A stretch of DNA of 64,000 nt from Paramecium tetraurelia (taxonomy: Eukaryota; Ciliophora; Oligohymenophorea; Peniculida; Parameciidae): contig NW_001799029.1 in the NCBI RefSeq assembly GCF_000165425.1, positions 1 to 64,000 of the forward strand, read 5' to 3'. This document shows positions 1 through 64,000 of the stretch, piece by piece. The notes below the pieces were generated by a model. That model saw only the letters and a list, made by a program, of their open reading frames with translations. It did not search any database and was not told where the DNA came from. The translations under genes were made by a program, and so were the position numbers. Positions within the stretch are counted from its first letter, which is position 1; each line of letters begins with the position of its first letter.

Positions 1-5
1 GGAAG

Positions 6-78
6 CCCAAACCCAAACCCAAACCCAAACCCCAACCCCAAACCCAACCCCAAACCCAAACCCAAACCCAAACCCAAA
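6..78. repeat. Macronuclear telomere, C-rich strand
   Basis: Tandem CCCAAA units mixed with CCCCAA and a few irregular 5- and 7-mers run almost to the first base of the window; the first five bases (ggaag) do not fit. The mixture of G3T3 and G4T2 units on the other strand is the known product of Paramecium telomerase. The C-rich strand read 5' to 3' at the left edge is the orientation expected for a left chromosome end. The repeat stops abruptly at 78, and the first gene ends only about 105 bp further in. Confidence 0.95.
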
Positions 79-183
79 GGGAGAAATTGAATAAGTGGAG
101 AATTATCTCAGGAACTTAGGACAGCAATCCTTAAAAATAAAAATTCTAAATAATTAATTTAATTCTTTATGTAAATTATAGTT

Positions 184-2459
184 TCAAATTAATGATGATG
201 TTTTATTTACGGAATTATAATTAGTGTTATCAAACCCTTTGTTTGGTTATTTTTGATAAGCAATATAATAATATTTCTAAGCCTCTTCTAATTTATTCAT
301 TTTTTTTAAAGTATCAGCTTAGATATTATGAGAATTATAACATACCTTTATTTGTATAATAGACATGATTGGCAGGATTTTTCTCAATAGCTAAATCATA
401 ATATTTTAATGCTTCTTCAAATCGATTCAATTTAATTAAAGTATTGGCTTAGATATTATGCGAATAATATATACCTTTCATCCTATAAACCTCAGAATTT
501 TCAGGGTTATTCTAAATAGCGGAATCAAAATATTCCAATGCTTCTACGAATCTACTCAGTTTATCTAAAATAGTTGCTGAGATATATAGATTTGCTAGTA
601 CCTTTCTTCAAATAGTTCATGAAATTTTCAGGGTTTTTTTAAATAGCTATGTCATATTATTTTAATGCTTCTTCAAATTTATTTAATCTCTCTAATGCAT
701 TAGCTAAAATATTATTGAATTATACCTTTGTTTGAATAATAAAAGGAAATATCAGGGTTTTTCTAAATAGCTAAGTCATAACATTCTAAAGCTTCTTATA
801 ATCTGTTTATTATATGTAAAGAACTCGCTAGAAATTATGCAGATTAACTTATACCTTTGTTAAAATAGAGAATGTGATTTTCAGGGTTTTATTAAATGGC
901 TAAATTATATTATTCCAATGCTTCTTCAATTCTATTCAATTTCTTTAATGTCATGGCTAAATTACTTGGATTATATTATACCTTTGTTGTTGTAGTAAAG
1001 TGCATTTTGAGGGTTTTTCAAAATAGCTAAATTATATTATTCCAAAGCATCTTCTTCTCTATTCATTTTATCTAATGTAATCGCTAAGATATTATAAAGG
1101 CTTAATTGTACCTTTGTTATGATAATAATCTGAATCTTCAGTGTTTTTTTAAATTGCCAAATCATAATTATATAATGCTTCTGCAAATTGATTCAGTAAA
1201 CATAAAGCATTGGCTAAGATTTAAGCGAAGAAATTATACCTTTATTATTATAATAGGTAGAATCTTCAGGGCTATGATAAATAGCTAAATCATAATATTC
1301 TAATGCTTCTGTAAATCTATTCATCTTAAATAAAGCATTGGCTGAGTTTTTTATTGTAATAAATTATACCTTTGTTATTATGATAGTTTGAATTTTCAGG
1401 ATTTTTCGAAATCGCAATGTCAAAATAATCCAATGCTTCCTCAAATCTATTCACATTCATTAAAGTTTTAGCTTAAATGTTAGTTGAATAAAATTATACC
1501 TTTGTAAAAATAGTTATCTGAATCCTCTGGTTGTTTTGAAATAGATAAATCGTAATAATTAAGTGCTTCTTTAAATCTCTTCATTCTATCTAAAACAAAA
1601 GCTAAAATATTATGATGATTCAATGATACCTTTACTCTAATAATAGAGATGATTCTCAGAGTTTTTCTAAATTGCTTTATCAAACTATTCTAATGCATCT
1701 TCTAATCTATCCAAGTCATTTAATGTAATCGCTAAGAGATTATTCAAGATATAATTGTACCTTTATTATAATAATAGACTTAATTTTCAGGATTTATCTA
1801 AATAGCTAAATTATAATAATTCAATGCTTCTTTAAATCTTTTAAGTTTATTTAACATCTCCGCTAAAAGTAATGTGTAATTCATTATACCTTTACTATTA
1901 TAATAATCGGAATTTTAAGGATTTTTCCAAATAGCTGAATCAAAATATTTTAATGCTTCCTCACATCTATTCATCATTTTTAATGTAAAAGCTTGTTATT
2001 AATCAGATTTAAATATACCTTTATTATTATAATATCCTGAAGTCTCAGGGCTTTTAAAAATGGCTATATCATAATATTTTAATGCTTCCTCAAATCTATT
2101 CATCATTTTTAATGTAAAAGCTTGTTTATTATTCAGATTGAAAATACCTTTATTATTATAATACATAGCAATTTCAGGGTTTTTTTGAATTGCTAAATCA
2201 TAATATTCCAATGCTTCTTCTAATCTATTCATTTTTCTTAAAGTATCAGCTAAGATATTATGAGAATTACAATATACCTTTATTCTCATAATATTCTGGA
2301 CTATGAGGATTTATCTTAATAGCCAAATCATAATATTTCAATGCTTCTTCAAATATGCCCATTTTTTCTAAAGCATCGGCTAATATAGATATTATGTGGA
2401 TTACCTTTTTTAAAATAATACTCAGGGTTTTATTAAATAGCTCCCCCAAATTTGTTCAT
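184..2459 (-). CDS. Subtelomeric TPR-repeat protein, one repeat per exon
   Basis: Predicted 606-residue protein made almost wholly of 34-residue tetratricopeptide repeats with a core like EEALEYYDLAIQKNPE and a turn like YYNNKG. TPR arrays form helical protein-binding scaffolds; the partner cannot be told from sequence. There are 17 introns of 22-29 nt, all inserted after the same turn (for example 2380-2404, 2250-2277, 318-345). They leave sixteen internal exons of exactly 102 nt, so each exon encodes one repeat. The start at 2459 lies inside a shortened repeat. A further GT...AG intron-like sequence (2477-2499) and repeat remnant precede it, so the 5' end may have been trimmed. The stop is TGA at 184-186, about 105 bp from the telomere. 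Spliced length is a multiple of three and the repeats I translated contain no internal TGA. Confidence 0.8.
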
Positions 2460-2972
2460 TTTCTTTAATCTTAATGCTAAGCTTTTTTATTATTCAAACT
2501 TTTATATTTTTTTAATTTACTTCACTTTTTTTTTTCTCCTTATCCCCAATTCCAATATTGTTTTTCATTTAAGAATCAGCATTAATTTTAAGAAATTTTG
2601 CACCTTCTATCAATATATGTTTGTTTTATTGTTGAATGAAACTTTAGTGAACATTATGCTATATAAATTAAAAAAAATTTCGAATGCAAGCTTAATTTAT
2701 AAATATTTATTCTACTTATCTTGTCTTTGAAGCCATTCTAACGATATTACATTGTTAGTTTAAATTTTAATTTATTATCTTCAAATAGAAATAAATTTTT
2801 TTCTTTTTCAATCACAAAAAATTCATACATAAAAAAATAAGTAGATTTAAATTAGAGTCACAAAGATCTTTTCAACCTGAAATATCAGATAGCCATTTAG
2901 TCTAGATACTAGAATAGACCATTGATTTTTTTTCAATAAAATTATACTCAGATATATAGGGATAAGGATATA

Positions 2973-3377
2973 ATGACGAGACTAATTAAAATCAATACTA
3001 TCTAAACTATTGATGTGTAATTCTTGGCTTTTGAGATGTATTTGATGAAAAAATTCTTTGTGAGTTAGATCTACAATAGGCTCAATCATTTGGGTAATTT
3101 AACTGCTCTTGAAGGATATTCATTTGGAAAAGTCGATATTTTTGAAGGCTATCTAACTTTCTCAAAGGAAACAATTGAACAGCCAGAGTTGAAATATAAA
3201 ATGTCAGCAAAATTTGAAAAAGTTAGCAGAACTATAAATTTCAAAATTAGTATGTTGATTTTTATCAGTCAGATAATTCATAATTACAATTTGATTTTAA
3301 TATTAAGGTTTACTTGCAAAAACTTTAGAATGAATAGTTCAGATTATGAAATTATGAATATCTTTATGTTAGATTGA
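2973..3377 (+). CDS. Hypothetical protein or gene relic
   Basis: An uninterrupted 134-codon frame using TAA/TAG as Gln, ending at TGA 3375-3377. The same frame is open upstream to about 2820 but has no earlier ATG. The first two thirds look protein-like (Leu, Gln, charged residues, a segment like YSFGKVDIFEGYLTF), while the last 45 residues are AT-driven and hydrophobic. A GT...AG pair near 3250-3272 could be an intron but leads to an early TGA. I recognise no family. It lies just inside the subtelomeric TPR gene in a gene-poor zone, so a truncated gene is as likely as an active one. Confidence 0.35.
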
Positions 3378-5058
3378 AAGCTGCCAACCTTTTTCAGTAT
3401 TTCTATATGTTTATTTATTTTCCAATATTTATTTGATTTTATTGCTATATTAAAGACATGATATCAAGAATCATAAAGGATTTTCTGAAAAATTTTTTTT
3501 TAAATACCATAATATTAGTAAAATTAATGATTTCAAATCTTTAAAGGGCAAATCCAGTTTATTTAATGGTAGTCCTTATTAATCTCAAAAAATAATTTCC
3601 ATTTTTTTATTAAGAATATGATCTGTCTTAATGAACGATAAATTGATTGATGATCATAGATATTCAAAATTGTTTCCACTCTTGATACTTCCTACAACTT
3701 TAAAATTGTATTTGAAATCTCTTAACTAACTTCCATCCATATGAAATATTTCCACCCTTTTCACTCTTTAAATGTTAAAAATAAACATTTTTTGCTGTTC
3801 TTCATTCTGATATATTCATGAATCATAAAATACCCAAATAATATCTTGCTTTCTATGATAAGATAAAACAAAAACTATAAATTTCAAACCTAGCTTCAGT
3901 TCTAGATAAATACTCAAACCGAAAAAGCTTGTAAAAAATTAAAATAAATATTTATACTAAAATAGGTACCAATTATTAGATAAAGAATATCAATTAATAA
4001 AATCACTCTTCTTATATCATATTTCAATATCAAAACTAATCTATCCTAAAGTCAAAAACATAATAAGTTTAAAGTTATGTTTTGTTTATACTAATAAAGC
4101 TAATTGTGTATTTTAAATACAATAAAAAGTTTGATACTTGATTTATTATTTATATTAAATCTAATACAAAATTTGATCGAATTGCATCAAGTTCGAATTT
4201 TAAAATTATGTGAATAAATGTCTTAATTTAACGATCCGTTTTCCTTTAACAAAAGGGTTGAGATATATCTAGAAATTTACATGTTGATTTTAATTTAATC
4301 TTAGGAAGCTTACCCTATAGAAGTAATTAAAAAGTAGTTATAAATTAAAAAATTGAAAAGTTTATTACCTAAGAAATAAATGTGTGAAATGGAAGCTTCA
4401 ACACTTCAATCATACATAATTTTATATTGAAATAAAATTAAGAATTTATAATTGCTATTTATATATATTGTTGAGCTTAGTATCAATTCTAAGTAAACAT
4501 GATAATTAAAGGGTTAAATCATTAACTAAAAGTGCTATCTAAGAATAGACTAATATTCATAATTCCACATTTTTTCTTTATTGTTCTAAATCTATGATAT
4601 TAAGTAAACTTATAGATCTTGTCAATCCCTAATAAATGTTAAAAAATAGCCAATTTCCATTTAAGAAGTTCTGTACTTTGCAATAACTTAGATATTTCGA
4701 AAACTAATCATTATTTTAAATGAAAAGTAAAAATTGAATTTGAAGATATTGGTGAAAAGGAAACTGATCTTTAGAATAACAAATTCTGCAAGGCACTTAA
4801 AAACCATCTCGATATTTGAATAGGGAGTTAAAATTTAATTGATGACATACAAATATCTGCTGAAAGGATTCTCCATTATGAAATATTTGAAGATCAAAAT
4901 AGAAAAATTTTCATATATTTGTCAACAAAGCTATTTGAATTTGAGATATTTTCATTTTTTAACTAGGTCCTCCTTCTAAAATGGTTATGTTTAAAGAAGA
5001 GTGACTTAATATAAATATCAATGGATGTATTGAAATTAATATTATGAATAATAATATA
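3378..5058. other. Gene-poor subtelomeric stretch with coding relics
   Basis: About 1.7 kb of AT-rich sequence with TGA in all frames at short intervals. A plus-strand patch at about 4735-4975 still reads like protein in one frame but is cut by an in-frame TGA near 4817, which suggests a decayed gene. No RNA gene or repeat array was seen. Confidence 0.5.
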
Positions 5059-6238
5059 TCATTAATAAACATCATCGTCATCTTCTTCATCCATTGGTCC
5101 GTCATTTCCGCCAGGTGGTTGTTGATTAGGGGGATTAGCTTGTTCTCTTTGAACATGTTAGGCTAAATTTAGTGAAAGAACTTACTAAAAAGATCTCCAT
5201 TTGCTTGTTTCTCAAATAAATAGTTAATTGCCATTTCCACATTTTTATCACATGCTATATAACCTTCTAAAGAGTCTTATTTAGTAAAACCGAGTTACAT
5301 AATCTAAAATAGAATCAATATAAGTACAGTTTCAATATCTTTAAATTCTTATTAAGTCAATTAGATAGATCCTGGAGGGGGGCCCTATTATTATCCTGCA
5401 CCCATAAGCATTTGTAATAACATTTCAGGGTTTTATGAAACTTAAGCGTGTAACTCTGGATTTGTCTATTAAATTTGTTGCAACAATTAAGGTAATAATT
5501 AGAGAACGGCTTATGGATTCTATTAGTACAACTATCTGAGTTATTAGATTTAATTTGGCTAACCAACTGGCTATTGTGCTGCAGGTGGTTATCCTTATCC
5601 GCTAGCAACTGGAGCAGGAGGATGTGATGTAACACCAGGAGGAATGCCCTAATTATAGAATTTAAAATACATTTAATAAGTATTCAACAGCTCTATCAGG
5701 GTTATTGAATGCTGCCTTCATAGCATTTACGCATTCCTCTCTTTGGAATCCCATAGACATTAACTACTCGATAGCTTTGTCATACTCTGGACCGGATAGC
5801 AATCCTGTTCCAGATCCAGCTGGTTTAGCAACTGGAGCAACTTAAGGTTGAGGCTATTATTGTGGGGGTAATTATTAAGCAGGTTATTAAGCTGGCTGTT
5901 ATTAAACAGGCTATTAGGCAGGTGGTTGTTAGGCTGGTTATGGCTACTGAGGTGCTGATTTCTAAGAATATTTTAAATAATTTTAATTACTTTGGCATTA
6001 ACCATGACTACTAAAAATTCGTTTTCTTAAATTCCCAATTCTGCAATAGTGGTTTTATCATCTAAGAGTGTACCTTTTCTTAATAATTTTTGTTGACCAA
6101 CTTCAAATTATTTCACTTAAAAGATCTTTTCTTTCACATCTGAAATCTAAAATATTTTGATTAATTATATACTGTGTCTGATCCTTCCACATCTAAAGGA
6201 AAGTTTTATCCGCTTAATGTTTTAATAATAATTTTCAT
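5059..6238 (-). CDS. RAD23: RAD23 family ubiquitin shuttle / DNA repair protein
   Basis: Predicted 351 residues after removing introns at 6147-6172, 5962-5990, 5649-5670, 5304-5327 and 5163-5185. Domain order is the classical one: N-terminal ubiquitin-like domain (about 1-73, starting [19 protein letters not shown]), a Gln/Pro-rich linker, UBA1 (about 128-172, YDKAIEQLMSMGF), an STI1/XPC-binding segment (about 205-250, Leu/Gln-rich with NPEMLLQML), UBA2 (about 265-310, [18 protein letters not shown]) and an acidic tail (DEEDDDD). In other eukaryotes RAD23 carries polyubiquitylated proteins to the proteasome and stabilises XPC/Rad4 in nucleotide excision repair. Length is close to the usual 350-400. 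The complete domain set makes this a confident call. Confidence 0.93.
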
Positions 6239-6322
6239 AATTTAAATATTAAAATTCAGATTGGGATATATTTTTGTATATATTTTATAATAGCATATTA
6301 TAATAACAGCTATAAATTCTGG

Positions 6323-6547
6323 TCAATTAAAAGGATCTAATAATAACTATTTTTAACTTTCCTTATCATTATTTAACTCCTTTTACTCTATTTTGATAAG
6401 TTATTCACTATTTTCTTGATAAATCATAATATTGTCATTCGTCGATATTGAATGGATTACCTTATATTTTCTCTGAGGCTTAGAAATAATGCATAATTCA
6501 CTCAACAAAATAGCTACTTTCTTCCTATCCATTTATTTGCATAACAT
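6323..6547 (-). CDS. Small hypothetical protein
   Basis: A 74-residue frame from ATG 6547 to TGA 6323, with an internal Met five codons later. It is charged and Gln-rich at the C-terminus and holds a segment like SKPQRKYKVIHSISTND in the middle. The frame stays open for about 27 codons upstream without an ATG, so an upstream exon may exist; I could not find a splice that works. It lies between RAD23 and the giant EF-hand gene, all on the minus strand. No family recognised. Confidence 0.4.
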
Positions 6548-6807
6548 TATGTATTCTTTGAAAACTGAGAAGTCAGGTTGATGATTTTGGAAATATATTT
6601 TATTGTTAATAAGATTGACTCAAATAATCAATTCAAATATATTTTTACGGAATAATTCTTAATTAAAACATCAAATATTACCGAAAATAAAGTATAGATT
6701 CAAATACTATATCCAAGAAACTATTGATTTAATTTCTAAAGATTTCTCCATTCAAAACTGTATTTGATAAAATATATAAAGATTGTAATAATCATATGGA
6801 AATATTG

Positions 6808-9800
6808 TCATTATTGTTTCTTGGTTTTCTTTTTGCTAAAGAATTTTTCTAAAGCTTAAATATCAGATTCATTGTCTAGATCCATCATTTCTTCTACATT
6901 TAGTGGTTCTAAACTAGTAATAATCTAAGCTTTTTTTCTAAAAATAATAGTTAGTTTCTTACTGCTGTTGAATAACAATCCCAAGATTAATTTTCATATC
7001 ACTTATTGCCTCTGCAACTAATTATTATCTTCGCTTTAATAGAACACTATCATGGTCTATTCTTGCTGTTGGATCTCCAATGGAAAACTTAAACTCTGTA
7101 TTTTTGAACATCAAATATAATGAATCAGCTATTTTGGAGATTGATTTTAATAAAAATTGGTAATCATTACCAACTTTTGGCCTATGGATATTATTGTAAT
7201 TTACTCTATAAATTCATTCCAAAATAATGCGATAGGTCTAGTAGTATCAGGACAATCGAAACAATGTAACCATGCTCTAATACGGATGTCACTAGCTAAA
7301 TTTAATTCAATTTCTCCCTTCATTTATGTTCTATAGGCAAAGTATTCTCGAAAAGCTGATTACATGCTTAAAGCCCATTTATTGAGCATGCATTTATTTG
7401 GTAGTGCTGATATTTTTTGAACCATCAAAGGAGGTAATTTCATGACTTCCAAAATTAATTAAGATTTTATATTAGAAGAAAGTGCTTTTACAACAGATCT
7501 CCATCCATTTCGATTTGTTCTGATATCTTTTTTATCAATAGTAATATCTTTTAATGGAGCACCACCTTTCAACTCAAGAATTTGTTTGCCTGGCTTTAAT
7601 TGATAGACAGGAATCGAACCATATGCACATGAGATCTATATTAGTCTTCCTTTATTAACGGAATAAGTAATGAATTCAAAAACCATCTCCTTTAAGTTAT
7701 CCAACTTTTCATCAAAATTACCCCATCTCATTAAGATGGCCTACTCCATAGCTGGTTATTCAAAAACCCATCTATCTTCATATTCTGGATTCCAAGCAGC
7801 AGGAATATAAACAGCATTACCTTCATACTTATTAATTGCTTTATCTATTAGGATGATGCCTATTTCTCTTCTCAAGAATGAACCCCTAGGTACATCTTTT
7901 TCATCTGGAATAGGTATTCCTGTTGCTTCAATCAATCTAATTTCTGCTAAGAAATTATTTTTAATATTAACTTTATCAAGAATGCTTTGTTTAATATTGA
8001 AATTAGATGCTTCAACATAATTTAGACCTTAATAAAAAAATCCACAATTATCAAGAACTGGTTTTAGTTAAGAGGATGGAAGATTTTGTAGTTTTTTATT
8101 TTATCCCCTAACAAAACTCATAATAAAGTTTTAAGGTAATTATAAGAAAATCTCTTTCAAATCATGTAATGAGATTCTTCTGCTACCCTTGATATTCATT
8201 ACTGCAGCTGAAGCTTTGGCTGACATTCCTGATTAGTTTTTTTGTATGAAATAAATAAATTCATCTATATCAATGGATCCAGATTTATCCTCATCTATTT
8301 CAACGAATAAATCTGTTAGTTCTTCATTTTTAATAAGTACTCCCATATTTTAGAATACTTAGCTCACTTGCTCTTTAGATAACATTCTTGTAGTTGGATT
8401 ACAAACTTATCTGAATTCTCTTCTCAAATCTTCTAATAAGTCATCTGCTTGCAGAAGTTCTTTTTTTAGGATATCTTTAACTATATGCGAGAATTCCTAA
8501 TATGATATTGTTCCACTTCTGTCTCGATCAAACTGAGCAAAATACTAAGATAACTCTTCAGTTCCAGGATTTAAACCTACAGATTGAAGAGCCTTTAGCA
8601 ATTCCCTTTAGTCTAGTTATTGATTTTTGTTTTCATCAATTTGGTTAAATAAATCCAAAATTTCTTATTCTATATCTTAACTTTAGACAATATTATCGGC
8701 TTATTTTTTTATTTATTATTCTGTTTATTTTGACTGAAACACTAATCTAAATTCATTAATAGAAATATGTCCACTAGAATTAGCATCTAGGTAATCATAT
8801 AGTTCTTCGCATTGAGTAGCAGATAATCCAAATTAAGCATCTAATGCTTTTTTAGTAAATTAAACTCTATCAATTGTGCTATTTGAATTCGGAGGGAAGA
8901 AATAAAGTGCAAAGTCATCATATGTTTTACTTCTCTTCTTCAAAAATTCATTTATTATAGGGAGCATCTTATTGAATTTTTCTTTGTTTTGAGTATTCAA
9001 TATAGACTTACGTTAATCCTTTTATGCTAAACCAAATTGTTATTTCTCATCCTCTTAGCTATATTAATTGATTTTAGTTCGATCCACATTTAAAAATTTG
9101 GCTAAATCGCTCAAATTTATGAACCCATTCTATTACAATAATTATTTAATTGATTTGATTTCATCGGCTGATATAGACCCTATTAATTTCTTACTTACAC
9201 TCAAAAAATCATTAAAGGGTATTTGATTGTATCCTCTTTTATCTAGTTGCTCAAAAAGATTGAAGCAATTTTTAGCTAATACTGCTTCTGATAGATGTAA
9301 TAAAAATGAATCTAGTACTGATTATAAAGCAGGATCTTTAGATTGAGTATCCTACTTTTATGGAATTACAATCTAATTTAAATTTAGAACTTCCTCGTAA
9401 ATCTTAAATGTTATCAAACCCTTTTACTCAGTATCCCAATACTAAAATGCTTCCCTCAATTCTCTTTCATTCAAACCAATTTTTAAATTGCTATTGATCT
9501 TATCTAATTATTTAATTTGCCAAGTGGGTTGATTCTCTCCAATTAGACCCCAAAGTTATTGTTTTGTATATTGTTTATGTTTGATCATAGTGAAGTTAAG
9601 TGCTTTGGCTAAAAGTTTACCAGGATTATTCATCTTTAAATATGGTAAAACTATCCCCATTTGATTTTACCCTTATGAATAATAGTAGTAATATTATTAG
9701 ACATGAGGTGTTGGTGCTAGTATTTCTAAAAATTAAAATGCCAATTCTAATTGATCAGGCCTTGATATTTTTAATTCTGGAAGTGGTGTTTCATCATATT

Positions 9801-12800
9801 GACACAGTAAATCAAAGAGATCAATATTTTTTTAGATGCACTTTTTTTGTATTTCTTAATCATAGAAATTTAGATCAAATTCAATAGGAATTTAAGATTA
9901 TTAAGGTTGAGGTTTGGCAGCTCTGGATTAATTAGGATCATATTTTTAAGAATATTGATCTTATCCTTGTGATACCCAGCTTTATTCAAATTTAGCATTC
10001 TGAACCCATTCTTGCTTTTTATCGAATTCTTATGGAACCTGTTTATTATACATTGTATTTTAAGGAGGATAGGCAATAGAACTATTAGGGATGGATGCAT
10101 TAAATGAAGCTTCCTATTGATTATATTATGGATTATATTATTAGTATTATTATTATTATTACGGTAACTAATTATTATATTAAGGTTTCTATTAACCATT
10201 ATATTAAGACTATTAAGCATTATATTAAGGTTATTACCCAGGAAATTATTGTTATTACCCAGGAAATTATTATTATTATTATCCAGGAAATTGTTGTTAT
10301 TATCCAGGAAATTGTTATTATTATCCTGGATATTGTTGTTATTGTCCATATTGCATTTATTAACCATTTTATTATTATTATTATTAATACTGAGGTTATT
10401 AAAATTGAGGAGGTTCTTAAAATTAAGAAGGTTAAGGTTAAACGTTTTATTGATATGGTTATTATTGAGGAATCTACACTTATGGTTATGATTATGATTA
10501 GATAGATTATTATCTTTATTACTATTTAAAGCCTAAGATAAATCTAAATTAATCTAATTTTTCTGAATATTCTTAATCAAAATATCTAAAAAATTAATCT
10601 AATTCAAGCATCGAGTATTTTTAAAAATAATTGATATAATTCGCAAATTGTTTAAATTCGATAAATTAAGATCCTTATGAAATGATTAGAAATAAATCAG
10701 ATAATTATTATTCCATCTGTGGATTGCGGCCATTTAACATTACTAATTTCATTTCCTGAATTTATTTAGCAGTGATTTCATTTCTTTTATATATTTAATA
10801 TTCAAACTCTGTGAAATTAATTTTACCATCTTTATCCATGTCAAATATATCAAATAGTTATTTTTAATTATCAACAGTCGTACTGTATCCAATAGTCTTC
10901 AAAAGTAAGGCAGTAAATTCTTCAAATGATATGAAGTTATTTTTATCCTTGTCAGTCTACCTATACATTGCAAGGAGAGTGCACACCTCCTTCTCTAGAT
11001 ATTGAGTAAAACTTTTAACAATTCTATCAATTTCCTAATTTGTATTGAGCACCAAGACCTTCCTACTCTCCTTGTACTTGGCTAATCCTAAGTTAATGAA
11101 ATCGTTGAAGGCATAATAATCGATGTAATCTTGAGCATCCTATTCTATTATTGTGAGTAATAGTTCCCATTCATTATCATTCAAAGCAATTGATTTGTCA
11201 GTCATTCCCATCTTAAGTGCTTTTACTTTGACCTTTCCCTTATGATTGATATCAAACTCCTAAGAAATCTCGATTACATTAGTGTTTTTGTTTTTGAGTT
11301 GGTCTCTTAACTTGGTAGCAATGGCCTCTATTTTAGTGGAAGGTGTTTCAACTTAATATTGCTTAGCTTTTAAACAAAAGATTTTGTAGTTGACGTTGTT
11401 ACCTTGTAATGCACCTAATTAATCAGCCAAGGCCTTCATTTCAAGCAATTAAATATTGGGACCATTATTTTTCTTGAGTACCATGATAAAGGTGTCTAAA
11501 TCTAATTTATTGGTATAATTTTCATCTCTTATTTCAAACTCTCCCAACAAGGCTGGAGAATCTTTAGCAAATTTCATTACATCATCAAATATACTCAACT
11601 ATTATTTATTGATTGTTGCCATAACCCTAGGCTTATCTTTGGTACACACTTTAGATTTGAATTCACTGATACTTATTGACCCATCCTAATTGGAATCAAG
11701 AAGTAAGAACAAATTATCAACTGGTTTATTCCTTGACATGGGATCGATGTCTCTAATCAATTTATAGAATTCTTGTTTATCTAAAACGTCATTTCCATTT
11801 TGATCATAATTATAAAACAGTGATGCTGTTGCCACCTTACCTGATTAAATAGTTTAATTCAAATTAATCAATAATTACTCCGCTTCTTCACAATCATGCA
11901 TCAGAACTGCCAATTTATCATATTGCAAAAACTTCTTATCTTCTGGGGATAGTAAATATTAAGCCAACTATTTGAATTCCTGGAATTCAAAGCCTAAACT
12001 CACTATGATATCTTAGAAGGCATTTAGCAAGATCTATCCTCTTCCTTTTTTATCAAATATCTCCAAGGATTCGTTATTTTCCCTTAAAGCATCTTTTAAT
12101 CGAAAGACTGCTTTCATAATCTAAGGAGTTAATTGTTTTGCAAATGTTTATGCGGTCTGTTTATATTTATATTTTGTCTATTATTGCTCTGATATGTCAT
12201 TTTCTTAATGTGATATCTTTTGCTTAAATTCATATAAGTTAATTGTATTGTCTCCATTGGCATCCAATTTTAAAAACAAAGATTCTACAATCTTTTAATC
12301 AACATCTCCTACTAATTACACAAGAAATTCAGCAAATTCTCTTAATTCTAATTTTGTATTTCTATTCGCATCATACTTCTTAAATACCTATTCAGGTTTG
12401 CTTTATTCATATGCTAATTCTGTATTGATATCTGATAATAGTTTATTTGAGGCTTCATCAAGTTTCAAACCCTATTTTAGTTTATGCAATGATATGTTTT
12501 ATTAATCCTATTGGATACTGGTTAAGAAATCTTAGAATTGATTATCTCCTGTATCTAATTACAATTGTTTATTGACAAAGTCTTGGAACTGCTTTTTTCG
12601 AATATATCCATCTCCCAAAGTGTCCAGATCCTCAATGTCTGCAAATGTGATTCTCTTCTTCTTCATCTATTTATTGAGCTACTCCAGAAACATAATAGCT
12701 TTATGTTGACTGTACCTATACTGCTCTATTTTTTTATCCTTATAATACAGTATTGCCTCAATGAGTAAATCAACATCAACTAATGACTTATCATGTGGTA

Positions 12801-15057
12801 CTAGAAGATTGTTCAATAGTTCTTCTTACTCTATTTCATAATCTCCTTTGTAAATTTCTAATTATCTGATTTTTTCTTTATATTATGTAATAGACATCCT
12901 TTAAAATGTGCTTTTAAAATACTATCTAGGAGTTTATTCTCTTTCTTGTAATTATTTATAGATAAATTGTAATAGTTGTTTTTGAGGATCAAATTACTTT
13001 GCATTAAATTTGATTGACTTATGCATAGATTCTTCTGGATCATCAAATGCACTTTTCTTCTCTTGTTTCTATTCCTTCACTTCTAATTCTTGGAGTAACT
13101 TCCAATTAGATATTTTTAGATCTTTACCCTTTTATACCATTGCATTAATGAATTGAGGGTACTCTATTTCATCTTTCACTCCAAAGATGCTCATTAAAAA
13201 TGTGAAATCTGAGTTCTTAAGACCATCATTTGCTTATTTAAAAGCGTTAAACAATTAATTTTTGGTGATTATGCTGGCGCTTTTTGTATTACTTCTTATC
13301 AGTTATGGCAATGTCATAGAAATACTCGCTAAACCATTGACAATTTCCTATAGAATTGCTCTGACATCTTCATTTATCAATTCTTCAAAGAATACTCTTA
13401 CATTTTCAAAGGAAATAGATTTCTTGTTTGTTGGATCCAGATGCGATAGTAACTACTTTTCAATATCAGGAGAAGGATGAATTTTAAGATCATTCAAGAA
13501 CCTATGTATTTCTTCATGACTCAATTCACCTCTTGATTTTGTGTCATAATGTCTGAAGAATTAGATAAAAATATTGTGGATTTCCCTTATTCCCCTATAC
13601 ATCTTCATTTTTAAATCATTGAACCCCAACTATTATTGATTCATAGACTTTGTATCTTCACAAAATTACTCATAATATATGATATTCTTCTTCTTAGGGT
13701 CATATTTCTATTGAATAATTGGAATATCTTCAGCAGCCAAATTTATTTAGTTGTCTTTTAGTGTTTAATCGAATTTTTCAAATTGCAGATATCCTACTAA
13801 TTCTGTGTCATTCTCTTTGAATTTCTCCAATAAATTAATTTTTTGCTCTTCAAGATATTTATGCAATTCCTTCATCATTTCTGATAGTTCCTACTCCTAA
13901 TAGTCATTCAATTCTCCTAACTTGATAATCTCCTTTTAATTTTACACCCATTAAGATAAATCAATCTCATCCTTTTTTGAGTTGTCAAACTATGCCAGAA
14001 ATGCTGATTTCTCCTTTGCAGTCACTTCAATTTTCAAATCCTGTAAAGCCTCCCAAAAGAATTCAGGTTTTATTCTCCGACTAACTGGTTATAATTAATA
14101 TTTGGATAAGTATTATGTAGCTGTTTGTGATTTCAATTATTTTGCTTTTTCCTTCAGTTCTTCTAACAAGAGTTCTGGCTATGGTGTTATTAATGTTTCA
14201 TCTGCAATTATCGCATTTTAAGAAAAAAAGTCTTGAACTAGATCTTCAACTTCTGACAAAGGTGGTCGATTATTGGGGTTTTTTTCCAACATTTTCTCTA
14301 TTAAATTATTGAAGTGGTTCCCATATGCTTTTCTCACTATTTCTCTGATTTCAATCCCCTTTTAGGATTCATGAGCCTAAAAATCTCGGAACACTAATAA
14401 TTCTTCCATTTCTCTGAGTGATGCCATTTGCAAAAATACCATTCCCAATTACCATACATCTATTTTTTGGGGATCTCCTCCGAATTAATCGGCCTAAGCA
14501 GTCCCTTATGAAAATCTTTGACTTTGGTTTTTTTTTAAAGTGGCAATGGATTCAGGAGGTAAGTAATTTTCGTTATTCTCATTTGAAAATTAATTGAAAT
14601 CTGTAATCACACAGCCTCCGTCTTCGTCCTCAAATAAATTCGAAGGCTTGATTCTGCAATGAAAAAATCTCTGTGTCTCAGTTTTTTTCGATTTATGTAT
14701 TTTATCCAACCAATTGGTAAATTCATCGACGTATTTTTGCATCACATTCATGGGAATGAACTTTCCCTATCTTCTATGCAATTTAATTAAATCCCCCATC
14801 GAATGTTTAAATTTCTTATAAACGAAGCTCACACCTTGTTTATCTTCCCAATATCCTTCTGGTATATAGATGCCTGGTTTTGATAATCGAATTTTCATTT
14901 AATCGATTTCATCAATCAATTCTTTTTATGTCTTCTTTTGAGGAACGACCTGCTTGCACACCCATTACTCTAAACCCTTCTTATATAGTCCTGTTTTTCC
15001 ATTGATTGGATAAATAATTTAAAACTCTCCTTATTGAAGTTTTTTCAATTAAGACAT
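6808..15057 (-). CDS. Giant pseudokinase / multi-EF-hand protein
   Basis: A single reading frame of 2,733 residues with only two introns (7182-7204 and 6938-6962). Residues about 1-320 form a protein-kinase-like domain with recognisable C-lobe landmarks (HCRIKPSNL, ITDFN, DVWQLGMVFLQMA). The HRD aspartate is missing (HCR) and DFG is DFN, so catalysis is unlikely. The rest is a long helical chain with at least nine canonical EF-hand loops, for example YDQNGNDVLDKQEF, LDSNQDGSISISEF, FDMDKDGKINFTEF, LDANSSGHISINEF, FDRDRSGTISYQEF and IDEDKSGSIDIDEF. At about 1520-1650 a Gln-rich segment repeats units like FPGQQQQ. The C-terminus (about 2300-2733) is an unidentified globular-looking region with a Lys-rich tail. 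Likely role, by inference, is a Ca2+-responsive scaffold. Confidence 0.85.
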
Positions 15058-16086
15058 TAATATAATATATAATCTTAAATATTTGAATTTCTAGTGAAAT
15101 TCTGAACATACAGTAGGTTCCTGGACAAAATGTGGGATTAAGATTCTGTAAAAAACCATAAAACAGGATTACTGTTCTAAATGGCTACTTACAAAAAATG
15201 GGATTAACTGAATGTTCAAATATCTTATATATAAAATAAAGATAACCAAACTAATACGATCTTTGAATCTTATTAGTTAAATATATCTGAATAAACCATT
15301 TGAGAATTATTTTAATAAATAATCTGTTAACTTTTATGATACGCGAGGGAAATAATTATAAAAATATTTAAACCCTTTTCGTGTCTGAACGTTCACTTCA
15401 AAAATGCATTAGGAAATTAATTAAGTAGAGTAATTAATTGCCATTCTTTTGATTTCAAGAAGTTAACTTTTTGGTTTGGTGGAATTCGAAAATGTTGATC
15501 AGACTTAATCATTAATAGTAATAGGCGTGTCTCATTTCTTTGAGCGGGTTTCGTATTTTGCCATCGATCCATCATGGTTTCAGATTATAATCATTATAAA
15601 TATCATTTAAGATGCGCAGTATTTATTTATTGGGGTTACTGTAATTGATTATTGTATTTTTTAATATATTAAAAGATGAACCACAGGTAACATCAATCTC
15701 AACAGCAAATACACACGACAACCAAAAAATCTCATTTTTATACTCAATCGTATTGCTACCTAACATCTCTTTTAGGCACAAAAGTGACCCAAACATCTCA
15801 CATGAACGAGACAAAATGTTTTCAAATATAAAATCAATCATTCAAAAGAATGAAACTATTCTCTCAACAAGATTAGAGAGTACTCCAATAATGAGAAAAA
15901 AAAATGAAACCTCAAAAACTAGTTGCACCTGCAATATATAATGAAAAATAGATTTTATTTGAAATTCTTATATGTCAGCATCTACTGAGTCTTCAGACAT
16001 AATGAATTTCTAAACAATTATATATATAATTATAGATTAATATTTAATATTTTCTGAAAAACTGTTAATTAATTAAACATATAACC
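15058..16086. other. Intergenic region, possible small ORF only
   Basis: About 1 kb between the divergent giant EF-hand gene and the small acidic gene, so promoters for both should lie here. The segment 15645-15950 has open frames on both strands; the plus frame would give about 45 residues from its first ATG (near 15816). Neither strand looks like a known protein. The phrase cattaatagta and GC-richer patches near 15350 and 15540 stand out slightly. No RNA gene recognised. Confidence 0.4.
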
Positions 16087-16323
16087 ATGAGTCTAAGTAT
16101 TCGATTAATTAAGACCCCCAACGCTGCTTGGGAAAAACCTAAATAAATCCTAGATGAAGAGTCATTAATATAAAGATAGGCTGCCTATGACGAGAAAGTC
16201 AAAGAATAAATATTTAATTCTGAAGCCAATCCAATCGAGATTAAAGAGGATGAAGAAGAGGAAGAAGATGATGTTGAGGACATCGATGATTATGCAGATG
16301 ATCTATAAACTCATGATTTATGA
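16087..16323 (+). CDS. Small acidic protein
   Basis: Intronless 78-residue frame from ATG 16087 to TGA 16321-16323. The N-terminal half is basic to neutral (IRLIKTPNAAWEKPK). The C-terminal third is strongly acidic, with a run of Glu and Asp ending DDYADDL. Such acidic tails occur in nuclear or ribosome-associated small proteins, but I recognise no family. Codon usage and the clean stop support a real gene. It lies alone between the giant EF-hand gene and the K+ channel. Confidence 0.6.
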
Positions 16324-16910
16324 GCAATAAATATGAATCACTTTTTAATTGCCAATCTCTTAAAATTTATCCATTTTTATTGTCAAATTGAATAATTTTC
16401 TATTTTCAAATATAAAATTAATCTACTATTTAAACTACAGAGATAACTCATATATGAAGTTCATATGAACCTCATTAGTTATCAATTTAATTTATCTTAT
16501 TTTGACTTCCATGATAACCTGAAAATCTTTCATGCTTATTATTCTTTAACAGGATTCTCCAACTATAATTAGGAAGCTAATAGTTTCTTACATCATATAA
16601 TATTTGCATATGAATTTTAATTATTCATTCTGGTTTATAGAAAAGATGAATTATTAATCGGTATAGATCATTAAAATCAGATTAATGAAGGTTTTCAGAA
16701 AAATCAGAAAGAAAATCCTATCTTTGTAAGTTTATTCTACATTAGTATTAAAATAATTTTGATTTCCTCAAACTGTTTTCAAGCTTCATTTTCTTATGAT
16801 TTCATTTACATCACATTTACATTCTAAATTTTGATGTAAAATTTGAGAAATATCTAAAAATTAATTTATGTCTGAATTCTTTATTTAATGTTTGTCATAT
16901 ATTGAAATAA
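16324..16910. other. Intergenic, nothing recognised
   Basis: AT-rich spacer of about 590 bp upstream of the K+ channel gene. No frame of useful length under the TGA-only stop code, no tRNA-like structure and no tandem repeat was seen. Confidence 0.5.
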
Positions 16911-19457
16911 ATGATGAATTTGAATGAGGAATAAATCACTTTAGAGAGTGATGCTCTTGACTTAAATATTTATTCAGTAAAAAGTATATTAATAATCATA
17001 ATTATGAATGCTATTAGTTCTGCAGAGAATAATCTTTTATGGAATGGGGAGAATGTATAGGACGGTATTTGAATCAAAACATAATTAAAGAGTTTTCAAG
17101 GCCAATCGGTTTGCATTTGCAATTCTGCCAGCTTGAGGATCTATAAAAAAACACATACGATGACATAAATGCATTATCAAGTCCAACGATCAATAGGAAG
17201 GAAGTGGAGCATAAAAGTGCGTTGCGATCATCATAGGGGTCTGTATTTAGATTTTTGAAAATATTGCAAAAAAAAACACAATAATTGAAGGAGAACAGAA
17301 ATAAGCTATCCTTCTTTCAAAAGATTTATTAGGAGAAAATACTGCATTCGGAATATAGCAAACAACAATAAACTTAAAGCAAATATGTTTTTGATCCAAC
17401 AAATTTTTTAGCTTTAGTTTTTTAATTTCTTAAATGTTTAGTTATATTTTTATTACTTGTGATTATAACCTATTTTTGGAGTTTTGATGATATGAGACAT
17501 TTGGTTGACAATAATAACTATTTTTATATCGTGATAATATTGTTAATAGACATATCACTGCAATTCAATTTAGCAATAATAATTCGAGGATAAGTATTAA
17601 TTAATAATAAGAAATTAGATAATTTATGATCGAATAATCATTTTTAAAAAGTACATTTCAAGACAATTTTTTGAGGACAGTATTTTTTTGGTTTCCTTGG
17701 TATTAATTATTCACACATCTTAGTTAATTTTTGTAATAATATTTTATGTTAATGGTATTGGAATGCTCGTTAAAATCATAAGAAAACTTGAGGATACATT
17801 TGATCTGAGTGTTAAAACAACAGAACTCTTGAAATTGTGGAAATTGCTCTTTTTCATAAACCTCTTGGCTCATTTTATCGCATGTATTTGGCATTATATT
17901 GGATTGAATACAATTGATGCCAATAATAATTGGTTGGATTCGAAACAGATAAGAGATGAAACTAATTTTATAAAATACATATACTCCTTTTATTGGTCAG
18001 TTGTTACAATGGTGACAGTTGGATACGGAGATATCACTCCACAAAATTACATAGAAATGATATTATGTGTAATAATAATGTTTCTATCTTGTGGAGTGTA
18101 TGCTTATTCGTTGAATACGATAGGACAAATAATCTCAATCTTGAATCATGAATCAGACAGATTAGAGAGGAGTTTTAGAACTCTAAATAAATATTTTAGA
18201 TAGCACAACATTAAGGATGAATTGCAAAGTCGAATCAAAAACTATTTGGAGTACAAATTAAAAGAGGAAGAAAAATCGAATTAAAGTGTATAATTCCCAT
18301 AATCATCTTAGGTTTACAAAATTCTCGATTAACTGTCTAATCATCTGCGATTTAAAATCATATCTGAGATCTATTAGAGCATGCTCTAAAAATGTCCTTT
18401 ATTGTAAACTAACTTCTCAAAATCTACTCTTCAGAATTCAACTAATTTACTTGAAACCTTGAATTATGAACCGGATGACATAATAATTAATTAGTATACT
18501 GAGAACGAGAATGCTCTCTATTTTATTGATTAAGGTACTGTAGAAATATGTGAACAAAGAACTAAGACTTAATTGATGGAATTCACATCTGGGGAGTCTT
18601 TTGGGGAATATGAATTCTTCACTAATTCTTAGGCTGCCTTCACATATAAGTGCAAGAGTCACACAAGAGTGTTCAAGCTTTCACGATCCAAATTACTAGA
18701 AATCCTCAATAAGGAAGACTTTGAAATCTTTCATTAGATTAAACATTCTTTTGAATTCAACATTCCTGTGAAACATGCCTAGTGTATCATATGCCATCAA
18801 AATGATCATTTCATTCATAAATGTAAGTTATTGTACTATATTCCTGACATTTCTAAAATGGTCATCAGATAACAAAATTTCAAGCAGAGGAGGGAATTTA
18901 AGCAAAGAAGAATGCAAAGAGCAAATACCTTCTCTCTTTTAGCTGTATCTACTTCGTTTATATATTTTTAGTAAATCTAAGAAAAACAATTTGAATATTA
19001 TCAACAATATATTTAGGAATATTCCTAAAAGGAACTTTTGGATGATGAAAATGTAATAATAGGGGCTGACTCTCAAATTACTTCATTGATGTACAATACG
19101 CTAAAAGCTTCTGAGATTTAAATCCAATAAAATCAAATGGATTATGGAAAGGATATGCTCAATAAAAATAGCCCAAGGAAATTGAATTCTCTAAATGTCA
19201 AGACAAAATAATCTCTACCTGAGACAGGTCTACAAATTGAGACGCAAAACAAACTGAAGAAGTCTTCAGTCAAAATACTAGACGGGCCCTAAAATTAAAC
19301 AATGGTTTTTGATAGGATGAAGGACTATAATTAGTATTTTAGTGAAAACAATTATGAATTGCAAATCCGTAGGTACAATTAGAACTATATTGAACGAGGC
19401 TTTCTATCTTCAATTAAGAAAAGAACAGGGAGGGCGATGAGATTTATTTAACTATGA
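16911..19457 (+). CDS. Voltage-gated / CNBD-type K+ channel with zinc-knuckle motif
   Basis: Predicted 826 residues with introns 16977-17017 (41 nt, long for this genome) and about 25 nt ending near 17620. It has several hydrophobic helices, then S5 (LWKLLFFINLLAHFIACIWH), a pore with the K+ filter TVGYGD followed by ITPQN, and S6 (MILCVIIMFLSCGVYAYSLN). A C-linker and a cyclic-nucleotide-binding-like fold follow (ENALYFIDQGTVEICEQ and GESFGEYEFF). This is the EAG/CNG-like layout common in ciliates. Beyond the CNBD lies C-x2-C-x4-H-x4-C, matching a CCHC zinc knuckle, then a basic Arg/Gln-rich tail. The channel should set membrane potential in the plasma or ciliary membrane. Ligand binding by the CNBD is not certain because key residues were not checked. 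Confidence 0.88.
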
Positions 19458-19905
19458 ATTAATATATATAGTATTAAACTTTAGGAAACTCTCATTATTC
19501 TGAGCACATTTGAGAAGCTAGTGACTAGTTCTGGTTGAATTATGATGGGAACAATAAATTAAAAGGATTTAAATAATAGTGAATTTTACTAGTAATAATT
19601 ATGAATTAATACGTATTTATTGTATCCGGCAGTATTGGTTCGTAATTTGCGTCAGGGAGAGGGATAAAAATCAACGGGGATCGCTAGGAGGGGTTTTGAG
19701 AGGTGGAAGTTCTGAAGTATTGGCGTTTAAAATTTAATATTTAATTGTCGGTGGAGTGACAGAAATACTGGAAATACGATAATAAATTTGGGGCAAAGAG
19801 TATTATATGATATTAAGAATTTGGTTTATAATATTTCTCCAGTTTAATAAGGTGGATACCCCCCCAGAATTTATGAGCGGAATTTTACATAAATAAATTA
19901 AAAAA
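19458..19905. other. G-rich intergenic segment
   Basis: The interval 19615-19880 is clearly richer in G than neighbouring spacers (runs such as caggga, cgggga, aggagggg and a run of seven Cs at about 19860). The longest frame found is only 33 codons (from 19601). It lies upstream of the PP4R3 start at 19906 and may hold its promoter or a non-coding RNA; no RNA family was recognised. Confidence 0.35.
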
Positions 19906-22003
19906 ATGAATAGTTCTTCAAGAGCTAAAGTGTTTGTACATAGTGACCAGAAATGGGAGGACATTTGCGTAGGGTATGTTTAAATTGTGCATACAGATGG
20001 TGCTACTTATATCAGAGGGATAACGGAAAAATAATAGAAGTAATGTAACAATATAGTGACACATTAACATTTGAATGTGAACAAGGAGGATTGGTGCATA
20101 AATCTGAAGGTGAATCCAGAAATCATCTATGAGCAGCAGGGCGATAATATAATCTCTTGGGAGGAAACCGAGTTGAAGTTGTAAATAGCAATCAGTTTTA
20201 TCGACAACAAGTATTCATAGGAGTTTTGGAATTAATTGTAAAATAGTAGAAGACATTTCCGATACGATGATCCAGAATCAACGTATCCTATAATACCATC
20301 TCAATAGAATTTGGAGGCAGTCTAACTATGGATCAGTGATAATCCTGAACTCATAATATAGAAACTCACCACTGATCCCAACAACACTTTTCTGGAGGCC
20401 TTAGCAAAGATATTCTAAGACTCCGAGACACAACAACATTTGCATACTCTGGAACAACTGCATTATGTAATTCGGAATTTAAGTATTTATATTGATGTTA
20501 TCACCTTAGTATATTTAAAAAACGAGAACGTCCTAAAGAAGTTGCTGAGCGACAAATTTTACATGACATTATTTGGGATCATGGAATGTATAACATCATA
20601 TCTATAAATTAGACCATTCCGAGAACAAGGGGCCACAAAGAGTCTCATACAGAAATTTTCTGAGTGAGGAATTGAAATTCCACCAAATAACTGATTTGGA
20701 TCATGAAATAATGGAGAAAATTCACTTTAACTATCGATTGTCCTACTTGAAAGAGAGTGTCATGGCTTATTATCTCTATCTAGAGGATCCCATCTACAAC
20801 CAATTCAACTTTTACATCAATTCGAACAACCAGTCGATATTGGAGAGTTTGTTGTTGAATCACTAGTCTTAATTCGAGCAATATCTGCTTGGTTTTCTGG
20901 ATAATTTGGAGTTGAATTGCAAGTTTATTAATGAGTTCTTCTTGTCCTTTAAATAGTTTCTCCAAATTCAGTCATTGAATGAAGCATTTGTGGCTTGCAT
21001 CGGCAAAACCGACTTATTAAGGGCCTTATTTTCAAAGACTGTGGAAGTGCAACAACAACAATTGTGTTTTACAACATTGTAATTGACAATAATGATTGGA
21101 AATTCAAATTCGCAATACTTCTAAGACTTTTTGAAATAAAATCAGTAACTCTTTTGGAAGAGCATGGAAACCTTGCTTTTCAGTAACATGACTACTCTTC
21201 ACAGTATGATTATAGATATAATCCAGTACATATGCTAAAATTAAGCAATACTCGGGTAAGGGATAGATTGGTTGATGAAATGTTTTGATCAGAAATTGAA
21301 TGCATCAGCAGCTGCTTCATTATAGGAGATTGTCTAACTCATTTGTTAGCAATAAAAGACCTTTTCGAAAGATTTGGCAGTGCTTTCAATTCATATCCTA
21401 AACATTTTGAAACAGTAACAAAAACTAGCCATTAAGGATAAATTCATGTTAATGCCAGCCTTGAAGCATTTTAAATATTTGTGCACATCTAGTTGTTCAT
21501 AAATCGTCAAGCCTTTTTGCGAGTCCTTCATTCAAATAACAGCAAGCGGAAAGATACACGGAATTTTGGAAGGCCAAATCAGAGACATTATCAAGTACAT
21601 CAAGAATAATGCCACGCTTAGTCATTACATTGTATGATTGTTATTTATGATTTAGGTTATTGAAGTGAAGAATCTGAATCTGTAGGATCACCCTCTGTAT
21701 CAAAAGTTGGTCCAGCAATATTCGTATGTGCAAATAGAGGATGGGTCGAAATCAAGGATGCAAATGGAGGATTTAAAGTACTACGAGAATGACGATTCGG
21801 AGGAATAGGCTCCTCAACAATAGACTGTTCAGGTGATCAGAGAGGTTTACCGATTGGATTTCAGTAAGATTGTGAGACAAAGAAATGAGGATGAGGAGGA
21901 TGAAGATGAAGTGAAGGTGAGAGAAACAAAACCAAAGGGAATAGTGTTTGGGGATAATTGTTTTAAAAGAATAAAAACGGATGATGATGATGATGAGAAT
22001 TGA
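19906..22003 (+). CDS. Protein phosphatase 4 regulatory subunit 3 (SMEK/PP4R3)
   Basis: Predicted 682 residues; introns 20588-20612 and 21632-21655. The N-terminus (about 1-110) matches the RanBD/PH-like domain of the family (RAKVFVHSDQKWEDICVGYV). It is followed by the helical SMK-1 domain (about 135-340) with the tell-tale segment ending SYRNFLSEELKFHQ and the downstream ILEDP-like stretch YLYLEDPIYNQFNFYI. The C-terminus is acidic (EDEEDEDE, and DDDDDEN at the end), as in yeast Psy2 and animal SMEK. In other organisms it targets the PP4 catalytic subunit to substrates in DNA-damage and differentiation pathways. The first intron is needed to keep the SMK motif in frame, which supports the model. 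Confidence 0.9.
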
Positions 22004-22048
22004 TTTTATCTTATTACTCAATATAATAACCCCAATATTTATGTATAT

Positions 22049-22471
22049 TCATGTTTTGATTTTTGAGAGTATGTAATTTTTGAGTCCTGCCTATCCTCCG
22101 GGTAAGAGTGCAGCCATTAAATATAGAAGTGCTAAAATCTATACAATCATTATTCCTAGGGTTGTCAAATATCCAATCTTAAACACTCCTGTGTATAGGC
22201 CACTTAGTAGAGCTATGAAGTATATAACAGTTCCAGCCTGACTAAAGATGGTCTTGTATTCAGTAACTTAGATGATGGCTATTAAAATGAGCAATGATCC
22301 CAATGAGAACAATAGCACAAACGGATAGGGGTTGACCAGCAAAAAGCCTGAAAAAGGAAAGGAAACTATCAGCAGAATGAGGCCAGTCACGAAGAATAAT
22401 AGGAATCGACCCCAAGTATAAATTTTCTCTTGGATCTTGAACCCACTTTCCTCATCTTGATAATTGTTCAT
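22049..22471 (-). CDS. SFT2-like vesicle transport membrane protein
   Basis: Intronless, 140 residues, with four hydrophobic segments: RFLLFFVTGLILLIVSFPF, YPFVLLFSLGSLLILIAII, a segment around AGTVIYFIALLSG and one around TLGIMIVQILALLYLMAAL, then the short loop LLPGGQAGLK. This is the size and topology of the SFT2/Got1 family, which acts in fusion of endosome-derived vesicles with the Golgi. The first three bases of its ATG lie inside the last codons of the upstream phosphodiesterase gene (ATGA overlap at 22468-22471), so there is no spacer between the two coding regions. Confidence 0.85.
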
Positions 22472-23577
22472 TAATATTAATATAATTAGACATACTAAAT
22501 TGCTACATCTGAAAACTCTGTGATGAGTCCGTGGATATTCAGCTTGACTGCTTGATAGTAAATGTCTTTGGCAATGGTTGCATTGAACATCTTTTGAGTT
22601 CCACTAGCATCATCTTGGAAAGTCCAAGCATAAACCATCATTTAATTGTCTTTGATGAGTTGAACTTCTGGTTGAATTTTTTAGGTCTTTTGATTCCAAA
22701 TCGATGCTAAATCAGCTCCAATGATGTTGGCATACTTTGTAGCTTCAGCATAGAAGGTATATGGTTGATTCTGTAATCCGGTCATCAAAAACACTCTTGG
22801 AAGATCTGTCAATTCTCGAGTCTCCTTTACAGCATTCATGTCGAAACTCATAATGACAATGGGAACAACATTCTTGCAATCTTTAATGGTCCCAATACCG
22901 AATTTTGATAATTCACTGATTACATATTAAACGATTGATACTCCTGCATATTCTAAATGATACTACGTCATATTACAACATTTATACTTCGTAATCTTTT
23001 ATCTCTAAGAGTATTCCTACTGGCTTTTTATTAGGGTTTCTTTCATTAGCAGTACGAATGTTGAAATCTTTGACCTATTGCAAGACCTCCCATAAGGTTG
23101 GATATGTGAAAAGACCATCAAACATTTTAGGTCTTGTGGAACCCCTGACTTAATTGATTCCTACTCGCTTGAGTTCAGCGAGAGAGAAATCAATCAGCCA
23201 CCAATCGTCTCTAACCATTCCATTTATTGTCCTTTTTCTTTGTCTTGATGCAAATTCTGGGAATGTTTTAATATTGGAAACAGTATTCATAAATGTATCA
23301 TGTGCCACTATTACTATAAGATGGATATATATGTTAATGTATACACTGCAATTCCTTATTGAGTACAACATCCAATTCAATGAAGTCAGTTCCTTGGAAC
23401 ATAGCACCTTCAAATGATTAGGCCGTATTCTCTATCAAATATGAGGTTGGTGATACCTGGGAAGATGGAGCAAAGTCCTCGATGAGCAGCAATTTTGGGT
23501 CGATCAGATTATGAAATGTAATCGGCTGGACTGATACTTGAGAAGACAATTGGGATCAAAAATAATAGGTAATGCAT
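22468..23577 (-). CDS. Secreted glycerophosphodiester phosphodiesterase
   Basis: Predicted 342 residues; introns 23432-23456, 23314-23344 and 22963-22987. An N-terminal signal peptide (MHYLLFLIPIVFSSIS) is followed by the GDPD signature: AAHRG, then ENTAQSFEGA, then GTDFIELDVVLNKE and IVAHD, which supply the catalytic His, Glu, Asp and His. Later segments (PVGILLEIKD, GADLAS) fit the TIM-barrel. The family hydrolyses glycerophosphodiesters to glycerol-3-phosphate and an alcohol; the signal peptide suggests secretion or a digestive vacuole. Two of the three introns are required to rebuild the active-site segments. The stop codon overlaps the start of the SFT2-like gene. Confidence 0.9.
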
Positions 23578-23643
23578 GAATAAATTATATTAATGAAAGT
23601 ATAACTAAATTCATAACCACGATTAAATAAGAGATTATAGGTT

Positions 23644-26366
23644 ATGATTTAAGCCAAGGAAGTATATCTTTCTAGTGACATCCCATGTCAGATTCGAGGA
23701 TGTGCATTTTGCAACCAAGAATCCGACATTCAATTGGAGAATCCCATATTCATGCTGGATAATGAGATCTTGGAATAGTATATAGATTTGATCGAACAGT
23801 CCAACATCAACAATATAGTGGTGCTACAATCGTAAGTGGCCTATTTCAGAAAAAGACAATAACAATCTTAGTATGCACAATAAATGATCAATCTGATTGA
23901 ATCCAATTTCTCAAAGAAAATTTATGTTTATCAGGATGAGTTTTCAATTCACACCTAAAATGGTAATCCCTTGATCTTATTGGCTCAATGGTACAATTCC
24001 CATAGACAATTTTTGAAAACCGAACTGGATTTGTGCTTGCTGACCCAAAATTATCAAATGCATCAACAATGCAAAAACCTGAACATCAAGTGTTTCACAA
24101 TCCAGGATTACGTCAAATTATACGAGAACAACGATTTGCTTGATTTTTTGGGAATGGACGAAGAATTCGAATAGAACTAGGAGGCTATCAACAATCAATT
24201 CCCCTATATTCCAGTGGAAGAGTGTGTACAGCAAATAAAACAAGGATTACTATTTGAAGGGAGAATCTCAATAGATAGAAACAATATTAAATTGGCTAGG
24301 ATATTTGTTAAGCAATTTCAATTGGAAATAAAAATAAATCAATAGAACAGAGTGTTACATGGAGATAGAGTGGCTGTTGAATTATTGTCTGAAGATCAAT
24401 GGGAACAATAGTAGAAACAAAAAGAGATAAAATTCGATGAGGATGATGATGATGATGGTAACAACAACACTCATACCAATGACACCAGTCATGAGATAAT
24501 GTCAACTAGCCATTTGCAAAATTTATTCAGGAAAGTGCAGTCACAAAACCTGGTCCCTTATGGAAAGGTTGTCAGTGTGTTGTAGAGAACGGAGAGACAT
24601 TTTTGTGGTCATGTAGAGAACAATATATTTGTGCCAGCTGATGGTAGGTATCCAAATTTCATTCTTAAACATTCAAAATATGATACATTATAGGATAAGA
24701 AGATCCAGGTTCAATTTGTAGATTGGCCAGTTTGGAGTGATAAGCCATTGTGTAAATTGAAAAAGGTATTGGGGAAGGCAGGAGATATGTACATCGAAGG
24801 AAATGTGATCTTGTTAGAACATCAAGTGGAAATAAGGGAATTCTCACATTAAGTGTTGGCTTGTTTACCAATCGAGGGAGTATGAATTTAATTATTAACA
24901 ATTTAAGGATAAATATAGAATATCAGAGTAGGAGATCAAAAGGAGAATGGATCTGAGAGATATTTTGGTATGTTCAATAGATCCAGTGGGATGTAAGGAC
25001 ATCGATGATACATTGCATTGTAGGAGATTGGAGAACAATTTATATGAAGTGGGTGTTCATATTGCAGATGTGTCTCATTTTGTGAAGCCAGACAGTGCAA
25101 TTGATAAGGAGGCTGCTCACAGATGCACCACAGTCTATTTAGTAGATAGAAGAACAGATATGTTGCCTAAATTATTGACAGAGAATCTGTGTTCATTGGT
25201 TAGCAATGTCGATAGATTGGCATTCTCAGTAATCTGGATTATGGATGACCAAGCAAATATCAAGGATGTCAAATTTGGCAAAAGTGTTATTCGATCTGTT
25301 GCCTCCTTGCATTATCAACAAGCTTAGGAAATGATCGATAATCCAAATGACAACAGTCAATTGACCCAAGGCATAAGACTCTTGAATATGTTAGCCAAGA
25401 AGTTGAAATAACTTAGAACAGATTAAGGAGCCTTGTCCTTAGCCAGCAATCAAGTTAAGTTTTCCTTCGATGATGAAACTCACAATCCCAGTGATGTCAG
25501 AATGTATCAATTGTATGACACCAATTCACTTGTTGAAGAGTTCATGCTTTTGGCCAATTGTTCAGTTGCCAATCAAATCTTACAAAGATTTCCCTCCATT
25601 TCGGTTCTTCGTAGACATCAAGAACCTAAGATGAAACAATTAAAGGAACTCCAAATCTTGATGAATGACTTAGGTAGATGATCTCATTAATTATTAGGAT
25701 ATCAATTTTCATTTGACACATCTAAATTGCTTAGTGAGTCCCTGGACTAAATTCAAAGACCCAATGATTCATTCTTTAACAAGCTCATTCGTATGATTAC
25801 TACGAGATGCATGAACGAAGTAATCTATATATTCTCAATATTATTAGGCTCTATATGTCTGCACTGCTGATGTAGATTATCCAGAACTCTATCATTATGG
25901 TTTAGCCGCAGAACTCTATACTCATTTCACATCTCCAATCAGAAGATATGCTGATGTGCTTGTCCATAGATTATTGGCTGCCTCCATTGATTTAGAGTCA
26001 CTTCCTCCATCTATGTCAAACAAAATCAGAATGACCAGAATTTGCGATAAACTGAATATGAGACATAGAATGGCCAGATTTGCTAGCAGAGCCTCCTCAG
26101 ATTATCACACTTACCTGTTCTTTAAAAATAGACCTCAGCAAATTGATCAAGCAATCATCACCGGAATCTTGACTGACAAAGTCACAGTCATGATCCCCAG
26201 GTATGTATTGGAAGGAACAATCGATGCTCAAATTATAGATAGAATGAATATCATCATCTAAGGGACACGTTACAGAATTTTCGATTACATCCAAGTTGAG
26301 ATCTCCGTTGAATTGCATAGTTTCCATAAAAAAATCCACATGAAGTATATTAAAAATAATAATTGA
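23644..26366 (+). CDS. DIS3: DIS3/RRP44 exosome 3'-5' exoribonuclease
   Basis: Predicted 880 residues; introns 24880-24907, 25674-25697 and 25820-25847. The N-terminus starts like DIS3 ([14 protein letters not shown]) and holds a PIN-like fold, followed by OB-fold/cold-shock regions ([19 protein letters not shown]). The catalytic RNB domain starts near residue 428 with [15 protein letters not shown], keeping the Asp cluster that binds Mg2+. [17 protein letters not shown] and [10 protein letters not shown] follow, with an S1-like C-terminus. DIS3 is the processive nuclease of the RNA exosome. The PIN segments that in yeast carry the endonuclease acids read QNGNP and TQNYQ here, so the second active site looks lost. 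It is divergent from the phosphodiesterase gene, 66 bp apart. Confidence 0.93.
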
Positions 26367-26513
26367 AATTACCCTTCAAAATTCTTCTATTTTCCCATTC
26401 CCAAATATATATATATAAACTCATTTACAAATAGGATTAATCCTCTTAACACTTTATAATCTTAGTTACAATTTATTTAATCAAATCAATTTCAGTTGTA
26501 TTAATGATTTGAG

Positions 26514-29438
26514 ATGGATATTTACTATAATAATACAAACGAAACATTATTATTTTATATGGATTTTTAGGCTAAACTAAAATTGAGCATCTTAATATTA
26601 TTTGTGCCGGTAGGTTTTATTGCTTTACTGCAAATAATAACATTAAATGTAATCTTTATCACCAACTTCTCTGATTAAGCGAATCAGTTGTCATTTGCAA
26701 TCTACAATGAAACAACCAGAACTACCCTTAGATTCAGCCATAAACTAGAAACCATAAATCTAGGTCTCAAGGCCAATGTCGCCTTTATTCTCTAAGATTT
26801 GATGACTGCCAATCAGGATTTGGAGTTTCATGACAGCCTGCAACAAATTTAGACCTTCCTGTATCCCTTAATCAGAAGAGGCAATATTGAGAACTTTAAG
26901 GTTATTTGCAAGGATTCATTTGAATACTCGATGCAGCAAATACCAAGCCAATTTGAATCCTGGAATTCAAGTAGTTAGGTTTCCGTAGATCTATATTAGC
27001 AGTACTTTCGATTCATTTTAAACTACAATCACAAATATAGCTGTAATATCCAATTATATTAATCTATCCTAAATTTGGTTGGTTAAACCTATAGATATGC
27101 CAATAGCGAAATATGGGAGAATCAATTGAATTATTTCATGATTAATGAGCAATTTTATTAATTCAGATATAATGAGTTCTTTCCCATTGAAAGGAGCAAA
27201 TTAGAAGAATATTATGGCCAATTCTTGGAACACCTACTGGTTCAATAAGATTTTGACGATTATCGCTGTTTACGCTAAGATACACTTATCTAGTATTATT
27301 AACAAAAGTCTTTCATATATGGTTGGTTCTACTCAATCCAAAAACAACACACTAGATGTGAAAAATAACAAATCTCTAAAATATTAGCAATCAAGATTTT
27401 CGATATTGAAAAATTCAAATAACTAGCTGGTTCTTCTCAGACTGAATCAGATCATAATGTATCATTGATCATAGCTCAGGCTGTTGTGAGTCTAACCTTC
27501 CTATTGTATGTCTGGACAACATCTATAAAGGTTGCCAATTCTTTCTGTCTTCCTCTTTAAAGATTGGCACTCCAGTTACAAAATCCATAGCAGCACAGCT
27601 TCGACTCAATACCACTGGAGGCAGGTGATTAAAATTGCAAGGAAATTAGTAGTCTTCATAAAAGCCTACAAATCTATCTCTACTATTATTAACTACTACA
27701 ATAACAACATTTCTACTCCGATCAAGATTAAGGGTCTCACTATTTAATGACCTTATCCTAACTCAGTGAGGTGTACAAATATCATAAAAACAATTGGTAA
27801 GTTAGTGTTTGTGCAAATAACATAGCATAGATACATCTAAAGAACAAGAGATACATCGAAGCACTCAAGTTTCAAGTAAAATCTGTGATTCTGGGATTTG
27901 AAGAGTACACTAGTATTAAGTAGATTGAAAAGATACGAAAACAATTATTACATAGTTAAAAGTCTATACTAATACAGTTGAGGAACAAGCTAACACGGTT
28001 TGTGATCAATAAATTAGCAGGTAGTACTTATATATTGCATTCAGAACATTTGAATAGAAATAGGTATAACTCTTTTATGCTATAAAATTCATATAAATAG
28101 TCTGAAATTTAATAAATTTAAGTAACTGAGAGATTGATTTTAATTAATTAGAAAAAATAAGAGAACTCTTTCGAAAAAATCGGCTATCACTAACAATTGG
28201 AGTTAGAAGAAGATCGATTTAAGGAAGAAAAGCGATTTTACAAGTTAACCATACTATTCAGGAAGTACACCTTCTGTAGAATGTTATATAAGTTTTGCAT
28301 TAAAGAATAGCCCCGTTTTCTGAATGAAGCTATTTGTTCTTTGACTGAATTATATGAGGAAATCTCAAACAAAAGCTATTCTGAAAATCGATCAATAATA
28401 GGAATGAAAATATAGTTGTTAATTATGAAGTTTAGCTGTTATTAAAAACTAAATTTGATTATCAAGGCTAAATAGGACTTGTATTCAATTAAAATACTCT
28501 ATGAGTAATATATTATGTTAGAGAAGTCGAACCTCGTTCTAAATGGATTCGACATATTTTAGTTGACATCAAAAGAAATTATTTAAAATGCTATTAGGAA
28601 ATTGAAAATTTGTTTATTAATGAAACATTAATAGTATTAAGAAGCTAGTGAAAAATGTATAAAGATTATAAGAAAAAACAGTTAGAATATACATAAATTG
28701 AATTCATTTGCTTATAAGACTCTGTAAAGCATTTTTATGAAATTGAATCTTAATCAGAATGTGTTATAAAAATTGTATCTTGACATAAATCCAAGAATGT
28801 TTCAAATATTCTTTTTGATTGACTATTCATCTAAGGTTTCTTTTGAGTAAATTTAAGTATCACATTCTATATGTGCTTATATATTGTAAAAGTTGATAAA
28901 TTTGAGAGAAGTAGGTTTGTACATATTTAATGACACTTTGTATGAGATGCTATCAGCCTCGTAATCAATTAAGTATAGGAAATTCTTGTTGAAGTAGTTT
29001 GAGAGATTCTAAATTATGAAAGGAGGCGAATGTAAGGTCCTGGAAAGTCTTGACAATCTATTAGAGTATAGATTGAATTAATTCTCTAAACAAAGCAGTT
29101 ATGATATGAACTAATCGTAGAAATCGATTATAATCCAAAAGGCATCATAAGAACAAAAGGGGATGGTGCAAAGTTTTGTTTGTGTGTTCTCTGAGTTCTC
29201 GATATGTGTGGATGAGGATTTATTGGAGAAGATACAGAAACAAACTTAAAGGTAGGAGATAAATTTGGTTCTGTTTAATATAGCAAATTCAAATAGAAAT
29301 CATGAGTAGGCGAAGAATCTTGCTAAGAAGATGAGTGCTTGTTATTTGGAGAGCGAGGTGGAAACAATCAGATGGATTTCTCACTTGAATTAATCTTCAA
29401 TTCCAATTCATACGTAGGGGTATGTGGAGTTTTTGTGA
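26514..29438 (+). CDS. Large two-TM receptor-like protein
   Basis: An intronless 974-residue frame. TM1 lies at about 24-50 (LSILILFVPVGFIALLQIIT). A roughly 270-residue loop rich in Tyr, Gln and Asn follows, then TM2 at about 318-342 (VSLIIAQAVVSLTFLLYVWT). A long helical cytoplasmic part has TPR-like pairs (for example around NIAQIHLKNKRYIEAL). Near residue 765 a segment FQIFFLIDYSSKVSFEQ resembles the start of a von Willebrand A fold with a degenerate DxSxS metal site. The topology is like chemoreceptors with an extracellular sensor between two TMs, but no kinase or cyclase domain follows. Function unknown; a ciliate-specific sensor or scaffold is my guess. Confidence 0.75.
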
Positions 29439-29580
29439 GAAGATAATTTTATAATATTAAGAATTATTGTCTGGATTAGTTGAAATGTTATTGGTTTTTA
29501 TTCTGGTTTAGTTATTTATAAATGCATATAAAATAATTAATTAGATGAATTATATTAAGTAAGATATGATGATAAATCAT

Positions 29581-29964
29581 TCAAAATTGTTTTCTCTGTT
29601 GCTGCAGACTCATTTATTAGAGCATTTCATTTTTGAACTAATCTTTAAGCACTTCGAATTTGGGTATCATTTATTTTTAGGAGGGGAGTGCTTAAAAAGT
29701 AACGAAGTTGGTGAAGACTTATTGATTCGGTTTGCTTTGCTCTGAATCTGAGTCAGAATCACTCAGACTCTCATTCATGTAACTAGCCAGAGGGTCTTTT
29801 CTGACAGAGAATTGCTTGGTGCTGTTTTGATTATACTACAAAGTTCCTCCCGAAGTCTCAGTGTTTCTTTTGATTAGGTCCTTTTTCTCGGAGCCCTTGG
29901 AGAGTCTGACTTCATTTTGAATTTCAATTGATTGTTGAGCTTATTGTTTACAAATGCTTCCCAT
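29581..29964 (-). CDS. Small Ser/Asp-rich protein, possible lipid anchor
   Basis: Intronless, 127 residues. It begins MGSICKQQ: Gly2 and Cys5 suggest myristoylation/palmitoylation, although Lys at position 6 does not fit the strict myristoylation pattern. A middle stretch ESLSDSDSDSEQS is a likely casein kinase 2 target. The C-terminal 40 residues are hydrophobic-basic and Gln-rich. It is expressed from the same strand as the VPS9 gene, whose stop is 19 bp upstream of this start. No family recognised. Confidence 0.55.
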
Positions 29965-29983
29965 TTTAATTTTAATAATATAA

Positions 29984-31393
29984 TCAAAATAAAAGAATTC
30001 TTTTCTTTCTATCTCTTCGTTTGCACATTCCATACTTCACATTCTTTTCTTGTTGCAGTCGGTTGAATTGATTTGGATCCATTTTCAATTATTCGTAATT
30101 TACATTTTCAATCCACACAATGGCTGACTTTAATTGAGTGAAGCAATACCCAGCATGACTCATCATCCTCGATTTATTGATGAATAGTTCTATGAAACTG
30201 AATCTCATTATAAATTACTTGATATTGCTTTGCAATCTGGTTGACTAGGCGAGGATCAGCACTCTGATGAAGGCTGGGAACACAGCATCTGCCGAGGCTG
30301 CCTCTTAATTGATCTAGGAAATGGTATCAGTAATGAGTTGAGTGGCCTTCAGGATGCAATCCAATTTATCAACTGAGTTCTTTTTCATGTCAATTTGATT
30401 GATCACTAAATTTAAATGGTAAATATTACTTTAAGCAGCACATTCGAATTGTTAATCGATTTTGGATTTGATTTTGATACTTAGATGTTCATCGGTAATC
30501 CATTCTAGAGTTTTGAATCGTATGTTTAATTCGATATCTCTAGCAGTTGGTTCTTTGGGGTATAATTTCTCATAGATCAATCTGGTGAGATACCTCTCCA
30601 CAATGTCGTCGATGAGTGCTGTGCTGGGGAGACCATTGATTTCAATAGATTTCATGTAATCAGTTAATGCAGTGACCACTTCTGAATACCCAGAGTTGAT
30701 GCCGTATTTATCTGGTTAGGAAGTCTCTTTTAAACTATATGAACTCAACATGGCATCTCTCACTTCTGGCAATTTACAGAAGATACGAACAAACTCACTC
30801 AGATCATTGCAATGAAATTAACTCAATAATTCCACTCTTGGGATTTTAGTAGATTCGCATTAAATTAGGATTCTCAAGGTTTTTGTGTCAAACATACAAT
30901 GAAAACACTCCGATTGATTTTCCAACCAGATTTTGTTTGCATTCAAGGCTAGTGTGTTTCTGGATTTGACCTTCTCTTGATTTGCAAACAATTTCCTGGT
31001 TGCAGGAGAGGAAATACAAAATTGAACCAATGCTCCATTAATTTGCTTAACGAATTCATCCTCATATGGTTGTGGGTTTTGTTCGAAAGTAGAATTAGCA
31101 ATTTTCTATAAGAGGAGATAATCCTCGAGTTGTTATTATTTTTAGTCTGATTGCTGCGTATAGGATTTGGTCATAAATTGCGCATAATCAAGGGAATCAT
31201 CATCTTAGGCTTGGTACTAGCCAGTGATCACACTCTGAATAACACGGGGTTTCTGAGTAAATTGGATCGTGGATTGAGCCAATAGGGATTGCTGATCATC
31301 ACTTATGTTATGGGTGTCTTGAAATTACAATTAGAGATCATCACTCTTGAGTCTAGGCAATTGCATGAATTAATCGTCTTCCTTTTGATCCAT
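29984..31393 (-). CDS. VPS9-domain Rab GEF
   Basis: Intronless, 469 residues. The N-terminus is Gln/Asp-rich; the middle holds conserved helices (LFANQEKVKSRNTLALNANK). At about 350-430 is a VPS9 domain: ADAVFPAFIRVLILAQ, then a stretch ending NKSRMMSHAGYCFTQLKSA and IVWIENV. The Asp and Pro of the first motif and the Tyr and Thr of AGYCFTQL correspond to the residues that contact Rab5-family GTPases in Rabex-5. The C-terminus is basic (KRRDRKKR). It should activate Rab5-like GTPases on endosomes or phagosomes. Its start codon is 8 bp from that of the divergent apyrase gene. Confidence 0.85.
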
Positions 31394-31401
31394 TATTTAT
31401 T
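31394..31401. promoter_or_regulatory. 8-bp divergent start-codon spacer
   Basis: Only tatttatt separates the ATG of the VPS9 gene (minus, 31393) from the ATG of the apyrase gene (plus, 31402). If both starts are right, each gene's 5' UTR and promoter lie inside the other's coding sequence. The next in-frame Met of the VPS9 gene would widen the gap by only about 27 bp. Confidence 0.5.
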
Positions 31402-32719
31402 ATGATATAAATATTATTGTTGCTCGGAGTTGCCATAGCCAATAATTTAAGATTCAGAGCCAAGGGAACAATACCCAATCTTTGGAACATTTAAGCATCC
31501 ACCTGCTACGGAGTAATGTTCGATGCTGGCAGTTCCGGCACTAGAGTCTATGTGTATTCGTGGAATTGCAGAGAGACTCAAACCATGCCCTACGTCTCCC
31601 TCAGTGAGAAATCCATAGAGAAGAAGGTGAAGCCAGGAATATCATCCTTTGCCACTAAACTCAATGAAATACCCGCCTATCTCTAGCCATTGATTGATTT
31701 TGCACTCAGCAACATCCCCAAATCCATGAAGGCCTACACTCCAATCATGCTAGGTGCCACTGCTGGTATGAGACTGTTGCCAGTCGAATCATAAACTTAG
31801 ATTATGAAGGAAGTCCAACGAGTCTTCCTCAAATCTGGATTGCTTTTCTTAAGCGAATAATGGGCGAGAGTGATTACTGGATAGGAAGAAGTAAATAAAA
31901 TTCAATTTAAGATAGGGAGCATACATGTGGTTATCTCTTAATTACCTCCTCCAGACAATGTCAGATTAATAATAGGTCACAACCATTGATTTAGGGGGGG
32001 CTTCTACGTAGATTTCGTTCAAACCTAAGGGGAAAATTGAGGACGGAATGATGGATCTCATTATACCTAATTTGAATGAATACGAAATATTCAGCAGTAG
32101 TTATTTGCTTTTTGGAATGGATCAAGCATTAATTCAAGTGCATAAGTAGTTTTAAGACAATGACACATTCACTATCACTACTCCTTGCTATTTTAGTGGA
32201 TACGAGAACGTGTATGAGTATGATGCCAGATTCAAAGTTATCGGGTAGGGCAATTACTAGGAATGCAGGAGACTCATAAGACAATATCTTAATAATGATC
32301 CAGAGAAATGCCAACACTCCAATTGTGGGATCAATGGGCAATATTAGCCTAAAATTGATGGTGACATCATATATGGCATTAGTGGAATTTAGAGCATGGT
32401 GAATTTGTTTGGATTTGAAAACTACACTCTCACTCAGTATTCCAACAAGGTTGTTAGTTTCACATCTTTGGTTTGGTCGGATATAGAACAAATACCGGAA
32501 TACATTAGCAATCCCTACATCACCACAGATTACTTCTCAAGTATCTATGTCGATGAGTTGCTCTCGTATGGCTATGGAATAAGCAGGGATCAATTGCTCT
32601 ATAGTCCTGATGAGATCAACAACATTTCCCCTTCCTGGACAGTTGCTGCTATGTTCTATCAACTCGCTCAGATCCAGTGCCAATATGATAGTCCTGTGTG
32701 CATTCAACTCATTAAATGA
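31402..32719 (+). CDS. Secreted apyrase (GDA1/CD39 nucleoside phosphatase)
   Basis: Predicted 430 residues; one intron, 31891-31915. Signal peptide MIQILLLLGVAIA. All five apyrase conserved regions are visible: MFDAGSSGTRVYVYSW (ACR1), LGATAGMRLL (ACR2), the spliced GQEEGAYMWLSLNYLL (ACR3), TIDLGGASTQISF (ACR4) and SWTVAAMFYQLAQ (ACR5). The catalytic Glu lies in the spliced ACR3. The enzyme removes phosphates from extracellular or lumenal NTPs and NDPs. No C-terminal TM helix is present, so the product is probably secreted or lumenal. Several Cys pairs fit a secreted protein. Confidence 0.93.
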
Positions 32720-33007
32720 TTATTTTAGAAACCATTTTAAACTAATACAAAATTATAATTTTATCATATTTGGTAGGGTAGTAGTCAAATTTTTCTTTTT
32801 TTCGACTCTTAATTCTAATTCTAAGGATTTTGCAATTCTTAGGCTAATTGAACCGATTGGTTAATCCAGTCATTGAGCCAGGGGAATCTCTTGTAATTCA
32901 AGACTTGCTAGGAGAGGTTAAATATGCGATAAGTACATTAATTTGATCGGACACTATCATTTCCATAATAAAAACTACATATTTTCTAATCTTCTATTAA
33001 TTCTCAT

Positions 33008-33662
33008 TCAATGCCAATTGTAGATATTGATCTAATTAAATCGGATGCAATATTTATACTTAGAAAGTTTGAGTAATCTTATTAATAGGAAGTATTTTGG
33101 AATAATTGCTTGACGAATGAATTATTCATTTTCTTGATTACTTTTTTCTCCTTCATTTGTTCCTTACTCTGAGTTTATCTTTGGTGCTTCATACTTTTAC
33201 GAATAATAAATTTTATCATTTCTTCCCTTGTCTTCACAACCTATTGATAGATGATGCTAGATGCATACTTGCAAGTATCTTGTGAAAATCTAAAAGAAGA
33301 CTGATTTTAGTGCCTTTTTTTAAGTCCAAAAACGAAAAGCCTTTTAATAAGCGAAGATCTATTCTTTGGATAGGTAATTGAGATGTCTCATGAGGAAATC
33401 GATCATTTTATAGACCTCCTCCTGGAGTTATTCTTTGGTCAGACAGATTAATTAGTGTTGTTGATTGAGGTTGAGTAATTTGCGCAGATGATGATTCTCC
33501 TCTGCCAAGACTTAGAATGTGGATTGGTAGTGTTATATCTCGTTGGGGATGGAAGTGTAGTGCACTGGAATTGGGCACTGTTGGATGTACAATTATTGTT
33601 CCTCCTAAATGGCTTATGAGCTATTTTACTTATTTGATTATTTAGTTTTCTTCTTCTTTCAT
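33008..33662 (-). CDS. Hypothetical coiled-coil protein
   Basis: Predicted 209 residues; one intron (33605-33629) removed after eleven codons, without which the frame runs into TGA. The N-terminal half is Gln-rich with an amphipathic segment FQVLAEENHHLRKLLNLNQQ that looks like a short leucine-zipper coil. The centre is aromatic and basic, and the C-terminus is basic (LIRLLKLSKYKYCIRF). No catalytic motif and no known family. It is convergent with the apyrase gene, 288 bp away. Confidence 0.6.
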
Positions 33663-33777
33663 TTTTTGTTATAAGGTTGAGTATTCTAAAAAACAAGTGA
33701 GAGATTAAATTAATTTAAAAATATTATTACTTCTCATCATTATATAAACTATTATATATATTTTATTTAATTAAGCT

Positions 33778-36523
33778 ATGCTCAAATGCCAAAGTCTTTA
33801 AAAGGCCCTACTCAAATATCTGAAGACCTTTGAAAACCAATCCTATTAGTCATGGAAATGGCACAACTACACTTAGTGGGCGGATCTTTCATTCAGGCCA
33901 TTAATAATAATGTAGATAATATTTATCATCATTAAACTATTGATCATCGCCAATAACTAACTACTGTGGGTCATTTTTGGAGTTCAGATTTTGGTTCATT
34001 CAATCCTATTTTTATGTCTTCCCAGAATCATTTACAAAGAGTCCTACTTTTTGTAGCTCGTCCCCTTAATATAACAGGAATGCTTTTGCCTCCTTTGTTA
34101 CTTTGCCTACAACGAAAGCTACCTCATGTTCTACACCACCATTTGCATCATCTTCCAAAGCATGTATTCAACCATCTTATGGAAGGTGATCGCAATACTA
34201 ATCTTTTTCATTCAAACTATCTTGCTTTTAGATCTATCCTCCTTTGAAGGACTCTATCTCACAGTCGCTCTGCTATTCATGCAGATCGTACGGAAAGAAC
34301 TCCAGCAAATGCAGCACTTCCTCAATTTACAAGCATTATTTTTAATCATCGACTCCACACCTTAGGCTATGTGTATAGCCCATAAGGATAAAAATTGGTT
34401 ACTCTATTCCAACAAAGTATTTGATAATTTAGCATATAAATTAGAGAATACAAATCAATCTGATACTGATTAATCTCCAGAAAAAACAGCAACTAATAAC
34501 TCTACTAAAAATTAATTAACTTTTTTGTAAAATTTATAATTAGATGAATTAAATAACAATCAAAAGTTTGTCTAATTTGATTTTGATGATGATGATTTAT
34601 ACTTCGATGATCAATACAAAATTAAGAATGTTACTTACAGCAAGGATAAAAATTCAATCTAATATTCTAAAGCCTTCTCTTTTGAAATACCAACTGATCG
34701 ACCCAAAAATCATGTTCAATTTTAGAGGTTTTTCCAATCATTTAAAAATCCTGATGATGAATCCATCATCAAAAAAACCTTCACGTCTGATGTCACAATG
34801 AAAATCGAAGTCAACAATCCACCCCAATTCCACTTGTTATCAGCAGGTAAGAAGAATCATCCTAAGAAATTGAACCTCCCAAATAAACAATCTAAATCAG
34901 GTAACTTAATGACTCCAAGTCGAAAAGTATCCGCTGATTTCTTATTGAATAGTAAGGAAAATAGGAGTTCTGGCCACAAACAGTCTCTGCTGGATCAAGA
35001 AGCGAATTTAATAAATAAGACAAAACCAGTTTATGTCCACAAAATGAAATTCTTAATTAACGTATTAGAGAATTGTAGAATCTTTGATAATGATGATGAG
35101 TTGTAAATATATTTCATTCATGAAGTCAATCAAATCTTATTAAGAGCAAAACTAAAAAAATTAGAATCAATCAAAAAGAATCTCCTGAGATCAATTTCTC
35201 ATGAATTGCTCACAAATCTTAATGCAGTCTTCGGATTCATCAAACAAAGCTAGGACAGGTTGCTGAATAAAGAATCCTGTCATCTCCAATTGGAACAGGC
35301 TTTGAGTTACACAAAATTGCAACTCTATAAGATCTATGACTTCTTCGATTACAGAGACATTCTAGAAGACAGTTTCCAATTGAAATCAGATAAATTCGAT
35401 ATCAATACAGTCATTTTAGAGTGTGTGGATTTGTTTAGAAATCAGATCGAAAGGAAGTCCTTAGCAATCAATGTGAAATTACCCGAAACCTCCTATATAA
35501 TTAGCGGAGACAGACAACGTTTGTGTTAAGTACTCCTGAATTTGATTGGAAATTCTATTCGATTCACTTACAAAGGAGAAATTACCATCACTGTTTAGAA
35601 GTAAGAATACATGGAGTCAATGGAAGGAATTGAGGTACATTCAGCTAATTTACAGGATAACAATTTGCTGGAAGTTCAAGTGAATGACACTGGGATAGGC
35701 ATGAAGGAGGGTGAGTTGAGCATTTTAAGAAAAAAGGTATTCCTTTTAATTAGAGTAGTTACATTTAACTGACGAGGATGAAAAGGTTTCTAAGCATTCA
35801 GTTGGCATAGGTTTGGGATTGTCTGTGAGCAAGCAAATTATCAAGTTGATGGCTCCGAACAATCAAAACTACATTTCTGTCGAATCAAAAGAAGATCAAG
35901 GCACATGCTTCAATTTTCTATTGAAATACAATGAAGAATCGAATCTAAGCACAAATTTCCTCTAAAGGTCCAACAATCACACAATTCCTTATGTGGATGC
36001 TCAAAGTACGTAATAGGTTCGCGTGATGAACTACAATAAATGTAATAACCTTCAGATCACTGAGAAGTAGGGTTAATCAGAATTGTAACTAGACAATCTG
36101 ATAAATTAATGCAATTGCAAAATTGTCTTGATTGTTGATGACGAGGAGTTCAATGTGGATGTCCTTATACATATGGTCAAAAATTTAGGATTTGATACAG
36201 ACTTTGCTTTCAATGGGAAGCAAGCGATTGAAAAAGTGCAAACCAAATTGCTCAAAAGGTGCAGTCAGTAGAATTGTATTGGATACAACTGCATCTTGAT
36301 GGATATTAATATGCCAATGATGAGTGGATGGGAAACTGTGTAAAGAATTCGACAAATAGAAAATGAGATCCATCTGAGCAGAACTATCCCTGTGGTTGCA
36401 GTTACTGGTTTCTGTAGTATCAAAGATCAATAGAAAAGCATTAATGAAGGATTTAATAGTGTTTTGATTAAGCCTGCTACAAAGGAGAAGTTAATTGAAA
36501 CTTTTAATCGTCTCAGTATCTGA
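33778..36523 (+). CDS. Hybrid sensor histidine kinase with receiver
   Basis: Predicted 907 residues; one 22-nt intron at 35737-35758, needed to avoid a TGA. About six hydrophobic helices occupy residues 40-190, then a polar linker. The dimerisation/phosphoacceptor box is RSISHELLTNLNAVFGFI (His about 476). The ATP-binding domain has an N-box (VLLNLIGNSIRF), G1 (VNDTGIGM) and G2 (HSVGIGLGLSVSKQI). The C-terminal receiver (about 773-905) starts VLIVDDEEFNVDVL and has the phospho-Asp in ILMDINMPMMSG and the Lys in VLIKPA. It should autophosphorylate and pass phosphate to its own receiver. The ligand is unknown. Confidence 0.92.
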
Positions 36524-36610
36524 ATTTTATTCTTATATTTTTACTATTTAAGTTTTAAATTTTTAGAAGTTAATTTAATATTCACAGCATTTATATTATT
36601 AAAATTAACA

Positions 36611-37299
36611 ATGTCATCATTGGTGAAAAAGTCCAAGGATACCTGCGATTTATTGATCAAGGTTTTGTTGATTGGAAATTCAGGGGTTGGGAAAACCCAG
36701 ATATTGTTGAGATACACGGAAAATCAATTTAAAACATCATTTCTGAGTACGATAGGTATTTGTTTAATCTTTTCAATCTATAAGGAATCGATTTTAAAAT
36801 CAAAAAGATATCAGTGGATGAGAAGGTCATTAAAATGCAAATTTGGGACACTGCTGGTCAAGAGCGTTATTAAACTATTACTTAAACATATTACAAGGGA
36901 GCTATGGGAATCATACTAGTTTTCGCCGTGAATGATCAGGAATCCTTTCGTGACATTGAGAAATGGATGAATCAAATTAAATTACATGCAAGTGACAATA
37001 TCATAAAAGTATTAATAGGTTAGTTTAGAATATTATTATGATATTTAGGAAACAAAACAGATCTGCCTGACAGATGCATCACTTATGAGGACGCTCTCAA
37101 TATGGCGTAATAACATAACATACCTTACTTCGAAACAAGTGCAAAGGAAGGAACCAACATTAATCAGACATTTTAATAAATCGCCAAACTCATTAAAGAC
37201 CAAAACGAAAGGCTTCCCCAATAATCTGACAAAGCTTTCAACAAGTTAAACCCTGCGAATCAAGATTAATAAAAATAAGATGATTCAGTGTGCTGTTGA
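36611..37299 (+). CDS. Rab GTPase
   Basis: Predicted 209 residues; introns 36756-36784 and 37019-37048. All G motifs are intact: GNSGVGKT (P loop), TIGIDFKIK (effector), [16 protein letters not shown] and ETSAKEG. The protein ends SVCC, a geranylgeranylation signal. The effector region with IDFK resembles the Rab1/Rab8/Rab10 group. It regulates vesicle traffic; the exact Rab class cannot be settled by eye. It is followed on the same strand by a divergent Ras-like gene. Confidence 0.93.
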
Positions 37300-37555
37300 T
37301 TCATCTCTATTGATTTGTGATGTCCTAATTTTTCAATATATTATTCATGTTGTGATTGCGTTATTATCATTTATAATACTTCAACTCAATTTTAATTTCC
37401 TTAATTTCATTTTAAATTGCATTCTCTGCACTTTTTATTACTTCACATTTAATTTATTTACATGTTATTCCGAAGCCAAACTTAAAAAATAAGTTAATGA
37501 TAACCACTTACTAGTTTGATGAATAAACATCAAATTTAATAATTATAAAATTTGC

Positions 37556-38235
37556 ATGCATAAACATAACAAATCCAATCAATAACCATAACACAAGGCA
37601 AAAATTACAGTTATTGGGAATCTGGGAGTTGGCAAAACTTAGCTAATAAGCAAGTTTTGTGACTCCCTCAATTCCAATCAGTATGTGACATCTCAAGATA
37701 TACCCATAAACCTATTAAAAGGGAGAGATTTTCAATCAAAAACTATAGTTCTCCAAAATAAAAATTTCATGTTAAATCTGCAAGATACTTCTGGCGATAA
37801 GAAATTCCAAGTAGTTACAGAGGTTTTCATAAAAGGAGCAAATGCAATTATAATTGTGTTTGATCAACACAAACTCTCCACTTTCCAAGATGTTAAATAT
37901 TGGATTGATTTGGTAAATAAAGTCGACTCCAAAGTCCAACACAAAATTTTGATTGGTATCCTATTCAAATAGACATAGGCAACAAGTGTGATTTGGAGAA
38001 ATAATTTGAAGAAAACGAATTACAACAATTAATAAACGAGGAGAACCTAATATACTACGAAACATCAATCAAGGAAAACATAAACATAGAGGTCGTGATT
38101 TCCAGAATTGTGGATTTGGTTTCAGAAGATTATCCAACAAGTGATGAAATTCAACATTTGAGTTCAATCATTCTAGAAGAACATAATAAATCAAAAATGC
38201 GAGATTCTTGTTGTATTAATTGTGTAATTATGTGA
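37556..38235 (+). CDS. Divergent Rab/Ras-like GTPase with CaaX end
   Basis: Predicted 218 residues; one intron (37956-37978). The P loop is GNLGVGKT, G4 is GNKCDLE and G5 is ETSIKE. G3 reads DTSGDKKF where active Rabs have DTAGQERF, so the catalytic Gln is Asp and GTP hydrolysis should be weak. The last residues are SCCINCVIM; CVIM is a CaaX box of the farnesylation type, with two Cys just before it that could be palmitoylated. This contrasts with the CC ending of the Rab just upstream. Likely a constitutively GTP-bound or specialised membrane GTPase. Confidence 0.82.
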
Positions 38236-38800
38236 TAACCCCGGCATATGCATGATTAAATCTATAAAATTATTATCGACCAAATCTAATTAAGCTAGTT
38301 TGTTATTTAATAAAGATTCTAAATCTACGCTCTCTATATAATCATTTCAATAACACCCACCGTTTACTTAAATGTAACACAAAACTACTTTGGTTTTTGA
38401 TAAATCCTTATTGAAAGCATTAATAGCATCTTGGAAGGCTAAAGTTAACTTATTTTTTTTGGATCAATATACATTATTCTTGAGACCCAAAAAACTACGT
38501 TTACAAATTTGATAATTTATCAATTAATCATGTAATTTATTATAATGCCACTTTTTCAGAAATAAGTATAATTAAATTTCTATATTTGTAAAATCACCGT
38601 TGACAAAAATTCATTATATTTCTCTTCAAATACTAGAATCTTTTCAAGAACAGATTTTCTTACCATAATGAACCAATAAATCAAAACTACCTTACACCTT
38701 TATTGATTATCCATAGTAATTTATACGAATTTAATGGTTTAATATCTCTATCACATTTGCTAATTATTATAACAGGCAAAAATTTTTATTGTTTAGTAAA
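38236..38800 (-). pseudogene. Decayed gene, family unknown
   Basis: On the minus strand several stretches read like real protein (for example around INAFNKDLSKTKVVLCYIQ and KKWHYNKLHDQLINYQ). Two plausible introns of 24 and 31 nt link some of them. The pieces are broken by an in-frame TGA near 38359 and by a one-base frame change near 38605. I could not join them into one open model. The homologous intact gene was not recognised. Confidence 0.35.
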
Positions 38801-38865
38801 AGATTAAAATAAGATTAAGTAAATGCTTGACATTCTTTAATATTTTTAGAATAAATATTAGAATT

Positions 38866-40149
38866 ATGAGAATACTAATCTTGACTTTAATTCTTTAATT
38901 ATGCAATTGTGAATAATTTATGCAAATTGACATTGGTTATTAACCATGGGAGTAGAATTTCATACAACGAAAAATAAATCAAACGTTATAGTTAAAGGTA
39001 AGCAAGGCGAAGCAACGAAGGTATGTTATTATTGAATTATTTGTTATCACAAGAAAACAATTTGCTAATATATTATTAATGTAATCTTATTAGGAGGCTC
39101 CTTTCTTTGAAAACAATACATCCAAGAAAAAAATTAGATATGAAAATGCTGACATATACGGGTATTTAATGAGAATATAAAAATAGAAAATAATAATAAA
39201 AAAAATATCACTATATTGTACTAGATTAAGAAAACTCGACTGAGTTTAGTTAGTACTTAGTGATAATGACGAATCAAACCACTCAATATAAATTGGTTAT
39301 AAAGAATTTGTCTGAAATGCCTTGTCCTAACAATTGTAGCAATAATGGAATTTGTAGGGTATAAATTTGATACAAGTTTAGAACGGCGTTTGTATTTGCA
39401 ATCCTGGATATTTGGATCATGATTGCTCAGAAGAAGGGTTAAGAATAACTCCATTTGTACAATTTCAATAGTAAAAAAATAGTGCAACTGTGAAATACAT
39501 TTGCATATGTTTTAACTACACTCTTGGTTTCAATATGCTTATTAAATTTTCTTAATAATGGGAGAATGTTTCTGATGTGAGAGTGCAAATCTTGATATCC
39601 TAGAAATTCAATTTACCCTCTGATTATAATAACACTTATGATGAAATTATAAATACAACGAAAATTGGCAAATATAAAGTATTATCAAATGTCAATCCAC
39701 TTGATATTGAATAAGTTAGTATTTCAAATTAATCTTATTCTTTGTTAATAAAAATAATATCTAAGAACTTAGTACAATGTTGTATTTCGATCGATTTTTA
39801 AGGATTGGAATATTAGGAGGAAGAAAAAATGCTTAAATTGCTAGTAATACTTGGCTTAATTGGTTTTTTTTTATTAATTTTTGGGATTATTGTATACTAT
39901 TGTTATAAACCGAAATCAACAAAATCAAATTTAGAAGGGCTATATTAACTCGCTAACCAGGAGGATTTATAAAAATTTCCTGAATGCCCTATTTGTTTGG
40001 AAAACTTTGAAATAAATAAATTAGCACTGTTGGCCCGATTAGAATGCTAACATATATTTCACATTCAATGTTTGAGTATGTGGAAAACCCATTAGAACAA
40101 AAAAACACCTTATTCAATTTGTCCTTGTTGTAGAAAAGCTATAGTGTGA
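38866..40149 (+). CDS. EGF-like / TM / RING-finger membrane protein
   Basis: Predicted 411 residues; introns 39162-39186 and 39359-39381. Signal peptide MRILILTLILQLCNC. The ectodomain has an EGF-like motif near 150-180 (CPNNCSNNGIC, then GVCICNPGYLDHDC), assembled across the second intron. A TM helix at about 309-332 (LLVILGLIGFFLLIFGIIVY) is followed by a cytoplasmic RING-H2 finger (CPICLENF, CQHIFHIQCLSMW, CPCC). This is the architecture of membrane E3 ubiquitin ligases that sense lumenal or extracellular ligands. A diverged copy lies convergent at 40276-41604. Confidence 0.85.
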
Positions 40150-40275
40150 TAGTTTCAATTAAATGGGTTAAATGAGTATATTCTATGTTACTTATTGGTA
40201 TAATTAAAAATTAACTAATTAAAATTCGATATAAGTACATAAACAAAAATAATCATGTAGTATTTGCGGAACGAG

Positions 40276-41604
40276 TCACTGCTATTGTTCCGAAAGTATT
40301 TAAGGACAATTTGGACAGTATAATTAGCGACTTTTTTTAGAGTAAAATTATAATAGACATTTTTCATGGAAATTATGTTCTTATTGACAAGAATTTATTT
40401 TAACAACAATCTCATCGTTCTTACTTTTTAGACTTTACTAGCACAAATAGCAAATATCACAATCAGTTACTAATTGAACTTGTGTAACCTGATTTCCAAT
40501 TAACTCTCCTTTTTTAATGTTACGCCTTATTATAAAGAAGAGTCCCAAAATAATAATGACTCCTACGATAATAACAGGTAAAAGCCATTCTAATAGATTT
40601 TTGGTATTTCCGTACTTCGACCTCTATTAGAAGGATATTGATAGTGAAGCATTAGGAGTATTACACAAAACTGCGATAATCATTCTAGAGGGTAAACTAA
40701 TCTGCATTGTCCAAGTTCCATTTAATAGATTTTTATCGTCCTAATCAGTGTCTTCACTCAGAAAGTCATCTTAATCTAAATCTTTAAAGCCTTTTGAACT
40801 AATTATCTGAGCAAGAGGCGTGGACTTATTAAATTTTCCATAGAAGTCATAAAACCTCGGAGTAGGTAAAGAGATAACAGAGGAAACGATTTCAAAGACA
40901 CTAATATTTTCTTGGCTATCAGTCTATAAAAATATTTGGAAAAGCTTACATAAAATATTAAATCTAATTCCTTTGATTTTTCCTGTTATTGATAATAAAA
41001 AAAAGTTACATTATTTGATAAAGTTTAATTTCTCCAGGTCTAAATTTCTAACTCTGTTGCTTTGATAGAGCAATCTTTTCCTATGTAATTTGAAATACAA
41101 ACACAACGTCCTCGAATACAATTTCCATAGTTATTGCAATTATTTAAACATTTTGATGTATTAGTACCTGTTAATATTAAATCAAATGTAATCGAAATAT
41201 TACTGAGAATTGTAATAAATTTAGGAATAAACTAGTTTTCAATGAATAAATAATGGTTTTTCTTTTTTAGTGCAAAACTATATGATTATGCACAATTAAT
41301 ACCTGTCATAATCCATATCTTTAAATTATAAGGTTTTATTGGTCTCTAATGTTGGAAATTTTTCATTGTATAAAACAGCCATTTTTGATTTGTCTTTAGA
41401 GGTTTACTGAAATTGGACAATGAGATATTCGAATTATTCCCCTTCTATCTGAATGGTAGTGTTGAATAGGAATGTTGAATTAAATTATGATATGGTTTGA
41501 TAAGTTTCTGTAATCTTTGGCGTTGATTATGAAACAGATAAGTTGAATGCTAATGTTTCAAGAAAAAGGAGATTGAATATAATAATCTATGATAGCAAGT
41601 TCAT
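40276..41604 (-). CDS. EGF-like / TM / RING-finger membrane protein, paralogue
   Basis: Predicted 416 residues; introns 41278-41302, 40983-41009 and 40924-40949. N-terminal hydrophobic signal (IIIFNLLFLETLAF), EGF-like motif (CLNNCNNYGNCIRGRCVC, then GKDC), TM helix (WLLPVIIVGVIIILGLFFII) and a cytoplasmic Cys/His cluster (CDICYLCQQ, CQQEHNFHEKC, CPNCP). The C-terminal cluster keeps the RING spacing less strictly than the plus-strand copy. Domain order and length match the neighbour at 38866-40149, with stops 126 bp apart, so the two form an inverted pair. Sequence similarity is moderate, so the duplication is not recent. Confidence 0.8.
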
Positions 41605-41763
41605 ATGCAATTATGAAATATTAATTATTAACATGTGACCTTCCAATAATTTATTTAAGTGTTGTCAACGATGTACTAAACTTATGGAAACAAATAAAAT
41701 ATATAGAATAATTATACAAGCAAGAAGAAGGACTTTTTTTATATATATTATTATTATTCATGA

Positions 41764-42659
41764 GAACTAGTTCCTTTGTCCCAACATTATTATCAAATAC
41801 ATCGAAATCTTGGATGGACCATTAATCAAGAGAGTAGCATCAATCAACATCACACCTTTTTCTCATCAATTAAGTGTTGTAGAAATCAACTCAAAATCTA
41901 TTATAACAACAAGTTCTTGTCTATAGTATAAACGATAAAAACTATTCAGCTTGTTGAGGTTGGACTACTCTTAAGTGGACAATTAAATTAAGGTGATTTC
42001 GATTAAACAAGCACTCCTGATGAACAAGAATTCAACATAAATTTTTACGAAAAAGTATATAAATAATTTGGTATTCTAGAACTCCTACACTATACTTGTA
42101 TTTATTAAATGGAGAAACAAAGAGTCTGATAATTAAGAAGCTGTAATTCTGAATCACCAATGCAAACATTTATTTTTGGAATAGATACAATATTAAACAG
42201 GATAAAATGGAATTTTTTATGATATTGATCAGTTTAAGTAAATTTGGATAAGAACACTCAAATTTATAAGTGAAACAGCAAAGTTCAACAGAATAAAAAT
42301 GCTGAATTGTAAATAGCAAATGAAAATGGGAAATAGATTTTTGCACTATCAATTTGGTTAGAGTCATTAACAATTAGAAAGGAGTGGGTCACGCATGTGA
42401 AATTAAAGAATGCTCTATTATTATCGATGAATATCTGTTGATATTTTTTGTACTAGAGTTGATGCTTAATAAAATTGCACACTCTAGTTCTCTGGTTTCA
42501 TTTAATAATTGTGCAAATAGAGAAACAAGTTTAAGTAATAGAGTTATCAAGGGAAAATGCAAAATTCAAGTAAGCGTATTCATTATGATTGAATATATAT
42601 TTATTTTATCAAAACAAACTCCAATTAGTAGTGCACCCGGGGATAAAGAGTCGGCTTGA
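41764..42659 (+). CDS. Hypothetical protein, 5' end not resolved
   Basis: Two clear introns (42055-42079 and 42309-42336) join three blocks of protein-like sequence ending at TGA 42657-42659, about 280 codons. Segments include TFFSSIKCRNQLKIYYNN, EEF-type acidic patches (TPDEQEFNINFYEK), NSYTILVFIKWRNKES and a Cys-bearing end (GHACEIKEC). Upstream the frame meets TGA at 41761 without an ATG, and no normal-length intron rescues it. Either the first exon is joined by an unusually long intron or the gene is truncated. No family recognised. It sits between the RING pair and the Cys-rich gene, with its stop 11 bp from the latter's. Confidence 0.45.
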
Positions 42660-42670
42660 ATAGAGATTTA

Positions 42671-42877
42671 TCATATTTACATCTCGCACTCTTCACCCAA
42701 CCAACCATTTGCACAATAACCTTCTTTACAACAGCTCTGGGATAAAATTCCACAAATCGAGCCCTTAGAATTGTAGCATAACTAAAGGTAAATAAATGAT
42801 ATTACGCTTCTGCAAGTAGGTCCCCAAATGGACTAAACTGAATATAACAAAAGCAATATTATTATTATTATTTTCAT
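42671..42877 (-). CDS. Small secreted Cys-rich protein
   Basis: Predicted 60 residues; one intron (42782-42805). A textbook signal peptide (MKIIIIILLLLYSVQS) precedes a mature part of about 44 residues with seven Cys in the pattern C-x3-C-x7-C-x6-CC-x4-C-x8-C. The intron is required to join signal and Cys-rich halves. The spacing with a central CC pair recalls small disulphide-bonded secreted domains such as hevein or knottin folds, but I cannot match a family and assign no activity. It is divergent from the histidine kinase at 42920, with start codons 42 bp apart. Confidence 0.65.
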
Positions 42878-42919
42878 TAAGATTATATTAAAGAAGAATA
42901 AATTATTTAAAAAGTGAAA

Positions 42920-45708
42920 ATGAAATAATTAGAGATGAATGGTACTTAATTGCTTTCTCAGAAAAAATAAGATTTATGGAATATTTTCAAAAGAGATCAT
43001 TCAATTGCCATTTTTTTTTGTTTTTAATTAACTATAAACGCACTCGTGATAATCTAATATGACTCCGAACTAATTTTTACAATTACAGTTTGTATTCTAA
43101 ATACAATTTTTGCAATAACCACTTAATTGATTGCACTTACTAATAAAACCATCCTATTTAAGAAAATCTGTATATTTATCAGTAAATTATCTACACTATT
43201 AATTATTGCATTACTAGACATATAATTGAAGAGCGCTTTGATAATACTTTTGCATTCCTTTGAAGTCTAAGAAGCGGATAAAAAGTATTTTTGCTACTTT
43301 GAAATCATTGCAACCAGAGCCATCACTCTCTTCATTATCATCATCAATTTTGACTTAATAGCAATCATATCAGTATCATTCTAATTGATTTTGGAACTAA
43401 ATCGCTTGCTCCAAGACAGAGAAGTGAAGTAGATCGTATAAAATCAAAAAAGCCCAATGGCCTTAAGTCTGATTTCCTAGTAAGAATAGGATAACTTGTG
43501 GAAAAATAGAATTTAAATGATTCCTGTATCATTTATAATGATTGATTCAAAAACCCAAAAAATCAATTTCAAAAACAGGACAGCTCATCACTTCTTTTCA
43601 ATGTTTTGCGAGAGTGACTAGGAATTCGAGGATCTCCTCCTCCATAAATTGCAATTCAATTTAGTTCAAGACAACATAGATCAGATTTGTCAATCCTTCT
43701 CCTACTTAAAAATACGCCAAAGACTCAGAAGCAAATAGAATCGTTTCTCTTAGTAGGACAATTAGAACTGCGCCACTCCACTTCCCCAATCAGGATCCTC
43801 AGCAATATAATGTATATCTTCAAAATAGGGCGATTCCTTCGATCACAATGCCCTTAAATTTACTTTGGCAGAAATTATAACAAACCTTTCTGATGGTCTC
43901 TTCTAGGAATACATCATAAATAATTCTTTGGAATTGCTTTGTCATCAAAACTATTTAGGACTTGTGGAAAATGCTAATACTAATCATACTCAATAGAAGA
44001 AATTCTAGTTGTCTGGGTCCATCTTGACCAATCAACAAAACGAAGAGATAATACTCCTTCTTAATGACATATCCAAGTAAAATGAACTATAATAATTGAT
44101 CTCTTAGGATGAATTCAAATCGAAAGTAAGTATAATAAATATTATTTTTAGATTGTAGAATCCTTTTCACATGAATTGAGAACCCCTTTGAATGGAGCCA
44201 TTAATTTTCTATCTGCCTTTTTGTAAGACACTGATCTTACTGAAGCAAATAAAAAATAATATATAATTCCAGCAATAAACTCTCTTAGGATCTAATCATA
44301 TTTGATTAGTGACATAATAGACTTCACATCTGCAAGTTCAAACAATTTAGAGCTCTTCATTAAGGAGTTTTCTATGCGAGAATTAATTAATGAGATTACA
44401 TCTCTTTTTACAATGTAATTTGCAGAGAAACATCTTGAATTTAGAGTAGATCTAATGGATTGTTATACTAATTCAGTGACCAGTGATTATAGTAAACTAA
44501 TGTAAATATTGGTGAATTTACTTCAGAACTCCATCAAATTCTCAACTGAGGGATTGATTGTCCTGAAAATTTAATCTCAAACTAAGGAAATTCTTAAATT
44601 TACTGTTACGGACATGGGACAAGGAGTTTCCTAGTCCAACATTTCATAAATTCAATTGTAATTAAATAATTTGAAGAATCAGAAGGAGATTCAATAAAAT
44701 AAGAAGTGGCATGGATTTGGATTATTGATATCTGCTACATTAGTTTAGAAACTAGGACCATCTGATAAGAGCACCATTAAGTTTGAGTCAGATGGAATCA
44801 ACATGGGTTCTAAGGTATCTTTTTTTATTAAGAATTAATAAGTGAAACATAATAGTATTAAGTAACCTACAATTAGATAAAACACATAAAGGTTTTAGAG
44901 TTCTGTACATTTGACTTCTTCGTTCAACAATCTCAATGGTACAATAATTTAAACATCGGACTAGGGATTGGTAATGAAGAATACTCAAAAATAATAAAAA
45001 ACCAAAATTAGCTCATAAAAATCTAATGATAATTCCATGTTTAGTGAAAGTGTTGTTTTGGACTCTTTGGATTAGAAGTTTAGTTTGTTGCATCCTGTTG
45101 AACCTTCCTTGATTACCAATATCCTTTGTGGTTCTCCTTAAAAGCAGGTCGATAGGAAACCTTTTGTCAAGAACGAGAACTCCTCATAAAGATCGAATAA
45201 CTCAAAGATACTGAGCGTACAATTCATTAAGTAGGCAGAAGAACAGGAGGATGAGGAATTGCTGTAAACGTATAAGAGGCGGAAGAAATGTCAATGTCAA
45301 AGGATTATGTCTGTGGATGATGAAATATTCAACCAGAAGTCAATTCAGATGTTGTTATGCAAATTGGGATTCGAAGTTATTCTAGTAATTTTGTTATTTT
45401 ATATTTAGGCATTCAATGGACAATAAGCTTGCGTTGATATTTTGAACATTAAAAAATGCGGGAAGAAGTGTTCATTATTAACTCTCATCTTGATGGACTA
45501 CTAGATGCCCATTCTAAATGGGTGTCAGGCTTCAGAGAAATTGATTCAGATGATGAATGATAACATTATACCGAAAATTCACATTGTTGGTTTAACTGCT
45601 TTTACGAATTCAAACGATATTGAAAATTGTTTAAAAGCAGGAATGAGTGATGTCCTGCATAAGCCGCTTAATCTAAAGGAATTTAAGGAAATTCTTACTT
45701 TAATTTGA
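42920..45708 (+). CDS. Hybrid histidine kinase with Cys-flanked receiver (copy 1)
   Basis: Predicted 912 residues; introns 44126-44151 and 45385-45408. The N-terminal 170 residues hold several TM helices. The phosphoacceptor box is VESFSHELRTPLNGAINFL (His about 406), followed by an N-box (ILVNLLQNSIKFS), G1-like (VTDMGQGV) and WHGFGLL in the G2 place. The receiver (about 789-912) is preceded by KKCQCQRIM, starts SVDDEIFNQ, has the phospho-Asp in ILMDYQMPILNG and the Lys in LHKPLN. An internal CGKKC lies in the receiver. Tandem with a close paralogue at 45882. The Met at 42935 is an alternative start. Confidence 0.9.
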
Positions 45709-45881
45709 TAAACCTAAACCATTTTTATATTAATACTTTATGTTTTGAAAAAATTAATGATTTTACTGTTAAATTTATATATTATATACTTGCGAAAATA
45801 ACAATAAGTTGTCCTTACTTTGATTTAATATATATTATTTTAAATAATAATATTTTTCATAGGCTATTAGAATCACTAAGC

Positions 45882-48580
45882 ATGAACAAGAAATCACCGG
45901 CGAAAGATATATTTCTTTATAAAACTCTTTTCTTACTAGCAATACAAATGATTTTAAATATTTGTCTAATTAATGAATTGACAGAAATGAAATCCAGCTT
46001 AATTGTTATTATTCTCAAAATAATATTAGATATAATCTCATGCTCTTTTTTATATCTATTAAAGAATAAACTTACTCACAATATAATGTTGAATATCATA
46101 TTTGTAAATAGGATACTTGAAATTGTTGTAATTTCAATAATACAATTACCTAGTGGCATATATTTATCTATTCAAATGATGTATTCGTTGGATATTAAAA
46201 CTGATTAATGCATGGCAAAAATAGCCTTGCTGGCTAATATTTCCGGAAAATTAAGCCTAATATTATCAGTATGTTTAATTTAGATTGATGCATTAACTTT
46301 CGTTTGCTCATTAACATTAATATCCCTTGATATTTTAAGATTCATTTAATACTAATAGAAGTATCAGAGTAAAACTCATTATTTGCAATTACAATTGAAT
46401 GAAAAGCAGTCTCCCTCTGAATACTCAAAAACAAGTGACAATATTTGGAGACAGCGAATTTAAGATATGAATGTGTAAGTGTTGATATTGAGTTATTCGA
46501 ACCTATGTGTTAAATACATAAATTAATGCTTTATGGAATTGTTTAGATGTACCATGGAAGAAGAATTACAGAAAATTATTTTACAAGAATTAAATTTTTA
46601 GATACCTTAGCAATACACTGAGATTTTCAAAAGTGCCTCACTCCAGATGAAAAAGTTAAGAGATAAATAAAGAGATCCCTCTTGCAGAGAGTTTAAGAAT
46701 TTGGAATCGACCAAACAGGTTATTACTATATAGACAAAAACTTTAGAGCAAATTCTTGAAGAGTATAAATAAGGGATTTACGAGTCTTTAATTCAAGCTT
46801 CTAGAAATAAGGCTCTTGATATATCTTGCACTCTCAAATTGCAGAATTGCAATCCTATTTCTCTAAGTGGGTAAATCATTAGCGACAACCAAGAGATCAC
46901 TATCTTTTTAAATGACATCTCAAAATAAACTGAATTATCTTAATAGAAAATCAAGGATGACTTCAAATCAAAGATCATTGAATCATTTTCTCATGAAATG
47001 AAAACACCCCTGAACAGTGCTAAAAATCTGATAGAATCAGCAATTTCAGAGTCCTAAATTGATAATACTATCAAGAATTAGTATTTGCATCCAGCATTTA
47101 ACTCATTAAAACTCTAATCATACATTATCAATGACATAATAGACTTTTCAAACTATTATGCAAATTCATTGCATCTCTAGACTAAAGACTTTACGTTCAA
47201 AGAGTTGATAAATGAAATTAGTGGGTTGTTTTAGTAATAATTCGAGATGAAGAATATGGGATTGAAAATAGTGATGGTGAAGAATAGCTTTCTAACATTT
47301 AATACTGACTACAATCGTCTAATATAAATAATAGTGAATTTGTTGGCTAACTCATTAAAGTTCTCATACAGTGGCAATGTGGTTGTTCGGTTTAAATCGC
47401 TTGAGTAGAATATTTTGAAAATATCCATCAAGGATTAGGGGATTGGTATTGAGTAAGAGAAATTGGATAGAATCCAGAAAACTCTAAGCCAATTCCAAGA
47501 GACATCGGATTTCATCTACAATAAGAATTGGCATGGATTTGGACTGTTAATTTCATCAATTTTATTGACCAAGCTTTCAAATAATGCAAATAAATAGTTA
47601 TTGTAAATTAAAAGTAAAGGAAAGAGTTTGGGAACAAAAGTTATCATCTTAGTTGAGGACTAGAATAAAGTGGAAGACCAAAATAGAGGGTATTCGATTA
47701 TGATCTCGAGAAAATCAGTTAGATTTGGAACAAAAATAAATTCACAAAATAAAATATAAATTGGAACTGTCATTGTGACTTCAGTAAAGCCGGTGTCGAA
47801 CTTCTAAAATAATGATGTTGTGACTCCACAATTTAAAACAATAGAGTTATAAACAGATATGATATCAATCGATAAATCCAGTGATTTCTTTCCCTTAAAT
47901 AATAAACTCAAAGAATTGAGATCGTCTGATCCCAAGTTGATCAGTGATCTAAACGATTCACAAAGCTCGGATTAGAGTGAAAATATCAAATTCGGACAAT
48001 TAGGGTAATCAAACGATCCTCCTTCAATTCAATAGCAATTTAAAGATGTAAAGTCAAGTAGGAGTTCTCGGTCACAGGTTTTTAGTATAAAATAATTAAA
48101 ATTATTGGAGGATTAGGAGAGCCAGTAAAATCTATTGAATTTTGCTCAAAAAAAGAAATGTCAGTGTCGAAGGATACTCTCAGTAGATGATGAAATCTTC
48201 AACTAACATTCCTTATGCATGTTGCTTCAAAAACTGGATTTTGAAGTATTGGTGGTTAGTATTAAATAGTATAACCTTAGGCTTTCAATGGGTAACAGGC
48301 AATAGATAAGTTGAACCAATTAAAGAAGTGCTGCGATAATTGCTAATTGCTTGATGTGATCTTAATGGATTATCAGATGCCAATACTGAATGGAATTGAA
48401 ACTACAAAAATCATTTTGGAGATGATAGAAGCCAAAAAGATCCCCTTCATCAACATCATTGGTTTAACAGCATTCACAAGTGAATCAGACATAGTAAATT
48501 GTTTAGATGCAGGCATGACTTATGTATTATCTAAGCCTTTGAACCTAAAAGACTTTAAGGACTTATTGTCAAATTTATGA
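45882..48580 (+). CDS. Hybrid histidine kinase with Cys-flanked receiver (copy 2)
   Basis: Predicted 890 residues; one intron (48255-48280) at the same place as the second intron of copy 1, just before AFNGQQA. The N-terminus has several TM helices. The phosphoacceptor box is ESFSHEMKTPLNSAKNL (His about 369), with N-box IVNLLANSLKFS, G1-like KDQGIGI and WHGFGLL. The receiver follows KKCQCRRIL with SVDDEIFNQHS, phospho-Asp in ILMDYQMPILNG and Lys in LSKPLN, plus CCDNC inside. The first intron of copy 1 is absent here. The two clearly arose by tandem duplication and have diverged widely outside the catalytic motifs. Confidence 0.9.
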
Positions 48581-48606
48581 AATTGTGTTTTATATATGAA
48601 TGATTT

Positions 48607-49432
48607 TCACTTCAAATTTATTGTACATCCTGCTGCTGTTAACTTTTCCTTTAATTCATTGGCTTTCTCCTTAGGCACCTGCTTTCCTAAATTGGCTGGC
48701 AATTTCTCAACTAAATCCTTGGCTTCTTTCAATCCCAAATTGAGCAGTTACCTAAATTGATATCATTCAAAAATACCTAACTTCCTTGATAATCTTGATC
48801 TTCTGAGCTGCATCAATAGCACTCAATTCAACATCGTAATTTTTTTTCTTGATTTTACTAGCATAATTACCTCCGCCTCAACTTTTGGTGCAGCTTATGC
48901 CTGCTTCTCTTCTTGCTTTGGTGCTTCTTTTGTGGCAGCACTTTGGGATGACGCTTAACTTCCCGCTGATCCTATACCACCGAAAATAGCTTTGAAATCA
49001 GGCTAAGTAATTTAGTGAATTCTCTTACGACATTCTCTCCGAACAGCTCTTTCATGTAGGCTTCAATTTATTCCTTCTCTTTTGGAGGCCAAGTTGGTAC
49101 TTCATTTTGTTTGATCACAGGCCAATTTGAATTAAGCTCAAAGATACCAATGCCTTGGGCCTTGTAGTGATTTTCATTCAGCAAACTCATTAAACATTAC
49201 AATTCGAAAAGATCTAATTCGCAACATGCATCAGCTATTGCCTACACTCGTGTTTTTTAATCCTATGTTAATGTTTATTCTAAATATTCTTTTTGTCTTG
49301 ACATTAATTGTTTATTTACTATTATGTTTTCTATTTAGCTATGCTTGACCATTCAGCCTATTTTTTAGTAATTTCTTCCAGAGATGTACAAAATCTAAAT
49401 TGTCTGAATAGTCTTATACTTTTTGTTAACAT
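48607..49432 (-). CDS. Mitochondrial ribosomal protein bL12m (L7/L12)
   Basis: Predicted 242 residues; introns 49297-49319, 49003-49028, 48848-48870 and 48752-48776. The N-terminus [17 protein letters not shown] is a typical mitochondrial presequence, rich in Arg and Ser without acids. An N-terminal dimerisation region follows, then a hinge rich in Ala, Gln and Ser. The C-terminal domain matches L7/L12: [44 protein letters not shown]. An ATG at 49304 would drop the presequence but lies inside the first intron. The protein forms the ribosomal stalk that recruits translation factors. Confidence 0.92.
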
Positions 49433-49849
49433 AATTTAATTTTAATTAATATATATTTATATACTACTTTTCATTTATCGATTATTCCAAGTAATCCTCT
49501 ATTACTTATAAGTAGATAACATAAAGAGTAAGATTGTTAAATATTTATAGATTTTATAAATTTAGGTGTTATGAATTCAATATGTGTTGAATTTTTATTA
49601 TAGATTTTTTCATTTACTCCACTTAAACAACAATAAATTGGTTTTTGAATGTTATTTGCTTAAATACATAATCTATTGATATTGTAATTACTTAATTGCT
49701 GTCATTTTGATTTTGCTGATCTTATTAAATAGATGATATTTAAAATATAGATCAACAGAGTTTTTTATAAGTATAATTAATTTTGACTTTGTTTACTATT
49801 CGATTTTAATTACAATATTTTACTATTTTATTAATAGGATTGTCATAGG
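49433..49849. other. AT-rich spacer
   Basis: Divergent spacer between bL12m and the unknown gene ending at 50605. It must hold the bL12m promoter. An upstream exon for the plus-strand gene may lie here, but no convincing ATG-bearing exon with normal introns was found. Confidence 0.4.
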
Positions 49850-50605
49850 CTTTTACTATGTAGATTAAGACAATTACTATTGGATTATCAAAATAATTAT
49901 AACTAAATATATATTAATTTAATAATTGGTGCAGTAGAAGAAGCTGAAACAGGCAAGTAGACAGATGAAAATTAAGAATTTTATAGTCTTAACAAATTTT
50001 AGAGTGAGTTCATTACAATTGATGTAGCGATAAATATTGGGATAAATCTTAGAAGATATAAAGTTAAAATAATTGAATTTCAGATTTTGCTGAATTCTCC
50101 TTTTAACCTGTTAGTTAATTAAACCATCGATGAACATTTATTTCTACTATTACTTTTAAACATGAATTAAAGATAACTAAAGATTGAAGATTAGAAAAGA
50201 AGGGATTTGGAATGTCAAAATAGACAGTATTTCATTAAACCATAATCATTTGCTATATCACCTAAATTTGAATGTGGACAAGGTTACCTATAACTCTTAA
50301 ATAATCCAAGATATTAAATCACTATATCTATTGACCAATTCAAAAATTGTCTTAAGTTTCTTGAGTAAAAAGTCTTGCAATTGAATTTAAATATTCATTC
50401 TTATACTACCTGCTTATATGATTATTTTATCTCGAAAGAGAATGAAACCAAAATATTATTATTTTATAATAAATAATTTAAAATCAATTAATTAAACTAT
50501 AATTTAAGTCTATATGAAGAACAGAGGAGAACTATTCATAATTTGAATAGTAGTGATTTGAGTTAATGTGAAATAGATAATGAAGTAATTTTAAAGAAAT
50601 AATGA
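49850..50605 (+). CDS. Hypothetical protein, 5' end not resolved
   Basis: An open frame of about 250 codons ends at TGA 50603-50605. It reads like protein throughout (GAVEEAETGKQTDENQEFYS, PKFECGQGYLQLLNN, SIDQFKNCLKFLEQK) but contains no ATG near its beginning. An upstream exon joined near TTAATAG at about 49841 is likely. Composition is Asn/Gln/Leu-rich with a few Cys; no TM helix or known domain. The coding end is 26 bp from the end of the convergent coiled-coil gene. Confidence 0.45.
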
Positions 50606-50631
50606 AAAAATAAATAAATAATTAATAATAT

Positions 50632-51059
50632 TCAAACAAATCCTAATTCTTTTTCTGAGTCTTAAACTCTATTCTCAAGTACGATAGTATTTTATTGTAA
50701 TTTAATTCTGTCTTAATTGATCTAATCTACTTATTGTTTAAGAAATTGATGTTGTTCCAATTGCAATGCATTTTGTTCATGAAACTCTTGCATCAATCTT
50801 CGATATTCATCATTCAAATATTAATTTGCGTCATCAAATGAATCAGTGGTCTTTTGAGACAACTCAATTAAATTATTACGCAATTGCTCTTTTTCCTTCT
50901 TTATCATGTCCAAATCATCCATTTGTTATTGCAATAATAGCTACTTTTAGCAGACTGACTTACATCCAATCTGCACAAATGATTTTTGACAGGCATTTTG
51001 AGAGTGAATTCCTCCTGTTCATCTGGTAAGAGATCCTAAAAATCGTTATTATAAGCCAT
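50632..51059 (-). CDS. Small coiled-coil protein
   Basis: Predicted 134 residues; one intron (50941-50963). From residue 30 onward it is a continuous charged helix with heptad-like spacing (MDDLDMIKKEKEQLRNNLIE, YRRLMQEFHEQNALQLEQH, VLENRVQDSEKELGFV). Short coiled coils of this kind occur in ciliary and cytoskeletal proteins, but no specific family is claimed. It starts 30 bp downstream of the stop of the LRR gene on the same strand. Confidence 0.65.
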
Positions 51060-51088
51060 GTAATTAATTAATTAATGATAAATAAATA

Positions 51089-51700
51089 TCAACTTTTATA
51101 TTCCTTGTAATTGGGACAGATGTAGCCATCTTGCTTGCTCAATTCATTTGTGTCATCGTAATCATAATAGACTTCAGCCCCAGTCTTCTGGAGATTATCC
51201 AAATAAATCAGGGAGGGTATTTCATCAAAGAACAACTTGAAATAATCTTGTATGGGATTCCCATATAAATTAAGTTGAGTGATTTTCATTTCCTTCAAAT
51301 ATTTGATCATAGTTTTGGCATCGTCAATCTGATTGCAAATGAGAGAAATCGAACGTAATTCTGTGTACTTCTTCAAATACCCGATCTGCTTAGCCTTTAT
51401 GAGATTGCCATCTGCTTAGAACCTGACCAAATGTTTGAAGGATGGAAAATTGGTTAGACTTTGTAATCCACATCTATTGATGCCAAAACTGTGGACGTTT
51501 GGAAATTCTTGGAGTTTGTCTCGCAATTCAGGTGTGATCTCAGGTATGTCGAGTTCTTCGAGTATGATTTCCTCGACAAACAAGGCATCATATTGATCAT
51601 AAATGGATTGCAGGATCTTGATGGGGTCTTTGGTATCATTCTCGTGGAAATCAGCTTTGACATTGGGGGATTCATGTTTGAAAATTAAAGCTTATTTCAT
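51089..51700 (-). CDS. ANP32-like leucine-rich-repeat protein
   Basis: Intronless, 203 residues. Leucine-rich repeats start with EEIILEELDIPEITPEL and run through FGINRCGLQSLTNFPSFKHL, LRSISLICNQIDDAKTMIKY and ITQLNLYGNPIQDYFKLFF, then the LRR cap-like end IPSLIYLDNLQ. Repeat register and cap resemble the ANP32/LANP family (human proteins with a capped five-LRR domain), but the long acidic tail is absent; only EVYYDYDDTNE remains. It could also be another short LRRCT-type ciliary LRR protein. The start ATG 51700 is 71 bp from the divergent kinase-like gene. Confidence 0.7.
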
Positions 51701-51771
51701 TTAATGAGTTGAGTTTGGTATGGACTGTACATATATAGCATAATATCATTGATTTATTTTGTAATGTAATT

Positions 51772-52986
51772 ATGAATTTCATTAGTCTGGATCACTAAAT
51801 ACATTCAATCGAAGATTATGATATTCTTTGCGCCCTCGACCGTACAGACTACTCCACTGTTTACAAGGCGTAATGTCACAATCCTATCATTAAAGTCTGG
51901 ACAAGAAGACAGGACTGATCGTAGCCATCAAAGTCATCAATTTGGTCAATCAGGCAGAATTGGCTCAGGCCGTCCAGACTTACCGCACTAAACCCTTCAG
52001 AAACATATGCTTGGTCGATAAGTGTTTTGGACAAGATGGCAAACTCTTTATAGTGATGGAATACTTTGCTGGGGGATCATTGAAGGATTTGATTCATTTA
52101 TTCAAGATCAACAAGCAGACTTTGGAGACTCAATATGTGCAAGTGATCATCCGAGAACTTTTGCTTGGTGTATAGGAGATCCATTAGGAGAGTCTGGTGC
52201 ATCGACATATTAAATGTGAGTTTTATTATTTTTACCCTAAATCTCTTTTTAGCTGCTAATCTCTTCCTTTCCCAAGAAGCCAAGGTCAAACTATCCTACT
52301 TTTCCACCAACAAGGAATTTGCCGATACCATCAATAAATCACAATCCCATATCCTCAGTCTCCCCTATTGGATGGCTCCAGAAGTAAAAGAATCTACATT
52401 ATATTTATATAGACCATCTAATCTTCTTTGACTGATTAGAAAACTGACATTTGGGCCATTGGTATAACTGCAATTTGTACATTGATCAGAGTTAAGCGAA
52501 GATCCCCTATGAGGATGTGCCTCCATAGAAGGTGATCTTTAAAATTGTACAACAACCTCCAAGATTGAGTGGAGATTATCCCAATGAGATGATCGATTTC
52601 GTGCATTAGTGTTTGCAACGAGATCCTCGACTGAGACCAACTGCTGCTTAGTTGCTTACTCATCCCTTCATTAGGAATGCCAAAAAAACTCAATTGCTGT
52701 TTGAATTGCTTGAGAGAGCTGGGATGTTGAGTGGAGAACAACAATAGGCCAGTTGCGAAACTCTTAATTACACGCACAATCGAGTTGTCACTTCCCTCAA
52801 GTTAGATGCCAGTGGGACACCGATACGAGAGGATGACGAATCACTCAAAGAAGAAACCTTGAAGATCAAGCGGACTTTCAGGAAGATAGAAAAATATAAG
52901 CCTGGATTGGGCAAAATCGTATTGACATTATACCTTTGCAGATATACCATGAAATCATCCAGGTCCTTAAAGCCAAGACCCCCTGA
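51772..52986 (+). CDS. STE20/MST-like pseudokinase
   Basis: Predicted 354 residues with introns 51870-51895, 52216-52252, 52384-52412 and 52919-52941. A further 35-nt intron (52462-52496) is needed to keep frame. The VAIK lysine is kept (TGLIVAIKVINL). The Gly loop has no Gly (LDRTDYSTVYKA), HRD is HRH (LVHRHIK) and DFG is SYF. MAPE, DIWAI and YEDVPPQKVIFKIV, plus the FVHQCLQRDPRLRPTAAQLL helices, are clear. So the fold is STE20-like but catalysis is improbable. If 52462-52496 is not an intron, the gene has a frameshift in the alpha-F helix region. Confidence 0.75.
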
Positions 52987-53029
52987 TGAATACAACAATC
53001 TAATTACGCATTCTCATTAATTATAATAA

Positions 53030-53979
53030 ATGAAAACCAATAATGAGCCTTCTCTCTTCAAATATCGAGTACTTTATCTCACACTTATCTTTATCTCTCT
53101 AGGTCCTTGAACAAAAAAACAAAAAAATCATCCTGGAGGCTGATGAAGATCACTTCAATTCTTTCGCCAATGCTCTGTCAGTCGTTTAAAGGTTTCATGA
53201 CGAGATCAAACAGTAACTCAACCCTCAACCATCCTCAAGGAAAATACGCGGTACTGCAATCCCCATCTATCTATTCCTCTAGTGAACTCCGACTCCGAGA
53301 AATCCAACAATGTGTCTCATCCCTATCCCAATCCCGACATCAAGGAAGATCAGGACTTTAGAAGGTATACAAACACCCTCTACCTAGACGCATTCCTCAT
53401 TTCTTCCTCTCTCGTTTCAAGAAGTGGGCCAAAATGATGGAACAAGATGCTGCCTACAAATATCTGCAAAATGTGTAAGAATCCAAGGTAATTTCAAATT
53501 CATCATCACTTAGACCTCCAAACAACAACGATTTGAATTGGGCGACTTGCAAAGGTGCTTTCAAGTTTAGGTTAACGAACCCAAGGAGTCCAAGCTTTGC
53601 AAGAATTTACTCAAAGACCTTTTCATCTCCTTCCTCTAAAATGAAGCCACACTCCAAATCATCCATTACAATAAAATAAGTTCAATCGAATAAAAAGTAC
53701 AATGTGGAATTTTAAAATTAGCATAAATACATTGCAGAAATTAAAAATATGATTTAAGAAATGTACGAACTCAAACCTTTTGATTCTTATCTCTCTTCTG
53801 AGAAAATTAAAGGCAAGAAAACTATCGCAAACAACATATGCCAGTCACCAATCCAAGAAAAACAGGAGGAACAAAGAGATGATTTCCAGATCCCCTAAAT
53901 CCAGGAGAAATATTCCAATGAAAGCTTTAAAAAATACAACTAAACTCCCTCCCTTGTAAAAATGAATAGTTTCTAATGA
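53030..53979 (+). CDS. Hypothetical helical protein
   Basis: Predicted 269 residues with five introns (53069-53102, 53251-53282, 53365-53387, 53488-53513, 53697-53721); the exon sum is a multiple of three. Mostly charged helices: IILEADEDHFNSFANALSV, HFFLSRFKKWAKMMEQDAA, RFELGDLQRCFQVQVNEPKE and KHKYIAEIKNMIQEMYELKP. The C-terminal 60 residues are polar and probably disordered. It starts 44 bp after the pseudokinase stop on the same strand. The alternation of long helices suggests a BAR-like or coiled-coil scaffold, but no family was recognised. Confidence 0.65.
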
Positions 53980-54342
53980 TGTTATTTTTAACATTTATTA
54001 AATACAATTATATTAATTTCTCCACATTAAGAAACTAATAATTTATTTAAACAATTTTAATGCATTTATTTAGATGAATATTAAATAATTATATTGTTAT
54101 AAATAATAAATTTTAATTAATGAATTAAATTATTGCATCCAACTTTCATTCCTTCATTTTTGATAAGCAATTCAAGGCTCTCCGATTCTCATCAGCCTAT
54201 TATCAATTTAGTTAGATTTATGATAGATTTCTACAGTAAGGTGATATTATATATCTCTAATTAAGATAGTCTCTCAGACGTATGAAAATTAGTTTATCTT
54301 ATGTGCAATAATAATAACACTCATTGCCTTTAAATGGATTGA
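53980..54342. other. AT-rich spacer with a short ORF
   Basis: Very AT-rich to about 54118. A 77-codon frame at 54120-54353 (starting MNQIIASNFHSFIF) overlaps the start of the CBM20 frame in another register. It may be an upstream exon of that gene, but no splice I tried joined them. Confidence 0.35.
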
Positions 54343-54786
54343 ATGTATATTGATAAATTATTAAGAATCTTCTATGTTGAGTTTATTAATCCAAGTTAAC
54401 AGTAGGATCAAATTGATTTTAAATTCATAATCCCTCTTAATTAAATTTATAAATAACTTATTTCTTATGCCATTGGTTTCATTCAATATAGAAATCACTC
54501 TAAAATACGGATAGGCTTTGTACCTGGCCAATTCTCAATGTGACTGGGTTGTAGATAAAATGTGTCGGATGACTTGTGCCTAGGTAAATAATATCAGTAA
54601 AATTTGTAGGATTCTTTCTGGTAATTCTCATTGGAGGTCAATCTAAATCCTTTCGAGTACAAATATGCAATTGGTGATTACTTTCTGTAGAATTAAAGTG
54701 ATCTTCATTGGGAGAGAGGTCCGAATCGAATTTTGAATTGGAACAATGAAAAATGCATTACTATAAGTATTAAGTAACTGTTATGA
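54343..54786 (+). pseudogene. CBM20-like starch-binding protein with in-frame TGA
   Basis: One frame of 147 codons carries a CBM20 C-terminal half: LGKQYQQNLQDSFWQFSLEV, NPFEYKYAIGDYFL and LHWERGPNRILNW, the last matching the W-E-x-G-P-N-R starch-contact motif of CBM20. An earlier piece (YAIGFIQYRNHSKIRIGFVPG) lies in the same frame. At 54541-54543 an in-frame TGA interrupts it. The 15 nt starting GTGACT and ending TGTAG around that TGA could be an exceptionally short intron that would restore the frame. Otherwise the gene is broken. CBM20 domains bind starch or glycogen. Confidence 0.5.
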
Positions 54787-55202
54787 TAGAGAATAAGTGG
54801 GAGCAAAGGAAAATTTCATTTTTTTTGTAAGCCAATTCCAAAACGACTGTCGCCATCTTGATGAGCAATTATAATTCACTACAAAAAAGATTAAAAAAAA
54901 ATAAAGATATAAATAATAGCTCGAAAGTGTTCTGCACGAGTCTATATGTCGATGTAAGTGAAATCGCCCAAGGGATAGAAATTTAGTATTACCTTCTGAT
55001 ACAGAGGAGATGTATATAAAAAAAATAAATTTCAAGATCCAAGCGAGCTCATTAGTAAGCCTATAAATTTGAATCTTTCTAACTAATTTTGGTTTCATTA
55101 AAATGAACTTGAATTCTCAAAACTTTCATTGTGAGAATTTATTATTTATTAATATTATATACCGATAGTGTATGAGAAATAAAACATTCTTTTTATAAAA
55201 AT
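54787..55202. other. Spacer with no secure gene
   Basis: Both strands have open frames here (for example 54781-55098 minus, about 105 codons). The minus frame is dominated by Phe/Ile/Ser from AT-rich sequence and overlaps the CBM20 stop. A plus-strand frame with Lys-rich sequence is equally weak. I assign nothing. The promoter of the secreted repeat protein should be here. Confidence 0.4.
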
Positions 55203-57377
55203 ATGATTAAAATTTGCTTGTTGATAGCCAGTCTTTTCATTTTGAATAGCTACCAAACGAATTTATAAATAGCATCTTATTTTACAGCAAGTTCGTTTTC
55301 AACAACAGAAGGTATTACTAAATATTCCTTGAAATAGGATGGGGAATTATAGGATCATCAGCTATTTTCGATGCGCAAATGGGTAAATCCGTTTTTGGAG
55401 GTTCCAACGGTTTTGCAGTTGGAACAACCATTTACAAATTAGTTTTGGTTCCCTAAGCTCACCACACTCTAAGAATGAAGTTCAGAATTTGGGCGTAAGA
55501 TCAATTTGAAGCTATAATAGGATAAATAAATGGGAAAGTGAATATATAGTCATCAAGGCTGATGGAGTAGTAGTGAACAAACAATTGGTTCACTCTAGTT
55601 TGACGTCAAATTTTGCTCAATATTTATTTTAAGAAATCTTTTTCTTCCACTCAGGTCCATCTGTTCTCCTAGAAATTACATCAACTTTGAATGAGGCAAA
55701 TAACAATGTATTTTTAATGTTTTAATAATTAGGAATCATGGGGAGTTAGAGACATTGAAATTTATGCAGTAACCTGTCCTACTGGGTGCGACTTATGCAG
55801 TTACTCAGATACATCCGACACCTGTTCTCAGTTTTAATTTACAACCTCCAATTTTGCTACAGACACGTTTAGCACAAATCAAGGATGGGTTGTAGAAGAC
55901 TATGTTGTATAACAACTGTTATGTGATAGTAATAATTGAATCAATGATATAGAGATCTAATTGTTTGGATATTTCCCAACTGGAGTTTCAATCTATAAGA
56001 GATATTTTTTGGAAACATCATTTTATAAAGTAAAGGTGAAGTTTCAATTCTGGAAAATTGATGCAATTGCCACCTCCAATACTCATGCCCTCTATGCTAA
56101 TGGAGATTTAATATGGACTTATGACAAAACTAAATCCAAGACATTGAATATATGCTCAGTTGCAACAAGTGAAGAATACACTAATGTGGATGTTGAATTT
56201 GAATCGAATTCCCAATTGATTACATTTTAGTTCTTTTCTGATTCAGTTGCAGGAGAATATTACGGAATTAGAGACTTTTATATTTATGTGTTGCTTTGTG
56301 AGGATTAAACAGCCTTGTGTTCAAAAACCTCAACATAAATTGTTGCTGATCCTGATTTGATTGACTTTTAATTAAGCGTTTCTTCACTAGTCAGTTCTAT
56401 TGCAGCAAGTTTACCTCCTTAATGGTCATCATATCAATCCTTCTCTGCAACATCCAGACTTACCCAATCTTCTTGCACAGAGGCAGCAGTTCCCATCTAA
56501 TACATGTCATTATATGATAAATTGTACAAGGATTTTGTTTTTAATCCTCATAAAACACTCAAGATAATCTTTTATTTGTATTCACAATCCAGAGAAAATA
56601 ATGTCCTCTTATATGTTGATGACGCTCTAGCAGATACAATTACAATTGGATATAGTTCTAATGATATAAATTGTGCAGCGAGTGGCTACGGGGATAAGTT
56701 TGAAGAGTACACTCTGTATGCCATAGAGATCGATCATACTGCTTTAATGAGTAGGATTTCATTTATAGGCCTTACTTATACAGGAGGAAACTTCTTGCAA
56801 GGATTCAATAAATTTGAAGTCTACACAGGCAATTGTGATTGTAATGCCTGCACTGATTCAGGTGCTTGTCAAACAGTGTACTCTCTGGTTGATATTGATT
56901 TTGCTTAAGATACCCTTACAGATAACGAGAAATGGCAACTCATATCATATAGTATCTTAGCTACAACTTGTAATTCGAAAGAAATCTTGGGAGGGTATAA
57001 TGTTCTCAGTTATACATAACAAGTAAGAGCCTTGTATAAATCATTGCCAACACATAACTCAAAGAGAATTCAGATGAATGTTTATTTCATCGGTAATTGG
57101 GCAAACACTGAATATCTAGTTATCCTCCTTGATAACAATGAAATTTGGAGACAGAAGGTCCTTAAAGCAAATTATGCATCTCAACTTTGTTCTGGTGGTG
57201 GCCCTTCTTACTAAATTGTCGAAATAGACTTATTCATAAGTCACTCTACGACTGATTTTACTTTAATATTCAAAATTGACTCAGGAAGTGGAGATGGTAT
57301 ATACTTATAATTTATTCATAGAATATTGGGGAGTAAGAGACTTTTTCATTTCAACATCAAATTAAATCATAAGTTGA
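55203..57377 (+). CDS. Secreted four-repeat protein
   Basis: Predicted 680 residues; introns 55312-55337, 55495-55520, 55708-55732, 55923-55952 and 57297-57321. Signal peptide MIKICLLIASLFILNSY. About four diverged copies of a 140-160 residue domain end in a shared motif: ESWGVRDIEIYAVTC, EYYGIRDFYIYVLLC, LQGFNKFEVYTGNC and EYWGVRDFFIST. Three of the copies are followed by a short Cys cluster (CPTGCDLC, CDCNAC). The beta-strand pattern suggests a jelly-roll or lectin-like fold. No TM or GPI signal was obvious at the C-terminus. Three intron removals are needed to keep frame, and the fifth restores the final repeat motif. Confidence 0.78.
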
Positions 57378-57753
57378 ATCATAAATATTACATATAAATC
57401 TATAAAAATTAATTATTCGTACACTCTTATTACTTACATAATCATATTCACTTATCTCAAATGAATATTCCCCTTCTCCATAGTTCCATTTCAAAATTTA
57501 TATACTAAAATTCTTCTTATTATGGTTATTGATTATTATATAATTGAATAAATCCATCAACAAGGAAGTTCACAATAGGGAATTATGAAATGGATTTAAT
57601 AATTCAATTGTTTTACATATGTGAATATCACTTTAGTTTATAGATAACTTCTTATTTAGTATTGCCAATAAATCATATCCTATTCAATTAATTATATAAT
57701 ATAGATATTTTAATTATAAAATTATTTCAAATTTTATTAAAAAATAAAAAATA
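57378..57753. other. AT-rich spacer
   Basis: About 375 bp between the secreted repeat gene and the tRNA gene. No frame, repeat or RNA structure recognised. Confidence 0.5.
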
Positions 57754-57827
57754 TAGGCAAACCGAGTATCGATCTCGGGACCTCTGCAGTGTAAATGCAG
57801 CGCGATAACCATCTACGCCATTTGCCT
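57754..57827 (-). tRNA. tRNA-Val (anticodon UAC)
   Basis: Read on the minus strand the sequence folds as a cloverleaf. The acceptor stem AGGCAAA pairs with TTTGCCT, with A as discriminator. The D arm resembles eukaryotic tRNA-Val (GCGTAGATGGTTATCGC). The anticodon stem CTGCA/TGCAG carries loop TTTACAC with anticodon TAC. The variable loop is AGGTC and the T stem CCGAG/CTCGG. The T loop is ATCGATA, with A where T54 is usual. No intron; CCA is not encoded, as expected in eukaryotes. A run of Ts follows the 3' end (57740s read on minus), fitting a Pol III terminator. Confidence 0.9.
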
Positions 57828-58082
57828 TAACTCAGAAATTAAACAATAAACGAGTAGTTATAAGATTGAAGAAAATCACTCTTAAAATACTCTAGAGAAA
57901 TTTCATAAAACAATTATCCTAATAATCTGGATTTTCAACCTTTTATAACTCTTAAATTCAGGAGAGTACTATATAATTCAAATATTGAATACTTAAATCT
58001 AGTATTATTAATCTTATAATATAAGAAAATTTTAAAATGTATTTGTTACTAGAATAATAAGATAAAAGTATAAATAAGAATT

Positions 58083-59000
58083 TCAGATTATATTCCAATT
58101 AAGAACCTCGTAATCATCTTCCTTTTTGGATCTGAGTTTGTGGATTTCTGACATGACAGTTCTTATTTTGGTCACAGATGAAATCGTTTAGTTGTAAAAG
58201 TAATCTAGAATCCATTGTATCTCTGTTCGTTTAACGTAATCACACAACCAATCAGTATATAATCCAAGAATGCTTTGCATTATGGAATCAATATTAGGAT
58301 CTTTGGCACAAAAACAACAGATAGCTCTGCTTAGATTCTTACAATTTTTAAACAGGACTTCATATTTTCCTTTTTTAAACATGTTTAAGCCTTTCCAACA
58401 GACCAAAACAATCCCCAAAAATTTATGAACTTGAAAGAAATCTAAATCCCCTATTTCCTCCTTTGTTAAACTATCTAATTCACGATTCCATTCTCTCTCC
58501 TTAGTGAGAAATTTGGCAAAGTTCTTATCGTAGTCAAATATTTGCATGTCTACATAATAATCCCCTTTATTCTATTTCAATTCTATAGTTGCTAAGTGAT
58601 TGATTGTTTCAAGTAGAATATACTCATGTCTTACAGCCACTCCTCCTATGATCCACGAAAGCGGAGTTAAAATTCCCGAGGGAATGCATTTAAATAAGGA
58701 TTAACAGTTTCTTTGGACTTTGACTATTTTCTCCTTTAATAGCATCTAATATTTTAAGTTGTTTTAATCAATTTATTAGCGTTCATAAGAGATAATCATT
58801 TAATCAATTCCAAATGGGATTCTATCCATTAATTGTATGATTGATGAATCAGCAGTTCTTATGTTTGCAAAGAAATACATGAAGCAAAAGGCAATAATAA
58901 AGAACAGTAATGGTAGCTTGTTAAAAATCAATTTTCTGAGCACAATCCAAAGGGATGAGAAAATAAGATGTAAAATCTTAAGAAACTTTTTTTTTTCCAT
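58083..59000 (-). CDS. Hypothetical membrane-anchored protein
   Basis: Intronless, 305 residues. One strong TM segment near the N-terminus (LPLLFFIIAFCFMYFF), preceded by Lys residues, predicts a type II or signal-anchor protein. The remainder is soluble and helical, with Cys-rich patches (ICCFCAKD) and conserved-looking runs (LDFFQVHKFLGIVLVCWKG, DWLCDYVKRTEIQWILDYF). The C-terminus is basic. No catalytic motif or family recognised. Divergent from the PRKRIP1 gene, 88 bp apart. Confidence 0.65.
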
Positions 59001-59088
59001 ATAATTTGTTAATTAATTAAGTTTGAAAAGAGGAAGAAATATATAATTATACAGATTCTGATAAAATACAAGATTCATTCAACAATAT

Positions 59089-59662
59089 ATGGACTCAAAT
59101 TTAACATTTTTAAATGTCTTGGGTTTATTATTATTTTTTTTAATGTATAATTCATTTTGCGATGAAATTAGTAAGAGACCTTCCATTTGGGTGGAAAGAA
59201 CAACTATCACCAAAAGTGCAACTGCAGCAGCTGGCAGTGGAGATTTGCATGCATATCGAAGATTTAAAAGGGCCGAGACATTGAGATAAAGAGAGGAAGA
59301 AGAAGTCAATTAAGAGGTATATAAAAAATTAATTATAATAGAGACTAGAACATGAAGAATTTCAATAAACAAGAGAAGAGAAATTTATGCAAAGCCAAGA
59401 AATCACAAACAAGAAACACAACAAAAGAGTTTAGGAAAAACTAAAGTTAAAGATGAAAAAAGAATTAAAAAAGATTGAAAGAGAAGCATTATAATTAAAT
59501 AAATTTGCTAATGACGGATCCTTTCTTGAAAAATTTACATAATAATTACAGCAAGATAAATAAGAATAAAAGTAAGAAAATTAGGAATTGAAAGAGGAAC
59601 CAATTGCAAAAAATGAAGAAGAAAACAAAGTGCAATAATCATAAAATTCTAGTGATGAATGA
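59089..59662 (+). CDS. PRKRIP1-like spliceosomal protein
   Basis: Predicted 182 residues; one intron (59317-59341), with a possible optional 27-nt intron starting at 59142. The family hallmark is clear: WVERTTITKSATAAAGSGDL followed by HAYRRFKRAETLRQ, then a long basic/acidic helix (KLKLKMKKELKKIEREA) and an acidic end. In human, PRKRIP1 (C114) sits in the catalytic spliceosome and bridges U2 and the branch helix with its long helix. The first 30 residues as modelled are hydrophobic (LLLFFLMY), unusual for a nuclear protein, so the true N-terminus may differ. Confidence 0.82.
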
Positions 59663-60039
59663 TAATATATAATATTAAAATCTAAATCAAAATCTTTTAA
59701 TCCATGTCATGTAATTATTTACACTGATTACTTAAATAGTTTTAAAATACTTTTCATCTACTTTCAAATATGATCTAATTATTATATTATAATTATTATA
59801 TTATAACCAGGCTTCTATGTATTTTTACTAGAGACATAATTCATTAATACTAATAATATCATATCCTGATACAAGAAGTCTCATTTTTGATTTACAAAAT
59901 GTTAAAAACATACTTGATATATTCAAAACGCATATTAACTAATAAAGTTTAATTATTATATTGTTAGCAATTAATTTATTAATGATCATAACCATAATTA
60001 TAAACAAAATTATTTCATTAATTTATTTAATTTATTATT
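59663..60039. other. AT-rich spacer
   Basis: No frame of useful length under the TGA-only stop code and no repeats beyond simple AT-rich runs such as tatattataattattatat. Confidence 0.5.
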
Positions 60040-60100
60040 TAATGATGAAAACAAGCACTGGGTTATGATCTCATGATTATACTCCTACATTCACCTGAAT
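60040..60100 (+). ncRNA. Candidate C/D box snoRNA
   Basis: A box-C-like ATGATGA (60042-60048) and a box-D CTGA (60095-60098) bracket 46 nt with lower AT content than the flanks. The terminal stem is weak and no rRNA target was identified. It stands 20 nt from a second similar element, as in snoRNA clusters. Confidence 0.3.
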
Positions 60101-60114
60101 GGATATTAAAATTA

Positions 60115-60195
60115 TTATAATGTGATGACAAAGTAACGGGCGGACTTAGTTTAGTCATGCTGATTTGTTAAGTGTGAACAATCTCTGATCATTTT
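60115..60195 (+). ncRNA. Candidate C/D box snoRNA
   Basis: Box C GTGATGA (60122-60128) matches RTGATGA exactly. CTGA occurs at 60160-60163 (possible D') and 60185-60188 (D). The interval contains GC-richer sequence (acgggcggactta) in an otherwise AT-rich spacer. Terminal pairing is only a few bases. The target of the guide upstream of D' could not be named. Confidence 0.4.
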
Positions 60196-60208
60196 TTAAT
60201 TATTAACT

Positions 60209-60232
60209 TATATATATATATATATATATATA
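60209..60232. repeat. (TA)12 microsatellite
   Basis: Twelve uninterrupted TA dinucleotides immediately upstream, on the plus strand, of the 3' end of the Mago gene. Simple sequence; no further meaning claimed. Confidence 0.9.
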
Positions 60233-60243
60233 ATACGATATGC

Positions 60244-60773
60244 TCAATTGACTGGCTTTATCTAATGATATTAAGCTAGAATAATACTCTAAAGTGTAGG
60301 CCAATTAAAGAAAAGACAAAACATTTTACATCTTGAACCAAGTAGAAAAACACTCTCAACCCATCAGGATCCTAGCTATTTTGTACATCTTGTATAGATC
60401 CTAATTTCGACGTAGTAAATGAAATATGATTGTTTCCAAGCTTGATTTCTAATTCTTATCTCCCTATTTTATCAGGTGCTGGCCATTTCGAATCATTTTC
60501 TCTACAATTTGATTGCATTCTAATACTTGACGATTTCTGAATCCTCAATCATACGTTTAATCTCCTCTATCACTGCATCAGAAACATAACATTCCTTTCT
60601 GATCAAAACATCTTATTTGTAATTTGAATTGTTTGCATATCTCAATCTGCCATCATTTCTGAACTCGAACTCAAGAAACTCATGTCCATAAACACCTTTG
60701 TGTCCAACACTAAAGTAAATATTAATATATACTAATATCTGAGATAAAACTCTTCATTTTAATTAACTTGCAT
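60244..60773 (-). CDS. MAGO: Mago nashi, exon junction complex core
   Basis: Predicted 151 residues; introns 60710-60732, 60502-60526 and 60262-60287. Very close to the family: [96 protein letters not shown] and the C-terminus LHFRIKPVN. Two of the three introns are needed to keep the frame, and all restore family sequence. Mago pairs with Y14 and eIF4AIII to mark exon junctions. Full length and intact. Its presence in a genome with tiny introns is expected, though its role in decay there is debated. Confidence 0.97.
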
Positions 60774-61419
60774 AATATAAATTTATTATATATAATTAAT
60801 TACATTCACTCAGGCTAATTGTTTTCAGATTATAATCATATTTAATGAATCACACTTTGTTTATTGAACTAATAATTTATATCAGAATAAACATTATTTT
60901 AATTAAAGAATAGGAAGCCCTTCATATGATAAATATCATCACTTCCTATTCCTTCTATAATAACGAAGATTATAATTATTATTTGATTATTTAATATTGA
61001 GTTTTGATGTTTGATAAAATTAATATTAAGTTGAAATATTAGAATGAAATGATGCTTTGTGTTTCTTTAATTTTTGATTTATTTATAATGATAAATGAGA
61101 AAATAGAACTAAAATATATATAATAATATAAAAATGAGTTTGATAATAAATATAATCATATATCACAAAATAGAATATTCCCATTCTAAATTTAAAGTTT
61201 AATCAAATATTAAGATAAAAATCAAGACTAAATTCTGTATCCAATAATTGTAGTGTTTGATAAATTAGAATATATCCATCATTTTGTTAATCCTTTATAG
61301 GTATGTGATTCACGAGTACTCTCAAATTTATAATATAAAAGGACAGAGATCATTATTAAATATTTCTTTTATAATATTTTTATATATATATATATAATAA
61401 TAATCTTTAAGGTTGATAA
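60774..61419. other. AT-rich spacer
   Basis: About 650 bp upstream of Mago and downstream of casein kinase 1. Short runs of TA repeats near 61380. No frame or RNA structure recognised; the Mago promoter should be at its left end. Confidence 0.5.
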
Positions 61420-62473
61420 TCAACCTTATTTTGGGGGCACTTAACCGGCTGGTGGTTATTATAGTTATGTGTTGTTTGTAGTTTATCCAGGAGTACCATC
61501 CGTTTTCTAGATCAGATTCCAATCATAAATATAGTCCATCTCAAATCCGCTCTTGGTGAATAGGTCCTTTAATAAAGTCCTTAAGTAGCTGTAGTCTGGT
61601 TTTTCATCAAATCTCAAATTTCTTACGTAAGTTAAGTAAGTAGCTAATTCTTATGGAAATCCTTTGCATAGTGTTTCTATTGATGTTGAAATCTTTTTCT
61701 CCATAATCTTTTCATACTTATCTTTTTTGTTAGAGGCTTTCAAGTTTTACCATGGGAGAGATCCTCTCAAGAAGTACATCATGACGTAGCCTAATGATTC
61801 AAGATCATCTCTTCTTCCCTAAAATTTAAATGCATTATTTACTTGCTCAATACCAAGATGGGTATTGATTGAAGCATAACGGGCAGTCCCTGTTAAATTT
61901 TTACCTTCTTTATAGGGAATGTGTTTGCCATCTTTTTGAATATATCTCTTTGCCAATCCAAAATCGATAATATACACCTTATGAGCTCTATTTAAATTTA
62001 AATATATAGTACCTTTTGCCTGTTCCAATTAAAAAGTTGTCTGGTTTAATATCTCGATGTAAAAAGTGCCTAGAATGAACATATTCAATCCTTTAAATCA
62101 TTTGATCAGCCAACATTAATACTGACTTTAGAGAAAATTTTCTGCCGCATAAATTGAATAGATCCTCTAAAGAAGGGCCTAGGAGATCCATAACCATGAT
62201 ATTATATTCACCTTAAGTATACTAAAAATATGTACCCTCTGTTGCACAATAGTAAACATTTGGAATTCCTTTATCAATAACTGAGGGTTCTTGTAACAAG
62301 TATTAGTATAATTTTCCTTCGTAAAACAGTTGTGGATGCTTTGTGTTAACAGGCTCAAGTTTAACTGCCACTTCCATGTTTGTTTTGAGATTGATTCCGT
62401 GAAAGATTTCTCCAAAAGCACCTGAACCCAATTTCTTTGTTAATTTAAACGATCTCCCTATCTTTACGTCCAT
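61420..62473 (-). CDS. Casein kinase 1 family protein kinase
   Basis: Predicted 326 residues; introns 62212-62235, 61988-62012 and 61819-61842. CK1 features are complete: [12 protein letters not shown] loop, EVAVKLEP (Lys), [36 protein letters not shown], then [16 protein letters not shown] and [20 protein letters not shown] with PW, the CK1-specific substitutes for APE and the alpha-F region. The C-terminal tail is short and Gln/Pro-rich (QLQQPPAGQVPPKQG). An active Ser/Thr kinase of the CK1 delta/epsilon or alpha type is expected. Confidence 0.95.
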
Positions 62474-62682
62474 CTGAATTTTGATAAAGATTTTTAAAAA
62501 TTCAAAAAAAATAATATAAAGAGAATGATAATTATAATGTTGTTTAAGTAATAACTAAAAAATAAGTTGATTTAAACATAGCAATATCTTATATTTTTAT
62601 TAGACACTTTGTATTAATAAAAAATGACTATTTCCTTCAAATAATTAGATCAATATTATTTTAAAATATTCATATATAGATA

Positions 62683-63262
62683 TCAGTCCTGACCTATGTC
62701 TGCACCAAAGGAATCATTTTCTTCATCTTAATCAAGAATTTTTATAATTTTCTCCTTTTTCGCACTCGATTTATTTGCTTTCGCTTAACCCTTCCCATTC
62801 GGTTGTTTCCCTGTTTGTGATTAATACAACTCCTGCTCTTAAGAATATCTGTTTCTATCTTACTCCGCTGAATTATGATATTGCTATTTAGTTTTTGGTT
62901 AAGATACCTATTGGATTTCCTTTGGCAAATCTTTCCATTCGCTAGCGATCAATTTTGTGATCTCTTAAAATTGTAAATCTAGTTTTACGTTTAATAAAGA
63001 CCTGGATATTATGATTAGAATTTATCCTTCTTATCCTAAAAGTAGAAAATGAAGGCTGATTTTGGCATTTTTGGAGCAAGTGGATCCTTTTGTTTTTTTT
63101 TTTATTTTTTTGCTTTCGTGACCTATGCTTTTGGTTGTTCCTCTGGTTCTGGGCTGGGAGCCAAAAAAGAATCAATTAAAGCCTTCAATTAAAGTAGAAA
63201 ATTTTAGAACTTGCCTTGGTCTTTTTTCTATTTATGTTAATTTTCATTATTACATCTAACAT
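62683..63262 (-). CDS. HMG-box protein
   Basis: Predicted 176 residues; introns 63228-63253 (after three codons) and 62979-63001. A Pro/Glu-rich N-terminus and a Lys-rich linker lead to an HMG box at about 60-130: DPLAPKMPKSAFIFYFQDKK, then QYPDLQFQEITKLIASEWKD and LPKEIQ. The C-terminus is polar and basic, then ends in an acidic cluster (ILDQDEENDSFGAD), as in HMGB-type chromatin proteins. It should bend DNA or bind chromatin without strong sequence specificity. The tiny first exon is inferred from the frame and splice rules. Confidence 0.88.
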
Positions 63263-64000
63263 CTCTCGATTAAGATTTTATGTAAAATAAATTATATATA
63301 GCTTATTTAGAACAACTTTGATGAAAAATAAAAATCAAAGAATTGGCACTAAATAATTAACAATATTAAAGATTCAATAAATTTTGACAAATAACATTTC
63401 CAAATATATAAATCCCAAGTTACCGTTGAATCTTAAAGGATGAATTCAAAATCAAATTCCAAATCAATCAAAGTACTATTTATGTATTACACTTTTATTG
63501 ATGGAAAGTCTTAGTGAATTATATCTACAAATTTATTCATATTTTCACAATTAATTTTTCGTTCGACCATCTATCCTATCAATTAAATAGATTAGAGAGT
63601 TATTGAATTTTTTCTTTATTTTCAAGAATAATATCATTATGATTAAATTTATTTAAGCGCATTTTGTGGGTTTAGAAAGTATGTGATATAGATATTAAAA
63701 GGAATATAAGAAGGATAAAAGTAAGCTTTAAAGGTTTATAAAAATCTTTTATTAAGTTATAAATATTGTATCTGAAAGTAGTAAAAATATGAATGTTATT
63801 GAATTAATAAATTTATAATATATAAAATTATTGATCATAAATCAGAATAAGAGAGATAGAAATCTCTTATTCCCCAATTAATAGAGATACTATCAATTGA
63901 TAAGATTAAAAATAAGTTATCATTGGTATGTACAATGATATCATCAAATGAATAAGGCTTACTTAATATTGAAGTTTGACAATATTAATCGTTTATCAAT
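63263..64000. other. AT-rich region to window edge
   Basis: Divergent or terminal spacer right of the HMG gene. TGA occurs often in all frames; no tRNA-like fold, tandem repeat or telomere sequence was seen, so the chromosome continues beyond 64,000. Confidence 0.5.

What the first reader, a model, noticed from the sequence alone, without database searches (positions are those of the whole stretch)
184..2459. One-TPR-per-exon gene: sixteen exact 102-nt exons with an intron in every repeat
Reading the minus strand, 17 introns of 22-29 nt fall at the same place in each TPR turn, leaving sixteen internal exons of exactly 102 nt (34 codons). The intron has evidently been copied with the repeat, so repeat units can be gained or lost as exon-intron modules without changing frame. 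The intron sequences are similar to each other yet vary in length. I know of TPR genes in ciliates but not of such a regular module; whether it has been described I cannot tell.
Basis: partly seen in the sequence, partly recalled or inferred. Interest (0 to 1): 0.75.

Follow-up and report, generated by a model that had tools for sequence, protein, structure and literature searches.

The report
One-TPR-per-exon gene family in a ciliate
A Paramecium-like ciliate carries a family of genes in which each turn of a repetitive scaffold protein is its own exon of exactly 102 letters with a tiny intron behind it, so that turns can be added or lost without breaking the message; similar one-repeat-per-exon arrays are known for other repeats and lineages, but my searches found none described for Paramecium TPR genes.

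Summary
On the minus strand, code 6, 17 phase-1 GTA..AG introns of 22-29 nt separate sixteen internal exons of exactly 102 nt, each one 34-residue TPR turn. The gene is probably longer: relatives suggest a start at 2752 and two more 5' introns (inferred).

It is not alone. 30 of 44 sources examined, the window included, share the architecture: 465 units, 2-38 per locus. Of 440 junctions, 393 have GT..AG at exactly the predicted bases, none at shifts of 1-6. Other TPR loci of this genome have intronless junctions (43, in 8 of 14 control loci).

Introns travel with exons: they are more alike within genes than between, and the 55 exon pairs at least 96% identical carry introns 95% alike. In the window gene this turnover is old; only a few module pairs still show it.

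Closest precedents: Tetrahymena 90-bp LRR exon arrays and brown-algal one-repeat-per-exon genes. No RNA was available, so splicing is inferred; function beyond a TPR scaffold is unknown.

The parts
184..2752 (-).
   Evidence: code 6, 688 aa with 19 introns; the 606-aa core from 2459 is the part confirmed exactly. The last-exon row '101' printed is an arithmetic slip: the stop ends at 184
2716..2752 (-). proposed exon 1 (37 nt, ATG at 2752)
   Evidence: about 30% identity of the N-terminal peptide to hand-spliced ones of L016 and L022; inferred, weak
2691..2715 (-). proposed 5' intron A, 25 nt, phase 1, GTA..AAG
   Evidence: inferred
2521..2690 (-). proposed exon 2, N-terminal region without Pfam match
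   Evidence: one search tested an unspliced reading that shares this exon's frame
2499..2520 (-). proposed 5' intron B, 22 nt, phase 0, GTA..AAG
   Evidence: inferred, least certain junction
2380..2404 (-). intron 1, 25 nt, TAG
2250..2277 (-). intron 2, 28 nt, TAG
2121..2147 (-). intron 3, 27 nt, AAG, 3n without TGA
1992..2018 (-). intron 4, 27 nt, AAG, 3n without TGA
1863..1889 (-). intron 5, 27 nt, TAG, 3n without TGA
1732..1760 (-). intron 6, 29 nt, TAG
1602..1629 (-). intron 7, 28 nt, TAG
1472..1499 (-). intron 8, 28 nt, AAG
1342..1369 (-). intron 9, 28 nt, CAG
1214..1239 (-). intron 10, 26 nt, TAG
1084..1111 (-). intron 11, 28 nt, TAG
957..981 (-). intron 12, 25 nt, TAG
828..854 (-). intron 13, 27 nt, TAG, 3n without TGA
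704..725 (-). intron 14, 22 nt, TAG
577..601 (-). intron 15, 25 nt, CAG
448..474 (-). intron 16, 27 nt, AAG, 3n without TGA
318..345 (-). intron 17, 28 nt, AAG; 25 of 28 nt identical to intron 2
346..2379 (-). the sixteen 102-nt exons, interleaved with introns 2-16: 2278-2379, 2148-2249, 2019-2120, 1890-1991, 1761-1862, 1630-1731, 1500-1601, 1370-1471, 1240-1341, 1112-1213, 982-1083, 855-956, 726-827, 602-703, 475-576, 346-447
   Evidence: 10 stretches of PF00515 in the 606-aa protein, 275.6 bits against a cut-off of 27.8
184..317 (-). last exon: part of a final TPR, C-terminal tail, TGA
6..78 (.). telomeric CCCAAA/CCCCAA repeats; the gene's 3' end is about 105 bp from them

Best explanation
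This is a protein-coding TPR-scaffold gene of a Paramecium-like ciliate, built from a tandemly amplified DNA module of about 130 bp: one short phase-1 spliceosomal intron plus one 102-nt exon. Because every intron splits the same codon (TPR position 8, G|CN or G|GN), each exon is symmetric (phase 1-1) and 34 codons long. Adding, losing or converting whole modules, singly or in blocks, therefore leaves an intact frame and a complete TPR turn. Shown: the anatomy, the same architecture in 30 of 44 sources examined, and the copying of introns together with exons in young arrays. Inferred: that the introns are spliced; that unequal crossing-over or gene conversion is the copying step; that the introns are passengers and not the sites of exchange; and that the product is a superhelical protein-binding scaffold.
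For: Exact anatomy, 16 of 16 exons at 102 nt and 17 of 17 GTA..AG introns. GT..AG at the predicted bases in 393 of 440 family junctions and 0 at shifts of 1-6. Intron identity 0.645 within genes against 0.544 between (385 introns, 25 genes); the difference of 0.101 compares with at most 0.005 in 300 label shuffles, and remains without the three most uniform arrays (0.603 against 0.544). Intron and exon similarity correlate at p < 0.05 in at least one of two uncorrected tests in 13 of 18 genes. 264 of 412 modules have their nearest exon in the same gene, chance about 20; 55 exon pairs at least 96% identical, all within one gene, mean intron identity 0.95; in L022 5 of 7 such pairs are three units apart, so blocks are copied too. 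Median dN/dS 0.50 among window exons. 12 of 17 introns would shift the frame if kept. In L030, 28 of 29 three-n GT..AG introns carry an in-frame TGA. TPR identity: PF00515 at 275.6 bits; best solved chains are O-GlcNAc transferase.
Against: No RNA. 5 of 17 acceptors are AAG and 5 of 17 introns are translatable 3n; two further introns (7 and 11) meet no TGA within themselves plus the next exon if kept. The intron-exon correlation in the window gene is weak, and 5 of 18 genes show none. In 9 of 25 genes introns are hardly more alike within than between (difference 0.02 or less), so common origin there rests on position alone. 47 of 442 intron-sized gaps are not GT..AG at the predicted place;'s listing ten of these are GC..AG there, others show shifted ends or frame breaks (L009, L013, L014, L015), so part of the family may be decaying. 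The window gene's proposed 5' end needs two unproven introns. The family was delimited after seeing the gaps.
Confidence: 0.86

Rival explanations
1. Introns were gained independently at a recurring proto-splice site (the AAR|G of the conserved Gly/Ala codon in each TPR), not copied with the repeats.
For: The site AAAG|G recurs in the repeats, and old arrays show unrelated intron sequences at one position. A mixed array exists: L032 has two intronless and two intron-bearing junctions at the same place.
Against: Introns cluster by gene and match where exons match. 43 intronless TPR junctions in 8 of 14 control loci show that the site alone does not draw introns (two of the pairs, L035/L036 and L037/L038, are near-duplicates of each other). 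Paramecium genes have about 2 introns on average (PMC11334263, passages), against 17-19 here.
Confidence: 0.07
2. The window gene is a dead or dying subtelomeric copy: the arrangement is real but inherited, and the gene is no longer made into protein. (Compatible with the best explanation; it concerns this copy only.)
For: Weak acceptors (5 of 17 AAG) and translatable introns (5 of 17). Degenerate first TPR and uncertain 5' end. Relatives with frame breaks. About 105 bp from the telomere.
Against: No TGA or frame break in 606 codons across 17 junctions. dN/dS 0.50 among its exons, though that mostly measures the past. GTA..TAG is met by only about 70-77% of P. tetraurelia introns anyway (PMC5663052, passages).
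Confidence: 0.3
3. The spacers are not introns but are translated, i.e. a repeat of about 43 residues.
For: Five 27-nt spacers are in frame without stop, and a 197-codon stop-free frame (1747-2337) runs unspliced through three of them.
Against: 12 of 17 spacers break the frame. GT..AG sits exactly at the TPR-defined boundary in 393 of 440 junctions. 28 of 29 three-n GT..AG spacers in L030 contain an in-frame TGA.
Confidence: 0.02

Closest known systems
Tetrahymena 90-bp-exon LRR gene arrays (Xiong et al. 2019, PMC6564038; abstract, twelve passages and sections 9 and 23 read)
   Same: Ciliate; tandem arrays of exons of one exact length; introns nearly all of one phase; exon number varying between genes; exon-intron units thought to be duplicated together.
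   Different: LRR not TPR; 90 not 102 nt; phase 2 not phase 1; more than a thousand LRR genes in most species against 30 loci found here; reported concentration in pericentromeric and subtelomeric germline regions and beside a LINE-like element, neither of which is shown here. The paper lists TPR among the domains of species-specific genes; what I read describes no TPR exon array.
Brown-algal NB-ARC-TPR and LRR-ROCO genes (Zambounis 2012 and Teng 2023, neither held; PMC11378527, passages read)
   Same: One repeat per exon with same-phase introns in the ROCO genes; TPR exon shuffling is cited there for NB-TPR genes.
   Different: Receptor-like proteins with an NB-ARC or ROC domain; LRR exons 72 bp, phase 2; no such domain was found here. 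The exon length of the algal TPR exons I did not see.
TPR-array IES duplications in Paramecium (PMC3464196, two passages read)
   Different: Concerns germline eliminated sequences, not introns; the passages read mention no exon-per-repeat structure.
Expansion of protein domain repeats by exon shuffling (PMC1553488, passages read)
   Same: General idea that some domain repeats expand by exon shuffling.
   Different: The passages single out EGF and IG domains, not TPR.
O-GlcNAc transferase TPR superhelix (PDB 7ntf, 1w3b)
   Same: Best solved-structure matches by sequence (eight window units given).
   Different: No catalytic domain in the window protein.

Membership tests
Tetratricopeptide repeat (TPR) proteins | 34-residue repeats matching the TPR profile above its cut-off | tested here: met
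   PF00515 275.6 bits, cut-off 27.8, 10 stretches
Paramecium short spliceosomal introns | length 20-34 nt (more than 95% of introns, PMC11334263) | tested here: met
   17 of 17 at 22-29 nt
Paramecium short spliceosomal introns | GT..AG ends | tested here: met
   17 of 17 in the window; 393 of 440 family junctions at the exact place
Paramecium short spliceosomal introns | GTA..TAG consensus (about 70-77% of P. tetraurelia introns, PMC5663052) | tested here: inconclusive
   10 of 17 in the window; 205 of 363 family GT..AG introns without L030
Paramecium short spliceosomal introns | removed from mRNA | not testable with these tools
   no RNA data held
Tetrahymena 90-bp-exon LRR arrays | exactly 90-bp exons encoding LRR, phase 2 introns | tested here: not met
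   102 nt, TPR, phase 1
Tetrahymena-type exon arrays (general kind) | tandem exons of one exact length with introns of one phase | tested here: met
Brown-algal NB-ARC-TPR / LRR-ROCO receptors | NB-ARC or ROC-COR domain beside the repeats | tested here: not met
   no such Pfam match in the window protein (best 25 of 29 families shown) or in 5' pieces of six fetched loci and the window
Brown-algal NB-ARC-TPR / LRR-ROCO receptors | one repeat per exon, same-phase introns | tested here: met
Paramecium as the source | code 6, C3A3/C4A2 telomere, 20-30-nt introns | tested here: inconclusive

The most novel reading that the evidence does not exclude
Paramecium has its own old, still active exon-array system, separate in origin from the Tetrahymena LRR arrays. 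A phase-1 intron at TPR position 8 has ridden along with TPR repeats into dozens of genes, so these genes evolve by whole-module gain, loss and perhaps in-frame exon skipping, and intron similarity within a gene records how recently its array expanded. The variable, weakly constrained arrays could serve as a diversified recognition repertoire, like the one-repeat-per-exon receptor candidates of brown algae.
Probability: 0.4. Interest if true: 0.72.

Novelty: new variant of a known kind. Interest (0 to 1): 0.55.

Why it matters
[quoted passage not shown] This family is a second ciliate case, with another repeat, exon length and intron phase, so the same architecture has probably arisen more than once. 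Tiny introns that travel with a repeat give a natural test of whether introns help repeat expansion or merely survive it. They also show how splicing signals and NMD-related length rules fare after copying: in L030 a 27-nt intron with a stop has been multiplied almost 30 times.

Tried and rejected
Translated-spacer reading: rejected, because 12 of 17 spacers break the frame. Chance agreement of exon lengths: rejected by the shift test. Subtelomeric enrichment: 13 of 30 family loci lie within 2 kb of a contig end and 15 of 30 within 5 kb, against 0 and 1 of 14 control loci. But of the 12 family loci whose held stretch reaches a contig end, only the window shows a run of telomere repeats (11 hexamers counted); the other 11 show none or one, so these may be assembly breaks inside repeats, and I do not claim enrichment. 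Recombination breakpoints: the self-alignment gave 6 alignments in 3 genes (none in L030 under the thresholds), 12 of 12 ends in exons, three of those ends being merely the start of the stretch; too few to say anything; a first run failed with a script error. Ohnologue comparison: the best paralogue of a neighbouring gene lies on contig C167 at 65% identity, but that contig ends 3 kb further on without telomere repeats or TPR units; searches with two other neighbouring genes and with the DNA next to the TPR gene gave no closer partner. N-terminal domain: no Pfam match above cut-off in pieces from six fetched loci and the window (the best, 20.5 bits in the L014 piece, is below its cut-off of 27). 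Structure prediction was not used: the spliced protein is not a straight translation of the window, which that tool requires. Literature: 9 searches (listings capped, mostly only listings seen) gave nothing that I recognised as a TPR exon array in Paramecium or as 102-nt TPR exons; they cover open-licence PMC papers only.

Choices that affect the counts. The split into 30 family and 14 control loci was made by me after seeing the gap lengths, so the near absence of intronless junctions within the family (2 of 452) is partly by selection; several family loci are tiny (L026 has one junction, L025 and L050 two, L049 three on one strand and one on the other). The 14 control loci give 43 intronless junctions in 8 loci and three GT..AG gaps of intron size (two in L032, one in L044); the other 6 give no clear intronless neighbours. 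L001-L008 were left out of the census as duplicates of later loci or of the window. One search dropped junctions with gaps outside -12..70; one search kept gaps of 18-34 in loci with at least 3 units. The low in-frame TGA count (16 of 17,204 codons against 457 and 1,091 of 16,698 each in the other frames) is biased, because units were found in stop-free stretches, and it includes control loci. The Mantel test of the window gene leaves out introns 1 and 17, and one search leaves out intron 1. In one search the last-exon row is wrong (arithmetic slip); the stop is at 184.

Full report
The observation. Read on the minus strand with code 6, window 184-2459 holds a gene with 17 introns of 22-29 nt, all GTA..AG. 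Sixteen internal exons are each exactly 102 nt, and the frame is open for 606 codons from ATG 2459 to the TGA ending at 184. The introns are all phase 1: the last base of each exon is the G of a Gly/Ala codon finished in the next exon. That residue is about position 8 of the TPR motif: exon-level matches to PF00515 in loci of this family begin at profile position 7 in examples from C4, C155 and C212, and at 4-8 in others (that position 8 is the small conserved residue is recalled). So each exon is one TPR turn, rotated by about seven residues against the textbook repeat. The length of 102 nt follows from 34 codons and one fixed intron position. The protein is TPR by profile (PF00515, 275.6 bits, cut-off 27.8), and its best solved-structure matches are O-GlcNAc transferase chains.

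The 5' end. The sequence upstream of 2459 is related to the sequence upstream of the arrays in L009, L011, L012, L015, L016 and L022, six of the twelve loci compared (best E = 9e-21 with L022). An open path from ATG 2752, with introns at 2691-2715 and 2499-2520, gives 688 aa, and its N-terminus is 30-32% identical to hand-spliced ones of L016 and L022. This is inferred, and the second of these introns is the least certain. No Pfam domain reaches its cut-off in this region (which used an unspliced reading of it).

The family. A DNA search of the window's own genome (69 Mb, 231 contigs) found 73 matching stretches; profile and protein searches found more TPR loci (both limited to the best 150 matches). 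I fetched 43 loci and scanned them and the window with a 34-residue profile. In 30 of these 44 sources the repeats are separated by intron-sized gaps: 465 units in all, 2 to 38 per locus, some cut by contig ends. Of 452 junctions in them, 442 have a gap of 15-40 nt, 2 have none and 8 something else; 395 of the 442 are GT..AG. In a stricter set, 393 of 440 junctions have GT..AG at the bases predicted by the repeat boundary, and at shifts of one to six bases none has both. The other 14 loci, which I set aside as controls after seeing their gaps, hold 43 intronless junctions in 8 loci and three intron-sized GT..AG gaps. So the genome has both styles of TPR gene.

Copying of introns with exons. 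Among 385 introns of 25 genes, identity is 0.645 within genes and 0.544 between; the difference of 0.101 compares with at most 0.005 in 300 label shuffles, and holds at 0.603 against 0.544 without the three most uniform arrays. Shuffled intron pairs give 0.525, and 9 of 25 genes show little clustering (difference 0.02 or less: L010, L012, L013, L021, L024, L031, L045, L047, L048). In 13 of 18 genes intron and exon similarity correlate in at least one of two tests at p < 0.05, uncorrected; five show nothing (L009, L012, L021, L024, L047). Of 412 modules, 264 have their nearest exon in the same gene, about 20 expected; 55 exon pairs at least 96% identical all lie within single genes and have introns 95% alike on average, 39 of them in L030; in L022 5 of 7 such pairs are three units apart. 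For the window gene the trace is older: 6 of 16 nearest exons are its own. Its clearest pairs are introns 3/4 with their exons, introns 2/17 (25 of 28 nt) with the start of their exons (34 of 37 nt), and less clearly introns 2/16. Introns 2 and 17 differ in their acceptors, TAG and AAG.

Splicing constraints. Five of the 17 acceptors are AAG and five introns are multiples of three without TGA. Of the 12 that would shift the frame if kept, 10 meet a TGA within themselves plus the next exon; introns 7 and 11 do not. In P. tetraurelia, introns that are multiples of three are depleted (PMC11334263, passages) and 70-77% of introns match GTA..TAG (PMC5663052, passages). The family is below that, 205 of 363 GT..AG introns without L030, with 82 of 363 translatable. 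L030 is the opposite case: 28 of its 29 three-n GT..AG introns hold an in-frame TGA, one intron sequence multiplied along the array. Among the junctions that are not GT..AG, ten are GC..AG at the exact place.

Selection and decay. Within the window gene the median dN/dS between exons is 0.50 (123 pairs with pS 0.05-0.6); family loci with more than one such pair range from about 0.4 to 1.1. Some relatives carry frame breaks. I read this as a birth-and-death family with intact and decaying members. The window gene is intact over its TPR part, but whether it is expressed is unknown.

How it most likely works. Symmetric phase 1-1 exons of 34 codons mean that any event copying or deleting whole periods of about 130 bp keeps the frame of the spliced message, wherever in the period the exchange falls. 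I therefore take the intron to be a passenger whose fixed position keeps each new unit spliceable. The small set of recent duplicates does not show exchange points in introns, but it is too small to decide.

Against what is known. [quoted passage not shown] abstract, passages and sections 9 and 23), and one-repeat-per-exon genes in brown-algal LRR-ROCO and, as cited there, NB-TPR genes (PMC11378527, passages; the primary papers are not held). The present family shares the architecture, not the repeat, length, phase or partner domains. Nine literature searches gave no listing that I recognised as describing it in Paramecium; the library holds open-licence papers only. Hence new variant of a known kind.

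Limits. That the organism is a Paramecium is inferred from code, telomere and intron size.

Noticed in passing
L030 (G000 contig C24:251500-256700): TPR array of about 38 units with nearly identical 27-nt introns, 28 of 29 three-n GT..AG introns carrying an in-frame TGA; the youngest-looking expansion in the family.
   Followed up: partly
L020 (contig C4:1-1824): 12 GT..AG introns, 11 of them beginning GTT, very uniform, with median dN/dS 1.07 between exons; an amplified array with a changed donor.
   Followed up: partly
L009, L010, L012, L013, L024, L027, L030: Ten junctions with GC..AG at the exact predicted place, possible GC-AG introns.
   Followed up: no
L009, L013, L014, L015: Family members with frame breaks or displaced splice sites inside units; probably decaying copies.
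   Followed up: no
window 7114-15498 (-): 2795-codon open frame with many EF-hands; tandem repeats near 10.2-10.4 kb lie inside it.
   Followed up: no
window 33475-35769, 44113-45705, 45651-48311 (+): Open frames with histidine-kinase ATPase domains, the last two also with HisKA and 44113-45705 with a response-regulator receiver domain: two-component signalling genes in a ciliate chromosome.
   Followed up: no
window 26508-29435 and contig C167:488734-491646: A 65% identical paralogue, perhaps a whole-genome-duplication partner; contig C167 ends 3 kb beyond it without telomere repeats.
   Followed up: partly
window 1747-2337 (-): 197-codon stop-free frame that runs through three unspliced introns, because introns 3-5 are all 27 nt without TGA.
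   Followed up: partly
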